Assembly: GCA_009773645.1 (NCBI GenBank)
Contig: WSYB01000028.1
Coordinates: forward strand, 1 to 58,886
Length of the DNA: 58,886 nucleotides
Source: Geobacteraceae bacterium
GTDB taxonomy: Bacteria > Desulfobacterota > Desulfuromonadia > Geobacterales > Geobacteraceae
Direction: 5' to 3'
In this document: positions 1-58,886 of the stretch, one piece after another
How the letters are laid out: every line of letters begins with the position of its first letter
How positions within the stretch are numbered: position 1 is the stretch's first letter
Position numbers and translations under genes: made by a program
The notes under the pieces: generated by a model
Told to the model about the DNA's origin: nothing
What the model saw: the letters and a program-made list of their open reading frames with translations, nothing else
The model's database searches: none

Positions 1-42
1 TTGTGCTTCTTGATTGAGTGTTCGAGCGTCTATTTTTTCCAT
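1..42 (-). CDS. IS630-type transposase, N-terminal fragment (runs off window)
   Basis: Reading the minus strand from an ATG at 40-42 to the window edge gives 14 residues, MEKIDARTLNQEAQ. This closely resembles the opening of IS630-family transposases, which commonly begin M-x-K-[IV]-D-A-R-x-L before a helix-turn-helix region. Only the start is visible; the catalytic DDE domain would lie outside the window. The gene lies directly downstream of a DUF3800 reading frame that stops abruptly, which is what an inserted element would cause. The assignment rests on a very short stretch, so it is moderate at best. Confidence 0.5.
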   Translation of the reverse strand, partial: MEKIDARTLNQEAQ

Positions 43-80
43 GCACGAACTTTATCATACCTGGGATTATTGTGCACTAT
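1..80 (-). mobile_element. Probable end of an IS630-like insertion sequence
   Basis: The stretch between the transposase start (42) and the premature stop of the DUF3800 frame (77-79) would be the terminal region of the element. IS630 elements insert at TA dinucleotides, and a TA lies at the junction (minus-strand AATAG then TGCACAATAATCCC). The other end and its inverted repeat are outside the window, so the boundary is inferred. Confidence 0.45.
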
Positions 81-352
81 TTATTTGCCGAGGTAATAAA
101 ATGGTATTCTAGGTAGTCCTCTTTCAATATCTCAAACGGGCCTACTTTGTTCATTATTTCTTTTCTGTGGAATATTACATTTGCACTATCGAAATAAGTG
201 CATTTAAGGTCATTGATGTCGTGTGCTAATCTTGTTCTGGCGTAGGACTCGTTGATGATGACACCAGTAAGCCCAAGGTATCTATTGTTTTCGTCGCTTG
301 GGCAAGACATGCTGCAAGTTCCAGTTTCGTCTATATAAATGCGAAAACTCAT
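77..352 (-). pseudogene. DUF3800 protein, truncated after 91 codons
   Basis: The product begins MSFRIYIDETGT, continues with YLGLTGVII and then FHRKEI, a pattern typical of the N-terminal part of DUF3800 proteins (conserved [YF]xDE[ST]G near the start and an h-H-x-x-[ED]-I segment). Family members usually have well over 200 residues; this frame stops at 91, exactly where the putative IS630 end begins, so it is most likely interrupted. It lies 107 bp downstream of a HEPN-like gene on the same strand. DUF3800 proteins have no settled biochemical role but are frequent in mobile and defence-associated regions. Loss of the C-terminal two-thirds probably makes it non-functional. Confidence 0.6.
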
Positions 353-459
353 TCAGATTTTCCTATTCTTTTCTTGGTATAACAGGGCTGAGGGTGACCG
401 GGTTCACCGGTCTTCCCGATTGGTTGGAACCTCAAGGTTTCGATTAGTGATGCGTCATG

Positions 460-1134
460 TCACGTGTGTGCCCCTGACAACCTTGCCTCTTTCCCTCGTT
501 TTGCGTTTCGTAGAAGCATGTCGAGGTCATGAATGTTCAGTGTGTCCCAGTCGAAACATGTCCCGTCGAAGTCAACAGAATAGTTGTTGAGCATGCTTCC
601 CATGATATTCCCTGCTTCTTCAAGATCGCCCCATTTGAGAGGGGCCTCCGATTGAAGCCTCTCGCGGTCAAAAAAGTAGTCCTTGTCGAAGTGACCATGA
701 AACTTGTCTCGGCGAATTCGTAAGCTCTTGAGTGCTTCCAGGGATCGGATCTTCAGACGATCCTGTTCGATCGACTCTAAAGTTATTGGAATTCGGTCTA
801 CAAGCATCCAGTGGTCATCGGCATATCCTTTGCGCCGCTGCAGTTCAGATGTAGTTAACCACTTTCGGTTGTTCTCAACAAAGATTAAGAAGTTGAACAA
901 GCCGCGTTGCCCTTTTTCATCAAACAGCTTGTCACCCCATAGAACTATGCTCGTGAAAAGTGTGCCTTCGACAACGCCGAAAAATGCTGGGGCTTGGTTA
1001 AGGACATCCAATCTGTCCGTTTTGCGTTCTTGGATTTGTCGATAGACTGCTACGCATTCGCGGAAGCGATGAATTTCTGCACGAAGGTATTTGCGATAAT
1101 CGGAGAAATGTTGTTCAAACTCTTCGCGACGCAT
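460..1134 (-). CDS. HEPN (AbiU2-like) domain protein
   Basis: 224-residue soluble, mostly helical, charged protein. Near residue 140 it carries RRDKFHGHFDKDYF, in which R-x4-H followed by a further H and D-K matches the Rx4-6H active motif of HEPN nucleases, in the form seen in AbiU2-like proteins (R-D-K-x-x-x-H-x-D-K). HEPN proteins with this motif are often metal-independent RNases used in abortive infection or toxin-antitoxin pairs. The ATG at 1134 is preceded by GGAGG about nine bases upstream. It is followed by the truncated DUF3800 gene and faces the AbiE operon, suggesting a defence island. RNase activity is inferred from the motif only; the rest of the protein has no recognised domain. 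Confidence 0.55.
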   Translation of the reverse strand: MRREEFEQHFSDYRKYLRAEIHRFRECVAVYRQIQERKTDRLDVLNQAPAFFGVVEGTLFTSIVLWGDKLFDEKGQRGLFNFLIFVENNRKWLTTSELQRRKGYADDHWMLVDRIPITLESIEQDRLKIRSLEALKSLRIRRDKFHGHFDKDYFFDRERLQSEAPLKWGDLEEAGNIMGSMLNNYSVDFDGTCFDWDTLNIHDLDMLLRNAKRGKEARLSGAHT

Positions 1135-1206
1135 AGATGATGCCTCCGTCCTTGATCCAACAACTTATTAAATAGCCCCTGCTCAACAACCCATTTTTCA
1201 CAAAAT

Positions 1207-1218
1207 TTCATGCATGAA
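1207..1218. promoter_or_regulatory. 12-bp palindrome upstream of HEPN gene
   Basis: TTCATGCATGAA is a perfect palindrome about 75 bp upstream of the HEPN gene start, in an AT-rich promoter-like stretch. Its position suits an operator, but no regulator is identified and chance cannot be excluded. Confidence 0.25.
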
Positions 1219-1393
1219 TTTCATGTTTACGTAACTAGTTAAAAAATATAGGTTATATTTATGCATAATATGCCATTTCAGAAGTTCATCATTTCAGGCT
1301 AATATCCCATTCGCGGATTTTTCCGATTCCAGGACCCGGCCAGCAATTCCGGGGACATCCATGATAAGTTTTTGTCAAGGTGAAAGCCTGGCA

Positions 1394-1443
1394 GAAAAAA
1401 ACAAAGCCGCCCAGCAGTGCAGCACTGCATACGGCGGCTTTGT
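1394..1443 (-). terminator. Rho-independent terminator-like hairpin, minus strand
   Basis: ACAAAGCCGCC (1401-1411) pairs perfectly with GGCGGCTTTGT (1433-1443), and the intervening loop contains GCAGTGC/GCACTGC. On the minus strand the stem is followed by a run of T residues (1394-1400). No minus-strand gene lies immediately upstream of it, so it may protect the HEPN side from read-through or be a relic of a replaced gene. Confidence 0.55.
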
Positions 1444-1577
1444 AATGTGAAGGCATCCCCCATGGCGTCCTTCCTGAAAGGTCGTTAACGAAACATACCG
1501 CCCGGAGCTCCTTCTGTCAAGAATTTTGCCCCGTCGCCCGCTTTCTCCTGTTAAAAAACAGATAAAAAAGTGATTCT

Positions 1578-1631
1578 TTGACATAGTATGTCTAAAAAAC
1601 ATCGACATACTATGAAATAAAATGCTATTAT
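1578..1631 (+). promoter_or_regulatory. AbiE promoter with inverted-repeat operator
   Basis: Two perfect 11-bp arms, CATAGTATGTC (1582-1592) and GACATACTATG (1604-1614), are separated by 11 bases. The second arm overlaps a possible -35 (TCGACA, 1602-1607), with a -10-like TATTAT at 1626-1631 at 18-bp spacing. Characterised AbiEi antitoxins bind inverted repeats in their own promoter and repress it, so this is the expected autoregulatory operator. It also argues that translation starts at 1676, not at the ATG at 1622 that lies inside the promoter. Confidence 0.65.
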
Positions 1632-1675
1632 CTGGTTTGTATGATTCGCCGGACTTCAATGGAGGACCTAACCAT

Positions 1676-2338
1676 ATGAACGAGCCCCTGCGAAAGCGGA
1701 TACAACACGAAGAGTTTGACTATCAGACGCTCCTGGATTGCTTGGAGGGCTATGCCCGGCCGCGGGACAAGATTACGGCTTTACTGCGCAAAGGGGTCAT
1801 TATCCGGGTCAAAAAGGGAATATACGTTTTTGGCGATGATTACCGCCGCCGTCCATATTCGCCGGAACTCCTCGCCAACCTTATCTACGGACCGTCCTAT
1901 GTTTCCCTGGAATATGCCCTTTATTTCTATGGCCTGATCCCGGAGCGAGTGGAAGCAATAACTTCGGTCACCTGTGGCCGCTCTCGCATATTTTCCACAC
2001 CTGTCGGCGTCTTTACGTACCGCATGATCCCGCTTGAAGCCTTTCGGACAGGAATGGACCGGGTCGAAACCGCCGATGAGCGATCGTTCCTGATTGCAAT
2101 TCCGGAAAAGGCTTTGGCCGACAAGATCGTCAGCGACCGGGGGGCAGGGGGGCGAACGCAGAAGGAATTGTATGAGTATCTCGTGCAGGACCTTCGTCTA
2201 GACCAGTCGGCCCTGCGGGCGTTCAATTCCGAACGCCTGGCGGAAATTGCCGGGCGTTACCGTTCCAGGAAGACAAAGTTGCTGAGTGACCTGGTCAGAC
2301 GCCTGGCCAGGTCAGGAAAGGAGTCTGCCGGTGCATGA
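1676..2338 (+). CDS. abiEi: AbiEi-type antitoxin of a type IV toxin-antitoxin system
   Basis: 220 residues. The N-terminal part (residues 5-60) is a winged-helix-like segment with the family pattern of a reader region followed by RKGVIIRVKKGIYVFG, typical of AbiEi-like transcriptional regulators/antitoxins. The centre has the YVSLEYALYFYGLIPE segment characteristic of the same family. Start ATG 1676 is chosen because GGAGG (1661-1665) sits ten bases upstream and the alternative ATG at 1622 falls inside the promoter. It overlaps the toxin gene by 8 bp. In known systems AbiEi represses the operon and counteracts the AbiEii nucleotidyltransferase without stable protein contact. No truncation is seen. 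Confidence 0.85.
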   Translation: MNEPLRKRIQHEEFDYQTLLDCLEGYARPRDKITALLRKGVIIRVKKGIYVFGDDYRRRPYSPELLANLIYGPSYVSLEYALYFYGLIPERVEAITSVTCGRSRIFSTPVGVFTYRMIPLEAFRTGMDRVETADERSFLIAIPEKALADKIVSDRGAGGRTQKELYEYLVQDLRLDQSALRAFNSERLAEIAGRYRSRKTKLLSDLVRRLARSGKESAGA

Positions 2339-3197
2339 AGCCGTTACCCGCATGTTGTCCAAATACGAGTGCAAAAGTACCGATGACGCCAAACGCGCTC
2401 TCCGTGAAATTATCCAGGAAGTGGCTCTATTAGGTTTGTGGCGCAGCAAATTTTTTGACAAGGCCGCATTCTATGGAGGCACGGCACTGCGCATCCTGTA
2501 CGGTCTCGATCGATTCTCTGAGGACCTCGATTTTTCCCTCCTTGAGCCAAGGGACGACTTTGATCTCACCAGATATACGGCATCGCTTGAGGAAGAACTT
2601 GAAGCATTCGGCTTCAATGTGCGGGTGGAGAAGGTTGACAAGGCCGTGGAAACAGCCAGTCAGTCGGCCTTTCTCAAGGCAGATACCCGCAATGAGCTGC
2701 TGGTGATAGAGGCGGCTGAAGAGATGACACGGGAGGTGCCCAGAGGACAGGTAGTGAAGATCAAGCTGGAAGTGGACACCGATCCGCCACCCGGTTTTGC
2801 CACCCATACCAGGTATCTGCTGCAACCCATTCCTTTCGCGGTGCGCTCCTATGTATTGCCTGATCTGTTTGCCGGCAAGATGCATGCGGTATTGTGCCGG
2901 AAGTGGAAAAACCGGGTGAAGGGAAGGGATTGGTACGATCTGGTATGGTATGCTGCCAATCACCCGCAGATGAATCTCATTCATCTTGAGCAGCGAATGC
3001 GACAGAGTGGTCATTGGAAAGGGGACGAGTCATTGTCCCTCCAATCGTTCACGCGGCTGTTGAATGAGAGGATTGAAAATCTGGATGTTGATCAGGCACG
3101 CAGAGATGTCGCGCCGTTCGTGAAAAATCGGGATTACCTGGCGATATGGTCACGTGATTTTTTCCGTGATGTTGCTTCGCGAATCATAGAGCTATAA
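2331..3197 (+). CDS. abiEii: AbiEii-type nucleotidyltransferase toxin
   Basis: 288 residues from a GTG at 2331, with GGAAAGGAG just upstream and an 8-bp overlap with abiEi. Motif I of the MNT/AbiEii nucleotidyltransferase fold is intact: GGTALRILYG followed by RFSEDLDFS (G-G-T-A-L, then R-x-S-x-D-x-D for metal and nucleotide binding). The downstream lysine-containing KIKLEVD and the late motif LFAGKMHAVL...KGRDWYDL complete the family signature. Characterised AbiEii/MenT-type toxins transfer nucleotides to RNA targets such as tRNA or block growth by GTP-dependent chemistry, giving bacteriostasis during phage infection. All key residues are present, so the toxin appears active. A stem-loop follows the stop codon. 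Confidence 0.87.
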   Translation: MHEAVTRMLSKYECKSTDDAKRALREIIQEVALLGLWRSKFFDKAAFYGGTALRILYGLDRFSEDLDFSLLEPRDDFDLTRYTASLEEELEAFGFNVRVEKVDKAVETASQSAFLKADTRNELLVIEAAEEMTREVPRGQVVKIKLEVDTDPPPGFATHTRYLLQPIPFAVRSYVLPDLFAGKMHAVLCRKWKNRVKGRDWYDLVWYAANHPQMNLIHLEQRMRQSGHWKGDESLSLQSFTRLLNERIENLDVDQARRDVAPFVKNRDYLAIWSRDFFRDVASRIIEL

Positions 3198-3204
3198 AAA
3201 GCGA

Positions 3205-3237
3205 TGCGGCTTTGGTAAAAATTCGACCAAAGCCGCC
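3205..3237. terminator. Hairpin between AbiE operon and convergent lipoprotein gene
   Basis: GCGGCTTTGGT (3206-3216) pairs perfectly with ACCAAAGCCGC (3226-3236) around a 9-base AT-rich loop. On the minus strand a run of T follows a few bases beyond, so it can terminate the lipoprotein gene; on the plus strand the U-tract is weak. Probably bidirectional. Confidence 0.6.
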
Positions 3238-3281
3238 GCAAATCTGAAATTCAGAGCACCGTTGTGCAATCCCGTTTCCCG

Positions 3282-3755
3282 CTAATCATCATATTCGTCG
3301 TGCTCGTACCGGTCATGGCGCTGGTCGTAGCGGTAACGGGGCCTGTCGTACTTCTCTCCGTCGCAGATGACGATGATGCGTTTCTTAACCAGACGGCCGT
3401 CCACATAGACCTTTTCCCTCACCCGTCTGCACCGTTTTCCTTCGTCATAACCGAGCGGTTCGGCGTAATAGTAACCCCGGCCCCCGTCGGTCCGGTACTC
3501 CACCGGCCTTTCCGCGTAAGCGGCTTCCCTCGCCCCCTGCACCGAGATGTCGGCAATGGTTGCGCCGGCGATTGCTCCAAGGGCGGCGCCGATAATTCCC
3601 CCACGCCAGGGATTTCTCTGGTCGAGAATGGCCCCGGCGATTCCCCCCATCGCGCCTCCTGCGGTGCTTGCCGGGTATTGATGGGGCATGCAGGCAGTAA
3701 GCATCGTGGTAAGGATCATGACAAGCATGGCTGACTTAATCTTTTGTCCGGACAT
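3282..3755 (-). CDS. Glycine-zipper outer-membrane lipoprotein
   Basis: 157 residues from the ATG at 3755, with GGGAG in good position; an in-frame upstream start would add an implausible leader before the signal peptide. A signal sequence (SAMLVMILTTML) ends in the lipobox L-T-A-C, so the mature protein should be acylated at that cysteine. Residues ~35-75 form a glycine-zipper segment (GGAMGGIAGAIL...GGIIGAALGAIAGATIAD), as in SlyB/Rick_17kDa-type envelope proteins that pack in membranes. The C-terminus is rich in Arg, Tyr and Asp (DRPRYRYDQRHDRY). The likely role is structural in the cell envelope; no specific partner is indicated. Confidence 0.7.
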   Translation of the reverse strand: MSGQKIKSAMLVMILTTMLTACMPHQYPASTAGGAMGGIAGAILDQRNPWRGGIIGAALGAIAGATIADISVQGAREAAYAERPVEYRTDGGRGYYYAEPLGYDEGKRCRRVREKVYVDGRLVKKRIIVICDGEKYDRPRYRYDQRHDRYEHDEYDD

Positions 3756-3841
3756 AAGGTTTCTCCCTGTAATGTAAATGGGGTAATAGATAATATAGTA
3801 GCGCATGCCGGTCGTTTCCGCTGACATAAAAATTTCAAATA

Positions 3842-5167
3842 TTATGTCTCTCCCAGCACCCCCGTCACCCTGTCGAGAGTTACCCGCGCCACGAGATAGT
3901 CACGGCGGGCGCGGGTCAGGTTCCCTCTCGCCTGCAAAAGGTTCAGTTCGGCGTCTTCCACTTCCAGGCGGATTTTTACCCCCAGTTCGAACCCCTTCTC
4001 CGCCATGGCGAGGAGCCGTTCCGCCTGGGTGACCGTGCCGGAAAGGGACTTGACGATCTCCTCCGCCTCCCTGACCGCGTTGACCGCGTCACGGATATCG
4101 AGGGAGATGGTTTCCGTCAGCTTCGCCTCGTCGATCCCGAGGCTCCGTCTGTCGCTCTCGGCCTGGGCCACCTTTCCCCGCGTCTTCATACCGTCGAAGA
4201 TGGGGAAGGAGAGAAATATTCCCGCGCTCCATGCGGGGCCGTCGCCGGTGGCCCCTCCCACCTCGATCTGCCGCCAGCCGTAACCCCCCTTGAGGTCGAG
4301 GCGGGGCTTGTCTTCGGCGTTGGCGATCTTCACCAGTTCGTCGGCGATCTCCATGCGTCGCCGCAGCTCTTCCAGTTCGGGCCGGCGCTTTCGGGCAAGC
4401 CCCAGGGATTCGTCATAAGAAGGGACGGGACCGGTGGCCGTTTCCAGCGTGCCGCTCACATCCACGTCGTCCTCGACGGCAAGGAGAAAGCGGAGCCGGT
4501 CACGGGTGGTGCGAATCAGGTTGTGCGTCCGGATCACCTCGGGACGGGCGTTCTCCACTGCTACCTGCGCTGCCAGCACATCGTAGTCGGTGGCCACGCC
4601 GGCGGCATAGCGGCGTTGTGTCTCGTCCAGGTGGCGCTCTTTCTGCTCCAGGTTCTGCCGGGCAATGGCTGCAAGTTCCTTTGCCAGGAGGATATCATAG
4701 AAGGCGATGGCCACGTCCCGGCGGGTGTCCTGGCGGGAGATGCGGAGCCGCTCGTCGGCGGTCTTGAACCCCTTCTCCGCCGCCCGGATGGCGGCACCCA
4801 CCTTCCCCCAGGTAAAGAGGGCCTGGGAGAGGCCGATCTCTGCCGAGCGGGTATCCTGCCGCGTGGGGAACAGGCCGCCGGCTATGGCGCTCTGGCTGTC
4901 GTCCTGCTGCCTGGAGACCTGGCCGGTGATGGTGAACTGGGGGAGGGCAGCCGAACGCTCCTCCGCGTATTTTCCCTCCACCTGCCGGAAGAACTCCTTT
5001 GCCTTCTGGACGTCGCGGTTCCGCTCGTCGGCCAATGACAGGGCCTGGTCGAGGGTGAGAGTGCGGACCTCGGCGGCGTGGGCTGTTGAAAACCCACCAC
5101 GGAGACACGGAGACACGGAGACAAACAGAAACGAAAAGAGAAAAACAGCTCGCGGAATAATTATCAT
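3842..5167 (-). CDS. TolC-family outer-membrane efflux channel
   Basis: About 441 residues. After a signal peptide ending ..AHA-AEV comes LTLDQALSLADERNRDV, the usual N-terminal helix of OEP/TolC proteins, and two related halves rich in long helices (e.g. RRPELEELRRRMEIADELVKIANAEDKPRLDL, a TolC-repeat hallmark). The family forms trimeric outer-membrane channels that dock with RND pumps. It is the last gene of the RND operon. Start ATG 5167 is chosen because the 29 residues upstream are not signal-like. Oddity: the signal peptide is partly encoded by one arm of a 31-bp inverted repeat (residues around [11 protein letters not shown]), so mobile-repeat DNA has been incorporated into the leader. 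Confidence 0.85.
   Translation of the reverse strand: MIIIPRAVFLFSFLFVSVSPCLRGGFSTAHAAEVRTLTLDQALSLADERNRDVQKAKEFFRQVEGKYAEERSAALPQFTITGQVSRQQDDSQSAIAGGLFPTRQDTRSAEIGLSQALFTWGKVGAAIRAAEKGFKTADERLRISRQDTRRDVAIAFYDILLAKELAAIARQNLEQKERHLDETQRRYAAGVATDYDVLAAQVAVENARPEVIRTHNLIRTTRDRLRFLLAVEDDVDVSGTLETATGPVPSYDESLGLARKRRPELEELRRRMEIADELVKIANAEDKPRLDLKGGYGWRQIEVGGATGDGPAWSAGIFLSFPIFDGMKTRGKVAQAESDRRSLGIDEAKLTETISLDIRDAVNAVREAEEIVKSLSGTVTQAERLLAMAEKGFELGVKIRLEVEDAELNLLQARGNLTRARRDYLVARVTLDRVTGVLGET
5090..5120. repeat. Left arm of 31-bp perfect inverted repeat
   Basis: The arm begins AAACCCACCACGGAG and continues with two further ACACGGAG units. Its exact reverse complement is at 5591-5621. It is read through by the signal-peptide codons of the TolC-like gene. 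Confidence 0.9.
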
Positions 5168-5210
5168 GTTATCGATCCTTAACCAGCAATGCGCTGTTAT
5201 TACTTTGATT

Positions 5211-5582
5211 TTATAGAACCAGTCTCCGTATGCCGTCCTTAAGAACGGGCGCATTGAAGTTGAGCAGAAGACCCGTCTTGATGCCGGTCAGTTTCAGATA
5301 GGTAAGGAGTTGCGCCTCATGGACCGGCAGGAATTTTTCAACGCTTTTGAGTTCAACAATTATCCGATTGCTTACCAGCAAGTCGATGCGATAGACCGAG
5401 TCGAGTTCTTTTCCCTTGTAAACGATTGGAAGAGATTTCTGACGTTCAAAAGGTATCCGGCGGAGCGAGAGTTCATGACTGAGACATTCTTCGTAAGCCG
5501 ATTCGAGGAGCCCGGGGCCAAGAACCTTATGCACTTCAATAGCGCAACCGATGACGGCCTCGGTCAAATTTTCATCATACAT
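5211..5582 (-). CDS. GxxExxY family protein (PD-(D/E)XK-like)
   Basis: 123 residues from the ATG at 5582. The defining motif is [13 protein letters not shown] (G-x-x-E-x-x-Y), followed by a PD-(D/E)XK-like core: RIDLLV then [11 protein letters not shown] (D...E-x-K) and [23 protein letters not shown]. The family is widespread, often in paralogous copies next to CACGGAGACACGGAG-type repeats, and its function is unknown although the fold suggests a nuclease. Its start overlaps the pump stop codon, and its Shine-Dalgarno GGAGGG comes partly from the right inverted-repeat arm. It has no obvious link to efflux; it probably arrived as a passenger. Confidence 0.85.
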
Positions 5583-8500
5583 GTGATTCCCTCCGTGTCT
5601 CCGTGTCTCCGTGGTGGGTTTCCGTAGTGGCTTCTCCCCGCCACTTCCGCTTGAGCCAGCTCCCCAGGTCGTCCATATAGGTGTACATGACAGGGACAAC
5701 CAGCAGGGTCAGCAGGGTGGAGGTCAAAAGTCCCCCGACCACGGCGCGGGCCATGGGGGCGCGCATCTCGGCGCCGGCGCCGATGGCGAGGAAGAGCGGC
5801 ATCATGCCGAAGATCATCGCCAGGGTGGTCATGATGATCGGCCGCAGGCGGGTGCGGCCGGCAAGGATCACCGCATCGCGCCGGTTCATGCCGTCCCGCC
5901 GCTGCAAGACCTTGGCGTAATCCACCAGCAGTATGGCGTTCTTGGTTACGAGCCCCATGAGCATGATCAGGCCGATCAGCGACATGATGTTCACGGTGTC
6001 GCCGGTCAGCTTGAGCATGCCGGCCATGCCGACTATGGAGAGGGGCAGGGAGAGCATGATGGCGAACGGCTCGAAAAACGATTCGAACTGGGCCGCCAGG
6101 ATGAGGAAGACGAAGACCACTGCCAGGAGCAGCGATTCACCCATGTAGCCGAACGACTCGGCCATGTCCTCGGCCTCGCCGGACAAGTCGATGGCGTAAC
6201 CGGGAGGCATGTTGATCCGTTTTGCGGCCGCCTCCACATGCTTGACCGCCGTGCCGATGGGGAGGTTGTCCAGGTTGGAGCTGACCGTCACCTGGCGGGC
6301 CAGGTCGCGGCGGTTGATCTCCGTCGGCGAAGCGGCCACCACGGTGCTGGTCAGACTGCCGAGCGGGATCAGCTTGAACCCGCCGTTGCCGGCCGGGACG
6401 GATACCTTCAGGTCGCTCACCTGTGACGGATTCTCCCTGAGGGAGGCGGGGAGGCGCACCCGCACATCCACCGCGTCGCCGTCTTCGTCTTCAAAGGTGG
6501 AGATCGCCTCGCCCCCCACCAGCCGGCCGACTGAGCCGACGATGTCGTTGGTGGTCACTCCGGCCGAAAGCGCCTTGTCCCGGTCAACCCGCATGCGGTA
6601 CTCGGGGATGTCGTTCTCCAGGGTCATGGAGAGGTCGACGATGCCCGGCACCTTGTAGAGTTCCTCCTTCAGCCGGGCGCCAAGCTGTTTGAGCATTGTC
6701 AGGTCTTCGCCCTTCAGGTTGACGTTGAGCGTTTTCTGCGCTCCGCCAATCTGCCCGACCTCCTCGATGGAGAAGGTTATGCCTGCTACCTTCTGGAGCC
6801 GCTCCCGGATCTGGCGCTGGAGGACAAACTGGTCCTTCTTCCGCTCACTGCGCTCCTTGAGCTTCACGTATAACAGGCCGTCCCGCACCGTGCCGCTGTC
6901 GCCGGCGCCGATGGTGGTGTAGGTGTGGTCTATCTCCGGGAATTCCTTGATAGCCGCCAGTACGGCGCTCATCCGGTTCTCGGTCTCGGCCATGGAGGCG
7001 TCCGGTGCGGTCTTGAAGGAGATCTGGAGTTCGCCCTTGTCGTAGATCGCCATGAAGGAAGACTCCAGGGTGCCGAAGATCATGATCCCGGCCACGAAGG
7101 AGGCGAAGGCGAGCGCCATGACCGTCTTGCGGTGGTCCAGTGCCCAGCCGATGGCGCTCCGGTATTTGTTGGCGGTGATGTCGAACCAGTTGTTGAACAT
7201 CTCCAGGAACCGGGCGATCCCCTTGCGTCGTCCTTGCAGGTGGATGGATGGGTCGTGCCAGCGGGAGGAGAGCATCGGGTCGAGGGTGAAGGAGACGAAG
7301 AGCGAGACCAGCACGGCAAAGGCGACGCTGATGCCGAACTGGTAGAAGAAGCGTCCGACGATCCCCTTCATGAAGGCCACCGGGATGAAGACGGCGATGA
7401 TGGACATGGAGGTGGCGAAGACCGCCAGGCCGATCTCGCTGGTGCCGAAACGCGCCGCCTCCATGTGGTCCATCCCCTCCTCCAGGTGACGGACGATGTT
7501 CTCCCGTACCACAATGGCGTCATCGATCAACATGCCGATTGCCAGGGAGAGGGCCATGAGGGTCATGACGTTCAGGGTCATCCCCAGGGCATTCATGACG
7601 ATGAAGGCGGAGATGACCGAGATGGGGAGGGTCACGCCGGTGATGACCGTGGAGCGCCAGGAGTTGATGAAACAGAAGACGATCAGCACCGTCAGAATGC
7701 CGCCGATGATCAGGGTATCCTTAACGTCGGCCAGGGATTCGCGGGTCATGATGGAGCCGTCACGCACCATGGAGAGGGTCACCCCCGGGGGCATCTCCTT
7801 CTGCACCTTGGCGATGACTTTTTTCAGCGTGTCCACCAGTTCCACCTGGTTACCGCCCGACTGCTTGTAGATATCAAGGCCGATGGCAGGCTGGCCGTTG
7901 ACCAGGGCCAGCTTGCGCTTCTCTTCCGTGCCGTCGCTTACCCGGGCAACCTCGCCCAAGGCTATCGGACGGCCGTCACGGCTCGCCACCACCATGCTAC
8001 GGTACTGATCAGCCCGGTCCGGCTTCCCTTCGATGCGCAGGGGGTACTCGGCCGTGCCTCGGGTGATGCGACCCAGCGGGGTATTGGTATTTTCGGACCT
8101 GATACCGGCTACCACGTCGTTGACCCCCAGGCCGAGGCTATCCAGGCGCACCGGGTCGAGGTCGACATTGATTTCACGCTTCTGGCCGCCGACCATCTCC
8201 ACCTTGCCGACGCCGGCCACGCTCTCGAAGCGTTTCTTGACCTTCTTTTCCACCAGGGTGGTCAGCTCGCGAGGGGAGAGTGTGGTGGACTGCACCGCCA
8301 GGGCCGCAATCGGTGCGGCGTTGAAGTCCAGTTTCTGGATGATCGGTTCCTCGATGCCGGTGGGGAGCGTGCCGCGAATCGATGATATCTTGGCCCGCAC
8401 CTCTTGGGCGCAGTCGTTGACCTTCTCCTCCAGGCGGAATTGCACCACCACACTGGAAACGCTCTCGCGGGAAGTGGAGAAGACATGCTTCACCCCGGCC

Positions 8501-8721
8501 ACCTGGTTGACCGCCTCCTCGATCCGTTTGGAAACCTCCCGTTCCACTGTCTCCGGCGACGCGCCGGGGAACTTGGTGACCACGGAGACCACCGGGAACT
8601 CCACGTTGGGAAACATCTCGACGGAGAGGCGGCGATAGGAGAATATGCCGAGGACGACCAGGGCCAGGATCATTACCGTGGCAAAGATGGGGCGTTTGAT
8701 CGATGTGTTTGATAGAATCAT
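5575..8721 (-). CDS. RND (HAE1/AcrB-type) efflux pump inner-membrane subunit
   Basis: 1,048 residues, the usual size for AcrB homologues. It starts [43 protein letters not shown], the standard RND opening with TM1 and the periplasmic porter domain. The proton-relay aspartates are present in [13 protein letters not shown] and the TM10 lysine in [13 protein letters not shown]. Two duplicated halves, each with six membrane helices and large periplasmic loops, can be followed. It exports hydrophobic compounds using the proton gradient together with the adjacent fusion protein and TolC-like channel. Oddity: the C-terminus ends in a repeat-derived tail ([19 protein letters not shown]) reading into the inverted repeat, so the native end was probably replaced or extended. 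The stop overlaps the GxxExxY start by a few bases. Confidence 0.92.
5591..5621. repeat. Right arm of 31-bp perfect inverted repeat
   Basis: Exact reverse complement of 5090-5120. It encodes the last residues of the RND pump ([10 protein letters not shown] region) and ends beside the GxxExxY ribosome-binding site. Confidence 0.9.
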
Positions 8722-8756
8722 GGGAATAAACCTCGAAAACCTGTTTTCTTGCAGAA

Positions 8757-8825
8757 CTCACGGAGGACGCTGAGAAGAGAAATCCTCCTGAGTTTCTTTC
8801 CGTGTTCTCTGCGTGCGCCAGTGAG
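8757..8825. repeat. Degenerate CACGGAG/CAGAGAACACGG repeat between pump and fusion-protein genes
   Basis: This short gap contains ACTCACGGAGGACGCTGAG and, inverted, TTTCCGTGTTCTCTGCG. It is the same sequence class as the 31-bp arms lower in the operon, arranged as an imperfect inverted repeat around TCCTCCTGAG. It forms no gene. Confidence 0.5.
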
Positions 8826-8864
8826 CGAAGCGAACGGGCAAATTTTGTTATGATCTTGAGTCTG

Positions 8865-10037
8865 TCAGCGATTCACCTGTTTTTGTTCTGCGGTGGCCAC
8901 CGCCACCCGGTCGCCATCCTTGAGGACGAAGCCGCCGCGGGCGACGTACTTCTCTCCCGCCTTCATCCCTGACACGATTTCCACTAGATCGCCGGCGACT
9001 GTACCGATCCCCACCTGGCGCAGGCGGGCGGTCTCTCCCTCAACAATGAACAGGGACGCCTTCTTTGCCGTCAGGTCGACGCCGGCGAGGGCCTGCCGCG
9101 AGAGCTGGAGGACGCCGGTTCGTTTGCCGACGACAATCCTTCCCTTGGCGAACAGTCCCCCCTTGAGGGTTTCGGGAATGTTCTTCACCTCGGCTATCAC
9201 TTTGAGAGACCGGTCTGTGGAGGTGAGTTCGGGATTGAGGTACATTACCCTCCCGGTAAAGGTTTTGCCGGGGAGGGAATCGACCGTGAATTCCAGTGGC
9301 TGGCCGACCTTTACCCTTGCGGACTCTGCTGAGGGGACGGTAACCGTGAGGTTCAAGAGACGGTTGTCGACGATCCTGAAGATCGGCTTGCCGGCTGCCG
9401 CATCGCTCGCCAGATCCCCCACGTTCACGTCGCGCAGAGCCACCACCCCATCGATGGGGGAGGTGACGTGCCCCTTGGCGAGGCGCGCTTTCGCCTGCCG
9501 GAATTCTTCTTCGGCTACCCGTATCTGGGCCAGGGCCGCCTGGATCCGGGCGCCGGCGGCTGCAACCTCGGTCTTCGCATCGTCCACGCTTTGCTGGGTG
9601 GCGAGACCTGCCTCTTTCAGTTTGAGGATACGCGACAGCTCACGTTCGGCGCGGTTGGATGTCACCTGCATCTGTGCCAGGTTTGCCTTGGCCGCTTCGA
9701 TGCCCGCCTCAGCCCGCTTGACCATGGCCTCGGTTTCGGCCACGTCGATACGGGCGAGGGGCTGCCCTCGCTGCACCCGCACCCATTCCGTGACAAAGAC
9801 CTGTTTCACCAGGCCGGGGATCTGGGTCTTCACGTCGGCCCAGAACTTGGGCTCCAGGCTGCCGGTCACCTCCACCCCTTCGGCCAGGTCGGAGGCCGTT
9901 ATTGCCTGCACCTCTACGGCTACCGGCGGCTTGGCGGCGCCCTTGGCCGGCTGGTTGGTTGCTTCGCCGTTGCCGGTGCAGCCGTTGATGGCGATAAGGA
10001 GCATGAGTGCGACGATTGCAAGAATCCATGGTTTCAT
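8865..10037 (-). CDS. RND membrane-fusion (periplasmic adaptor) lipoprotein
   Basis: 390 residues from the ATG at 10037, with GGAG upstream. The N-terminal MKPWILAIVALMLLIAINGC is a lipoprotein signal ending at Cys20, so the adaptor is anchored in the inner membrane. Then come the lipoyl half-motif (IPGLVKQVFVTEWVRVQRGQPLARID), a long alpha-hairpin (residues ~105-190), the second lipoyl half (GHVTSPIDGVVALRDVNVGDLA) and beta-barrel/membrane-proximal domains. This is the HlyD/AcrA family layout. It bridges the pump and TolC-like channel encoded downstream. The 143-bp gap to the pump gene contains only repeat remnants. Confidence 0.9.
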   Translation of the reverse strand: MKPWILAIVALMLLIAINGCTGNGEATNQPAKGAAKPPVAVEVQAITASDLAEGVEVTGSLEPKFWADVKTQIPGLVKQVFVTEWVRVQRGQPLARIDVAETEAMVKRAEAGIEAAKANLAQMQVTSNRAERELSRILKLKEAGLATQQSVDDAKTEVAAAGARIQAALAQIRVAEEEFRQAKARLAKGHVTSPIDGVVALRDVNVGDLASDAAAGKPIFRIVDNRLLNLTVTVPSAESARVKVGQPLEFTVDSLPGKTFTGRVMYLNPELTSTDRSLKVIAEVKNIPETLKGGLFAKGRIVVGKRTGVLQLSRQALAGVDLTAKKASLFIVEGETARLRQVGIGTVAGDLVEIVSGMKAGEKYVARGGFVLKDGDRVAVATAEQKQVNR

Positions 10038-10122
10038 AAGCGTTCTCCTGAAAAGCGTATCTGCTGCAAGAGGTAATATCGGGGTTGCAGGGCTGAGAAA
10101 TGCCCCGTTTCCCATGAGTCCC

Positions 10123-10728
10123 CTAAGCAGCGGCAATCCCCTGAACAATCAGATTGAGTATCCGGACCATGGTCTCCCGGCTGATGCGCGGCTCTTTGTG
10201 GCAGAGCTGCTCCTCCATGGCCGTGTTCAATGTGCCGATAAACGCCCAAGTGACCACCTTGACGTCTGCCTGCCTGAGTTCCCCTTTTGCGGTCCCTTCC
10301 TCCACGATGGCTCCGACAATCTCGACCATCCGCTCGAAATACTGATCAAAGTCGAAATGGGGCGCCCCTTGAGGCGGGCCATAGTAAATGGCGTAGATAA
10401 GGCGCACCACAGGGAGGTTTGCCACCACGCCGTCGAAAATACCCTCGCAGAATTGGATTACCCGCTCACTGCTCTTTCCCTGGAAGGTTGCCAGCCGGGA
10501 TACTACCTCCTCGAAGGTGGCATGGCACCCTTTCATCAGCTCCAGGTAAATCCCTTCCTTGCTGCCGAAGTAGTAGTAGAGGACCGGCTTTGTCACTCCG
10601 GCTGCGGCCACGATCTCCCGGACCGACGTAGAGGCGTATCCCTTTGTGTTGAAAAGTTCCAGGGCCGCCGTCAGCAGCCTCTCACGAACGGCCGCATCCA
10701 CCTGCCCCACTTTTCCCGTCATGCCCAT
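10123..10728 (-). CDS. TetR/AcrR-family repressor of the efflux operon
   Basis: 201 residues. The N-terminal helix-turn-helix is classical: RERLLTAALELFNTKGYASTSVREIVAAAGVTKPVLYYYFGSKEGIYLELM. The C-terminal domain is helical and would bind a ligand, probably a pump substrate. It is the first gene of the minus-strand operon, 85 bp before the fusion protein, so it probably represses its own transcription and that of the exporter until a ligand releases it. A palindromic operator lies just upstream. Two ATGs two codons apart are possible; GGAGG is four bases before the first and ten before the second, so the true start may be 10722. Confidence 0.88.
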   Translation of the reverse strand: MGMTGKVGQVDAAVRERLLTAALELFNTKGYASTSVREIVAAAGVTKPVLYYYFGSKEGIYLELMKGCHATFEEVVSRLATFQGKSSERVIQFCEGIFDGVVANLPVVRLIYAIYYGPPQGAPHFDFDQYFERMVEIVGAIVEEGTAKGELRQADVKVVTWAFIGTLNTAMEEQLCHKEPRISRETMVRILNLIVQGIAAA

Positions 10729-10754
10729 GTGGCCTCCACGATGTACCTTTCTGT

Positions 10755-10800
10755 TGCTTACCTAACGGTAGGTATAATATCCGGGAAAAAATGTCAAGGT
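10755..10800 (-). promoter_or_regulatory. Efflux operon promoter with TetR-type operator
   Basis: TACCTAACGGTAGGTA (10759-10774) is palindromic at 14 of 16 positions, the size and style of TetR-family operators. On the minus strand TTGACA (complement of 10792-10797) could be the -35, and the operator covers the -10/+1 zone, about 30 bp before the tetR start. Binding by the adjacent repressor would block the promoter. Confidence 0.55.
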
Positions 10801-10943
10801 GAAATTTACCGGCGGCAAACGGGCTCTCGGCAATGCTCGGCTGGATGACAGTGGTCGGCGTTGCCTCCAAAAGAAGGAATAATTTGCATTTTTTTGCCCA
10901 AATTTATATAGTACATAGACACGTAAACCATTGAAGGACGGCT

Positions 10944-11459
10944 ATGATAAGAGAAATACTCACCTACCCCGATCCGGCGCTGAAAAAGAAATCGGCTCCG
11001 GTGACGGTTATTAATGAAAAAACCAGGGAACTTGTCCGGGACATGGCGGAGACCATGTACGCCGCGCCGGGAGTCGGTCTGGCTGCGCCGCAGGTCGGGA
11101 TACTCCAGCGGGTTATCGTTATAGATGTGTCGGCCAAGGATGAGACGCCGGAGTTGATCGTCGCCATCAACCCGGTCATCATCCACGCCGACGGTGAATC
11201 GTACGAGGAAGAGGGGTGCCTGTCCGTTCCCAAGTACGCCGCCAATGTCCGCAGACACGCCAATGTGGTGGTCAAGGCACTCAACCTGGAGGGGGAAGAG
11301 ATCACCTGCAGGGCGGAAGGGCTGCTGGCCATCGCCTTTCAGCACGAGATCGATCACCTGGACGGCATCCTGTTCGTGGATCACATCTCTCCGCTGAAGC
11401 GGGAGATCTTCAGGAAAAAATACCGCCGCATGCAAGAAGAGCGGCAGGAGAAGGGATGA
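10944..11459 (+). CDS. def: Peptide deformylase
   Basis: 171 residues. All three active-site motifs are present: GVGLAAPQVG, EGCLSVP (metal-ligand cysteine) and QHEIDHLDG (two ligand histidines and the catalytic glutamate). The enzyme removes the formyl group from nascent N-formylmethionine in the cytoplasm using Fe2+ or a similar metal. GAAGGA lies just before the ATG. It overlaps fmt at ATGATG, and pairing of def with fmt is the usual arrangement. Confidence 0.96.
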   Translation: MIREILTYPDPALKKKSAPVTVINEKTRELVRDMAETMYAAPGVGLAAPQVGILQRVIVIDVSAKDETPELIVAINPVIIHADGESYEEEGCLSVPKYAANVRRHANVVVKALNLEGEEITCRAEGLLAIAFQHEIDHLDGILFVDHISPLKREIFRKKYRRMQEERQEKG

Positions 11460-12412
11460 TGGCCGGCCTCCGCGTGGTGTTCATGGGGACGCCGGAGTTT
11501 GCCTGTCCCACCCTGCAAAAGCTGATCGACCGCGGTGAGAAGCTGCTTGCGGTCGTAACCCAGCCCGACCGGCCGAAGGGAAGGGGGCAGAAACTCGTCC
11601 CGCCACCGGTTAAGGTCCTTGCGGAACGGCACGGCATTCCGGTCCTGCAACCCTTAAAGGTGCGGGCTCCGGAATTTGTCGAAACCATCAGGGAACTTTC
11701 TCCCGATCTGATCGTGGTGGTCGCCTTCGGTCAGATCCTGCCGAAGGGCCTTCTGGATATCCCCCGTCACGGCTGCATCAATGTCCACGCCTCGCTTCTC
11801 CCCCGTTATCGCGGGGCAGCGCCGCTCAACTGGTCTATCATCAACGGAGAAACCGAAACCGGCGTCACCACCATGCTGATGGATGTGGGACTCGATACCG
11901 GCGACATGCTGGTGAAAAAATCGACCTCTATCGACCCGGAGGAGGATACCCAGTCGCTGCACGACCGGTTGATGTTCCTGGGCGCCGAGGCCTTGGGCGA
12001 GACTCTGGACCTTCTCGTTGCCGGGGACCTCAAACCTGAGAAGCAGGACGATGCCCTGTCTTCGTATGCCCCGATGCTGAAGAAGGCGGACGGCCTGATA
12101 GAGTGGCATAATCAGCCGCAGGCCATCAAAAACCTGGTGCGGGGAATGAACCCCTGGCCCGGCGCCTTTACCTTTCTGGACGGGAAAACCCTGAAGATTT
12201 GCCGGGTGAGGGTCGCCGCAGGTTTTGGCGTTCCGGGGACGGTGTTGAAAGCCGACCGGTCGGGACTGGAAGTCGCCTGTGAAGGCGGCAGTCTCTCCAT
12301 CGAAGAGCTGCAACTTGAAGGGAGAAAGCGGCTCAACGCCCCGGAATTCCTTGCCGGATATAAAATCGAGCCGGGTACCGTCCTGGATATGAATGGTGTC
12401 TCCCGTGACTGA
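11459..12412 (+). CDS. fmt: Methionyl-tRNA formyltransferase
   Basis: About 317 residues. The N-terminal formyl-transferase Rossmann domain reads LRVVFMGTPEFACPTL, with NVHASLLPRYRGAAPLNWSI containing the catalytic Asn and His and the conserved SLLPRYRG loop, then DVGLDTGDML. A C-terminal OB-like domain follows (residues ~205-310). It formylates initiator Met-tRNA with 10-formyl-THF. Two consecutive ATGs at 11456 and 11459 are both in frame; AGGAG at 11446-11450 favours the second slightly. It is translationally coupled to def. Confidence 0.96.
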   Translation: MAGLRVVFMGTPEFACPTLQKLIDRGEKLLAVVTQPDRPKGRGQKLVPPPVKVLAERHGIPVLQPLKVRAPEFVETIRELSPDLIVVVAFGQILPKGLLDIPRHGCINVHASLLPRYRGAAPLNWSIINGETETGVTTMLMDVGLDTGDMLVKKSTSIDPEEDTQSLHDRLMFLGAEALGETLDLLVAGDLKPEKQDDALSSYAPMLKKADGLIEWHNQPQAIKNLVRGMNPWPGAFTFLDGKTLKICRVRVAAGFGVPGTVLKADRSGLEVACEGGSLSIEELQLEGRKRLNAPEFLAGYKIEPGTVLDMNGVSRD

Positions 12413-13175
12413 CAACCATCCGTCAAACGTCCCGCCGCGCAAACGCCTCTTTGTGGCGCTGATGGGGGTTACCTGCCTCCTCATCGTCGGGGTCATCTAC
12501 CTCCTCTGGTGGATCCCCACCAAGGGGCTTTCCAATATCCATCCGGACCTGCCGCGAATTGCCGGGCTGTTATTCGCCGTGCTGTCGGGGGTTGCCCTGT
12601 TCGGTACCCTGCTCCTGGTCCTTACCACGGCACTGGGGAAGGACATCCTCTTCACCCGCTTCATGAGGGGAGTGGTGATCAAGTTCCTGCTGCCGGTCAT
12701 CGAATCCATGGGGAGGGTGCTCGGGATATCCAAGGATACCATCCGCCAGTCGTTCATCGCCATGAACAACAGCCTTGTGTCTTCACAGCGGCTCCTGGTA
12801 AAGCCTGATCGGGTTCTCATCCTTTTGCCCCACTGTCTCCAGCTCTTTGACTGTGAAATCAAGGTGACCGGCGACATCAGCAAGTGCATCCGCTGCGGCA
12901 GGTGCGATATCAAGGGGCTGGCCGAACTGGCCGGGAAGTACCGGATCGACATCTCGGTTGCTACCGGGGGGACCCTGGCGAGGAAGGTGATCATCGAGAA
13001 AAGACCCAAGCTGGTGGTCGCTGTGGCTTGCGAGCGGGACCTCACCTCCGGCATCAAGGACTGCTATCCCCTGCCGGTCATCGGGATTCTCAATGACCGC
13101 CCCTTCGGTCCCTGTTTCAATACCCGAGTGGATGTGGAAAAGATCGACGCGGCGCTCCAGTCGGTGCTCGCTTAG
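12393..13175 (+). CDS. DUF116 membrane-anchored cysteine-rich protein
   Basis: 260 residues. Two N-terminal membrane helices (residues ~20-43 and ~58-83) precede a cytoplasmic domain with LLPHCLQLFDC, CIRCGRCDIKGL and VAVACERDL, the cysteine pattern of DUF116 proteins. The spaced cysteines suggest metal or Fe-S binding, but no function is established. It starts inside the end of fmt (20-bp overlap), indicating coupling; def-fmt-DUF116 is a recurrent order in this bacterial group as I recall it. Confidence 0.85.
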   Translation: MVSPVTDNHPSNVPPRKRLFVALMGVTCLLIVGVIYLLWWIPTKGLSNIHPDLPRIAGLLFAVLSGVALFGTLLLVLTTALGKDILFTRFMRGVVIKFLLPVIESMGRVLGISKDTIRQSFIAMNNSLVSSQRLLVKPDRVLILLPHCLQLFDCEIKVTGDISKCIRCGRCDIKGLAELAGKYRIDISVATGGTLARKVIIEKRPKLVVAVACERDLTSGIKDCYPLPVIGILNDRPFGPCFNTRVDVEKIDAALQSVLA

Positions 13176-13181
13176 AAAATC

Positions 13182-14228
13182 ATGACGAAAACCTTTTGCC
13201 ACAGAGGACACAGAGAAACAGAGCGACGAGCAGGGTGGGTTAAGAGAATCGTACCCGCATTTATAGAACTAATTACCTTTTCCATCCCGTTTCTTCCCCT
13301 TTTTTTCACACCCCTTGCAGTTTCCGATTCTTTCACGCATGAAGCCGGGAAAATAAGCGGTTACCGCCCCATATTCAAGCCCGGTTACGACGCCGCCGGG
13401 ACTTTGCAGATCGCAATCCGCCGGTATGAAAACGATTCCGTTTCCTGTCTCCTCCTGGTCAATCCCGTCACCCTGGAAACCTCTACAGTCAAGGCCTCTG
13501 CCATAAACCTTGCCGGCAATGTCACCTCTGCGGCCGTGCAGGACACCCCTTTTGTCCGGGCAATGACGCGTTACACCTCTCCACCTTTCCGGCTGCAAAA
13601 CCACGGGGCGGGCCGTGCCGACCATCCGGTTGACGGCCTGTTCCTGACTGTGGACATGTGCCCGTCAAAAAGGGCCTTCGAGCGGGAATTGTTTGAAACG
13701 GCGGCGAGACTGCCGCAGCACAAGGGAGGGGCTGTGCCGGTGGCCATCGCCGTGACCGGGGTATGGATGAAAGAACACAAAGGCGAGCTGGCCTGGCTCG
13801 CCAGGGAGATCACAGACGGGAAGCTGGCGGTCACCTGGGTGAACCATTCCTACGGCCATCCCTATGAGCCGGGTGTCCCTCTGAAACGGAACTTCCTCCT
13901 CACTTCCGGCGTGGATTTCGAGCGGGAGGTGTTGGAGACGGAAGCCCTCCTTCTGGAAAACGGCTTTATTCCTTCCCCATTTTTTCGCTTTCCCGGACTG
14001 GTTGCCGATGGACGACTACTTGGCAAGCTGCGGGAGCTGTCGCTGATCCCGATCGGCAGCGACGCCTGGCTCGCCAAGGGGGAGGTCCCCAGGGACGGGA
14101 GTTTTGTCCTGGTGCACGGCAACGGGAATGAGCCCCAGGGGATAAAGAAGGCGCTGCCGCTTTTGCACGACCGGCGGAGGGCGCGGCTGCTCCCCTTACG
14201 GAGAGCCTTCAGCGGCGTTGCCCCCTGA
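13182..14228 (+). CDS. Polysaccharide deacetylase-like (NodB-fold) exported protein
   Basis: 348 residues with a hydrophobic export segment at ~26-48. The catalytic region shows NodB-type landmarks: GLFLTVDMCPSK (motif 1, D), VNHSYGHPY (motif 2, H-S-x-x-H), PFFRFPGL (motif 3, R-x-P) and VLVHGN near the C-terminus. Such enzymes remove acetyl groups from surface glycans or peptidoglycan. The first ~20 residues (CHRGHRETERR) are encoded by a CACAGAGGACACAGAG repeat, so the N-terminus has been extended or replaced by repeat DNA. No alternative start gives a clean signal peptide. It lies 6 bp after DUF116. Confidence 0.72.
   Translation: MTKTFCHRGHRETERRAGWVKRIVPAFIELITFSIPFLPLFFTPLAVSDSFTHEAGKISGYRPIFKPGYDAAGTLQIAIRRYENDSVSCLLLVNPVTLETSTVKASAINLAGNVTSAAVQDTPFVRAMTRYTSPPFRLQNHGAGRADHPVDGLFLTVDMCPSKRAFERELFETAARLPQHKGGAVPVAIAVTGVWMKEHKGELAWLAREITDGKLAVTWVNHSYGHPYEPGVPLKRNFLLTSGVDFEREVLETEALLLENGFIPSPFFRFPGLVADGRLLGKLRELSLIPIGSDAWLAKGEVPRDGSFVLVHGNGNEPQGIKKALPLLHDRRRARLLPLRRAFSGVAP
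13197..13225. repeat. CACAGAGGACACAGAG-type repeat in coding sequence
   Basis: The stretch reads GCCACAGAGGACACAGAG followed by AAACAGAG, the same class as the ACACGGAG arms around the GxxExxY gene but a different copy and sequence variant. It encodes the HRGHRETER residues of the deacetylase-like protein. Confidence 0.6.
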
Positions 14229-14255
14229 ATTTATTGCGTAAAAGGAAAAAAATGA

Positions 14256-14624
14256 ATGAAGATATTCGAGAGCATTGCGGAGCAGCGGATCCGGGAGGCG
14301 ATGGACAGGGGGGAATTCGACAATCTCGCCGGCAAAGGCCTGCCGCTGAAGGAGGAGGACCTGTCCGGAGTGCCGGAAGAGCTGCGGATGGCCTACAAGG
14401 TCCTGAAGAACGCGGGGTGTGTCCCGCCGGAAGTGGAACTGAGGAAGGAGATCGTCAACCTGCGGGACCTCGTTGGCACCATCGAAGAAGACCGGGAAAA
14501 ACGGCAAAAGCTGAAGGAGCTGAATTTTAAGCTTCTGAAGCTCAACATGCTGCGCAAACGGCCGTTCAATCTGGATGACTTTCCCGAATACCAGGCGCGG
14601 ATCGTGGAGAAGGTCACCGGATAA
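14256..14624 (+). CDS. DnaJ-homologue-C28-like protein (DUF1992)
   Basis: 122 residues: IFESIAEQRIREAMDRGEFDNLAGKGLPL is the DUF1992 hallmark (E-x-x-I-x-E-A-x-x-x-G-x-F-x-x-L-x-G-x-G-x-P). The remainder is helical and Lys/Glu-rich. The domain is shared with eukaryotic DNAJC28; its biochemical role is unknown. Start ATG 14256 places the conserved domain at residue 3. Confidence 0.85.
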   Translation: MKIFESIAEQRIREAMDRGEFDNLAGKGLPLKEEDLSGVPEELRMAYKVLKNAGCVPPEVELRKEIVNLRDLVGTIEEDREKRQKLKELNFKLLKLNMLRKRPFNLDDFPEYQARIVEKVTG

Positions 14625-14633
14625 GGGAACGCA

Positions 14634-14966
14634 ATGCAGTTTTTCACCAAGCTGATTATCACCAACGTCATCATCATCTTCTGCGCGCAGATCGGCAGAC
14701 GGTTCCCCACCATGGGGGGGCTGATCGCCACCATGCCGCTCACCTCCCTCCTCGTCCTTATCTGGCTCCATACGGACAACCCCGGCAACTACCGGCTGAT
14801 GACCGATTACACCAGGGGGGTGCTGTGGGGGATCATTCCGACCATCCTCTTTTTCAGCGTCACCTATCTCTGTTTCCGCAGAGAGCTTCCCCTGTCGCTG
14901 GCCCTGTGCGCGGGGTTCGGGGTGTGGTTGACGGGGGCATTTGTTCATCAGTGGCTTCTGAAATAG
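14634..14966 (+). CDS. DUF3147 family small membrane protein
   Basis: 110 residues with four hydrophobic segments (e.g. KLIITNVIIIFCAQIG, LIATMPLTSLLVLIWL, VLWGIIPTILFFSVTYL, LSLALCAGFGVWLTGAFVHQ). The GxIATMPLTSxL segment fits DUF3147 inner-membrane proteins. Function unknown. It starts 9 bp after the DUF1992 gene and probably ends the def-fmt transcript. Confidence 0.75.
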   Translation: MQFFTKLIITNVIIIFCAQIGRRFPTMGGLIATMPLTSLLVLIWLHTDNPGNYRLMTDYTRGVLWGIIPTILFFSVTYLCFRRELPLSLALCAGFGVWLTGAFVHQWLLK

Positions 14967-15229
14967 TTGATAATTTCCCCTCCATATCTCTCCAAACCCA
15001 TGACTGTCGGGCTTTTAAAGAAAAAATGCTGGCGGTATGAAATGTTAGCGGTTATAATCCCACCCCTACAATACTTTGTTCCCAATTTGCTTCCGTTCTG
15101 ATACCCGGGTCGACTCCTTCTCCTAACAATGCGCCTCTACAAAATGCGTGCGTCGCACAACGGCCCTCCCGCTCTTCTGCTGCCTGCAAATTGGGACTTT
15201 ATTAATTCGTTCAAGGAGGGTGTTATTTT

Positions 15230-15754
15230 ATGCTCAGCAGGAGGAATTTTCTGAAAGGCGCCCTGGCGTGCACGCTCCTTTACCCGCTCAGCGACGTGCT
15301 GGCGGCGGAGAATGAGGAAAGAGTACTCAGCATGCTCAATACCCACACCGGAGAAACCCTTGAGGCCAGGTATTACGCGAACGGCGCCTATGACCAGGAG
15401 GCCGTCGACCGGCTGAATTATATCCTCCGGTGCCATTACACCAATGAGGTCAAACCCGTGGATGTCCGGCTCCTGGACCTCCTCTGCGACATCAAGGACC
15501 GCATCGGCAGAGACAAGCAGATCAGGATCGTCTCCGGTTACCGCTCCCCTTCCTACAACGGCCTTTTGCGCAGCGAAGGGCACCGGGTCGCAAAGGGGAG
15601 CTATCACTTGAAGGCGAGGGCCATTGACTTCACCATCCACGGGGTCGCCAATCACGACCTGTCCCGTCTTGCCAGGTCCTTTGCCGCAGGCGGGGTGGGG
15701 AGCTACTCCGCCTTTGTCCATATCGACACGGGCCCCCGAAGAATCTGGGGATGA
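15230..15754 (+). CDS. YcbK/MepK-like DUF882 (M15-type) protein, Tat-exported
   Basis: 174 residues. The N-terminus MLSRRNFLKGALACTLL is a twin-arginine signal. The core has IVSGYRSPSYNGLLR and GSYHLKARAIDF, giving the zinc ligands H and D of the M15 peptidase-like DUF882 fold, and a second H in SAFVHIDTG. Relatives cleave peptidoglycan cross-links or modify the wall. AAGGAGGGTG lies before the ATG. A 10-bp inverted pair (CCCAATTTGC at 15081, GCAAATTGGG at 15186) lies in the 263-bp upstream gap and may be regulatory. Confidence 0.85.
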   Translation: MLSRRNFLKGALACTLLYPLSDVLAAENEERVLSMLNTHTGETLEARYYANGAYDQEAVDRLNYILRCHYTNEVKPVDVRLLDLLCDIKDRIGRDKQIRIVSGYRSPSYNGLLRSEGHRVAKGSYHLKARAIDFTIHGVANHDLSRLARSFAAGGVGSYSAFVHIDTGPRRIWG

Positions 15755-15842
15755 GGCGGTGCCGCTGAACGATTACCGGGACTCCGCGTCTTTGGGGAAG
15801 AAGGGGTTCGTCATCCGGAGGTGGTATGATGGGGCTTCACCG

Positions 15843-17249
15843 TCATTCGGCACAGCAGGAGAGCTTGCTCACATCCCTGCTGAACCCCTGCGCGCAGAGC
15901 CTCAAGCCTTCAGCCATTGACGGGTAAACATGCAGGGTGTTTGCCAGATCCTGCACCGTCAGCCTGAAACGGATAGCCAGCGCCGCTTCATTGATCATCT
16001 CCGCCCCCCCATGGCAGGTCAAGTGGACGCCGAGAAGTCGATTCGTCGCTACATCGGCCACCATCTTGATGACGCCGCAGGTGAGCCCCGTAACGTGTGC
16101 CTTGGGTATGGCGGACACCGGCAGGATACTGGTTACCACCTCAAAACCCGCCTTTCTCGCCGACTCCTCGGTGTGACCTGCCATGGCGACTTCCGGGTCG
16201 GTAAATATGGCCATCGGCGCCGAAAGGTAATCCATTGCGCAGCCGCATCCCGGATTGAGCATGTTGTCCACCGCGACTATCCCTTCCCTGGCTCCTACCG
16301 TGGCGATCATCATGCCGCCGATCACGTCCCCCGCAGCCCATATGCCGGGAGCCGTTGTGCGCATCTGTTCATCCACCCGGATGAACCCCTTGGAGTCGAT
16401 CTCCACTCCGGCCTTATCCAGACCGATGCCGTCGGTTGACGGCGCCGTCCCCACCGCCAGGAGAAGCCGTTCAGCGGCAAATTTTTTTCTGAGACCTTCC
16501 ATTTCGGTTTCTACCACGGTCCGGTCCACGTCTTTGGCGAGCGAGCAGATTGAAACGTTCGGCACTATTTCCATCCCTTCACCGATGAGCGCCTGCTGAA
16601 CCGCCAAGGCCGGTTCTTCCTCTATGTCGGGAAGTATCCTCGGTCCGTGCTCCAGCACGGTTACCCTGGTCCCCAGCCGCTGGAACATCTGTCCCAGTTC
16701 CAGTGCAATCACCCCCCCGCCGATGATCGTAAGCGACGCGGGGAACTTCTTTAACAGGAGGGCGCTGCGGCTGGTGAGGTAATCAACCCCATGCAGGCCG
16801 GGGAATTCTATGATACGGGGATCACCGCCGGTGGCGATGAGAAATTTATCCCCCCGTATCTTCTGTTCGCCGACTTCCACCGTCTGCGGGTCAATGAAGC
16901 GGGCGGTTCCCCTGACAAGCGTGAGTCCCGGCACGTTCTGCAGAATGTCCAGATATTTGGTCTTCCGCAGATAATGAACCACCATGTCTTTATGGGCCAT
17001 GAGCCTGTCAAGGTCGATGCCGCTCTCGGAAATACCGAGTCCAACCCTTGCTCCCAGCCGCGCCTCCTGATAGAATAGAGCGGAATGGATCAGCGTCTTG
17101 CTTGGGATACATCCCCAGTTCACACAGGTTCCCCCCAGGACGCTCTTTTCGATCATCAGCACTTTCGCGCCCTGGGACTGGGCCCTGAGTGCCGCTGCGA
17201 AGGCGGTGGAGCCGGAACCCAGGATAACTAAGTCGTGGTTATTGGACAT
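15843..17249 (-). CDS. merA: Mercuric reductase-like flavoprotein disulfide oxidoreductase
   Basis: 468 residues, class I pyridine-nucleotide disulfide oxidoreductase: FAD motif LVILGSGSTAFAAAL, redox disulfide GGTCVNWGCIPSK, NAD(P)H motif IIGGGVIALELG and FAD-binding APGIWAAGDVIGG. The C-terminus ends SKLSCCAE, the paired cysteines that pass Hg(II) to the active site in MerA. It lacks the N-terminal metal-binding HMA domain, as do many MerA proteins from deep-branching anaerobes. No merR, merT or merP is nearby; the gene is divergent from a Crp/Fnr regulator. Assignment as MerA is favoured over dihydrolipoamide dehydrogenase by the C-terminal CC. Confidence 0.8.
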   Translation of the reverse strand: MSNNHDLVILGSGSTAFAAALRAQSQGAKVLMIEKSVLGGTCVNWGCIPSKTLIHSALFYQEARLGARVGLGISESGIDLDRLMAHKDMVVHYLRKTKYLDILQNVPGLTLVRGTARFIDPQTVEVGEQKIRGDKFLIATGGDPRIIEFPGLHGVDYLTSRSALLLKKFPASLTIIGGGVIALELGQMFQRLGTRVTVLEHGPRILPDIEEEPALAVQQALIGEGMEIVPNVSICSLAKDVDRTVVETEMEGLRKKFAAERLLLAVGTAPSTDGIGLDKAGVEIDSKGFIRVDEQMRTTAPGIWAAGDVIGGMMIATVGAREGIVAVDNMLNPGCGCAMDYLSAPMAIFTDPEVAMAGHTEESARKAGFEVVTSILPVSAIPKAHVTGLTCGVIKMVADVATNRLLGVHLTCHGGAEMINEAALAIRFRLTVQDLANTLHVYPSMAEGLRLCAQGFSRDVSKLSCCAE

Positions 17250-17341
17250 GTCGTTGCCTCCCGTTTAGATAGTTTACCGTAACATGGCGGTCAGGCAAAT
17301 ACATAAGGCAGAAGGTAAATAAATGTGTAAAAGGAAGGTAA

Positions 17342-18025
17342 ATGGAGAACCTGCAGATACTGAAGAAATCGATGCTCTTTTCCGGGCTGGAAGAGGAGCA
17401 TCTGGCTGAAGTGGCGGCAATAGCCGCTAGACGGACCTTTGTAAGAGGGGAGTCGCTCTTTGCCGAGGGGGAAGCCGCTGCCGGCTTTTACCTGCTGGCG
17501 GAAGGCTCCGTCAAGCTTTGCAAGGTTTCACCTGATGGGAAGGAAAAGGTGCTCCACTTCGTGCGTCCCTCTGAAACCTTTGCCGAAGCGGCTTTTTTCG
17601 GTGACGGCAAATATCCCGCTGAAGCAAGGGCGCTGGAAAAGGGAGAGGTGCTTTTTTTCCCCAGAGAGGCGTTCATGGGGCTCTTGGAGAGAAATCCACG
17701 GTTCTCCCTTAATCTCATCATCTCCCTGTCTCTGCTCCTGCGCCGCTTTGCCCGCCAGATTGAGGAACTCTCCTTTGCCGAGGTACCGGCCCGTCTGGCC
17801 GCCTACCTGCTCGATCTTGCCGCAAAAAAATCCACCACGTATCAGGGGAAGACCTACCTGGAACTGGACATGAAGAAGGGGGAGCTTGCCTCACGCCTCG
17901 GCACGGTGGGCGAGACATTATCACGCGCCTTCAGGAAAATGAAGGAAGAGGGTGTTTTGGAAGTGGAGGGGAGCCGGGTCGTAATCATGGATATGCCGCG
18001 GCTGAAGGGTCTGGCGGGGAAATAG
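17342..18025 (+). CDS. Crp/Fnr-family transcriptional regulator
   Basis: 227 residues. Residues ~10-120 form a cyclic-nucleotide-binding-like beta roll (GESLFAEGEAAAGFYLLAEGSVKLCKVSPDGKE), and the C-terminus has the HTH_CRP domain (KGELASRLGTVGETLSRAFRKMKEEGVLEVEG). There are no N-terminal Fnr-type Fe-S cysteines, so it is not an FNR oxygen sensor; the form resembles DNR/NnrR-type regulators. It is divergent from merA across a 92-bp promoter gap, so it may regulate that gene as well as itself; this is inference. AAGGAAGG lies shortly before the ATG. Confidence 0.88.
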   Translation: MENLQILKKSMLFSGLEEEHLAEVAAIAARRTFVRGESLFAEGEAAAGFYLLAEGSVKLCKVSPDGKEKVLHFVRPSETFAEAAFFGDGKYPAEARALEKGEVLFFPREAFMGLLERNPRFSLNLIISLSLLLRRFARQIEELSFAEVPARLAAYLLDLAAKKSTTYQGKTYLELDMKKGELASRLGTVGETLSRAFRKMKEEGVLEVEGSRVVIMDMPRLKGLAGK

Positions 18026-18033
18026 GCCACGCC

Positions 18034-18056
18034 TTCCGGCCGGCTGTCAGCCGGAA
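18034..18056. terminator. Hairpin between convergent crp-like and PilZ genes
   Basis: TTCCGGC (18034-18040) pairs with GCCGGAA (18050-18056). It overlaps the PilZ stop codon at the meeting point of the convergent genes. There is no strong U-tract, so termination is only likely. Confidence 0.4.
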
Positions 18057-18418
18057 ATGGCTCCTTGCTTAATCGCATCGCAAAACTTACTCGTAACCTG
18101 TTCAGGGTTTTCGCCGCTGGAAACGTTATCACCCTTTGACAGGAGCAAGGAATCGATGTCGATCTTCTGAAAGTTGAAGCCTATACCGTTTTCCGTCACC
18201 CTCACCACCTTTGCCTGGAGGCTGAATGACAGCTGGGCGTCGGTCCCATGGAAAAAAACGGTTATCTCGACCGGCTCATCTATCTCGATTTTTCTATCGG
18301 TCTTGACAAACAGGCCTTTAAGACTAAGATTCTCCACTTCCCCATTAAAAGACAATTCTCCGTACTTTATAACGGCTTCCGTGTGAAACCCAACCCGTTC
18401 AAACTTTCTGTTTTCCAC
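18047..18418 (-). CDS. PilZ-domain protein
   Basis: 123 residues forming a single PilZ domain: an early basic segment (ENRKFERVGF), then GEVENLSLKGLFVKT, matching the [DN]-x-S-x-x-G strand motif. The classical first motif RxxxR is weakly represented by R-K-F-E-R, so c-di-GMP binding is plausible but not certain. It lies downstream of the GGDDF and HDOD genes on the same strand (95-bp gap), consistent with a local second-messenger effector. Confidence 0.78.
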   Translation of the reverse strand: MENRKFERVGFHTEAVIKYGELSFNGEVENLSLKGLFVKTDRKIEIDEPVEITVFFHGTDAQLSFSLQAKVVRVTENGIGFNFQKIDIDSLLLSKGDNVSSGENPEQVTSKFCDAIKQGAISG

Positions 18419-18513
18419 TGATTTGCACCTCCCTTTTCCCTGCTGCTCAACATCTGTTTCTAATCGTCGTTTACTGTAAGCCGGGAAAGCTCCATCATCA
18501 CCTATTACTACCG

Positions 18514-19434
18514 TTACCCTTTTAGTTTGTCAATAACATAACAGCTATCAATGGACTTTTTTGCAATTTTTTTCAGTTCGGCAGCCACCTCCGCAACCTT
18601 TCCGTAATGCCGGATCTTGGGTGTATTGGTAGGCACAATCGCGATGGAAATGCTTAACAGGGGAAATTTTTCCTTCCGCCCCTTTCGATTTTTGCTCATG
18701 TAGTAACCGCTCGATTTTTCCTGGTCTCCAAACAGGTCCGCAACGATGGCGGAGAAGTTGTTTATGATGGTAGTGCATACGGATTCCGCTCGGTCTATCG
18801 GCACGATGAAGACAAAGTCGTCACCGCCGATATGTCCGGTAAATCCCCCTCCCGATTCCTTGATCGCATTGAACATGATTCTGGCAAGCATGCGTAGGAC
18901 TTCGTCCCCATGGGAAAATCCGTAAACATCGTTGTATGGTTTGAAATTGTTTATATCGACGTAGCAGACGGCCATGGGCGTTCCCAGAACCTTTTCGATG
19001 GCCTGCTGAACCGACGTGTTTCCCGGCAGCCGGGTAAGGGGGTTATTGTCGAAAACCCGCTGAAATCTCTGAAGGGAGAGGGAGATGCGGCTAAAGAGCT
19101 CCGGATAGCTGATCGGCAGGGAAATGAAATCATCCAGGGGGATGCGCTTCCAGTCAAAGGATGTCGCCATGGATTCATTGAGCAGCCCAATTGCGGGGAT
19201 TGCGCTGAAATAGCTGTCTTCCTTCAACTCCGTTAAAACCGTGCGGATGCCGGGATCTTGGGTCGAGAGATCGATGATGATTATATCAGGGGGGTCGGAG
19301 TAGATGAGTCCCATGACGTTGGACAGGTTGGACAGGGTCATGACTTGGTAACCCTTGCTCTGCAGGCGAATCTCCAGATGGCCTGCCAGGCTCTGCTCAC
19401 GGGCGATTAATGCGATTCTATGAGTGGGGGGCAT
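18514..19434 (-). CDS. Receiver-like/GGDEF (GGDDF) diguanylate cyclase-type protein
   Basis: 306 residues. Residues 5-125 resemble a response-regulator receiver (HRIALIAREQSLAGHLEIRLQSKGYQVMTL, then DIIIIDLS with an Asp at the end of beta-3). Residues ~135-300 are a GGDEF domain: PLTRLPGN, YVDINNFKPYNDVYGFSHGDEVLRML, and the active-site loop GHIGGDDFVFIV. The signature is GGDDF rather than GG[DE]EF, which may reduce catalysis. The base-selectivity positions (N in YNDVYG, D in HGDE) are the canonical GTP-type ones, so it does not look like the cGAMP-making Hypr variant known in Geobacter. It overlaps the HDOD gene by 17 bp. Confidence 0.85.
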   Translation of the reverse strand: MPPTHRIALIAREQSLAGHLEIRLQSKGYQVMTLSNLSNVMGLIYSDPPDIIIIDLSTQDPGIRTVLTELKEDSYFSAIPAIGLLNESMATSFDWKRIPLDDFISLPISYPELFSRISLSLQRFQRVFDNNPLTRLPGNTSVQQAIEKVLGTPMAVCYVDINNFKPYNDVYGFSHGDEVLRMLARIMFNAIKESGGGFTGHIGGDDFVFIVPIDRAESVCTTIINNFSAIVADLFGDQEKSSGYYMSKNRKGRKEKFPLLSISIAIVPTNTPKIRHYGKVAEVAAELKKIAKKSIDSCYVIDKLKG

Positions 19435-20278
19435 CGGTTGCCTGTATCTCCAAACTGAAGTTTTTGGCCTCTATCAGTTTGTCCTCAAGCTCTGCGACTA
19501 TTTCCGTCAATAACGAATCGTTAATACCGAGCTTTTGCCAGGCGATGGGGTTGATAGGGGGGACAGAGTCGTCGCCGCTAAAGCCAAAACCGCTGGCCTT
19601 GATCAGGACGTCGGCGAGATGCACCACGGCGGTCTTTATCTGATGATTGACGGCTCTCTCCACGTCGTGATGACAGGCAATCGGCTCGATCAGTTTATCC
19701 GGCAGGAACCAGGATTTGGTCAGCCATGCGCCTACCTCGGTATGGTCGGTATCCAGCAGCTCCCGTTCCGCATCCAGCATGGAGATATCCTTCTTTTCCA
19801 TTACCTCCATGAGTTGTCCGTAGTCATCTTCACACTTGATTTTTATGATAACTTTGCCTATGTCGTGCAGCAGAGCGGCAGTCGAAATTTCTTCACAATC
19901 GGGCAGGCACAGGCGCCGGGCAATAATATTGGCGGCTATGCCCGTGCCGAGAGAATGTTCCCAGAGTCCGACAACGGTCTTTTCCATTATCTCGAATATG
20001 GACGAACTGAGCGTCAGGCTTTTAACCACATCAACGCCGAGCAGGATCATGGCGTTCGAGATGGTTGACACACGATAAAAGCCGTAGGATGGAGAATTGA
20101 CCAGCCGCAGAACCCTGGCCGAAAGGACTTGATCGGAGGATACCACCCTCGCCATCTCCTGGACGGATACCTTCCTGTTTACCGACATGGAGTTCAGCTT
20201 CGTGATGATCCCCGGCAGAGTCGGCAGGGTCCTGGTATCCTTTGTGATATCTTTGATTGCAGATCGTTTATCTGTCAT
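19418..20278 (-). CDS. HDOD-domain signalling protein
   Basis: 286 residues. The HDOD region starts at LPTLPGIITKL and includes VVSSDQVLSARVLRLVNSPSYGF and AMILLGVDVVKSLTLSS, all typical. AALLHDIGKVI keeps an HD pair, but other metal ligands of HD-GYP phosphodiesterases are not evident, so it is probably a non-catalytic scaffold. It is coupled to the genes on both sides (4-bp ATGA overlap upstream, 17-bp overlap downstream). Confidence 0.88.
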   Translation of the reverse strand: MTDKRSAIKDITKDTRTLPTLPGIITKLNSMSVNRKVSVQEMARVVSSDQVLSARVLRLVNSPSYGFYRVSTISNAMILLGVDVVKSLTLSSSIFEIMEKTVVGLWEHSLGTGIAANIIARRLCLPDCEEISTAALLHDIGKVIIKIKCEDDYGQLMEVMEKKDISMLDAERELLDTDHTEVGAWLTKSWFLPDKLIEPIACHHDVERAVNHQIKTAVVHLADVLIKASGFGFSGDDSVPPINPIAWQKLGINDSLLTEIVAELEDKLIEAKNFSLEIQATDAPHS

Positions 20279-20598
20279 TCATGCTTTCCCATGGATATGA
20301 CGATGGATGTCCGGTATATATCTTTCAGTTTATCCATCAAAAGGTTCCCCTCGACTTTTTTGAACCTCCGGTCCAGATTCGACAGAAGCTCTTCCAGCGA
20401 TTTCTCCCCCTCCACCCAAACCGGATGCCCTTCAACCGTCACCGTTTGAATTCCCATATTCTTCAGTCGCTCAAGTAAAGGTTCGGTGAGGATGACTCCT
20501 CTCCCGCAAATCGGAGGGGCATTGGAGTTGTCCGCCTGCTTGACTTCTCTGGCCAATGCCATGCCCGGCTCGGCCAGGGCAATGGGAATGTTCTGCAT
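20275..20598 (-). CDS. Conserved small protein in HDOD/GGDEF operon
   Basis: 107 residues beginning MQNIPIALAEPGMALAREVKQADNSNAPPICGRGVILTEPLLERLKNMGIQTVTVEGHPV. This resembles the short N-terminal segment that precedes HD-GYP or HDOD domains in some signalling proteins (L-x-P-G-M-x-L-A... G-x-x-L-T-x-x-x-I-x-x-L), here encoded separately. The C-terminal half is helical. Function unknown; a partner of the adjacent HDOD protein is a reasonable guess. It overlaps the HDOD start by ATGA and is probably the first gene of the operon. Confidence 0.65.
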   Translation of the reverse strand: MQNIPIALAEPGMALAREVKQADNSNAPPICGRGVILTEPLLERLKNMGIQTVTVEGHPVWVEGEKSLEELLSNLDRRFKKVEGNLLMDKLKDIYRTSIVISMGKHE

Positions 20599-20821
20599 AA
20601 ACCGGTCCTTAATTTCTGGGTGGCGTGGTTTGATGGAAGGAGTGTTTATTAACTCGGCAAAACGGTGTGAAAACTTTAAAGGAATTATCTGGTCCGGAAT
20701 CTACGTCATGCCGCAAATGAGGTGAAGGTTTGAGGATTTGCGGGCAACCTGGGGGTAAAGAGTAACGGTCCCTGCGGTGACAATTTAGTAACATCAGGCT
20801 CTTACGAAGTTCTTGAATAAA

Positions 20822-20837
20822 TGGCACGGTATCTGCT
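20822..20837 (+). promoter_or_regulatory. Sigma-54 (-24/-12) promoter
   Basis: TGGCACG (20822-20828), four bases, then CTGCT (20833-20837) match the RpoN consensus TGGCACG-N4-TTGCW at all but one position. It lies about 45 bp upstream of the ATG at 20881. RpoN promoters are common and important in Geobacter; an enhancer-binding protein would be needed. Confidence 0.6.
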
Positions 20838-20880
20838 CATAAATCGTCATAAATTCACCTTTAGAAAGAGAGGTATCCCC

Positions 20881-21111
20881 ATGAAAAAAGTCCTTTCCTC
20901 AATCGCAGTCGCCCTGGTAGCCGTAGCTTTTGCCGGCGCAGTTTTTGCCGCAGAGCCTGCCAAAGAAGCCGCTCCCGCTGCTCTTCCCGCCGGTCATCCG
21001 CCTATTACGAAGGCAGAAAAGGCGCCTGCCAAGAAAGCCAAGAAGGTTAAGAAGGCTAAGAAAGCTGAAAAGAAAGAAGAAGCTCCTGTCGCTGCTCCTG
21101 CAGCGAAGTAA
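20881..21111 (+). CDS. Small exported Lys/Ala/Pro-rich protein
   Basis: 76 residues from the ATG at 20881. The N-terminus MKKVLSSIAVALVAVAFAGAVFAAEP is a clean Sec signal peptide. The mature part is low complexity: an Ala/Pro-rich linker, then KKAKKVKKAKKAEKKEEAP, strongly basic. An ATG 60 bp upstream lies inside the sigma-54 promoter and would bury the signal peptide, so 20881 is preferred. Basic Ala/Lys-rich periplasmic proteins include acid-shock-like proteins, but no family is claimed. A terminator follows within 25 bp, making this a single-gene unit. Confidence 0.7.
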   Translation: MKKVLSSIAVALVAVAFAGAVFAAEPAKEAAPAALPAGHPPITKAEKAPAKKAKKVKKAKKAEKKEEAPVAAPAAK

Positions 21112-21130
21112 TTCTTCTCCGGTTCTCGCT

Positions 21131-21162
21131 AAAAAAGCCGCATCGTTGGATGCGGCTTTTTT
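21131..21162. terminator. Bidirectional rho-independent terminator
   Basis: AAAAAAGCCGCATC (21131-21144) pairs perfectly with GATGCGGCTTTTTT (21149-21162) around GTTG. A-tract and T-tract flank it, so it can serve both the small exported-protein gene and the convergent cysteine synthase gene. Confidence 0.9.
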
Positions 21163-21217
21163 GTGTCGGGTGCTTCAGTTTTGTCTTTCCGGCGGATCAG
21201 TGGTGGCTGGGGATTCC

Positions 21218-22141
21218 TTACGGCGGGCAGCAGGCGCAGACCGACCGGAAGAGGGCCGTGCTCAGATAACGGTCCCCCCTGTCCGGTAAAACGGTCACAA
21301 TGGTGCCGAAATCCATGTTCTTCGCTATCTGCAGCGCCCCGGCCACGGCAGCTCCGCTGGACATGCCTACAAAAAGCCCTTCCCTTATGGCCAGTTCTCT
21401 GGCAGTCGCAAAGGCCGATTCGTCTTCTACGGTTATTTTTTCATCCAGCGCCTCCTCCCGGTAAATTTCAGGGACAATCGCCTCCTTCATATTCTTCAGC
21501 CCCTGGATCTTGTGTCCCAGCCGTGGTTCAACGCCGATGATTTTCACGTCGGGTTTCTGTTCCCTGAGGAATTTCCCCGCTCCCATAAGGGTTCCCCCCG
21601 TCCCCATTCCGGCCACAAAAACATCGATCTGGCCGCCGGTCTGACGGAAAATCTCCGGACCGGTCGTCTCATAGTGTGCCAGGACATTGTTGGGGTTGCC
21701 ATACTGATTCGGCATGTAATATCTGTCCGGACTTTCCGCCAGTATCCGGCGGGCAAGCCTGATTGCCCCGTCCGTGGCCTCTTCCGCCGGAGAGAGGACC
21801 ACTTCGGCGCCGAAGGCTTCCAGAACGCTGCGCCGTTCCAGGCTGACGCATGCGGGCATAACGAGCTTTACCCAGTACCCTTTTGCCGCCCCGAGCATGG
21901 CAAGGGCGATCCCCGTATTGCCGGATGTCGGCTCAAGAATTATTTTATCCCTGGTGAGTTCTCCGGACTCTTCAGCCCTTGTCAGCATATAAAGGGCTGG
22001 ACGGTCCTTTATGGACCCCCCTGGATTGTTCCCTTCCAGCTTGGCGAGAATCCTGACCCGCGGTTTGGGATTTATGGCCGTCAGTTCGATGAGTGTGGTG
22101 TTGCCGATGTTTCCTGCCAGGGTAAACGGGTTGTTTGTCAT
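21218..22141 (-). CDS. cysM: Cysteine synthase (CysM/CysK family)
   Basis: 307 residues. PLP lysine in NNPGGSIKDRPAL, substrate loop EPTSGNTGIAL, and the phosphate-binding glycine loop GMGTGGTLMG are all present. It makes cysteine from O-acetylserine (or O-phospho-/thiosulfate variants) and sulfide in the cytosol. The C-terminus ends in SVCACCPP, an unusual cluster of three cysteines that may bind metal or sulfur; the CysM label rather than CysK follows overall length and local sequence and is not certain. Confidence 0.88.
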   Translation of the reverse strand: MTNNPFTLAGNIGNTTLIELTAINPKPRVRILAKLEGNNPGGSIKDRPALYMLTRAEESGELTRDKIILEPTSGNTGIALAMLGAAKGYWVKLVMPACVSLERRSVLEAFGAEVVLSPAEEATDGAIRLARRILAESPDRYYMPNQYGNPNNVLAHYETTGPEIFRQTGGQIDVFVAGMGTGGTLMGAGKFLREQKPDVKIIGVEPRLGHKIQGLKNMKEAIVPEIYREEALDEKITVEDESAFATARELAIREGLFVGMSSGAAVAGALQIAKNMDFGTIVTVLPDRGDRYLSTALFRSVCACCPP

Positions 22142-22389
22142 ACTCGGGTTCCTTTTCCGGCTTTTTATTGCCTCTAGGAGGCTGTCGGACTAAAAGAAAT
22201 CTACTGCAAATCCGCCTGGACGGCCCATATTTCGCCGCCTTTCCGCTGTTTCAAGAATTCAGGAATTCAGGAGATCAACTTCAATAAAATGCAGTTAATA
22301 ATACTAAATCATCATGGTAAATACAACCGTTGAAATCCCTCGGACGGCGTCTGGTGGGAGAGCTGATCGTTCATAATTATGAAACAATA

Positions 22390-22555
22390 AGTATTGATGC
22401 ATTCGCAAAAAGCCTTTTCCCCCTCCCTTAACGGGAGGGGGCAAGGGGTGGGTGAAGCTGCAACTTGCTGAAATAGTGGCAATTCCCCCCCACCCTGACC
22501 CTCCCCCGCAGGGGGGAGGGGACTATTTTTGAGAATTTGCGAGAGCATCAGTATT
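22390..22555. repeat. MITE-like element with terminal inverted repeats
   Basis: AGTATTGATGC-ATT-CGCAAA at the left end (22390 onward) is the imperfect inverse of the right end (TTTGCG-AGA-GCATCAGTATT, ending 22555). Inside lie two inverted GC-rich blocks, CCTCCCTTAACGGGAGG and a related CCTCCCCCCTGCGGGGG on the other strand. No coding capacity. The structure fits a folded, non-autonomous dispersed repeat. Confidence 0.55.
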
Positions 22556-22765
22556 GGATATTCAAGTTTCTAAATTTGCCGCCGATTCATTAATACAATC
22601 ATTAATAAATTTATTATATTTAATTTACCGATATGTGGATATATTAATTTTTGGGCATAAATTTTGTATTATTAGCCTGATTTTATTTGTTGAATTTTAA
22701 TTATAATAATTAAGGCTAACAATATCAAAGCGTAATAGGGTCTTCTTGAATCCGGCCTTCGGTTA

Positions 22766-22787
22766 TTTGACATGGTGATACGTCAAA
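22766..22787. promoter_or_regulatory. Inverted repeat upstream of cytochrome gene
   Basis: TTTGAC (22766-22771) and GTCAAA (22782-22787) form an inverted pair ten bases apart, about 150 bp before the cytochrome start; possible operator or promoter element. Confidence 0.3.
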
Positions 22788-22887
22788 ATATCCATCATAA
22801 GAGACCGTTGAATTCCGCATAGGGTGGTCGGCTAATAAATCACGCTTATATTCTCAATCCATGAGTCTCAACATGAGGACAGCAAAT

Positions 22888-22905
22888 TGCCCGAAGGGCA
22901 TTTTT
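22888..22905 (+). promoter_or_regulatory. Leader hairpin with U-tract before cytochrome gene
   Basis: TGCCC-GAA-GGGCA (22888-22900) followed by TTTTT lies 33 bp upstream of the start codon. It looks like a short intrinsic terminator, placed where it could act as an attenuator for the long downstream operon. The stem is only five pairs. Confidence 0.35.
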
Positions 22906-22937
22906 CCGTTTGATACTAGTGCTACAGGGGGTGCGGC

Positions 22938-25900
22938 TTGAACAGACTTGAGGGCCGGCGGTGGTTGATTGTTATATGGATGATTTTCGCGGTAGTTACA
23001 TGTGCACTGGAAGGGACGGCAGGTGCAATCGAATGTTACCAGTGCCACGGGACCACGGCGGATTATCGACCTGTAGATGACCCGAGCGGGATCAGAAATG
23101 ATCAGACCGGCGGATTCAAGGGGAACCATCGGACCCATATGCCGACGACCGTGACCGGGAGTTCCGCCCCCTGCGCCGCCTGCCATCGGGGGAGCGACGG
23201 GTATGGCACCTCCCATATGAACAGAAGGGTCGATATATCATTCAATATAAATTCCTCCCCATCTCCTGCTAAGGCCACATACAGCAAGGGAGTGTTTTTC
23301 AACCAGACCGGCGTTCCCCTTGGCGGGACCTGTTCAAATGTCAACTGCCACTTCGAAAAACCGACACCGTCCTGGGGTGGTCCAACCATTGCGCGCACCG
23401 ACTGCACGACCTGTCATAACTCCCCGCCGGCAAACGGCGCGCACGGCAAAAAACATGGCTTGTATTTCGGCAGCTATACCAGCAGTTGCGGCAAATGCCA
23501 TCCTGACCATACCAAAGAGACAAATCCGTTGGCCCACCCGTTGGGCGCGGGTAAACGGCCGCTCAATGTCCAGTTTACGACCTTCCCCAACAGCGGCGGC
23601 ACATATTCCGGCGATGTCAGCTATCCCAAATACCTCCCCAGTCAGAACCCACCCCTCAACGGCATCTGCACCAACCTCTATTGCCACAGCGACGGCAAGG
23701 GAGGGACGGTAAGCGTGCGATGGTCCGACACTGCTTTCACCACATGTTATTCCTGTCACCGCGGCAGGACTGCCGACAGCACATATGCCAATTGTTCTGA
23801 CATTCAAGGCGTATGGAGTTCGGCAAAGGGAGCCTGTGCGCCTTCCCTCACCATGACTTCCAACGGTCACGAGCGGTTGGTGGGACCCAAGTGGATAAGG
23901 AGATACCCCTGCACTTTCTGCCATAACGCCACGGTCCTTCCCCAGCCAACCGGCCCGGGGACTCCGCCTGTTGACGGCCAACTGAATATTGCCAAGCATG
24001 TGAACGTGAAGAAGGACGTGGTCATGGACCCGTTCTGGAACATCGAGTTCAGTTCCGTCCAGGCTTCCTACAGCTCTTCGACCAAAACCTGTTACAACGT
24101 TTACTGCCACAGTGACGGCACGGTCAACCCGCCTTACGTGAAGCCATTCTCGTGGACCGAGGGGAAGACCGACTGCAACTCCTGCCACGGGCATCCGACC
24201 GGCACCTGCAATAATGCAGGCTGTCACGATGGAAGGACCGATGGAACCGGGAAAACCTGGACGCTGCCGAAGGAATTCGGCAATGTCACGTCGTACGCAT
24301 GGCCGACAGGCGTCAAGTGGAGGGCGGCGATCCCGATGTTCCGCAACGAGGGAGCCGGTACCGACAGGGCCAATTCCCACCCGCGGCACACAGAGACGGA
24401 CTTTTCCTGCGACCGTTGCCACGCCGCCACCATCACGGCAGGGGCCTGCAACGGCTGCCACCAGACCCTTTCCGGCAAGATGAGCGAGTATGCCCATATA
24501 AATCCGGCCTATCATGTAAATAAAAAGAAGGAGGTCGTCTTCAAGGAAGGCGGCACCTACGACCCCTTAAAAAAGAGCTGCTCGAACACCGCATGCCATA
24601 CAGGGGGGACTGATCCGGTTTGGGGCGGTTCGGTCAACAGTTCCGTCACCTGTCTCAACTGCCACGGAACAGCGGGAGGGGACGTCGATACCTTCGGATA
24701 CCACGAGACCGGCTCCACAGCGAAGATCAACTCTACCGAATGGTACAGCGCCGGCCACGGCCGGCGAGACAAAGACGGTCCCTACCCGGTGTCGGGTAAT
24801 CCCCCGGCCAGGTTTTCCGGCAACGCCTGCTGGTATTGCCACGACAACAATGTGGTGCACAACGACCAGAAAAACTTCTTCAGGCTCCGGCAGCACCCGC
24901 AGTTCGGCAAACGTTTCGACAAGGAATGCGTCTACTGTCATATGGAAGGAAATGACCTGGAGTGTCGCGGCTGCCATGATTCGGAAGGATCCGAGGCGCC
25001 TCTGCTGGCAAATATCACCAGCGCCAGGTTCAGCATCGATCACGGGCCTTTCGCAGGGACAACGCAGGGCTGCGTGGAAAGTTGCCACACCAGCGATGCC
25101 TCGATCCACAAGTCGGGGAACACCAGGTTTTGGACAAGTGCGGAGAAGGATGACGTCAAGAACCAGTACATGATGATGGGGGTCTGTCTCCAATGCCACG
25201 ACGATGACAGCAACGGCAAGTGCACGAGCTGCCACACGTCGGGAAATCCCTACAAGTATTCCATCGGGTTCCGCCCGCCGGGATTTGACAACTACTCGTT
25301 TATCAAGCCCAAGAAAGCGCGGGCCACCTCCGGCCACTTCGGCTACAAACACTACCGCCAGTTCGAGGCGAGCGGGGGGTGGGAGATCGATCCTGTCACC
25401 AATAAGCCGAAGGGAAGTTGGCGAGGGGGCAAGTTCTGTTGGGATTGCCACGATCCCCACGGTGACAGCAATATCTATATGATCCAGAAGAAAGTGGCAA
25501 CCAGCACTGACGGTACATTCGGCATTCCACAGAGCCGGTCCGACGTGGTCTTTACCCAGAAATTGACCGGCAACGACTATGCCAAAAAGGATGCTCCCTT
25601 CAATGGTATCTGCAATGTATGCCATTCAAAGGAGAGCGATCATTTCACCCTTGAAAGAGGTGACGGACACAACCTGGGACGGGTCTGCACCACCTGCCAT
25701 GAACACCGCTTCAGTGACAGTCATGCAAGCGGTCAAAGCTGCAACTCATGCCACATGAACAAGCCGGTCCCGCGCCATTCGGGCTTTGGACTCCCCCGCG
25801 ACTGCACCAAGTGCCATGCCGGCGCCATCGGCAAGCGCATGGATATCGTTGGACAGATGAAGGGGGTCTCGCACCATGTTCAGAGACCAAGCGGCGAGAT

Positions 25901-27632
25901 CAAGAACACCGACTGCTACCAGTGTCACTGGGAGTCTACCAGCCATGGGTTGATCGATCTCACCTATCACACGGGGTACAACTACAGAACCTACACCTCC
26001 GTAAAGAACGATCCGGTCGACCTTGTGCTCTGGCAGCCAGGCGCCAGCCAGACCGTTGGCGTGCGGCCGACGAACTACAAACTCTATTCTACGGCAACCA
26101 CGTTCCTTGCTTCATCGATGTCGGCGGACAATGCAGCGGCGCGGACCGAGGCGGGCAAGATCAACAACCACTGCATCTCCTGCCACAGCGACCAGAACAA
26201 TGACAATAATGCCATTTTCGAAGGGGATTGCCGGACACCGCGCCAGTATGCCTGGGACGCCCAGAGCATTGCCGCCCGTTATTCCCAGACCGGCACGACT
26301 CGGTGGGGCAAATACAACTCATCGTCGAATCAGAACGTTACCAGGAAGGACAAGGTCGTCAAGGCGTTCTCGGCCCACGGCAACGCGGTCAACAACGCCG
26401 GCGGCTTCAACAGTTACAGCGGTCTCAACGGCACCATTCCCAATACCCGCGGGGGCGCCCGGAACGTGCAGTGTTTCGACTGCCATAGCTCCCACGGCTC
26501 TCAGGTGGTCGGGACCACATCCAGCTATATCACTTTCAACGGCACCAGGAACGGCGGGAACCTGAAGGAGACCCAGCAGGGCAAAGGGGGCTACCTCATG
26601 AGCTACAAGGCGGCGCCCAATCCGAATCCCGGCGATATCAACCCCTACAGCGCCGGCGCCGGCCAGTGTTTCGACTGCCATTTGAACCAGAATTCGGGAG
26701 TTACTCCGTGGGGCTACGATTCCACCTTTGACGCGGAAAAGCCGATTCTGGGTTATCGGGATTCCACCCGCTTCGGCCAGGCAAACGATACCGCGGTCAT
26801 GCTCCGCTCCACCGGGTTCAAGTCGACGCGAACCATGCAGGGGGGGCATATGAAGGCTTCGAATGGTGGAGTCACCCGTACTCCGGAGCAGACCATCGAC
26901 GGACTCTGCACCCCCTGTCACGACCCCCACGGCGTCAGCCCGTCCCTGGGAGCAAAGCAGGAGTATGCGGTGCCGCTGCTCAAGGGGACGTGGCTCAGTT
27001 CGCCCTACCGTGAAGACGATCCTCCCCCTTATCCATTCGGCCCGAACGCCAGAGGGAACGGCTGGGGGCAACGCGTATACAACTATCCGGAAGGCTATCA
27101 ACAGTCTACTCCGGCTCCGGGGTACGTGTCACCGGTGGTCAACTACAATATCGACCGGAACACCTTCGGCGCTTCAGGCCGGGTTACGGAAGATGTGACA
27201 AACTTTGCCGGGCTCTGTATCCAGTGCCATACCCAGCAGAAACTGACCGGAGGCTCCCAGACCCAGTGGAAGGGTCTTGACCGGGTCCATCGAACTGTCA
27301 AGGGATGGGGGGGGAACAATGAACATGCCTATACCTGTTCCAAGTGCCATGCTCCCCACACGGCAGGCCTGCCGCGCCTCATGATCACCAACTGTCTCGA
27401 CGGTAAACACCGGGGCAAGCGCGTGGCGGGCGGCCAACCCTGGAAGCCTGCTTTACAGGATATCGATGCGCATGGGTACAGACAGCAGTACCGCGGCTAT
27501 CCGATCGGCAACATCTATAAGAATACGCCGGATCATCAGTACAACACGAGCTGTCATGCCACTGTTTCGGACAACCCGGACAGGAACAACTGGCCGAACA
27601 ACAACGGCTGGAACAACGTTACCACGTGGTGA
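22938..27632 (+). CDS. Giant multiheme c-type cytochrome (about 33 haem sites)
   Basis: 1,564 residues from a TTG at 22938 with GGGGGTG upstream; an ATG at 22980 is the alternative. Signal peptide RRWLIVIWMIFAVVTCALEGTAGA precedes the first haem site CYQCH. By eye I count 27 CxxCH motifs, five CxxxxCH (CSNVNCH, CTNLYCH, CYNVYCH, CNNAGCH, CSNTACH) and one CxxxCH (CVESCH), i.e. up to 33 c-type haems. The N-terminal half, where CxxxxCH and CxxCH alternate, fits the Geobacter CxxxxCH/CxxCH domain family. There is no membrane anchor or porin, so it should be periplasmic or extracellular and move electrons towards external acceptors. A final lone CH (NTSCH) suggests a decayed haem site. It is 49 bp before the giant repeat protein. 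Confidence 0.93.
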   Translation: MNRLEGRRWLIVIWMIFAVVTCALEGTAGAIECYQCHGTTADYRPVDDPSGIRNDQTGGFKGNHRTHMPTTVTGSSAPCAACHRGSDGYGTSHMNRRVDISFNINSSPSPAKATYSKGVFFNQTGVPLGGTCSNVNCHFEKPTPSWGGPTIARTDCTTCHNSPPANGAHGKKHGLYFGSYTSSCGKCHPDHTKETNPLAHPLGAGKRPLNVQFTTFPNSGGTYSGDVSYPKYLPSQNPPLNGICTNLYCHSDGKGGTVSVRWSDTAFTTCYSCHRGRTADSTYANCSDIQGVWSSAKGACAPSLTMTSNGHERLVGPKWIRRYPCTFCHNATVLPQPTGPGTPPVDGQLNIAKHVNVKKDVVMDPFWNIEFSSVQASYSSSTKTCYNVYCHSDGTVNPPYVKPFSWTEGKTDCNSCHGHPTGTCNNAGCHDGRTDGTGKTWTLPKEFGNVTSYAWPTGVKWRAAIPMFRNEGAGTDRANSHPRHTETDFSCDRCHAATITAGACNGCHQTLSGKMSEYAHINPAYHVNKKKEVVFKEGGTYDPLKKSCSNTACHTGGTDPVWGGSVNSSVTCLNCHGTAGGDVDTFGYHETGSTAKINSTEWYSAGHGRRDKDGPYPVSGNPPARFSGNACWYCHDNNVVHNDQKNFFRLRQHPQFGKRFDKECVYCHMEGNDLECRGCHDSEGSEAPLLANITSARFSIDHGPFAGTTQGCVESCHTSDASIHKSGNTRFWTSAEKDDVKNQYMMMGVCLQCHDDDSNGKCTSCHTSGNPYKYSIGFRPPGFDNYSFIKPKKARATSGHFGYKHYRQFEASGGWEIDPVTNKPKGSWRGGKFCWDCHDPHGDSNIYMIQKKVATSTDGTFGIPQSRSDVVFTQKLTGNDYAKKDAPFNGICNVCHSKESDHFTLERGDGHNLGRVCTTCHEHRFSDSHASGQSCNSCHMNKPVPRHSGFGLPRDCTKCHAGAIGKRMDIVGQMKGVSHHVQRPSGEIKNTDCYQCHWESTSHGLIDLTYHTGYNYRTYTSVKNDPVDLVLWQPGASQTVGVRPTNYKLYSTATTFLASSMSADNAAARTEAGKINNHCISCHSDQNNDNNAIFEGDCRTPRQYAWDAQSIAARYSQTGTTRWGKYNSSSNQNVTRKDKVVKAFSAHGNAVNNAGGFNSYSGLNGTIPNTRGGARNVQCFDCHSSHGSQVVGTTSSYITFNGTRNGGNLKETQQGKGGYLMSYKAAPNPNPGDINPYSAGAGQCFDCHLNQNSGVTPWGYDSTFDAEKPILGYRDSTRFGQANDTAVMLRSTGFKSTRTMQGGHMKASNGGVTRTPEQTIDGLCTPCHDPHGVSPSLGAKQEYAVPLLKGTWLSSPYREDDPPPYPFGPNARGNGWGQRVYNYPEGYQQSTPAPGYVSPVVNYNIDRNTFGASGRVTEDVTNFAGLCIQCHTQQKLTGGSQTQWKGLDRVHRTVKGWGGNNEHAYTCSKCHAPHTAGLPRLMITNCLDGKHRGKRVAGGQPWKPALQDIDAHGYRQQYRGYPIGNIYKNTPDHQYNTSCHATVSDNPDRNNWPNNNGWNNVTTW

Positions 27633-27681
27633 TACCGGGGTTGATGCGAGACAATGTTCTTCTTTAACTGGAGGCGATCAG

Positions 27682-30600
27682 ATGAATCATAAGCTAAACA
27701 AGGTTGGATATGTGACCATGCATGACGGGTGGTGCGTCCGCTTTCCCATGCTGTTTCGTACGCTGGCGCTGCTGGCTGTCCTGGCAGTATCCATAATTGC
27801 CCCTCCGCTTGCATTAGGGGCAGGTGGTACGGTGATCTGGTCAAAGGGCGATGCTCAGCTCCATAAACAGGAGGCCGTGGCGTCTGTTGCCGATTCCCAG
27901 GGAAATGTTTTTGTTGCCGGTTTCCGCAATCTGAATGGCAATACCGACGATGACTGGTGGACGGTGAAGTTCGATTCAGGTGGCAACGTTGTCTGGCGCG
28001 CCTTTTACAACCCGGCCGGCGGGATGGACCGGACTACGGCCGTGGCACTCGACTCGGCGAAAAACGTCATCGTTACCGGGTTCTCTACCAATGGAGCCAA
28101 TATCGATATCCATACCATCAAATATAACGGCGAAACCGGAGACGTCATCTGGCAACGGACCTATGCCGGCGACGGCAACGGCGACGACAGGCCGTCGTCC
28201 ATCGCTGTCGACAATCAGGACAACGTTTACGTGGCAGGGTATACCCGCAATGCCTTCGGCAAGCATTATGTGCTGCTCAAGTACACCCACTCCGACAATC
28301 CCGGTCAGGACGGAATTCCGGCTTGGAGGTCGATCCACAATGAAGCGGTTGCAAGCACCGAAGAAGCCCTCTCTGTCGCTGCGGACGGGAACGGGGTTGC
28401 GGTCACCGGCTTCTCGCAGGAAGGAGAGGACTTCGACCTCCTGACAATTCTCTACACAACTGATGGTGTTCAGAGCTGGGAAAAGCGTTACGATTCAACG
28501 AATCCGGGTTCAACCGAAGACCAGGGGAATTTTGTCCGGTTCGATGCCGATGGCAACGTGGTAGTAACCGGATTTACAACGAATAATCTTGATCGTGACA
28601 TCTATGCCGCCAAGTACGACCGCGCGACAAGCAATCTCATCTGGGAGGCCTCCTATGATGGGGGCTTCCATGATGAGCCGGCAGCGTTGACCCTCGATGG
28701 TGCGGGGAACGTCTATGTCACCGGTTCCACCTGGACACTTGCGGGCAACAATAATTACTATACCGTCAAGTACGACCGAAATCCGTTGAGCGGGACCAAT
28801 GCTGAGATTTTGTGGCAGAAGACCTTTGACTCGGGCGCCGGGAATAGCGATATTGCCATTCCAACCGGGATCGTCGTCGATGCCGATGGCGGAGATGTCT
28901 ATGTGACCGGATACACGGAGAGCGGAGGATACACCGATTTCCAGACCGTCAGATACAAGGGTGATACGGGGAGCGAACTCTGGCACACCTCCGACGGCAG
29001 TACGATAAGCCGCAACGACAGGCCGGTCGGCATCGGGCTGTCTCCTGAGGGGGATGTGCTGGTGGCGGGCTGGTCGGACACGACCGGCTACGATTATGAC
29101 TACCATGTCATCAGGTACCAGGCCGGTGGGCTGAACAGGCCGACCGATCTCATTGCCCAGGCAACGTCATTGACCTCTGTCGATCTCTCCTGGACGGACA
29201 ACTCATCCAATGAGAGTGGTTTCAATGTGTACCGGTGGGATAGTATGGGCAACCAATGGGTCAAGGTCGGCGGGGCCGGAGTCCCGACTGTCGGCCCCAA
29301 TAACGAAACCGTTGCTCCTAAAGTTACATATACCGACACTACAGGGGTGGTTGCCGACACACGTTACGACTACTATGTCACTGCCGTGTCAATCGCCCCT
29401 GAGGACGAATCGCACCCTTCCAATCAGGCTTTTGCGGTCACGACTATCCTCACACCCGTGGCGCCCGCACAGGGTGATGTTCTCAGCTTCGACAGCCCGG
29501 ATCACATGGAGGATGCCGCAGTGGGGATATCTGCGGGCCCGGACGGCAAACCGGTCGTTGCCGGGCGGAGCATCTCGAACACCGGCGGCTATGACTACCT
29601 TACCATGAAGCTCGACACGACCCTGAACCTCCTTTGGAAGGGTATTTACGGCGGGGACACCAACGGCACCGATGACGCGACGGTGCTGGCGGTAGACAAT
29701 GCCGGGGATGTCGTGGTTTCCGGTTACTCGGAGCTGGACAACGGCACCACCGGCAACAGCAGCCAGATATACACACTCAAGTATGCAAGGGACGGGATGG
29801 CTGGAGCCGGCAAAGAACTCTGGCACGGGCAATTTACGGGAACGCCCCGGATTGACGACCGGGCCGAAGCGGTGGCAACGGCGGTGGACAGTTCCAACAA
29901 CGTGGTGGTTGCGGGGAGGGGAAAGAACGACTCGGGCAACTATGACCTCTATGTCATCAAATATGCTGCGAACGCCAACCCTGACACCTACGGCAATAAC
30001 ATTCCTCCTGCCCAATGGAACGCGCTTCCCTTCGACGGGGGGGGCGACGACCAGCCGGGCGCCGTGGCCTTCGATGCAGCGGGCAATATCTTCGTGGCCG
30101 GATTTACCGAGCAGCGGGAAAGCGGTTCCGCCGCGGGAGGGACGAAAACAACCATAATCACTGCCAATAGCTGGCCTGACGATAAGTGGAAATATTCATA
30201 CGTTACCGTAAGAAGCGGCGCCATGGTGTACACCAGCCGTATCACGGGAAATACGGCAACAACCGTTACCGTTGCCGACCCCTTCCTGAACGACGTCAAG
30301 CCGGGCGACACATACGTTATTTCAAATTACGACTGGTTCGTTGCCAAGTTTGACGGTACCACCGGAGCGCGCATCTGGACCGATATCTATGACAGCGGCT
30401 ATGGCAATGACCGGGCTTACGGAGTGGCGGTAGACCCGGTAACCAACGACGTCTACGTAACCGGCCACCGCTCCAACGCCGCCGGCAACACCGATATCCA
30501 TACCATCAAATACAAAGGTTCTCCCACAACGCCGCCAACCGCCGAAAAGCTCTGGTCAGACGGCGGGCGATCCTACGACGGCGCCGGCCATGGCGACGAC

Positions 30601-33600
30601 ACAGGGATCGCGGTTCGCGTGACCCCCATAACCCGCAGGGTTGTTGTCGGCGGGGCCACCCTGACGGCAGCAGGCGATAATGACTATACCCTGATCATGT
30701 ACAACTCCGACGGCACAGCCGTTTGGGCGCCGGAGGCAAGGGTGCCCAGGAAGCCCGGGACGGACGACTATGCCCAGGCAATGACCGTGGACGGTTCCGA
30801 AAATATCTATCTTACTGGTACCATTATCAAGAGCGACCTGACCAGCGACAGCATGACTCTCCAGTACAACCATGAGGGTATCCTGGTGCGGACGGTGGTC
30901 TACGACGGCGCAAACCATTTGAACGACGAGTCGGCAGGCATTGCGGCCAACGTGGCCGGCGAGGTCTTCGTGGCCGGTTCCACCAAGGTCAGTGAGACCA
31001 ATACCGACCTTCTCGTTTACAAGATTGGAGCAGATTCCCTCCAGGCCCCCTATCCCCTCACGGCAACAGCGACGTACAGGTCTGCAGTCATCAGCTGGCC
31101 CGCCAACCCCGGCGGGGAGACCAACTACACCGTTCAGCGGGCGCCGGGCTCCTGTTCTACCGCAACAGCCTGGAGCACACTTGTTCCTCCTCCCGCAAAT
31201 GCAGGCAACTATGTTGACAAGGGACTCAATATCGGCACGACCTACTGTTACCGTCTCCGAAGTTTTTTGGGAACCCTTGGCCAGCCGGGATACCGCGAGT
31301 CGCTCTGGGTGACGGCTTCGGCAACCACCCTTGCTCCCGAGGCCCCGGGCACACTTACCGCAACACCGGTGAACACGAGTCAGGTCGACCTTTCCTGGAC
31401 CCTGCCCGTGGCAACAGGGCATACCGGCTTTGTCATCGAGCGCTGCACCGGCGCCAACTGCGTCTTTGCCGATGGAGATGCGAGCCGGGTCGCCTTCCCG
31501 CCGCTCAAACCGGATGCCACCAGTTTTTCGGACAGCACGGCCTGCGCCGGTTACACCTATAAATACCGGATCGCCACTGTCAATCGGGGGCTGAGCCTGG
31601 ACAACAACGGCAACTGGAACACCAGGAAACCGATTACGTTCACGAACTACCAGCCCAATGCCTATACGCGGATTACCATCGACTATGCGTCACCTATGAA
31701 GACGGACTTCAGCGACATCCGTTTTTACGATGCCGTCAGTCTCCAGGAACTGCCGTTCTGGATCGAATCCAAGACCGACGGCGGTTCTGCCCTTGTGGTC
31801 GTAAAGACCGGGGTTACCGACAAGGCCTACTTGTACTATGGCAATGGGGCGGCCCAGAACGCCGGGTTTGTGTCCGGCCTGGTCGGCTACTGGCCATTCA
31901 ACGAAAATGTAACATTCACAGGTCAAACCGCCGATCTGAGCGGCAATGCAAACACCGGCACCCTGACCTTCATGCAGAGCGGCACCGGCATAGTCAGCGG
32001 CGGGAAGTTCGGCAATGGCCTCGGCCTCGATGGTGCGAACGATCATGTGCGCGTTAACGACACGACCGGCTCATCCCTGGACATAACCGGTTCGCTCACC
32101 ATTGAGACCTGGTACCAGTACGCTCCCAGTTCGGAGTGGGCGCGGATATTCTGCAAACCTACGACCGGCAATGCTCAGCCCTGGATACTCTACGGCTTGC
32201 TCCTCGACAATTCCTTCGGCGCGCAGAGACCTTACCTCGTTATTTCCAACAGCAACACCTGGACTCCCCCGGCCAGTATCAGCACCGGTTCTCCCATGGG
32301 GCCGTTCCTGACAGAAGGGAACTGGTACCACCTGGTCGGCAGGTACGATGCTGCGGCGAGCAAGGCAGCGATTTTCGTCAACGGCGTCAAATACGAGCAG
32401 GATATCCCCCCCGTAACTATTGCTGTAAGCAATGAGATTCTGGGTGTCGGCGCCTCCGGAGCCTTTGGAGCATATACCAACGGGGTTCTCGATGAGGTCC
32501 GACTGTATAACCGTGCCCTGCCTGATCAGGAAATAAAGAACCGTTACAACATGGTTGCCTCCGGCATAACTCTGGGCGCGGCAGAGTCCCCCCCAGGCGG
32601 CGCGACCTACTTCGACTTCAGTCCGCTTTCGTGGCAGTCGGTCTACATCATCGCGCCGAATGCGGTGCTGCAGCCGCCGTCCGCTCCCACGCTCGGGTCG
32701 GTGACGAGGGTCTCCGAAGCACGGCTCGATTTGTCATGGACCGACAACACCACCGACGAGACCGGTTTCCAGATCGAAAGGATGTGCACGGCCGGCCCCG
32801 GATGCGCCGATACCGACTTTGCGGTCTTGACCGGAGGTTCCCTCCCCGCTTACCCGGGAACCGGCAGCAAACTCTTCAGCGATACCGGGTTGACCCCCAA
32901 TACTACCTACAGTTACCGGATCCGGGCTCTGAAGAACGGTGCCTGCGGCTGGGACAACATCCTTAGCGGCGTCAAGAGCAAGGAAACTACCGTCCTGGCG
33001 CCGGTCATAACCTCGACATCGCCGGCCAGCAGCACACAACTCAACCTTGCCTGGACCGATGACGCATCCTCCCTGTCCGGCTACCGGGTAGAGCGTTGCA
33101 ACGGCGTATGGGGAACCTGCGCCGGCGGCATTTTCTCCGCTGTTGGCGGATCTCCCGCCAAGAGCTACGACGATATTGACGCCTGCGAGAATACCGATTA
33201 CACCTACCGGGTCGCGTCGGTCTTCAAGGGGCTTTCCGCATCGGGCGGCCCCTGGGCCATGAGGGCGCCTGTCGCAATATCAGGCTTCAAGACGAACTTT
33301 AAGACAAGGCTGACGGTAAACTACACATCGCCCATGAAACCCGATTTCAGCGACATCAGGTTCTTTGATACCGTTGCCAATAAAGAGCTCCCCTATTTCA
33401 TCGAGAGTAAGAGCGACGGGGTATACGCCGTCGTCTGGGTCAAGACGGGAGACAACGACGCGGTCTATCTCTACTACGGAAACCGGAAAGCCGCCAGCAC
33501 CAGCAATATCAACGGTGTGTTCGGCCCGGGTCTGAAGGCCTACTGGCAGTTCGAAGAGCCGGCCGGCACCGCCAGCACTGTACTTGCCGACCTTGTCGGC

Positions 33601-36600
33601 GGGGCTGGGAACAGTCCGACGATCAGTCCTGTCACGGCATCATACGGCATCGTCAGCGGAGGAGTGTACGGCAATGCCCTGCGTCTTAACGGTTCCATGA
33701 GCGCCACCAAAGACGCGGTAACCCTGCCGACCGGCAACATTGCCAGCGTCGAAGCCTGGATAAGGCCGGAAGGTTATCCTACGGCAACGTATAATGGGAT
33801 TGTGTCGTGGGGACCCCGTTCCGGCACCGGTGTCTCATTTGACATGTGCGTACAGAATACCGGCTTACCCTGTCTGGCGACCTGGGGTAACGACATCGTG
33901 CCCGGCACGGGGGCGGCCGCCACCCTCAATCAATGGAACCATATCGCCGTGGTCATGAACGGCAAAGATGTTACGCTCTACATGAACAATACACCGGTTA
34001 CGGGTACACTGGTTTTCATGCCCAATCTGCAGTCACAGAGACTCTCCATCGGTAACACCGATTATCCTCCAAGCGTTTTCAGGACTTTCAAAGGCTACAT
34101 CGATGAAGTCAGGGTTTACGACCGGGTGCTCACAGTCCAGGACATCGCTTCAAGCTACGCGGCGGTCCTCCCTACGGCCAGCGTCAATTTCGCCGGGGCT
34201 GAAGCGGCGTCGGCCATCCCGGGCGAATGGGTCGGCCCTTACTCGGCAATTACCGTCCAGTCAGCCGGGAAAACGCCGGCCGCCGCGAGCCCGACGAATC
34301 TCACCGTCAACTGGAAATCGGAGACGCAGCTCGATCTCTCCTGGAACGACGCTAACAACGACGAAACCGGCTTCAAAATTGAGCGTTGCACTGACGAAGC
34401 CTGCTGCCGTGACGCCCTGTGCACCGATCCGGCCAGAAAGACAGTCCTCACGAAAACCGGGAGCGGCACGTCTTACACCGACAGCGGGTTGACGCCGGCA
34501 ACCACCTACTGGTACCGGGTGCGGGCCTATAAATCCGCCGGGTGCGGATGGGACAAGGGTGGCTACGGCGCCAACGACGTCAAGTCGGGCATAACCACGG
34601 TGAAGGCTCCCGACAATGTGTCGGTAACGCCGTCGCTCTACACCAACTGCAACGACATCCGCTTCGCCGACGCCTCCGGCGCGACGGTATATCCCCACTG
34701 GCTGCAGAGGTCGTGCAACTCCAACAATTCAGCCATCATTACCAGGGTATCGTCGCTGCCGGCGGGACAGAGTCCTGTCTATCTCTATTACGGCAACCTT
34801 ACTGCCGCCAACGCCAGCAATGCGGACGGCGTCTCGGAGATGTTCGACGATTTCCAGAACCTGAGCAGTTGGACGGTCTCGGGCGCGGTAACATCCAATG
34901 CCGGCATCCTGTCCGCCGACGGCAGCAGCGCTGCCTCTGCCTCGCTCTACCGGAACTTCTCCGTGGCGTCGCCATTTGTAGCCGAAGTGAAATACCAGCA
35001 TCCCACCGTCTCCCGCAACCGTCTTTTTCTGACCACTGCGACGGGCACCGGTTCGCCCACCGGGTACGACTACGGCGTTTTTGATCCAAGCCTGTACTGG
35101 AACGGTTTTTCTGGGGTAACACTCACGGCGAACACCTGGTATACGATGCGCTGGGAGAATGCCGTCGGCAACTATACCTGGCGGATACTGAACCAGAGCG
35201 GCAGTGAGGTGTTGAGCCGCTCGCACGGGTCCGCAATTGCCGGTCTGCAAAGGTTCTACATGTCAGGGGGCGAGGCGGATGCCAGCGATTTCAAGCTTGA
35301 CTGGTTTTCCGTGCGCAAACTTGCCAGCCCCACCCCGACTACGCTGCTCGATCCCTTGAAAAACGAGTATCCGGCTGCTCCCTACACCGTGGATAGTATC
35401 AGTTTCTATGCACGCAAGGAGGTTGCCGTTACCAACGGCACCGGATCGACGCTGAGCGCATTCCCTGTGGAGATGGGCGTGGATACCCGATCGCTTGCCA
35501 CCGACCGGATAACCATCGGCTGGAATGACCCATCCTCTCTCGAAACCGGCTTTTCGATGATTCGCTGTACTGCCGGCAATCTGTCCTCCGACTGCGATCC
35601 CGAGGTTTCCGGCACGTGGACTGTCACAACCGACCCCAACAGCGGAGCGACGGCTTCGTATGTGGATACGACGGTGGTGCCCGCCCTGCGTTACTGCTAC
35701 AAAGTGAAGGCGCTGGTTCCCGGCGTGACGACCAGTTACAGCGCCACGGCCGTCTGCGCCAACACCTCCGTGCCTACAAAGCCCAACGGGCTTACTCCCG
35801 CGGTTACCGGCAGCAGGATCGACCTTTCATGGAGCGACTCGAACCCGGTCATTCCAGACGGTTACATCGTTGAACGCTGCCAGGTCGTGAGTGGCGGCGC
35901 CTGTGCCTTTAACACATCCGACAGCACCTTTACAACGTTTGCGGTCGACCATTCCCAGAAGACCTTTACCGATCCCAATGCCTGCAGCGGCACCTACCGC
36001 TACCAGGTCAAGTCGGTCAAACCATGGGTAAGCGAGTGGCCGGCCGGCTACGACGGCCCAGTCGAGGCTTCCGTCGGCGTCCCGACAGCGCCATCGGATT
36101 TGAATGCGCAAGCGGTTACCGAAAGCCAGATCAACCTCACCTGGACCGACAACACCACCGACGAAACCAAGTTCGAGGTACAGCGCTGCTCTCTGGCCAC
36201 CTGTGGGGACACGGATTTCGTAACGCTCGCCAGCGGCACGCTGCCTGCCCATCCGGGGACCGGCGCGATGAGCTTAGCCGATAATACCGTTGCGCCGGAT
36301 ATCACCTATACCTATCGCATCAAGGCTATAAAAGAAGGGATCTGTCCCTGGACCGTTCTGAGCGCGGAATTGACGGACCCCGCCAGGACCAGGGCAACAC
36401 GAACCGCACCGACTATTACCGCCACCCCCAAAAACACCACCCGCATCGATCTCTCCTGGACCGACCCTACCGCCGGCGAAACCGGCTACAAGGTGCTCCG
36501 TTGCAGCGATGCGACCTGTACCGCTCCGACCACGCTGGCAACCCTCGGGATTGGAATGACCTCCTATAGCGATACGGGCATCTGCAACTCCACGACCCCG

Positions 36601-39600
36601 TACTATTACCAGGTAAGCGGGTTCAAGTCCGCCAATCTCTCATTCGCGGGAAGCGGAACCTGGACGAAGCGGGCAAAGCTCGCCATTACCGATTTCCAGC
36701 AGGATTACCAGACCAGACTTACCTTTACGGTGGCGAGTTACCTGGGTATGCAGGCAGACCTTCGGGATATCCGGTTCTATGATGCCACGGCGGGAGCCGA
36801 GCTCGCCTACTGGGTTGAGGAAATTTCTTCCGGTGTTGCCACGGTCTATGTAAGAACCGGGAAGAACAACGATATTTACCTCTACTATGGGAATTCGTCA
36901 GCTACGAGCGCCAGCAGCGGCGCAGCCACCTTCCTCCTGTTTGACGATCTTGAGCAGGGGATGGGCAGGTTCCTGGCCGGAAACGCGGTACAGGTTTCCA
37001 CCCCCGTGAAGTCGGGGAGCTACGCCGGAAAACTCTCCACCACCGGTGCCTGGGTCCATGACTACCTCGATATCGGCGCAATGACCAAGGGGAAGGTGAC
37101 AGTCTGGTACAACCTTCCCCAGACCAACAAGGATGTGGTGGCGGCAACCTTCACCAAGTCAGGGTGGGAAAGCGACCAGACATGGGTCACATTCAAGAGC
37201 TACGGTTGGAGTGCCATCAGAGATGGCGGGACCGACAGGAATCTTTCCGCATACCAAAGCAACACCTGGTACAAGATTGACGTGGAATTCGATACGACCA
37301 CTGACAAGTACAAGGTGTGGGTCAACGACAGCTATGTCAATCAATATAATTTTGCCGCAGTTTCGGATGATATCCGTTATCTCCGGATAGCCCAGCTGGA
37401 TGCCGCAGGGAAGGACATCTACTTCGACAACGTGCGGGTCAGCAATTATGGCACCGCGGTACCGGCCGTTTCCCTGAATTCCCCCGAGTCCTCAGCTGGG
37501 TACTCATTCATCTCCAGTTGGCCCGACGAGAATAAGAGCAACATCGCATCCGCCACTCCCTTGGCAATGGCCGCTCCGACCCTCGATTCGGCAACCGCGG
37601 CATCGGATACCCAGATCAACCTCTCCTGGACCGACGGTAACAGCGACGAGGCGGGCTTTCAGATCGACCGCTGCTCCGACGCCGGATGCGGTACCGTAAT
37701 AAAGACCATAATGTATCCGACGCCAGCCTCGCCAGCGGGAAGCTACAGCGACACCGGTCTTGCCCCCGGCAAGACCTATTACTACCGGGTCCGTGCCTAC
37801 AAACCCCAGTCTGGCGCCTGTGGGGGCGATGTTCTGGGGAGTTACAGCACCATCAAGGGGGACACCACTGCCGCTCCAGCTCCCGCCAACCTGACGGCAA
37901 CAGTGGAGGGGAGCAACCTTGTCGACCTGATGTGGGATGACGCCACCCAGGGTGACACCGGCTTCGTCATCCAGCGCTGCACGGGCGGCTCCTGCGATCC
38001 GTCGTCCTCGAATATAGGGGTGGTCGGTCCCAAGGCAGATCCTTACATGGTCCGCTACACCTTCAACAACAACCTGCAGGATTCGTCCGGCAACGGTCTG
38101 CACCTGGCCGGAACGTCTCCCGTCTACGAAGACGGCGGCCTGAGACTGACCACGTCAACTAGCTATCAGAGTCCGACAACTTCGATCCTTGACACTGATA
38201 ACTATACCATTGAGTTTGATTTCAAAATGAAAGGAGTAACACCAAATGCCGGCAGCTGGTATCAGGTATTCGCCTACAGACCCGCCGGTACCGACCGCAG
38301 TCCCGGAATCTGGCAGGAGAATTCCAGCAGGGCCATGTTCACCTGGCAGCACGACAATGTAACGTACAGCGGCACGAGCGGACTTGGCCCGACCGGCATG
38401 AATGGTTCCCAATTCACCCTTGATACTTGGTATCACATCAAAGGGGTCAAGAGTGGAGCCAACTTCAAGGTTTACATTAACGGCTCGTCCTCACCGGTCG
38501 CTGAAGCTACGGTGGCTAATCCCAAGGTGGCCGGCTCTTCGCCGCTATACTTCGGCGGCGCCGATATGGTTGTCAGAAATTTCACCGTGACGAATGATGC
38601 CGTGACAAAACGGATATACCTGGATTCCACGGCATGCAGCGGGCAAACCTATACCTACCAGGTGCGCGCCCTTGGCGGAGGGCTCTCGTACGATGGCACG
38701 GGATGCTGGCTGCGGCGGGCGAAACTGAATTTTGCCACAAACAGTTTCCAGGCCAATTATCAGACCCGGCTGACGGTCAATATATCCACGTTTACGGAGA
38801 TAAAGGCTGGCTTCAGTGACATCCGGTTCTACGACACCGTTGCCAATCAGGAGATCCCCTACTGGATCGAAAAAATCTCGACGGATGGCAACGTTGCCAC
38901 GGTCTGGATCAAGACCGGTGCCAATGACAGTATCTACATGTACTACGGCAATTCATCCGCTTCTTCAGCGAGTAACGGCGAGAGCGTTTTCGAGTTCTTC
39001 GATGATTTTGAAGGTGGCTCCATCAACACAAATAAGTGGTCGGTAATCGATTACACCGGTTTCAGCGTTTCCGACGGCAAGCTGCACGGCACGAACTCGA
39101 CCGGCAAACTGGCGGCGAACAGCACGTTCAGTTCTGGCGTGACGATGGAAGCAAAAGCAACGTCGGCCAATAGCGCGTATAACGGCCAGCTTATTGCCGG
39201 TTTCAGCTATACGTCCGATTCGTATGGAAACAAGCGATCCGTGGAGTGGAAAAATAAAAACAACAGGGTAGAGATATGGTCTTTCTCTAATGGCAATACC
39301 GGCGGCATATTGCCTGCCAATACTCCCATGCTTTACCGAATGAAGGTCAAGACTACAACATCTATTGATGCAGATGTTGAGAACTATGACACGGGTGCGT
39401 CATTATACGCATATCCCTCGCTAACCTATACTGCACCGAATAGTCCCTTTACCCTTGCGCTCGGCAGGTCTCTGTACAGTAGCAACAATCTCGGCTATCT
39501 TGATGAATCGTATGCGACCGACTGGGACTGGTTCCGCGTACGGAAATACGCGGCAATCGAACCGACGGTTACTCTCGGCGCCGCCGAGGATAACGGCGGG

Positions 39601-40974
39601 TCCTGCTTCAGCATCCTCAATGCCTGGCCAGCAGACATCAATCTCACCTCAAACATGCAAACGGTGACCATGCCCGCCCCTGTGGCGCCGAGCGGTTTGG
39701 CGGTTACGGCCGGCGGGACCCAGGCGGCTCTGAGCTGGGTTGATAAAACCGGCGACGAGACGGGGTTCAGCATCGAGCGCTGCTCAACCGAAACGGACGC
39801 GTGCGACTTCAGTTCGCTGGACAGCGGCTTCCCAAATACTGCCGTTGGCACTAACATCACAACCTTCACTGATTCCGGTCTTGCCTACCAGACCACCTAT
39901 TGCTACCGGGTGCGTTCCTACCGGAATGAAGCGTGCGGCCAGTGGGAAACAACCTTCACGAAACCTGTCTGCATCAGGACCACGGCTGCGCCACCATTCA
40001 ATCTGCATGCCGAGGCACAGAATTCGTTCAAAGTGCTTTTGACCTGGGATTACAACACGACTGCGGAGGGCTTCGAGGTGGAGCGCCGGATGCCGAACGG
40101 CATGTGGACACAGATCGGGAGGACCGGCGCCACGGTGAAAACCTTTACTGATACGGCCGGCATCGAGCCCGGCAAGTCCTATAAATACCGGGTACGGGCC
40201 TTTTACGGAAGGTCGGGTGCATTGGAGCCGACCGATTGGACCCAACGCGCCTTTATTCGCAATGTTTCCGGCGCAATCGTGCCGGGTGAGGATATAACCT
40301 CGGAACTTTCCGGACCGGAAATCAATATCGTCGATGCCGCCAACGGAACGGCAAGAATTACACCGTCGAGCGGATCGGTGGAGATATCCACCAGCAGCAC
40401 CGGCGGAGGGAACAGCACGGCTGCCAGCTCGTCACGGATTATGCTGAAGAATCTGGCTCCCTATGCAGGGGACTTTGACGTCCAGGTGGATTATTCCATG
40501 CCGGACGGGCAGTCAAGCAGCGGCCAATGGGTTGCATATGCAAGGCTCCATGCCGCCTTCGGCGCCAATTATGCGTCCATCTATCGGGTTGTCAATAATG
40601 GGGCGAACCAGTACTATGGGATCATCTATCTGGACGGTATTTCCAGTACCGCGTTCATTCCCACCTCCGAGACGTCAGGGAAGCTGCGGATCAAGAGGGA
40701 AGGGGCGGTTGCGACCCTTTATGTATGGAGTGGCGGTAAGTGGATCGTGGTGCATGAGGGGAGTTGCTCTTCAACTCCGGCAACGTCTCTCATGGTTCTT
40801 CAGGATGTCCGACGCCTGGATACGGCGGCGGTGCGGACCGTGTTCAGTAACTTTACCGCCTATCCACACAAATCGCCATACAGCGATGAGGCGACGGTCA
40901 GTTATACAAACGGAGGCGTCACCATTCCCACGACTCCTGTCTATACCACGGGCGCCTCTCCATGTTCGCAGTAA
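27682..40974 (+). CDS. Giant secreted SBBP / FN3 / DUF2341 / LamG repeat protein
   Basis: 4,430 residues from the ATG at 27682 (GGAGG eight bases upstream); earlier in-frame starts overlap the cytochrome gene. A signal peptide ends near ALGAGG. Residues ~50-480 and ~595-1120 are SBBP-type beta-propeller repeats (e.g. VDNQDNVYVAGYTRN). About a dozen FN3 domains with LSWTDNTTDETGFxIERC follow. Five DUF2341 modules (DIRFYD...YLYYGN) occur near residues 1310, 1860, 2310, 2990 and 3670, each followed by a LamG/concanavalin-like domain; the third lacks its N-terminal strand. No membrane anchor or sorting signal is visible. A surface adhesin, matrix or cytochrome-scaffold role is inferred. It probably shares a transcript with the cytochrome. 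Confidence 0.9.
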   Translation: MNHKLNKVGYVTMHDGWCVRFPMLFRTLALLAVLAVSIIAPPLALGAGGTVIWSKGDAQLHKQEAVASVADSQGNVFVAGFRNLNGNTDDDWWTVKFDSGGNVVWRAFYNPAGGMDRTTAVALDSAKNVIVTGFSTNGANIDIHTIKYNGETGDVIWQRTYAGDGNGDDRPSSIAVDNQDNVYVAGYTRNAFGKHYVLLKYTHSDNPGQDGIPAWRSIHNEAVASTEEALSVAADGNGVAVTGFSQEGEDFDLLTILYTTDGVQSWEKRYDSTNPGSTEDQGNFVRFDADGNVVVTGFTTNNLDRDIYAAKYDRATSNLIWEASYDGGFHDEPAALTLDGAGNVYVTGSTWTLAGNNNYYTVKYDRNPLSGTNAEILWQKTFDSGAGNSDIAIPTGIVVDADGGDVYVTGYTESGGYTDFQTVRYKGDTGSELWHTSDGSTISRNDRPVGIGLSPEGDVLVAGWSDTTGYDYDYHVIRYQAGGLNRPTDLIAQATSLTSVDLSWTDNSSNESGFNVYRWDSMGNQWVKVGGAGVPTVGPNNETVAPKVTYTDTTGVVADTRYDYYVTAVSIAPEDESHPSNQAFAVTTILTPVAPAQGDVLSFDSPDHMEDAAVGISAGPDGKPVVAGRSISNTGGYDYLTMKLDTTLNLLWKGIYGGDTNGTDDATVLAVDNAGDVVVSGYSELDNGTTGNSSQIYTLKYARDGMAGAGKELWHGQFTGTPRIDDRAEAVATAVDSSNNVVVAGRGKNDSGNYDLYVIKYAANANPDTYGNNIPPAQWNALPFDGGGDDQPGAVAFDAAGNIFVAGFTEQRESGSAAGGTKTTIITANSWPDDKWKYSYVTVRSGAMVYTSRITGNTATTVTVADPFLNDVKPGDTYVISNYDWFVAKFDGTTGARIWTDIYDSGYGNDRAYGVAVDPVTNDVYVTGHRSNAAGNTDIHTIKYKGSPTTPPTAEKLWSDGGRSYDGAGHGDDTGIAVRVTPITRRVVVGGATLTAAGDNDYTLIMYNSDGTAVWAPEARVPRKPGTDDYAQAMTVDGSENIYLTGTIIKSDLTSDSMTLQYNHEGILVRTVVYDGANHLNDESAGIAANVAGEVFVAGSTKVSETNTDLLVYKIGADSLQAPYPLTATATYRSAVISWPANPGGETNYTVQRAPGSCSTATAWSTLVPPPANAGNYVDKGLNIGTTYCYRLRSFLGTLGQPGYRESLWVTASATTLAPEAPGTLTATPVNTSQVDLSWTLPVATGHTGFVIERCTGANCVFADGDASRVAFPPLKPDATSFSDSTACAGYTYKYRIATVNRGLSLDNNGNWNTRKPITFTNYQPNAYTRITIDYASPMKTDFSDIRFYDAVSLQELPFWIESKTDGGSALVVVKTGVTDKAYLYYGNGAAQNAGFVSGLVGYWPFNENVTFTGQTADLSGNANTGTLTFMQSGTGIVSGGKFGNGLGLDGANDHVRVNDTTGSSLDITGSLTIETWYQYAPSSEWARIFCKPTTGNAQPWILYGLLLDNSFGAQRPYLVISNSNTWTPPASISTGSPMGPFLTEGNWYHLVGRYDAAASKAAIFVNGVKYEQDIPPVTIAVSNEILGVGASGAFGAYTNGVLDEVRLYNRALPDQEIKNRYNMVASGITLGAAESPPGGATYFDFSPLSWQSVYIIAPNAVLQPPSAPTLGSVTRVSEARLDLSWTDNTTDETGFQIERMCTAGPGCADTDFAVLTGGSLPAYPGTGSKLFSDTGLTPNTTYSYRIRALKNGACGWDNILSGVKSKETTVLAPVITSTSPASSTQLNLAWTDDASSLSGYRVERCNGVWGTCAGGIFSAVGGSPAKSYDDIDACENTDYTYRVASVFKGLSASGGPWAMRAPVAISGFKTNFKTRLTVNYTSPMKPDFSDIRFFDTVANKELPYFIESKSDGVYAVVWVKTGDNDAVYLYYGNRKAASTSNINGVFGPGLKAYWQFEEPAGTASTVLADLVGGAGNSPTISPVTASYGIVSGGVYGNALRLNGSMSATKDAVTLPTGNIASVEAWIRPEGYPTATYNGIVSWGPRSGTGVSFDMCVQNTGLPCLATWGNDIVPGTGAAATLNQWNHIAVVMNGKDVTLYMNNTPVTGTLVFMPNLQSQRLSIGNTDYPPSVFRTFKGYIDEVRVYDRVLTVQDIASSYAAVLPTASVNFAGAEAASAIPGEWVGPYSAITVQSAGKTPAAASPTNLTVNWKSETQLDLSWNDANNDETGFKIERCTDEACCRDALCTDPARKTVLTKTGSGTSYTDSGLTPATTYWYRVRAYKSAGCGWDKGGYGANDVKSGITTVKAPDNVSVTPSLYTNCNDIRFADASGATVYPHWLQRSCNSNNSAIITRVSSLPAGQSPVYLYYGNLTAANASNADGVSEMFDDFQNLSSWTVSGAVTSNAGILSADGSSAASASLYRNFSVASPFVAEVKYQHPTVSRNRLFLTTATGTGSPTGYDYGVFDPSLYWNGFSGVTLTANTWYTMRWENAVGNYTWRILNQSGSEVLSRSHGSAIAGLQRFYMSGGEADASDFKLDWFSVRKLASPTPTTLLDPLKNEYPAAPYTVDSISFYARKEVAVTNGTGSTLSAFPVEMGVDTRSLATDRITIGWNDPSSLETGFSMIRCTAGNLSSDCDPEVSGTWTVTTDPNSGATASYVDTTVVPALRYCYKVKALVPGVTTSYSATAVCANTSVPTKPNGLTPAVTGSRIDLSWSDSNPVIPDGYIVERCQVVSGGACAFNTSDSTFTTFAVDHSQKTFTDPNACSGTYRYQVKSVKPWVSEWPAGYDGPVEASVGVPTAPSDLNAQAVTESQINLTWTDNTTDETKFEVQRCSLATCGDTDFVTLASGTLPAHPGTGAMSLADNTVAPDITYTYRIKAIKEGICPWTVLSAELTDPARTRATRTAPTITATPKNTTRIDLSWTDPTAGETGYKVLRCSDATCTAPTTLATLGIGMTSYSDTGICNSTTPYYYQVSGFKSANLSFAGSGTWTKRAKLAITDFQQDYQTRLTFTVASYLGMQADLRDIRFYDATAGAELAYWVEEISSGVATVYVRTGKNNDIYLYYGNSSATSASSGAATFLLFDDLEQGMGRFLAGNAVQVSTPVKSGSYAGKLSTTGAWVHDYLDIGAMTKGKVTVWYNLPQTNKDVVAATFTKSGWESDQTWVTFKSYGWSAIRDGGTDRNLSAYQSNTWYKIDVEFDTTTDKYKVWVNDSYVNQYNFAAVSDDIRYLRIAQLDAAGKDIYFDNVRVSNYGTAVPAVSLNSPESSAGYSFISSWPDENKSNIASATPLAMAAPTLDSATAASDTQINLSWTDGNSDEAGFQIDRCSDAGCGTVIKTIMYPTPASPAGSYSDTGLAPGKTYYYRVRAYKPQSGACGGDVLGSYSTIKGDTTAAPAPANLTATVEGSNLVDLMWDDATQGDTGFVIQRCTGGSCDPSSSNIGVVGPKADPYMVRYTFNNNLQDSSGNGLHLAGTSPVYEDGGLRLTTSTSYQSPTTSILDTDNYTIEFDFKMKGVTPNAGSWYQVFAYRPAGTDRSPGIWQENSSRAMFTWQHDNVTYSGTSGLGPTGMNGSQFTLDTWYHIKGVKSGANFKVYINGSSSPVAEATVANPKVAGSSPLYFGGADMVVRNFTVTNDAVTKRIYLDSTACSGQTYTYQVRALGGGLSYDGTGCWLRRAKLNFATNSFQANYQTRLTVNISTFTEIKAGFSDIRFYDTVANQEIPYWIEKISTDGNVATVWIKTGANDSIYMYYGNSSASSASNGESVFEFFDDFEGGSINTNKWSVIDYTGFSVSDGKLHGTNSTGKLAANSTFSSGVTMEAKATSANSAYNGQLIAGFSYTSDSYGNKRSVEWKNKNNRVEIWSFSNGNTGGILPANTPMLYRMKVKTTTSIDADVENYDTGASLYAYPSLTYTAPNSPFTLALGRSLYSSNNLGYLDESYATDWDWFRVRKYAAIEPTVTLGAAEDNGGSCFSILNAWPADINLTSNMQTVTMPAPVAPSGLAVTAGGTQAALSWVDKTGDETGFSIERCSTETDACDFSSLDSGFPNTAVGTNITTFTDSGLAYQTTYCYRVRSYRNEACGQWETTFTKPVCIRTTAAPPFNLHAEAQNSFKVLLTWDYNTTAEGFEVERRMPNGMWTQIGRTGATVKTFTDTAGIEPGKSYKYRVRAFYGRSGALEPTDWTQRAFIRNVSGAIVPGEDITSELSGPEINIVDAANGTARITPSSGSVEISTSSTGGGNSTAASSSRIMLKNLAPYAGDFDVQVDYSMPDGQSSSGQWVAYARLHAAFGANYASIYRVVNNGANQYYGIIYLDGISSTAFIPTSETSGKLRIKREGAVATLYVWSGGKWIVVHEGSCSSTPATSLMVLQDVRRLDTAAVRTVFSNFTAYPHKSPYSDEATVSYTNGGVTIPTTPVYTTGASPCSQ

Positions 40975-41020
40975 CGGGCGCCGGCTTGACGAATGAATGT
41001 CTGAAAGGGGGTGATGAACC

Positions 41021-41083
41021 GTGAGAAAAGCAAAATACACCCGTCCCAGGATTGTGGGGAGTGCAACAGTCCATCCTTGCTGA
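41021..41083 (+). CDS. 20-residue peptide, candidate RiPP precursor ('geopeptide'-like)
   Basis: GTG start at 41021 preceded by AAGGGGGTGAT (41005-41015), an almost perfect anti-Shine-Dalgarno match, and stop TGA at 41081-41083, just before a strong terminator. The peptide contains KYTRPRI and ends VHPC. Y-x-x-P-x-[IL] is the motif by which many RiPP leaders bind an RRE (PqqD-like) domain, and a C-terminal cysteine is a plausible modification site. I recall a short Geobacter peptide family informally called 'geopeptide', paired with a radical SAM maturase, but cannot verify the match here. No maturase lies in the window. Position 46 bp after the giant protein suggests co-transcription. Confidence 0.55.
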   Translation: MRKAKYTRPRIVGSATVHPC

Positions 41084-41100
41084 ACATTTATGAGAGGAAG

Positions 41101-41142
41101 AAAAAAACGGGACACCTTTACCCAAAGGTGTCCCGTTTTTTT
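41101..41142. terminator. Strong bidirectional terminator closing the cytochrome/giant-protein operon
   Basis: A 19-bp perfect stem (41101-41119 with 41124-41142), including CGGGACACCTTT and flanking A7/T7 tracts, around a four-base loop. It sits between the peptide gene and the convergent NRDE gene and can serve both. Confidence 0.95.
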
Positions 41143-41150
41143 GTACCCCC

Positions 41151-41921
41151 TCAGAAGCTGACACTGAACCGATACGTAACGGTTTTCGACGGTTCCGTTC
41201 CCCCGTTGAACGTCCGTTCCATGAATGTCACCCTGCATTCCCGGTCGATGAGGACCAGCGTGGAAGAGCGGGTGCCGTAGTCGGGTGTCGAGATGAAGAG
41301 AGGAGAGAGCTGGCGCTCCCGCTCAAGCCCCACCCCCGTATCTGGAAGTAGATGGTCCGGGGGAGAGGTGCGGTCGGCGAGGATTGCAAAGAGCGCTTCG
41401 GGCGAAGGGTCTTTCCCTTCCGTGGCAAGCCGCTCCAGCGCCTCCTTTCCGCGGGCAACCTTCGGCCATGGAGTGTCGAGGAGATGGTTGGAGAGGCCGT
41501 GTATTCCCCGTCCCAGTGTCGAGGGGAAACCGTCCCGGTTGGAAAAATAACAGAGGCGTTCCGTATCGCCGAAGATGAGATTGAAGCCGTTGCATGCCCC
41601 TCCCTCTTCCTTGAGGAGCTCCAGGTAATCGGCGGCGGTCATGGTCCCGAGGAGAAAGTCGCTTACGAGCCTGCCGCGGGAAGGCGCCCCTTCCCGGTAT
41701 GACCGCGGGTCGCGGTAGTTGGTGATGGCTGCGATCCTACCGTTTTTGGTTATGCCGAGCCAGGTTCCTCCTCCTTTCAGGTCGCGCCCCGCCAGAAGCT
41801 GCGGCGCTTCACCCCAGAACGAGGCCTGGGCGGTCGGCCGGGCGAAGAATTCATCGCGGTTGGCGGCAAGAATGAGCCGATAGTCGGGATGGGCATCGTA
41901 TGACAAAAGGATCAGGCACAA
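41151..41921 (-). CDS. NRDE (TANGO2-like) family protein
   Basis: 256 residues. The N-terminus MCLILLSYDAHPDYRLILAANRDEFFARPT carries the invariant Cys2 and N-R-D-E of the family, and GGTWLGITKNGRIAAITNYRD follows. Human TANGO2 is linked to haem trafficking and lipid/metabolic disease; the bacterial members have been proposed to handle haem, but the activity is unproven. A haem-related role would suit a cytochrome-rich cell, though adjacency alone is weak evidence. Confidence 0.88.
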   Translation of the reverse strand: MCLILLSYDAHPDYRLILAANRDEFFARPTAQASFWGEAPQLLAGRDLKGGGTWLGITKNGRIAAITNYRDPRSYREGAPSRGRLVSDFLLGTMTAADYLELLKEEGGACNGFNLIFGDTERLCYFSNRDGFPSTLGRGIHGLSNHLLDTPWPKVARGKEALERLATEGKDPSPEALFAILADRTSPPDHLLPDTGVGLERERQLSPLFISTPDYGTRSSTLVLIDRECRVTFMERTFNGGTEPSKTVTYRFSVSF

Positions 41922-42080
41922 AGGTTATCCCTCGTTCTTCACGGACGTTTTGTCTCATCATACCATAACCGCAGATGTGGGGGGCGCGTTAATTTCAGTT
42001 CATCTTCCTCCCTTGCGTTTACTCCGCCATCGGGTATGATTGAGATGTAATTACGTTTCCCGGGGCAATGGAGTTAGCGG

Positions 42081-42617
42081 ATGAGACACGCGGCAATCAG
42101 TCTGGCATTAACCGTCATCTGCATGACTCTGCCCGCTGGAGGCGCCATGAAAAAGGAGGGGAGAAAGATGGGAGATTTGCGGATTTCGAGCCCGGCATTT
42201 GCCGAAGGGGGGAGCATACCGGTCAGATACACCTGCGACGGGGCGGACGTGAATCCGCCTCTCACCATCGAGAATGTTCCCGAGGGGGCACGGTCGCTGG
42301 CACTGGTCGTCGACGACCCTGACGCCCCCATGGGGATGTGGGTGCACTGGGTGGTGTGGAACATCGACCCGCAGACGAAAGAGATAAAGGAAAGCAGTGT
42401 CTCCGCCGGGGCAAGCCAGGGAAAGAACGACTGGCGCCGGAACAGTTACGGCGGCCCCTGTCCGCCGTCCGGGACCCACCGCTATTTTTTCAAGCTCTAC
42501 GCCCTCGACGCGACCCTCAACCTCCCCCAAAGCGCCGGCAAGAATGAGCTGGAGCGGGCCATACAGGGGCATATCCTGGCAAAAGCCCAACTGATGGGGA
42601 CGTACAAGCGGAAATAG
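42081..42617 (+). CDS. YbhB/YbcL family PEBP (Raf-kinase-inhibitor-like) protein
   Basis: 178 residues. Conserved PEBP segments: DDPDAPMGMWVHWVVWNI and GGPCPPSGTHRYFFKLYALD, with the ligand-site D, P, H and G-x-H-R. A hydrophobic N-terminal segment (AAISLALTVICMTLPAGGA) suggests export; a second in-frame Met (MKKEGRKMGDLRISSPAF) would give a cytosolic form. The bacterial family's ligand is not defined. A terminator follows. Confidence 0.88.
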   Translation: MRHAAISLALTVICMTLPAGGAMKKEGRKMGDLRISSPAFAEGGSIPVRYTCDGADVNPPLTIENVPEGARSLALVVDDPDAPMGMWVHWVVWNIDPQTKEIKESSVSAGASQGKNDWRRNSYGGPCPPSGTHRYFFKLYALDATLNLPQSAGKNELERAIQGHILAKAQLMGTYKRK

Positions 42618-42644
42618 CCATGCAGGCAAAACCTGGTGCATGAG

Positions 42645-42672
42645 AAAGGCCGGCCGGATGCCGGCCTTTTTG
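42645..42672 (+). terminator. Rho-independent terminator
   Basis: AAAGGCCGGC (42645-42654) pairs with GCCGGCCTTT (42660-42669), followed by TT. It closes the PEBP gene. Confidence 0.85.
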
Positions 42673-42747
42673 CTTTCCCCCCAAGGAGGAATAGGGTAGT
42701 ATTCTGTCGCACGGGACACTGATAGCACGGTGAACGGGGGAGGACGG

Positions 42748-43740
42748 ATGCAAAAGGGAAAACCGGCTAAAAAATATTCCCAGGCGGGCCGGGTGCACGA
42801 CATCATCCGCCTCATCGAGGCGCGCCACGGTATCACCATCGAAGAGCTGGCGGAGGAGAGCGGGGTCAACCGGCGCACCATCCACCGGGACCTGAATGCC
42901 ATTCACGAGGCCGGCTACCCGCTGGTGGCGGAATGGGAGAACGGCCGCAAGGTCTACCGCTTCCTGACCCGCTTCAAGGACGTCCCCCCCATCAACTTCT
43001 CCCTCCATGAACTCATGACCCTCCACTTTCTCCGCTCCCAGCTCGGTTTTCTCCGGGGGACTCCCTTTCAGGAAGAGATGGAGGCGATCTTCAAAAAGGT
43101 CAACTCGGTCCTCCCCCCACGGTACGCGGCCCACCTGGAGCGGATCGCCCGGGTGTCGCTGCCGCTCCTCCAGGGAGCGCGCGATTACCGTAAAGTGGCG
43201 GAGCCGCTCCGAGCCCTGCGGGAGGCCCTCCTCTACCAGCGACGGGTGACGCTCCGCTATGCGGCAAAGGGGAAGGCCGGCACCGGGAGCTACGAGGTCG
43301 ATCCCTACACCCTGGTCTTCTACAAGGGGGGGCTCTACCTCCTGGGCTACGCCCATAATCGCCGGGGATTACGGACCTTCGCCGCCGAGCGCCTCCGGTC
43401 GGTGGAATTGACGAAGGAGCGGTTCGAGCTGCCGGACGATTTCCGCCCGGAACAGCAGTTTCGCACCGCCTTCGGCATCGTCGACGAAACGCCCCTAAAG
43501 GTGAGGGTCAGATTCCGGCCGACACTGGCCCAGATGGTCAGGGAGCGTCTCTGGCACCCTACCCAGAAGGTGAAACGGCAAAAGGACGGCAGCGTGGAGC
43601 TCACCTTCACCGCTGGGGGTAAGATGGAGATACTCTCCTGGCTCCTTTCCCACGGAGCCCATGCGGAGCTGCTGGAACCGGCGGAGCTGCGGGAGGAGCT
43701 GAGGCGTACGGCGCGGGAGATGGCAAACCTTTACGGCTGA
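42748..43740 (+). CDS. WYL-domain transcriptional regulator (YafY-like)
   Basis: 330 residues from the ATG at 42748 (GGGGGAGG just upstream; an in-frame GTG at 42730 is possible). The N-terminal HTH is RVHDIIRLIEARHGITIEELAEESGVNRRTIHRDLNAI, DeoR/HTH_11-like. The WYL domain spans residues ~155-235 (ALLYQRRVTLRYAAKGKAGTGSYEVDPYTLVFYKGGLYLLGY) and a WCX-type C-terminal domain follows. WYL domains sense small ligands or nucleic acids; many are regulators of stress or defence genes. The target is unknown. Confidence 0.88.
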   Translation: MQKGKPAKKYSQAGRVHDIIRLIEARHGITIEELAEESGVNRRTIHRDLNAIHEAGYPLVAEWENGRKVYRFLTRFKDVPPINFSLHELMTLHFLRSQLGFLRGTPFQEEMEAIFKKVNSVLPPRYAAHLERIARVSLPLLQGARDYRKVAEPLRALREALLYQRRVTLRYAAKGKAGTGSYEVDPYTLVFYKGGLYLLGYAHNRRGLRTFAAERLRSVELTKERFELPDDFRPEQQFRTAFGIVDETPLKVRVRFRPTLAQMVRERLWHPTQKVKRQKDGSVELTFTAGGKMEILSWLLSHGAHAELLEPAELREELRRTAREMANLYG

Positions 43741-43813
43741 GAGCAAATGGATCTTCCTCAAACCTTCCCCTCTTGGATTTGGACACTACATCCGTCACAA
43801 TGCTGTACCCTGC

Positions 43814-45892
43814 TCAGGCCACCTTGAACCATTCCACCATGCCGTTCAGGTCGGTGGCCAGTTGCGAGAGGTTCTTCGAGGAGTGCTTGATATCTGCGAA
43901 CGAAGTCTTGAGATCCCGGGTAATGTTGGCAATGTCGTGCATATTGTTGGTGACCTCGCCGGTGGACGAGGCCTGCTCGTCGGCGGCTACGGCAATCCGC
44001 TGGACCATGGCAGTCACCTCTTCCACATAGCGGACAATTTCGTCGATTGCCTTGAGAGTGCTGTTGACCTGGGCCAGCACCGTCTCCACAGAGGCCCGCT
44101 CATCCTTCATGTAGTTGACCGACTCGTGTACCCCCCCCTGCATCGATTTGACTGTCTGGGATATTTCCTTGGTTGCGGTAGTGGTCCTCTCCGCCAACGC
44201 CCGGACCTCGTCGGCCACCACCGCGAAGCCTCTCCCCTGTTCGCCGGCGCGGGCCGCTTCGATGGCCGCATTGAGGGCAAGAAGGTTGGTCTGGTCGGCT
44301 ATATCTTCAATTAGCGACACCACGCCGCTTATCTCCTCAGACTGCGCTCCCAGCGACTCCACCTTCCCGGCCGCCTCCTTCACCGTTTCCGCGAACTTTT
44401 CGAGCTCCTGGACGGTGCAATGCATCGCTTCCTTTCCCTGCTCCGCGATCTTCTTCATCCTTCCGGCCGCTTCCGAGGTGCTCGTGGAGTTCTGGGCTAC
44501 CTCGTTGGTGGTCTGCGCCATCTGGCTCATGGCGGTGGCCGACTGTTCGACCCGGACGCTCTGCTCCTCGGAACCGCGCTCGATGGTGGTGGCCGTGGTC
44601 GACAGCTCTTCGGAACTGCTCGCCAGGGTCTGGGTGGCGCCGCCTATCCTGCCGACCATGTCGCGCAGGTTATGGACCATCTTCGCCATGGATGCTTCCA
44701 CCCGGCCGATTTCGTCGTTCCCGCCGGTCTCCGATACACTAGCCAGATTGCCGCCGGCCACGTCGTCGCTGACCGCGATCAGCCTGGCCAGGGGGTTCTG
44801 GATCGAGCGGTAGATCCAGAGGCCGAACCCGATACCGAAGAGCCCCGCGCCGACACCAATGGCAACAAGCAGCGTGGTGTTAAAGCGGACCATGCGGTTG
44901 ATGGCGGCGATGGCCTTCTCCTGCTCACCCTGGGCGGCGGTGACGGTGCTCTTCCCCTTTTCCGCCTGTTTCAGGGCGATGTTGGCCAGGGTGTCGGTCA
45001 ACTGCATGGCGTCGTTACGCATCTTCAGGAAGTGGCGCTGCCTGGCGACACTGCTTCCCAGCACCCCCCGCGTCGAGATGAGCGCCCCGTGCACCCCGTT
45101 CAGCAAGGCAAGCTCCTCTTTGGCGTTTAGCCTCTTCAGAAGCTCACCCACCGACTTGAACGAGCCATTGGCCTTGTCAAAGACCCGTTGTATCTCGCCG
45201 CTAAGGGCGTTCAGCTCCCCGTCCGTGCGGGTGGCGTAGATCCCCTTCGCAAGCCCCTCCAGGGAGAGCCCGAAGGTCACCAGTTGGGAGTTGCTCAGAA
45301 GCGTCTTGGTGGCGATGTTGAACTGGGTCACGGTGGGGCTGTCCCTGACCGTGTCGATGTCCTTAGACTCCTCCAGCAGGGCGGAAAAGGCGGCCAGGCG
45401 CTGGGTCTGCTGGTTGCCGATCTTCTTGTCCAGCTGGGTCAGGCGGGCGCCGAACTCGCGCAGCTTCTGACCGACGAGCCGGTTGCCGGCCAGGACCTCC
45501 TCCTCCGCCGCCAGACGGCTCTCGGTTATCCGTATCAGCTCATACACCGACTTCTCCAACTCGGCGTAGGTATCCATCCTGTCGTCGGTGGAAAGCTTCT
45601 TCAGCGCCTCCTGTGCCTCCTTTACCTCCTGCAGGCAGCTGTCGGCTTCGGCCCGGTGCTCCTTATACTCCTTGAGGCCGGTCGAGGCGCTCACCTTGAC
45701 AATGGCCGCCGTGGCAGCCTGGATCGCTCTCTGGAACTCGCCGCTTCGTATCTGGTGCGGCGTGCTCTGCTCGGTAAGGTAGTGGAGCTTCGCCCTGACG
45801 AACCCCATGCTGATGATGCTGGTGGCCACGACCACGCCGATGATCAGCAGGACGAAGACAATGTTGCAGGCAAGTTTGGTCTTGATAGTCAT
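43814..45892 (-). CDS. Methyl-accepting chemotaxis protein A
   Basis: 692 residues from the ATG at 45892, eight bases after the NHL gene stop; its Shine-Dalgarno (GGGAGAGTGAGG) overlaps that stop. TM1 (residues ~8-30) and TM2 (~340-360, [21 protein letters not shown]) flank a periplasmic helical domain. HAMP (~361-412) and a cytoplasmic signalling domain follow, with the hairpin tip [42 protein letters not shown]. There is no CheR-binding pentapeptide at the C-terminus. It is a paralogue of the receptor at 47139-49589. Confidence 0.93.
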
Positions 45893-45900
45893 CTTTAGCC

Positions 45901-46821
45901 TCACTCTCCCTGGGCAGCCGAAACGGTCGCCAGGCGGAACTGGCGGCGGGCCGCCGCGCGTTGCGCCGGCCCCATGCCGTGCAGGTTCTTGAACTCACCG
46001 TTGCCGGTGCCGTCCTTGCCCCACATGGCCAGCGGTTTCCCCTCGCTGTCGAACACCTGGATCCGGTTGTTGTCGATCTCGCTGACGTAGACGTTGTCGT
46101 CCTTGTCGATGGCCAGGCCGGCCGGGCGCTGGAACTCGCCGGGGGCGCTCCCCTTCTTCCCCCATTCCTTGAGGAATTTGCCGTCCTTGTCGAACACCTG
46201 TACCCGGTGGTTGCCCAGGTCAACAACGTAGAGAATCCCTTTGCTGTTGAACTTGGCCGCCTCAGGCTTGAACAGCTCGCCCGGGCCGTTTCCCTGCTTG
46301 CAGAACATGAACTTGAACTTGCCGTTCAGGTCGAAGACGTCCACCCGGTGGCTTCCCTGCTCGGGAACATAGAGGAGCCCGTTATAGATGTCTATGAACT
46401 CAGACTTCTCGGTCTGCCCCGGGTCGGCGCCCAGCCCGCTGAACTGTTTGACCTGCTTGTAGTCCTTGCCGTACTTCCGGATGAAGCCGGCCTGATAGTC
46501 GGCAACGAAGATGTTGCCGTTCTTGTCCACGGCAATCCCCTCCGGCTTTTCAAAGCCTGTGCTCTTGCCGCCGAACTGTGAAAGATACTTGCCGCTTGTC
46601 TTGTCGAATGCCTGGATGTTGGAGTTGATGGCGTCGGTGGCAAGGAGTTTCCCGTCGGCGCTCCAGGCGAAATCCTCCACGTACTGGAACTGTCCCGGAT
46701 CGATCCCCTTGGTGCCGATGTTCATCACATGCTCAAATTGCAGGGTTTCCCCATAGCAGACGGCGTGAAACGCCAGGATGAACAGACAGATGCTTCCCCA
46801 AACAACACTTTTTCTTAACAT
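45901..46821 (-). CDS. NHL-repeat exported protein, abnormal C-terminus
   Basis: 306 residues with a signal peptide ([24 protein letters not shown]). Five or more NHL repeats follow (e.g. [60 protein letters not shown]), forming a beta-propeller. The last repeat breaks after GEFKNLHG: instead of the expected I-A-V-D-x-x-G-x-x-Y-V-A-D strand it ends [23 protein letters not shown]. This looks like a deletion or frame shift close to the receptor gene. Its position between two receptors suggests a periplasmic sensory accessory; that is inference. Confidence 0.8.
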
Positions 46822-47138
46822 TTTTCCCTCCTGATTTTAGTTTTTGCTTCACCGTTGAATGGAACGGTCCTTTTGATTTTTTTGCGGCTCCAAGCCCCTG
46901 TATGATCAGGGGTATGCGGTTCGGAATGCTGAAGGCCAACACTTTATTGGCAGGTTTCTGGCGATCAAGACTGTTCGTTTCATTGATATGGCTCCTCGTG
47001 CATTAAATTTATCATCTTGGAATAATTTCGGCAGGCACATGGGAGCACTAAATAGGGGTTTACCTTAGAGGAAGGTTCTAAATGCCTTAGCAGCGATTTC
47101 GTAGAGCGATAAAGGAGGGAGATGGAGAAAGCCTTACA
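46822..47138. other. Gap between NHL gene and chemoreceptor B
   Basis: 317 bp without a gene. It contains a small hairpin CCCCTG/CAGGGG (46895-46912) with no U-tract on either strand and an AT-rich 5' region before the NHL gene. The NHL-receptor pair therefore probably has its own promoter here. Confidence 0.5.
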
Positions 47139-49589
47139 TTACACTTTGAACCATGCCACCATGGTATTCAGCTCCAGTGCAAGCCGGGAAAGACCTTCCG
47201 ATGAATGCTTGATGCCGGCGAAGGAATTCTTCAGCTCCCTGGCTATGGCGGCAATATTATCCATGTTGTGGGAAACTTCCTCTGTTGACGAGGATTGCTG
47301 TTCCGCAGCCACGGCGGTCCTCTGCACCATATCGGTCACCTGTCCCACATAGTTGACGATTTCATCAATGGCTGTGAGGGTTTGGTTGACATGTTCCAGA
47401 ACTTTCCCCACCGATTCCCGTTCGTCTTTCATGAAATTGACCGACTGGGCCACACTGGTCTGCATGGTTTTGACCGTATGGGCTATCTCATCGGTGGCAA
47501 TGGTCGTCTTCTCAGCCAGCGCCCGCACTTCATCGGCGACCACGGCAAAGCCACGTCCCTGCTCGCCGGCGCGGGCCGCTTCGATGGCTGCATTCAAGGC
47601 AAGGAGGTTGGTCTGATCGGCGATGTCCTTGATCAGCGTCACGACGTTATTGATCTCTTCGGACTGCTGTCCCAGGGATTCCACCTTGCTTGCCGACTCT
47701 TTCACCGTCACTGCGAATTTGTTCAGTTCATCCATGGTGATGTGCATGGTGTCTTTGCCCTGCTCCGCAATCTGCTTCATTTTGCCTGCGGCGTCCGAGG
47801 TGTCGGAAGAGTTTCTGGCGACCTCGATGGTGGTCTGGGACATCTGGGTCATGGCGGTTGCCGACTGTTCGATCCGTGAGGTCTGCTCCTCCGTACCGCG
47901 TTCCAGGGCGACGGCGGTCGTGGACAACTCCTCTGAGCTGCTCGCCAGGCTGTCCGTGGCGCTTTTTATCTTGCCGACCATCTCCCGCAGGTTGGTCACC
48001 ATGGTTGCCATGGATGACTGGACCTTTCCCACCTCGTCTGTGGAGACCGACGATATTTTGGAGGCCAGGTCGCCGTTGGCAACATCATGGGAAACCTTCT
48101 GCAACTGGTTCAAAGGTTTTGCAATGGACCGGTATACCCAGGTGCCGAAGGCGATGCCGAAAATCACGGCGCCTATGGCGATGGCGACAATCAGCGAGGT
48201 GCTGAAGCGCACCATCTTGTTGACCGATGCAATGGCCTTTTCCTGGTCGCCCTGGGCGACAACGACCGTCTTTTGCCCTGCTTCCGCCTGCTTCAGGACG
48301 ATTTCCCGCAACTTGGCGGTGGCCTGCAAGGCCTTTTCCTCCATCTCGAGCTTGTTCCGTATCTTGGCGAAGACCCCATCCTTGGCGAAGAGGAGGCCTC
48401 TGATGGTGTTCAAAGAGCCCACGGCCCCCTGGAGCATGCGCATTTCCTGCTGTGACTTGAGGTTCGACAACATGCCGGCCAGCCGCCCCCGAACGCCGTT
48501 GATCCGCCCGTAGACTTGCTCGATCTGGTTTTGCCCCGCGTCCACGTCCTTTTTCGAGGAGATGGTGAACAGTCTGGTCACGAGGCTTTCGACACTGAGC
48601 CCGAGTGAGACAAGCTCCGAGTTGCCCGACAGCAAGGCGGTGGCAGTGGTTGATTTGCCGAAGAACGCACCCTGTCGGCCGGTCTCCACGCTGAAATGGT
48701 CGCCGGCCATGGAAGCTTCCTGTTCCACGGCAAGCACCACTACATTCAACTTTTCGGTGATTTCTCCCATTATACTGTCACGGGCGGCGGTGTCGGCATT
48801 GGCCTGTCCGACGACGGCGTTCTGCAGCTTGATGAATTCGGGGAGCTTGCTGCTGAGGGTAGTAACATCCGCCGCAATGGAAGGGACGCCCTTGAGGAAT
48901 TCGTTCTGTTGCGCCTTGTTGAGTGCGGAATTGCATTTACCCTGGGCGATGAGCACCCCCTTCTTGCTCTGGGTCTTGGAAATTTCCATGAAACCGAGCT
49001 GGAAGTCCTTGAGGGTCAGCTTAAGCGCCTCGATGTTCCTCACCCGCTGGGAAACACTCTTCATATCGTCCATGGATTTCGAGTAGGACGTGGCGCTGCT
49101 TGCCTGCAGTCCCTTGATTTTTCTGTCGAGCTCTTTCAGACGGGCATCCGCTTCGCTGAGTTTCTGGGTAATGGCTTTCTTGGCGGCCAGGGCCTCTTCA
49201 TCGGACCTGAGGCGATTGTTGGTGATGTCGAAGAGCTCCGTTGCCGTGCTGCTGAGTTCACTATAGGTGTTGATCGTGTTTTCTTCGGACAGAGCGGACA
49301 ATGCATCCTGGCTATCCTTTGTCGCGCCGAGGGACTTTTCCGCTTCCTGCCGGTAGGCGGTAAATTCATCCCTTGTGCGTGCTGCGTTGATCTTGATCAG
49401 ATCGGCGGTGGCCGCCTGGGTGGCACGCTGAAACTCCACCGTCCGAATCTGGAAAGGGGTGCTCCGTTCCGTGAGGTATTTCAGTCGGCTCTTGATGAAC
49501 CCCATGCCGATCACGCTCGTTACGGCCACAGCCGCAATGATTATGATAACGATGATGACGTTCAGGGCCAGTTTGAACTTGATTGTCAT
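47139..49589 (-). CDS. Methyl-accepting chemotaxis protein B
   Basis: 816 residues. TM1 at ~8-30 (ALNVIIVIIIIAAVAVTSVIGMGF), a long periplasmic helical sensor domain (~30-465), TM2 (~466-486, LIVAIAIGAVIFGIAFGTWVY), HAMP, and the signalling tip [42 protein letters not shown]. Both ends closely match receptor A, but the sensor is about 120 residues longer in the middle, so the pair arose by duplication and sensor expansion. The start is 79 bp after the binding-protein gene. No CheR pentapeptide. Confidence 0.93.
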   Translation of the reverse strand: MTIKFKLALNVIIVIIIIAAVAVTSVIGMGFIKSRLKYLTERSTPFQIRTVEFQRATQAATADLIKINAARTRDEFTAYRQEAEKSLGATKDSQDALSALSEENTINTYSELSSTATELFDITNNRLRSDEEALAAKKAITQKLSEADARLKELDRKIKGLQASSATSYSKSMDDMKSVSQRVRNIEALKLTLKDFQLGFMEISKTQSKKGVLIAQGKCNSALNKAQQNEFLKGVPSIAADVTTLSSKLPEFIKLQNAVVGQANADTAARDSIMGEITEKLNVVVLAVEQEASMAGDHFSVETGRQGAFFGKSTTATALLSGNSELVSLGLSVESLVTRLFTISSKKDVDAGQNQIEQVYGRINGVRGRLAGMLSNLKSQQEMRMLQGAVGSLNTIRGLLFAKDGVFAKIRNKLEMEEKALQATAKLREIVLKQAEAGQKTVVVAQGDQEKAIASVNKMVRFSTSLIVAIAIGAVIFGIAFGTWVYRSIAKPLNQLQKVSHDVANGDLASKISSVSTDEVGKVQSSMATMVTNLREMVGKIKSATDSLASSSEELSTTAVALERGTEEQTSRIEQSATAMTQMSQTTIEVARNSSDTSDAAGKMKQIAEQGKDTMHITMDELNKFAVTVKESASKVESLGQQSEEINNVVTLIKDIADQTNLLALNAAIEAARAGEQGRGFAVVADEVRALAEKTTIATDEIAHTVKTMQTSVAQSVNFMKDERESVGKVLEHVNQTLTAIDEIVNYVGQVTDMVQRTAVAAEQQSSSTEEVSHNMDNIAAIARELKNSFAGIKHSSEGLSRLALELNTMVAWFKV

Positions 49590-49668
49590 GAAACGGTCTC
49601 CTTCGTGGAACGGAATATTTGTAGTAACCGGGGACTTCTTCTGAATAACTCGATCGGCAATGGATTTG

Positions 49669-50439
49669 TCACTGTTTGACGTATTTCTGTCCTTCTCTCT
49701 TGATGAAGTCGATGAGTTTTTGCACCTTGGGAGACGCCTTTCCCTTTGTCAGCAGTGTGATATCCCTTGCCAATTCCGTTGTCTCTATTGCTTTGACAGA
49801 GCCGTCAGTCAACGCCAGCGGCCCGAAGGCTATGGCAGAAGGGTTGGCTGCCACGTTCTGCTTGACATCGTCGGCACTGGTGGCATCCAGGACTTCCTTG
49901 GGAAAAGACTTGCCACCGAGGAACTTTTTGGCGAACGTGCTATTCGTCCCCGGAGTGAGCTTGCCCAGAACAACCAGGATCGGGGAATCGTCCCCTCCCA
50001 CGTCTTTCCAGTTGGCTGTCTCGCCGGAAAATATTCCCTCTAACTGCTTGTCGGTGAGACTTTTGACCTTGTTCTCCTTGTGCACTATGACGATCATCCG
50101 GTCTTTCCCGATCACAACCGGCTGATACGCGGAGGGGTCCTTCACTTCCTGCCCTTCCTTTTTCATCATGTTGAGCCAGTCTTGGAATGAAAGACCAGCA
50201 GCCGCAGCATCGACGGCATTTTTATCGAGATCGAGCAGCGCATTCTTGGGGCCCGACGATACGATATTCAGCTTTATGCCCGTTGCTTTTTCGAAAGCTT
50301 CCTTGATCGGTTTAAAAATGTTTTCTGTCGGCGCACCGCCTGCGCCAATTTTGATGTCTTCGGCATAGGCACAGACACTTAACCCAGCGGTTACTACCAA
50401 CATGACGGCTGTGATGAAAATCCATTTAACCTTGTGCAT
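49669..50439 (-). CDS. PstS-like periplasmic substrate-binding protein
   Basis: 256 residues from the ATG at 50439 (AAAGGAGAAATT upstream). Signal peptide MHKVKWIFITAVMLVVTAGLSVCAYA. The mature protein begins DIKIGAGGAPTENIFKPIKEAFEKATGIKL and contains LTDKQLEGIFSGETANWKDVGG, a hallmark of the PstS/PBP-like-2 phosphate-binding family, and LTPGTNSTFAKKF. No ABC permease or ATPase genes follow; two chemoreceptors do. It may present phosphate or another oxyanion to the receptor next door. Confidence 0.85.
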   Translation of the reverse strand: MHKVKWIFITAVMLVVTAGLSVCAYAEDIKIGAGGAPTENIFKPIKEAFEKATGIKLNIVSSGPKNALLDLDKNAVDAAAAGLSFQDWLNMMKKEGQEVKDPSAYQPVVIGKDRMIVIVHKENKVKSLTDKQLEGIFSGETANWKDVGGDDSPILVVLGKLTPGTNSTFAKKFLGGKSFPKEVLDATSADDVKQNVAANPSAIAFGPLALTDGSVKAIETTELARDITLLTKGKASPKVQKLIDFIKREGQKYVKQ

Positions 50440-50628
50440 AATTTCTCCTTTTTCCCGTAACAAGAGTGATACATAGTTCTTCGGCAGGGAGATCATGAAA
50501 CTTTAATAAATTGCAATATGCGTATCTATGCAAGCTCTTGTGCATGAAATGCCATTCATTCCGGTTAGAGAGTGTCAAGTTGACAAAATCCCCGCCATAA
50601 ACTATAAGTAAACCTTTCAGGAGGAAGC

Positions 50629-51786
50629 GTGAGCCAGGGCGAGGATACAGGACTGAAAGATATAATCATCAAGCGGATTGAGGCGCAGGGGCAAATCACC
50701 TTTGCCGAATATATGGCAGCCTGCCTCTACGAGCCGGGGCTCGGCTACTATACTTCGCCGGGGCGCAAAGTGGGAGCGGAGGGGGACTTTTACACCAGCA
50801 GCAATGTGCACCAGGTTTTCGGCCGCCTGATCGCCCGGGAGATCTGCCGGATGTGGGAAACCATGGATTCTCCGGGCAGCTTTTCCATTGTCGAGGTCGG
50901 CGCGGGGGGCGGCCGGCTGGCAAGGGATATCCTGGATGCCGTCCTTGAGATGAACCCCCGGTTCTATGAGGCCCTCACCTACCGGCTGATCGAGGCCGAG
51001 CCGACGCTTAAAGAGACTCAACGCGACCTCCTTTCCGGCCACCCGGCGAAAGCCGCCTGGAGTGATCCGGAGGACCTGCCCGAGGGGAGACTCTCCTTTG
51101 CCGGTTGTCTCCTCTCCAACGAACTGATCGATTCCTTTCCCGTCCATCTGGTGCAGATGACCGCGGCAGGCCTCAATGAAGTATATGTTGCGGCTGCCGA
51201 CGGTGATTTTACGGAAATCCTCGGCGTTCCCTCCACCCCGGAGCTTGAGCAGTACCTGCAACGCCTCGGCATCAGGCTTTATGAGGAGCAGCGGGCGGAG
51301 ATCAACCTCGCTGCCCTCCGCTGGCTGGAGTCGGCGGCAAAGGCCCTGGAACGCGGGTTTATCATGACCATCGATTACGGCTACCCCGCTGCCGAGTTGT
51401 ATGCGCCGCAACGAAAATACGGCACGCTCCTGTGCTACTACCGGCACACCATCGAGGAAAACCCCTACATCCGGGTCGGGCAGCAGGACATGACCACCCA
51501 TGTGGATTTTACCTCCCTCATCCAGCGGGGCGATGAGTTGGGCCTTGCCAATGTCTGGTTCGGCGAGCAGTACCGTTTCCTCATGGGGGCAGGGATGATG
51601 GATGAGCTGATGGCCCTTGAGGCCGGCGCCGCCTCGGAGGAAGAGCGCCTGAAGAACCGCCTTGCCCTGAAGAAACTCATTCTTCCCGATGGCGGCATGG
51701 GAGATACCTTCAAGGTCCTTGTCCAGGCAAAAAATGTGGCCGATCCGCAGTTGCTCTGCATGAGAGGATGGGGAAAAAGCTTTTGA
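50629..51786 (+). CDS. MidA/NDUFAF7-family SAM-dependent methyltransferase
   Basis: 385 residues from a GTG at 50629, preceded by AGGAGGAAGC. The family start is typical: ITFAEYMAACLYEPGLGYYTSPGRKVGAEGDFYTSSNVHQVFGRLIA. The SAM-binding site is FSIVEVGAGGGRLARDIL, and SNELIDSFPVH is the conserved N-E-x-x-D/P-V motif. NDUFAF7/MidA dimethylates an arginine of a complex I subunit during assembly; whether this enzyme has the same target is inferred from family membership. It is divergent from the binding-protein gene. Confidence 0.85.
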   Translation: MSQGEDTGLKDIIIKRIEAQGQITFAEYMAACLYEPGLGYYTSPGRKVGAEGDFYTSSNVHQVFGRLIAREICRMWETMDSPGSFSIVEVGAGGGRLARDILDAVLEMNPRFYEALTYRLIEAEPTLKETQRDLLSGHPAKAAWSDPEDLPEGRLSFAGCLLSNELIDSFPVHLVQMTAAGLNEVYVAAADGDFTEILGVPSTPELEQYLQRLGIRLYEEQRAEINLAALRWLESAAKALERGFIMTIDYGYPAAELYAPQRKYGTLLCYYRHTIEENPYIRVGQQDMTTHVDFTSLIQRGDELGLANVWFGEQYRFLMGAGMMDELMALEAGAASEEERLKNRLALKKLILPDGGMGDTFKVLVQAKNVADPQLLCMRGWGKSF

Positions 51787-51872
51787 CAGACGGTCACAGG
51801 ATGCTAGACTTTATAGGGACCGGGGACCGGGAAGCGGGAAGCGGGAACTTTGGTTTTTAAAGGAACTTTCCA

Positions 51873-52511
51873 TTGCAAGGTGATATTAAATCGCTGGTCT
51901 TCGACCTGGACGGCACCCTCTATGTCAACAACGGCCTCGGCTTCGCGATAAACCTCTCGGCATGCCGCTACATGGCCGACCTGAAGGGGATCGGAATTGA
52001 CGAGGCAAACATGCTCATCAAGGAGACTAGGGAGAGGCTCTCTGCGAAGAGCGGCATTGATACCCCCCTGAGTTTGGCCTGCATGGAGCAGGGGGGTGAC
52101 ATAAAGGAGCTGCACCGCGGGTTTGCCGAAGATATTCAGCCGGAGCGCTTTCTCTCAAGGGATGAGAGGGTGGTTGATCTGTTGAAGTTCCTGGCCGGCA
52201 AATTCGAGTTGTACATCTATACCAACAATAACCGGAGTCTTTCATCCAGGATCATGAATGCCATCGGTATTGCCGGCTTGTTCCGGCAGGTCTTCACCAT
52301 TGAGACCTCCTGGCGCCCCAAACCGGACCGGGTGACCCTGGAGGAGATATTGAGCGAGATCGGAAGAAAACCTTCCGAATGCCTGTTTGTGGGGGACAGG
52401 TACGATATCGACCTGCGGCTGCCCGCTGAGATGGGGTGTGCGGTTTTTCTCGTCAACAGCGTGGAGGAACTGTTCCCCCTGTGTAAATTAATGAATGAGG
52501 AGAACCTATGA
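51873..52511 (+). CDS. HAD-superfamily hydrolase
   Basis: 212 residues from a TTG at 51873 with AAAGGAA upstream. HAD motif I VFDLDGTLYVNN (nucleophile Asp and general-acid Asp), motif II IYTNNN, motif III lysine in SWRPKPDRVTL, motif IV CLFVGDRYDIDLRLPAEMG. It probably dephosphorylates a small metabolite; substrate unknown. It is translationally coupled to the ferritin-like gene (ATGA overlap). Confidence 0.85.
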   Translation: MQGDIKSLVFDLDGTLYVNNGLGFAINLSACRYMADLKGIGIDEANMLIKETRERLSAKSGIDTPLSLACMEQGGDIKELHRGFAEDIQPERFLSRDERVVDLLKFLAGKFELYIYTNNNRSLSSRIMNAIGIAGLFRQVFTIETSWRPKPDRVTLEEILSEIGRKPSECLFVGDRYDIDLRLPAEMGCAVFLVNSVEELFPLCKLMNEENL

Positions 52512-52966
52512 CCGGAAGCGGAAAAGAGACGTTGGACGCCATCATGCGGGCCATGGAGCTGGAGAAGGAGACCTTTGATTTTTATACGAATGCGGAACAG
52601 AGGACCTTCGACCCTGCCGGCAAGCGCATCTTTCGCTGGCTGGCCAAGGCCGAGGAGGCGCACTACCTGAAGCTTACCGAACTCTATAATTCGCTGGATC
52701 AGGGAGGGCGCTGGGTCTTTTACGGCGGTTCCACCATCGCCCTGGAGCCGGAAGGCGAAGGGATGCAGGTCGGCTTTGACACCAATGACCTGGAGGCCAT
52801 GGAGATCGCCATGGATATTGAGCGGAAGGGAATCGCCTATTTCGATGAGCTGGCGAAGAAAACCAGCGACCCCGACGGCAAGGGGATGCTTGAGACCCTG
52901 CGGGATGAGGAGACGGAGCATCTGCGGATCATTGCGGAAAAATACAAACAGATGGCTAAGGGCTAA
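52508..52966 (+). CDS. Ferritin-like/rubrerythrin-type diiron protein
   Basis: 152 residues, all helical. E-x-x-x-Y and E-E-x-H patterns recur: AMELEKETFDFY, LAKAEEAHYLKL, AMDIERKGIAYFDEL and RDEETEHLRII, the paired ligands of a ferritin-like diiron site. It lacks the C-terminal rubredoxin iron site of full rubrerythrins. The likely role is peroxide reduction or iron handling in an anaerobe. Start overlaps the HAD gene stop by 4 bp. Confidence 0.85.
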   Translation: MTGSGKETLDAIMRAMELEKETFDFYTNAEQRTFDPAGKRIFRWLAKAEEAHYLKLTELYNSLDQGGRWVFYGGSTIALEPEGEGMQVGFDTNDLEAMEIAMDIERKGIAYFDELAKKTSDPDGKGMLETLRDEETEHLRIIAEKYKQMAKG

Positions 52967-53035
52967 GGGCCAACGGCTAAAGGTTTTTTCCCTTTGCCCT
53001 TCGCCTTTGGCCTTGTGCCGATTTTTAAGGATACC

Positions 53036-54439
53036 ATGTCAACGCGGCTTGAAAAAGACACGCTGGGACCGGTAGAGGTTCCTTCCGACGCCTATTACGG
53101 CGCGCAGACTGCGCGGGCCGTGGCTAATTTCCCCATTTCGGGCCTGAAGCCTCACCCGTCCCTGTTGTGGGCGACGCTGGTCGTTAAAAAAAGTGCGGCA
53201 AAGGCCAACATGGCCACAGGACGGCTTGACGCCGAGATCGGCGCAGCCATAGTGCAGGCGGCGGATGAGGCACTGATGGGGAAGTTTGACGCCCATTTCG
53301 TGGTGGACCCTTTTCAGGCGGGCGCCGGGACGTCCCATAACATGAACGCCAATGAGGTACTCGCCAACCGGGCGGCGGAACTTCTCGGCGGCGCCCGTGG
53401 CGATTATGCAAGGGTGAACCCCAACGACCATGTAAACATGGCCCAGTCCACCAACGATGTATTTCCAACCGCCATGCGCCTGGCTTCCCTGCGCATGGTC
53501 TCTCTCCTCCGCACTGAACTGGAAGCCCTGCGGGACTCCCTGCGGAGGAAGGGGGTCGAGTTTGACCATATCCTGAAATCGGGTCGTACCCACTTGCAGG
53601 ATGCGGTTCCCATCCGGCTCGGCCAGGAGTTCGAGGCCTACGCCGCGGCGGTGGAGAAAAACCTGGCGGGGATCGAGCGCTCTCTTCCCGGGCTTTATGA
53701 ACTGGGCATCGGCGGGACCGCGATCGGCACCGGACTGAATGCGGAAGCGCGCTATATTGAGCTGGTAGTAGAAGAGATTGCCGAAGCGAGCGGTTTTCCG
53801 GTATGCAGGACTAACAATCTGGTCGAGACGACCCAGAACATGGACCCCTTTGTGGCGCTCAGTTCAGCCCTGAAGGGGCTTGCCATAAACCTGGTGAGGA
53901 TCGCCAACGACCTCCGGCTGCTTGCTTCAGGCCCCAGGACCGGTTTGAACGAGATCAACCTGCCGCCGCTGCAACCCGGCTCGTCGATCATGCCGGGGAA
54001 GGTGAATCCGGTCATGGCGGAGGTGACCGACATGGTCGCTTTCCAGGTGATAGGGGCCGACACGACGATAACGCTGGCGGCACAGGCAGGGCAACTGGAA
54101 CTGAACGTCATGATGCCGGTGATTGCCTTCAATCTCCTCTTTTCTCTGGAGATACTGAAAAACACCCTCCACAAACTGACCGAATCGTGCATAGGGGGTA
54201 TCACCGCCAATGAGGCGCGCTGCACCAGGTATATGGATGAGTCGGTGGGGCTGGTCACGGTACTTGCCCCCTATATCGGCTATGCAGCCGCGGCGGAGGT
54301 GGCGAAGGAGTCCATAAAAACAGGGCGCAGCATCAGGGAGATCATTGTCTCCCGCGAACTCCTTTCCCCGGCGGCGCTGACGGAGATACTCCTGCCTTAT
54401 CCACTGACCAATCCGGGGGTGCCGGGGCAAAGGCGGTGA
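53036..54439 (+). CDS. aspA: Aspartate ammonia-lyase (aspartase/fumarase superfamily)
   Basis: 467 residues from the ATG at 53036 with AAGG upstream. The superfamily signature GSSIMPGKVNP contains the catalytic serine loop. GRTHLQDAVPIRLGQEFEAY, SSALKGLAINLVRIANDLRLLASGPRTGLNEINLPPLQPGSS and QAGQLELNVMMPVI match aspartase more closely than class II fumarase. It deaminates aspartate to fumarate and ammonia, feeding the citric-acid cycle. Aspartase over fumarase is a preference, not proof. Confidence 0.82.
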   Translation: MSTRLEKDTLGPVEVPSDAYYGAQTARAVANFPISGLKPHPSLLWATLVVKKSAAKANMATGRLDAEIGAAIVQAADEALMGKFDAHFVVDPFQAGAGTSHNMNANEVLANRAAELLGGARGDYARVNPNDHVNMAQSTNDVFPTAMRLASLRMVSLLRTELEALRDSLRRKGVEFDHILKSGRTHLQDAVPIRLGQEFEAYAAAVEKNLAGIERSLPGLYELGIGGTAIGTGLNAEARYIELVVEEIAEASGFPVCRTNNLVETTQNMDPFVALSSALKGLAINLVRIANDLRLLASGPRTGLNEINLPPLQPGSSIMPGKVNPVMAEVTDMVAFQVIGADTTITLAAQAGQLELNVMMPVIAFNLLFSLEILKNTLHKLTESCIGGITANEARCTRYMDESVGLVTVLAPYIGYAAAAEVAKESIKTGRSIREIIVSRELLSPAALTEILLPYPLTNPGVPGQRR

Positions 54440-54445
54440 ACGGCT

Positions 54446-54587
54446 TCGTCAAAAGTCCATCTGCGGCGTTGCGTTGTGCCTTCCTTCATTGCGGCGTAGC
54501 GCTGCTACGCCTCATTCGAAAGCCACAACGTGCCTTGCAGCTGGAGCTTTTTACTGTGCCGTAAAAGATTATCAGCTTCGAGCTGAT
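54446..54587. repeat. Palindromic intergenic repeat
   Basis: A nested inverted element: outer GTTGTG/CACAAC pairs, inner GGCGTAGC (54493-54500) with GCTACGCC (54504-54511), plus a separate hairpin ATCAGCT-TCG-AGCTGAT (54571-54587) just before the NFU ribosome-binding site. It resembles dispersed noncoding repeats of Geobacter genomes; no coding potential. Confidence 0.5.
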
Positions 54588-54607
54588 CAATAAAAGGAGG
54601 AAAGACC

Positions 54608-54829
54608 ATGATTGAAGAGGTGAAGAAGGTGCTGGATCAGATCCGTCCCGCTCTGCAGGCGGACGGTGGTGATGTGGAGCTTGTGGAAGTAACCGACGAT
54701 GGTGTGGTGAAGGTGAAGCTAGTGGGCGCTTGCGGCCACTGCCCCATGTCCACCATGACCCTCAAGATGGGGATCGAAAAAACGCTGAAGGAGAAAGTGC
54801 CGGGAGTGAAAGAGGTCATCTCGGCCTGA
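54608..54829 (+). CDS. NFU-domain iron-sulfur cluster protein (NifU C-terminal-like)
   Basis: 73 residues. [68 protein letters not shown] is a complete NFU domain with the cluster-binding CxxC (CGHC). It carries or delivers Fe-S clusters to apoproteins. AAAAGGAGGAAAG lies before the ATG. Confidence 0.92.
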
Positions 54830-54913
54830 CCAATATCGGCAGGCTGAGGTTCAGGTTGAGAAGGGTTGTTAACCTTGGCCTCAACCTTAACCTGCTTTTT
54901 AAGGAGGTGTCCC

Positions 54914-55114
54914 ATGGCAATCAGAGTCAAATCGTTCGGCATGGAAATACGGCCGTTGAAAACCACGCAGGAGCTCAAAAGCCTTGACGATGCGGTCAAT
55001 GACTTCATCGCCGGAAACGGAATAAAAAGGGTCATATCGGTTTCCGATGCCTCCACTACCGATGACAAGGGTGAGACCATCGGGTTGGTGAGAGTCATCG
55101 CCTACGAGGAGTAA
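54914..55114 (+). CDS. Conserved hypothetical protein, 66 residues
   Basis: AAGGAGGTG nine bases before the ATG at 54914 strongly supports translation and this start over an in-frame upstream one. The sequence MAIRVKSFGMEIRPLKTTQELKSLDDAVNDFIAGNGIKRVISVSDASTTDDKGETIGLVRVIAYEE (shown here only to describe: start MAIRVKSFGMEIRP, end IGLVRVIAYEE) has a beta-alpha-beta pattern and no recognised domain. It may be co-transcribed with NFU. Confidence 0.65.
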   Translation: MAIRVKSFGMEIRPLKTTQELKSLDDAVNDFIAGNGIKRVISVSDASTTDDKGETIGLVRVIAYEE

Positions 55115-55238
55115 CGGCTTCGCAAATATGGCGGGTAAAGGCGCGGATGAAATTCCGCGCCTTTATTTTTCTGCGCGCCGCGGGTATAATTAACAAAGGA
55201 TGTAAAACCTCTTCATCGGCTCTTTGCGACGGTTTTGT

Positions 55239-56429
55239 ATGTCTTTGCTGCGGCGAAAAAGAAAATATCACATCTTTCGCACCCCCAGATTTTCCAGATT
55301 TTTCAAGCGAAATACCGATGCGGTTTCCTTCAAGGGAAACAGGGTTGTCCTGTTCAGAAACGGCGGCGAGTTCTTCCTCGCCCTTTTCAGGGCGCTGGGC
55401 GAAGCTGCGCGGAACGTCTGCCTGGAGTTTTACATCATCAAGGACGACCGGGTCGGCAGGGAGTTTGCCGACTGTCTTCTGGCGGCAGCAGAAAGGGGGG
55501 TGGAGGTTACCCTGCTGTACGACTATTTCGGCTGTATCGATACCCCGAATTCCTACTTCAGGCGTCTGGAAAAGGGGGGAGTAAGCTGTCTTCCCTTTAA
55601 TCCTCCTACCTTTAAACGGGGGATTCATTGGCTGGACAAACGGGACCACCGGAAAATGGCGATTATCGACGGGGAACGGGCTTTTCTGGGGGGGCTCAAC
55701 ATCGCCGAAGAGTACGCCGGTTTCGGTGAGTGCCTTTACAAATGGCGGGATGTGGGGATCATGATCGACGGCCCTGCCGTGGAAGAGCTGCGGGGGCTGT
55801 TCTGGGACAGCTGGCAGCGGGAAGGGGGGATGGTCCCTGTCGAATGGCGGAACTCAATCCACCCGGTCCCCGAAGCGGGCGGTGACGAGGTGATGATCGT
55901 CAGCGGCGGGCCGCACCATAACCGCTCGTTCATCCGCGGTTCCTTCCGCATGGCGATTGCCGGGGCGTCCGCCAGCATCAAGGTGATGAACCCCTACTTC
56001 GTGCCGGGGCCGCGCATCGTCCGGTCGTTGCTGCGCGCGGTAGGGCGCGGTGTGCGCGTGCAACTGGTGCTTCCCGCCATCAGCGATGTCCCGCTGGTCA
56101 GGCTTGTCAGCCGCGGCTTCTATGCTCCCCTGTTGAAGGCCGGCATTGAGATCTTCGAGCGGGAAGGTACGATGCTGCACGCCAAGGTGATGCTCATCGA
56201 CGACTACTGGGTCACTATCGGCTCCGCCAACCTGGACCTCCGGAGCTTCCACCGGAACTACGAGGTGAATGTCATCGTTGACAGTCACGACTTCGGCAGC
56301 CAGGTGGCCGACATGTTCGCCGCCGACCTGGCCAAATCCCGCCGGGTCACCCTGGATGAACATGAACGGCGGGGCTGGCTGGAGAGACTGCTGGAGCGCC
56401 TTTTGACACCATTGAGCAGGTTTTTATAG
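55239..56429 (+). CDS. Phospholipase D-family cardiolipin synthase-like enzyme
   Basis: 396 residues from the ATG at 55239 (an in-frame TTG at 55224 would add five residues; neither has a clear Shine-Dalgarno). Two HKD motifs: WLDKRDHRKMAIIDGERAFLGGLNI and GTMLHAKVMLIDDYWVTIGSANLD, each followed by the usual G-G/G-S. NxxFVPGP and the LEFYIIKDDRVGREFADCLLAAAERGV region also fit cardiolipin synthases of the ClsB type. It lacks the two N-terminal membrane helices of ClsA. It would make cardiolipin or related phospholipids at the membrane. Confidence 0.85.
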   Translation: MSLLRRKRKYHIFRTPRFSRFFKRNTDAVSFKGNRVVLFRNGGEFFLALFRALGEAARNVCLEFYIIKDDRVGREFADCLLAAAERGVEVTLLYDYFGCIDTPNSYFRRLEKGGVSCLPFNPPTFKRGIHWLDKRDHRKMAIIDGERAFLGGLNIAEEYAGFGECLYKWRDVGIMIDGPAVEELRGLFWDSWQREGGMVPVEWRNSIHPVPEAGGDEVMIVSGGPHHNRSFIRGSFRMAIAGASASIKVMNPYFVPGPRIVRSLLRAVGRGVRVQLVLPAISDVPLVRLVSRGFYAPLLKAGIEIFEREGTMLHAKVMLIDDYWVTIGSANLDLRSFHRNYEVNVIVDSHDFGSQVADMFAADLAKSRRVTLDEHERRGWLERLLERLLTPLSRFL

Positions 56430-56461
56430 GGGGCGGTCTTGCTCCGTTCCGAAGAAATTGC

Positions 56462-56494
56462 AACCCCGGTGGCTGGAAGCTGCCGGGGTTTTTT
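56462..56494 (+). terminator. Rho-independent terminator
   Basis: AACCCCGG (56462-56469) pairs with CCGGGGTT (56483-56490), followed by TTTT. It closes the PLD gene. Confidence 0.85.
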
Positions 56495-56531
56495 GTTTGC
56501 TGAACGGAAGACCGGAATCAAAAACTGCTAT

Positions 56532-56680
56532 TGGACACGGATTAACACGGAAAAAGCGGATTAAAACTGATAATTCAAGGAGATAAACCGGTTTACTACC
56601 ACAACCTTTTGGGTTAATGCTCCCCATGGTTTAAATCCGTGAAAATCCGTATAAATCAGATTTGATCCGTGTTCCAAATG
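56532..56680. repeat. ACACGGATT/AATCCGTG inverted repeat pair
   Basis: GGACACGGATTAACACGG (56534 onward) and, inverted, AATCCGTGAAAATCCGT with GATCCGTGTTCC (56632-56676) are copies of one short motif in opposite orientation. They are similar in style to, but not the same sequence as, the ACACGGAG arms near the GxxExxY gene. Confidence 0.5.
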
Positions 56681-56694
56681 CTTTTCTGATCAAA

Positions 56695-56800
56695 TGTAAA
56701 CAAAGGTTACATTTGTAAACTTTGTTTACATTTATTTGTAAACCCTTACCGATATCGCCTTTGCAGCGATAAAATCCAGGTTATTGTCAACTTTGTTTAC
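56695..56800. promoter_or_regulatory. Cluster of TGTAAAC half-sites (operator-like)
   Basis: TGTAAAC occurs at 56695, 56714 and 56737, and in inverse at 56724-56730; a further GTTTAC lies at 56795. The central pair forms the perfect palindrome TGTAAAC-TTT-GTTTACA (56714-56730). Such a cluster suggests cooperative binding of a regulator upstream of the beta-helix gene, 155-260 bp before its start. Confidence 0.5.
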
Positions 56801-56954
56801 GCGGGGGGTATTTTGCCTGAAATGCGCTATTATGTAACATGCGGATATTGCTGAATAAATAATATTGGTATGTTTGTTGTAATATAAATGGGTAGACGCA
56901 GTAAAGCGTATTACTCTTTTATTTTTTATTAAATGGCAGCAGGAGGGGTTTAGA

Positions 56955-58886
56955 ATGCATAAAAATAGTTTTAAAATTCTGCAACTTTGCTTATTGATCC
57001 TGTTTATCCCTGCTGTGCCTTCGCTGGCTGATACCACAGTGGGCGGCCGCATCTCTTCCGACACCGTCTGGACGCTGTCGGGAAGCCCCTACATTGTGAC
57101 ATCTTCCGTGCAAGTCTACGGCACAACCACGACGCCGGTTACGCTTACCATCGAGCCCGGGGTGGTGGTTATGTTTGCTTCAAACACCGGTCTTTATATC
57201 GGCAACGGCACGAATCAGGGGAGCCTTGTCGCACGAGGCACGACAACCGACCGGATCACCTTTACCCGCAGCGGCGCAACCGGCACCTGGCCCGGGCTTA
57301 CCTACTACGACGGCACCGTCGATGCGACGGCGGCGGTTGAGAATGCAGATATACAGTATACGACCGGCATCAGCGTGACCTCGGCTTCTCCGGTTTTTCG
57401 GAACTGCACCGTCACCGACCTGAGCGGGTATGTTTCCCTCAGCAGCGCGAACCCGACTCTCGAGAATGTGGCAATATCCAATAACGGCTCCTACGGCATC
57501 TACCTGTCTTCATCTTCGCCCACAATAACCGGCGGCAGTCTCACAAACACGAACACTTCCGGCTACGGAATCTATGGCGGTGGCTCGCCGGTCATTTCCA
57601 ATTATTCAGTCTCTATTGTCAATAGCGCCGGCAAGTACGGACTCTATCTTAGCAGCACAACCTCGGCCTTGTCCGTGACCAACTCCACCATCGGCAACGG
57701 CCTCTACATAGGCCCCACTGCCATCACCCCGACCATTACCGGCAACACCTTCACCAACCTGGACAACTCCCCACTCCATGCCGGGGCGAACATTGTCGGA
57801 CAGATATTAAACAGCAACACATTCAACGGTCTTACCGCTGCCGGGCGAATAGAGGTAGTAAGCGAGCAGGTAAAACAGGACGCCCTTTGGAGAAAGTTGG
57901 CGGCACCATACTGGATAACCTCGGGAACCGTCGCAGTGTATAAGGACACGGTTTCACCTGCCACTCTCACCATCGAGGCGGGCAGTATACTTAAATTCGC
58001 CTCCGGTACCGGTTTGCAGATCGGTAACGGCACCAGCCAGGGGGCGCTCGTTGCCAGGGGAACCGTCCCCGACCGGATCGTCTTCACCCGCAGCGCCACC
58101 AGCGGCACATGGGGGGCCATCACGTTCAATGACGGCACCGTTGACGCGACTACCGCCATCGAATACGCTGACATCCAGTACAGCAGCGGGGTGACAATAA
58201 ATTCGGCATCTCCGGTTTTCCGCAACACGACCATCACCGACCTCACCGGTTATGTTAGTCTTTCCAGTGCCAATTCTCTGTTCGAGAACGTCACCATTGC
58301 CAATAACGGCCCCTACGGATTTTATTTGTCCTCGGCATCGCCGACGATAACCGGCGGGAGCCTCACCAACAGCAACACCACTGGTTACGGAATATACGGC
58401 AGCGGCTCGCCGGTTATCTCCAACTACAACGTCTCCATCGTGAACAGCGCCGGTAAGTATGGTATTTACCTGAGCAACCCTGCCTCAGCGCTGTCTATTA
58501 CCAATTCAACTATTGCCAACGGTCTCTACCTCGGTTCGACCGCCATCACTCCCACCATTACCGGCAATACCTTTACAAATCTGGACAACTCACCACTCCA
58601 TGCGGGTGCCAACATCATTGCTCAGCTTCTTGCTGCGAACACTTTCACCGGCATGACGGCTGCCGGGCGAATTGAAGTGGTAGGTGAACAAATAAAGCAG
58701 GATGCGTTGTGGGCGAAACAGATTGCTCCCTACTGGGTGGTTTCAGGAACCGTCGCGGTTTACAAGGACACGACAACAACAGCTACCCTGACTATTGAGC
58801 CCGGGACGATAGTAAAGTTTGCCTCCGGCGCCGGGTTGCAGATCGGTAATGGCACCAGCCAGGGGGCGCTCGTTGCCAGGGGAACC
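56955..58886 (+). CDS. Secreted right-handed beta-helix repeat protein, N-terminal part (runs off window)
   Basis: ATG 56955 with AGGAGGGG nine bases upstream. The frame is open through all 644 visible codons. Signal peptide FKILQLCLLILFIPAVPSLAD. The rest is Ser/Thr/Asn/Gly-rich parallel beta-helix sequence. A 274-residue unit beginning near GLYIGNGTNQGSLVARGT repeats in register: motifs TLTIEPG, DRITFTRSG, NADIQYTTG, SPVFRN, PTITGGSLTN and LDNSPLHAGANI recur at the same spacing. Proteins of this type are surface or S-layer-associated in many bacteria; function here unknown. It follows the PLD gene after a terminator, so it is independently transcribed. Confidence 0.88.
   Translation, partial: MHKNSFKILQLCLLILFIPAVPSLADTTVGGRISSDTVWTLSGSPYIVTSSVQVYGTTTTPVTLTIEPGVVVMFASNTGLYIGNGTNQGSLVARGTTTDRITFTRSGATGTWPGLTYYDGTVDATAAVENADIQYTTGISVTSASPVFRNCTVTDLSGYVSLSSANPTLENVAISNNGSYGIYLSSSSPTITGGSLTNTNTSGYGIYGGGSPVISNYSVSIVNSAGKYGLYLSSTTSALSVTNSTIGNGLYIGPTAITPTITGNTFTNLDNSPLHAGANIVGQILNSNTFNGLTAAGRIEVVSEQVKQDALWRKLAAPYWITSGTVAVYKDTVSPATLTIEAGSILKFASGTGLQIGNGTSQGALVARGTVPDRIVFTRSATSGTWGAITFNDGTVDATTAIEYADIQYSSGVTINSASPVFRNTTITDLTGYVSLSSANSLFENVTIANNGPYGFYLSSASPTITGGSLTNSNTTGYGIYGSGSPVISNYNVSIVNSAGKYGIYLSNPASALSITNSTIANGLYLGSTAITPTITGNTFTNLDNSPLHAGANIIAQLLAANTFTGMTAAGRIEVVGEQIKQDALWAKQIAPYWVVSGTVAVYKDTTTTATLTIEPGTIVKFASGAGLQIGNGTSQGALVARGT
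57207..58886 (+). repeat. 822-bp in-frame tandem repeats
   Basis: The segment starting GGCACGAATCAGGGG at 57207 recurs at 58029 and 58851, exactly 822 bp (274 codons) apart each time. The last visible stretch (58851-58886) is identical to 58029-58064 over 36 bases, whereas the first copy differs at many positions, so the later copies look recently duplicated or homogenised. The repeat array continues beyond the window. Confidence 0.9.

Follow-up and report, generated by a model that had tools for sequence, protein, structure and literature searches.

A 20-residue peptide, probable precursor of the GeoRSP radical SAM system, encoded beside a giant protein and a multi-haem cytochrome in a Geobacteraceae bacterium

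The mycofactocin and PQQ systems each bring together a small precursor peptide, a PqqD-like chaperone, and a radical SAM/SPASM enzyme, and leader peptides with a YxxP motif are known from other systems as well. In lasso and related systems the YxxPx[LVI] leader motif is described as being bound by RREs (in passages of PMC13381572 and PMC12710340), and mycofactocin figures in part of PMC3023750 as a proposed electron carrier. Among catalogued radical SAM systems is GeoRSP, whose three models (TIGR04302, TIGR04303, and TIGR04304) cover the enzymes. No description of the system or its substrate was found in the open-access literature searched, where the name surfaced only as an unrelated homonym, nor did those searches turn up a GeoRSP precursor or any RiPP connected with multi-haem cytochromes.

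We analysed a stretch of 58,886 nucleotides, contig WSYB01000028.1 of a Geobacteraceae genome (assembly GCA_009773645.1), referred to below as the window, in which a 20-codon gene follows those of a multi-haem cytochrome and a giant protein. The host genome carries a GeoRSP cassette that scores over the cut-offs of all three models, with two copies of the peptide gene linked to it. The peptide itself matches no NCBIfam or Pfam model; judged from sequence comparisons, it is very probably the precursor of the GeoRSP system.

With mycofactocin and PQQ the locus shares the small precursor, the PqqD-like chaperone, and the radical SAM/SPASM enzyme; unlike them, it has several scattered precursor copies with a VHPC core, many of them beside large surface proteins. 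The mycofactocin model TIGR03962 scores 171 bits on the GeoRSP radical SAM protein of this genome, below its cut-off of 265. The likeness to the thio(seleno)oxazole system of SbtM lies in the radical SAM/SPASM family and in the YedE and cysteine desulfurase genes that stand beside GeoRSP in other orders; the SbtM model TIGR04082 reaches 81.5 bits where its cut-off is 350, and the peptides here end in VHPC. Lasso leaders carry the same YxxPx[LVI] motif as these peptides, but the lasso PqqD models stay below their cut-offs on the PqqD protein here (NF033536, 30.4 bits against 80; NF033530, 23.6 against 70), and no lasso cyclase was found among the cassette neighbours scanned.

The Peptide Gene and Its Family

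The gene occupies positions 41021–41083 of the forward strand and reads GTG-RKAKYTRPRIVGSATVHPC-stop, with GTG at 41021–41023, 20 codons, and TGA at 41081–41083. Codons 1–10 are GTG AGA AAA GCA AAA TAC ACC CGT CCC AGG, and codons 11–20 with the stop are ATT GTG GGG AGT GCA ACA GTC CAT CCT TGC TGA. The product, M(V)RKAKYTRPRIVGSATVHPC, contains Y-T-R-P-R-I within the proposed leader YTRPRIVGS and has a final HPC within the C-terminal VHPC. A strong Shine-Dalgarno sequence (AAGGGGGTGAT, 41005–41015, forward strand) precedes the start, and a purine-rich site also lies 5′ of the other family members whose upstream DNA was read. An alternative frame over the peptide from ATG 41014 was rejected, as it begins 2 nt past the G-run of the Shine-Dalgarno sequence and conservation follows the GTG frame.

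The stop codon of the giant protein gene lies 46 nt ahead of the peptide start, and 17 nt past the peptide stop begins an intrinsic terminator (41101–41142, forward strand), a perfect 19-bp stem with an A-tract, a U-tract, and a 4-nt loop. Its fold has a predicted energy of −31.2 kcal/mol (z −6.9), and none of 200 shuffles was equally stable. A consensus terminator scan of the window returned no sites, probably because the T-run sits within the stem, and the fold was taken instead. The terminator may act bidirectionally, since the next large open reading frame (41151–41921) is convergent. The initial annotation had pointed to the Shine-Dalgarno sequence, GTG start, 20 codons, YxxPxI motif, HPC end, and nearby strong terminator, all of which we confirmed in the sequence and the fold; the cytochrome and giant protein that it placed upstream in the same operon were found as claimed, on the same strand.

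The frame at 41021–41083 is a real gene. Its occurrence is beyond chance, since four more members are present in the same genome and a profile search recovered the peptide from 97 of the 277 genomes searched in the class, whereas a reversed profile built from 20 of the 24 rows matched a single genome of the 277, at threshold (E 0.009). The genome's five members are MRKAKYTRPRIVGSATVHPC, MKKSKYTRPKIVGSAAVHPC, MKKKYLPPRVVGCAVVHPC, and MRKRYIPPKVVGSAAVHPC, the last present twice, and every one ends in VHPC-stop. Within the taxonomic family the profile search located members in 12 of 48 genomes, at 32 places, with up to 6 peptide copies per genome over the material as a whole. All class-wide searches (peptide, maturase, and tail) score the best first-pass candidates per genome. 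A pattern scan of contigs, which gave at least 114 stretches, extended the family to records whose titles name Nitrospirae, Thermodesulfovibrionia, and Deferrisomatales, and among cultured relatives it picked up Pelotalea chapellei, Geomobilimonas luticola, Geotalea toluenoxydans, and Geobacter sp. OR-1 and AOG1 as carriers.

Six positions are invariant in the 24 distinct peptides compared: M1 (alternative starts counted as M), Y6, P9, H18, P19, and C20. Comparisons among 30 distinct coding stretches of 31, selected by a pattern that demands the residues Y, P, H, P, and C as well as the stop, give an identity of 0.78 at the first codon position, 0.77 at the second, and 0.37 at the third, against 0.25 in the upstream and 0.27 in the downstream flank. 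Third positions thus vary while residues are kept, and conservation falls off at the stop codon. For the same stretches pN is 0.22 and pS 0.72 (near saturation), a pN/pS of 0.31. When HPC was not demanded, an HPC-stop peptide was still found at 33 of 33 loci, three of which repeat others. The initial annotation had staked its reading on conservation in relatives and on constraint at the codon level, and both are present.

Copies with an extra cysteine (Y.RP.V.G..CVHPC and alike) occur in the Nitrospirae records L206, L216, L238, and L243, several per contig in the last three, and some stand behind CarboxypepD_reg proteins. The core histidine is not absolute, since one diverged copy, at a tail place of genome G255 (G255:C1:147786, locus L390), ends in VYPC instead of VHPC. 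Selenocysteine at the stop, or UGA replacing the cysteine, had been raised by the selenium-type genes near some cassettes; it was dropped because the stops are mixed (112 TGA, 56 TAA, and 9 TAG at 177 places) and no V-H-P-stop variant occurs among 283 loci.

The GeoRSP Cassette in the Host and Its Relatives

A complete GeoRSP cassette of PqqD chaperone, radical SAM/SPASM, and SPASM proteins lies in the host genome on contig C67, a different contig from the window's, with scores over the curated cut-offs for TIGR04302 (170 bits against 100), TIGR04303 (628 against 400), and TIGR04304 (369 against 300). Two of the genome's five peptide genes stand 7.5 and 11 kb from the radical SAM gene on the same strand. 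The GeoRSP PqqD protein is matched by PF05402 (PqqD family), and Y-x-x-P is invariant in the 24 peptides. That the window holds no maturase, as first stated, is borne out for the 12 large frames scanned, none of which encodes a radical SAM protein; a genome-wide TIGR04303 search gave 13 matching places, all of them on contigs other than the window's (C60). The host maturase with a PqqD-like, RRE-type partner that the initial annotation had proposed to look for is present (TIGR04303 and TIGR04302 over cut-off), and it is the named GeoRSP system, which that annotation did not know. The RiPP-leader interpretation is supported by conservation, codon constraint, and a GeoRSP maturase in the host; the envelope signal or cofactor-like peptide that the initial annotation went on to propose would be a further step.

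Peptide and maturase occur together. Within the taxonomic family 11 of the 12 genomes with TIGR04303 have the peptide, which occurs without the maturase in a single genome (G004, 78% complete). Across the class 81 genomes have both, 2 only the maturase, 16 only the peptide, and 178 neither; the peptide is thus present in 81 of 83 TIGR04303 genomes and absent from 178 of 194 others (Fisher 9e-51, shared ancestry ignored). Fourteen of the 16 peptide-only genomes are below 95% complete, the others being G117 (96%) and G239 (97%); in three of the 16 the peptide match is weak (G051, G176, and G246). Further afield, in 24 peptide-positive records chosen by title, mostly Nitrospirae, TIGR04303 was found at 1e-60 or better in 22 genomes and its cut-off was passed by 18; at 1e-60 it was found in none of 14 named control genomes.

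Two genomes run against the pairing. No family peptide was found in G030, a single contig listed as 100% complete, despite its TIGR04303 protein and three matches to the tail, and G226 has the maturase with no peptide found. Pattern scans for a diverged peptide near the cassette gave none in either, and the HPC-TAA/TGA sites read (30 of 30 in G030, 21 of 26 in G226) included no family peptide. Both remain counterexamples.

Operon linkage was counted for all 83 maturase places against the peptide places listed on the same contigs. At least 23 of the 48 maturase places from other orders have a peptide gene that follows the radical SAM gene, on the same strand, at a distance of 30–209 nt. The order to which the window belongs shows this direct succession at 0 of 35 places, among the matches listed, and where contig and strand are shared these matches put the peptide mostly 7–12 kb upstream of the radical SAM gene. 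The peptide sits between the radical SAM and SPASM genes in 9 of the 10 other-order cassette loci read, a set partly chosen for visible linkage. L131, from outside Geobacterales, scores 456 bits against 400 for TIGR04303, with TIGR04302 (95 against 100) and TIGR04304 (82 against 300) below cut-off.

All 10 other-order loci compared for their neighbours (L130, L131, L133, L135, L137, L138, L139, L144, L148, and L149), one of which supplied the queries, contain relatives of a NosD-like beta-helix protein, a PhnD-like binding protein, a TPR protein, YedE, a cysteine desulfurase, and an 89-aa protein. In the one other-order locus scanned with models, YedE (TIGR04112) scores 397 bits against a cut-off of 200 and the cysteine desulfurase (TIGR01977) 410 against 377; the YedE beside GeoRSP is of the selenium transporter type. 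Geobacterales cassettes have NosD-, OpuAC-, and ResB-like genes nearby, and some also have PhnD, TPR, YedE, ArsP_1 permease, and cupin genes. We read these neighbours as a putative link to sulfur/selenium or metal metabolism.

Large Partner Proteins and Their C-Terminal Tail

The cytochrome upstream of the peptide gene in the window (22938–27632, forward strand; TIGR01904, PF09698, and PF14522) has 27 CxxCH and 5 CxxxxCH motifs. It is followed by a giant FN3/DUF2341/LamG/beta-propeller protein (open frame 27466–40974, forward strand) with 4502 codons in the whole open frame and 4430 from its likely start, ATG 27682, which follows GGAGG and gives a signal-peptide-like N-terminus. This haemless giant ends in ...YTTGASPCSQ, with a cysteine third from the C-terminus. 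Divergent from the cytochrome operon and upstream of it is a cysteine synthase gene (21218–22141, reverse strand; TIGR01136, 373 bits over 344), and farther off on the reverse strand lie genes for a mercuric reductase (15843–17249; TIGR02053, 511 bits over 454) and an RND efflux permease family protein (5575–8721; NF033617, 881 bits, below the cut-off of 1250).

We recorded the nearest same-strand gene within 400 nt upstream of each peptide gene in two sets: set A (the 32 taxonomic-family places and our own choice of class-wide places) and set B (from the pattern-scan stretches, at least 114, where the pattern forces V-H-P-C and the 8-kb loci cut many upstream genes). That gene encodes at least 10 haem motifs or at least 2000 residues for 37 of 70 peptide genes in set A and 22 of 104 in set B; among background genes of the same loci, 26 of 762 and 10 of 601 are that large or haem-rich. 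The 70 genes of set A divide into 28 behind a protein with at least 10 haems, 9 behind a haem-poor giant of at least 2000 aa, 8 behind the GeoRSP radical SAM gene, 4 behind a protein with 1–9 haems (some cut by contig ends), 12 behind another gene, and 9 with none. For the 104 of set B the corresponding counts are 20, 2, 13, 5, 39, and 25, 11 of the last at the locus edge. A giant is not an obligatory neighbour, since of the 174 peptide genes 51 follow another gene, and for 34 no upstream neighbour on the same strand was found in that 400-nt range. Recurrence beside giants, the check proposed at the outset, is nevertheless seen, with peptides adjoining FN3/propeller giants and multi-haem cytochromes in relatives. 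Other recurring neighbours are CarboxypepD_reg and FG-GAP/UnbV proteins, with an HD-domain protein in one record.

Many of the cytochromes linked to a peptide share the C-terminal sequence x-C-H-spacer-W-N-x-x-[TS]-P-W, in which the CH stands without the first cysteine of a haem motif. The cytochrome in the window ends in SCHATVSDNPDRNNWPNNNGWNNVTTW; its tail (SCH...NGWNNVTTW*, 27540–27629, forward strand) matches profile A3 at 1.3e-7, being itself one of the profile's 25 rows. The tail pattern is found in 31 of 48 directly upstream cytochromes with at least 8 haems as against 5 of the 31 remaining cytochromes at these loci (four of the five stand two genes ahead of a peptide); both pattern and profile were drawn up with the peptide-linked proteins already in view, which favours the association. 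In the class the tail profile matches 65 of 277 genomes, all 65 within the 99 that are maturase- or peptide-positive, and 0 of the 178 with neither. PF09698, a related domain, is spread over 30 of the 48 genomes of the taxonomic family, 18 of the 35 negative ones among them, so it is the tail and not this domain that tracks the system.

Tail and peptide are also close on the chromosome. Comparing the first 54 tail places listed with 150 listed peptide places, we found a peptide within 15 kb downstream for 38 of the 54, 31 of them at 77–230 nt by start coordinates. All four tail matches in the window's genome lie in operons of four of its five peptides. Among 20 tail places read, 2 have a family peptide within 2 kb downstream (the VYPC copy in G255 and an ordinary copy in G115), a lower bound because 5 of the 20 frames run past the motif and an intervening giant can put the peptide 7–13 kb downstream.

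The haemless FN3-type giants of the window and of L057, L007, L008, L071, L078, L081, and L159 have a similar C-terminal stretch with a single cysteine at the second or third residue from the end. Counting haemless large partners as a whole, 12 of 16 have a cysteine in their last six residues.

What the Modified Peptide May Do

The explanation that we favour starts from what was computed here, namely the gene family, its codon constraint, the genome co-occurrence, the operon linkage, and the system-restricted tail. Taken whole, it states with good though slightly lesser confidence than the precursor assignment itself that the peptide is a minimal GeoRSP RiPP precursor whose core is modified, the product then working alongside large redox proteins of the surface. 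To judge by its motif and by the protein family, the leader would be bound through Y-x-x-P-x-[IV] by the RRE-type chaperone of the cassette, the GeoRSP PqqD-family protein; the radical SAM/SPASM enzyme and its SPASM partner would then act on the C-terminus, modifying its V-[H/Y]-P-C core. Copies of the precursor would be made within operons of very large exported redox or surface proteins, and we infer that the product is exported and acts on their tails, most likely at or near an unpaired C-terminal cysteine, as a cofactor-like or capping group.

Many large redox-protein operons carry their own 18–20-codon precursor, and in our view the product probably serves the large surface proteins because the core is nearly constant while the gene recurs across their operons. 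That it acts with the adjacent giant proteins is somewhat favoured. A covalent or direct bond to the giants' C-terminal tail is a more tentative proposal, and we would put it forward with little confidence that a GeoRSP group is joined or specifically bound to a dedicated tail of very large extracellular redox proteins. It is equally conjectural that this tail would be xCH...WNxxTPW on the multi-haem cytochromes and the cysteine-containing end on the haemless giants.

The strongest rival, to which we give perhaps a quarter of our belief, makes GeoRSP the source of a diffusible general redox cofactor or signal, like PQQ or mycofactocin, with the cytochrome operons carrying the precursor only for co-regulation. 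The high conservation of the core over the copies read, the several copies that stand alone, and the kinship of the radical SAM protein with mycofactocin and PqqE maturases would all suit such a product. A cofactor usually needs one precursor gene, whereas here up to 6 copies occur per genome, many in large-protein operons, and the tail is seen only in system-positive genomes.

A slightly less probable alternative holds that the peptide, through its His-Pro-Cys end, binds sulfur, selenium, copper, or haem for cytochrome maturation, with GeoRSP tuning the ligand. It draws on the loci with NosD-like, PhnD-like, TPR, and YedE proteins, on the cysteine desulfurase in other orders, and on the ResB-like protein and ArsP_1 permease in Geobacterales loci, but sits poorly with partners that include haemless giants and FG-GAP/UnbV and CarboxypepD_reg proteins. 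That the peptide itself is unimportant, the conserved short frame acting at the RNA level in regulation or structure or serving to couple translation, is very improbable, and the riboswitch form of this reading was rejected: the frame's place at the operon end, near a terminator and behind a strong ribosome-binding site, would fit, but the coding constraint is strong, with third positions varying while residues stay and conservation ending at the stop codon, the peptide co-occurs with a peptide maturase, and Rfam gives no match in the window at gathering scores.

On the favoured reading, in which the modified peptide works with large surface proteins, a catalogued radical SAM system gains a candidate substrate of 18–20 residues, easily synthesized, that makes the enzyme testable. 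A RiPP pathway linked to very large multi-haem cytochromes, both in Desulfuromonadia and in Nitrospirae-titled records, and a tail restricted within the class to pathway-positive genomes suggest that extracellular electron transfer includes a maturation step not suspected before. Attachment to the tail, if true, would add to that process a peptide-based post-translational modification or sorting step of a new kind.
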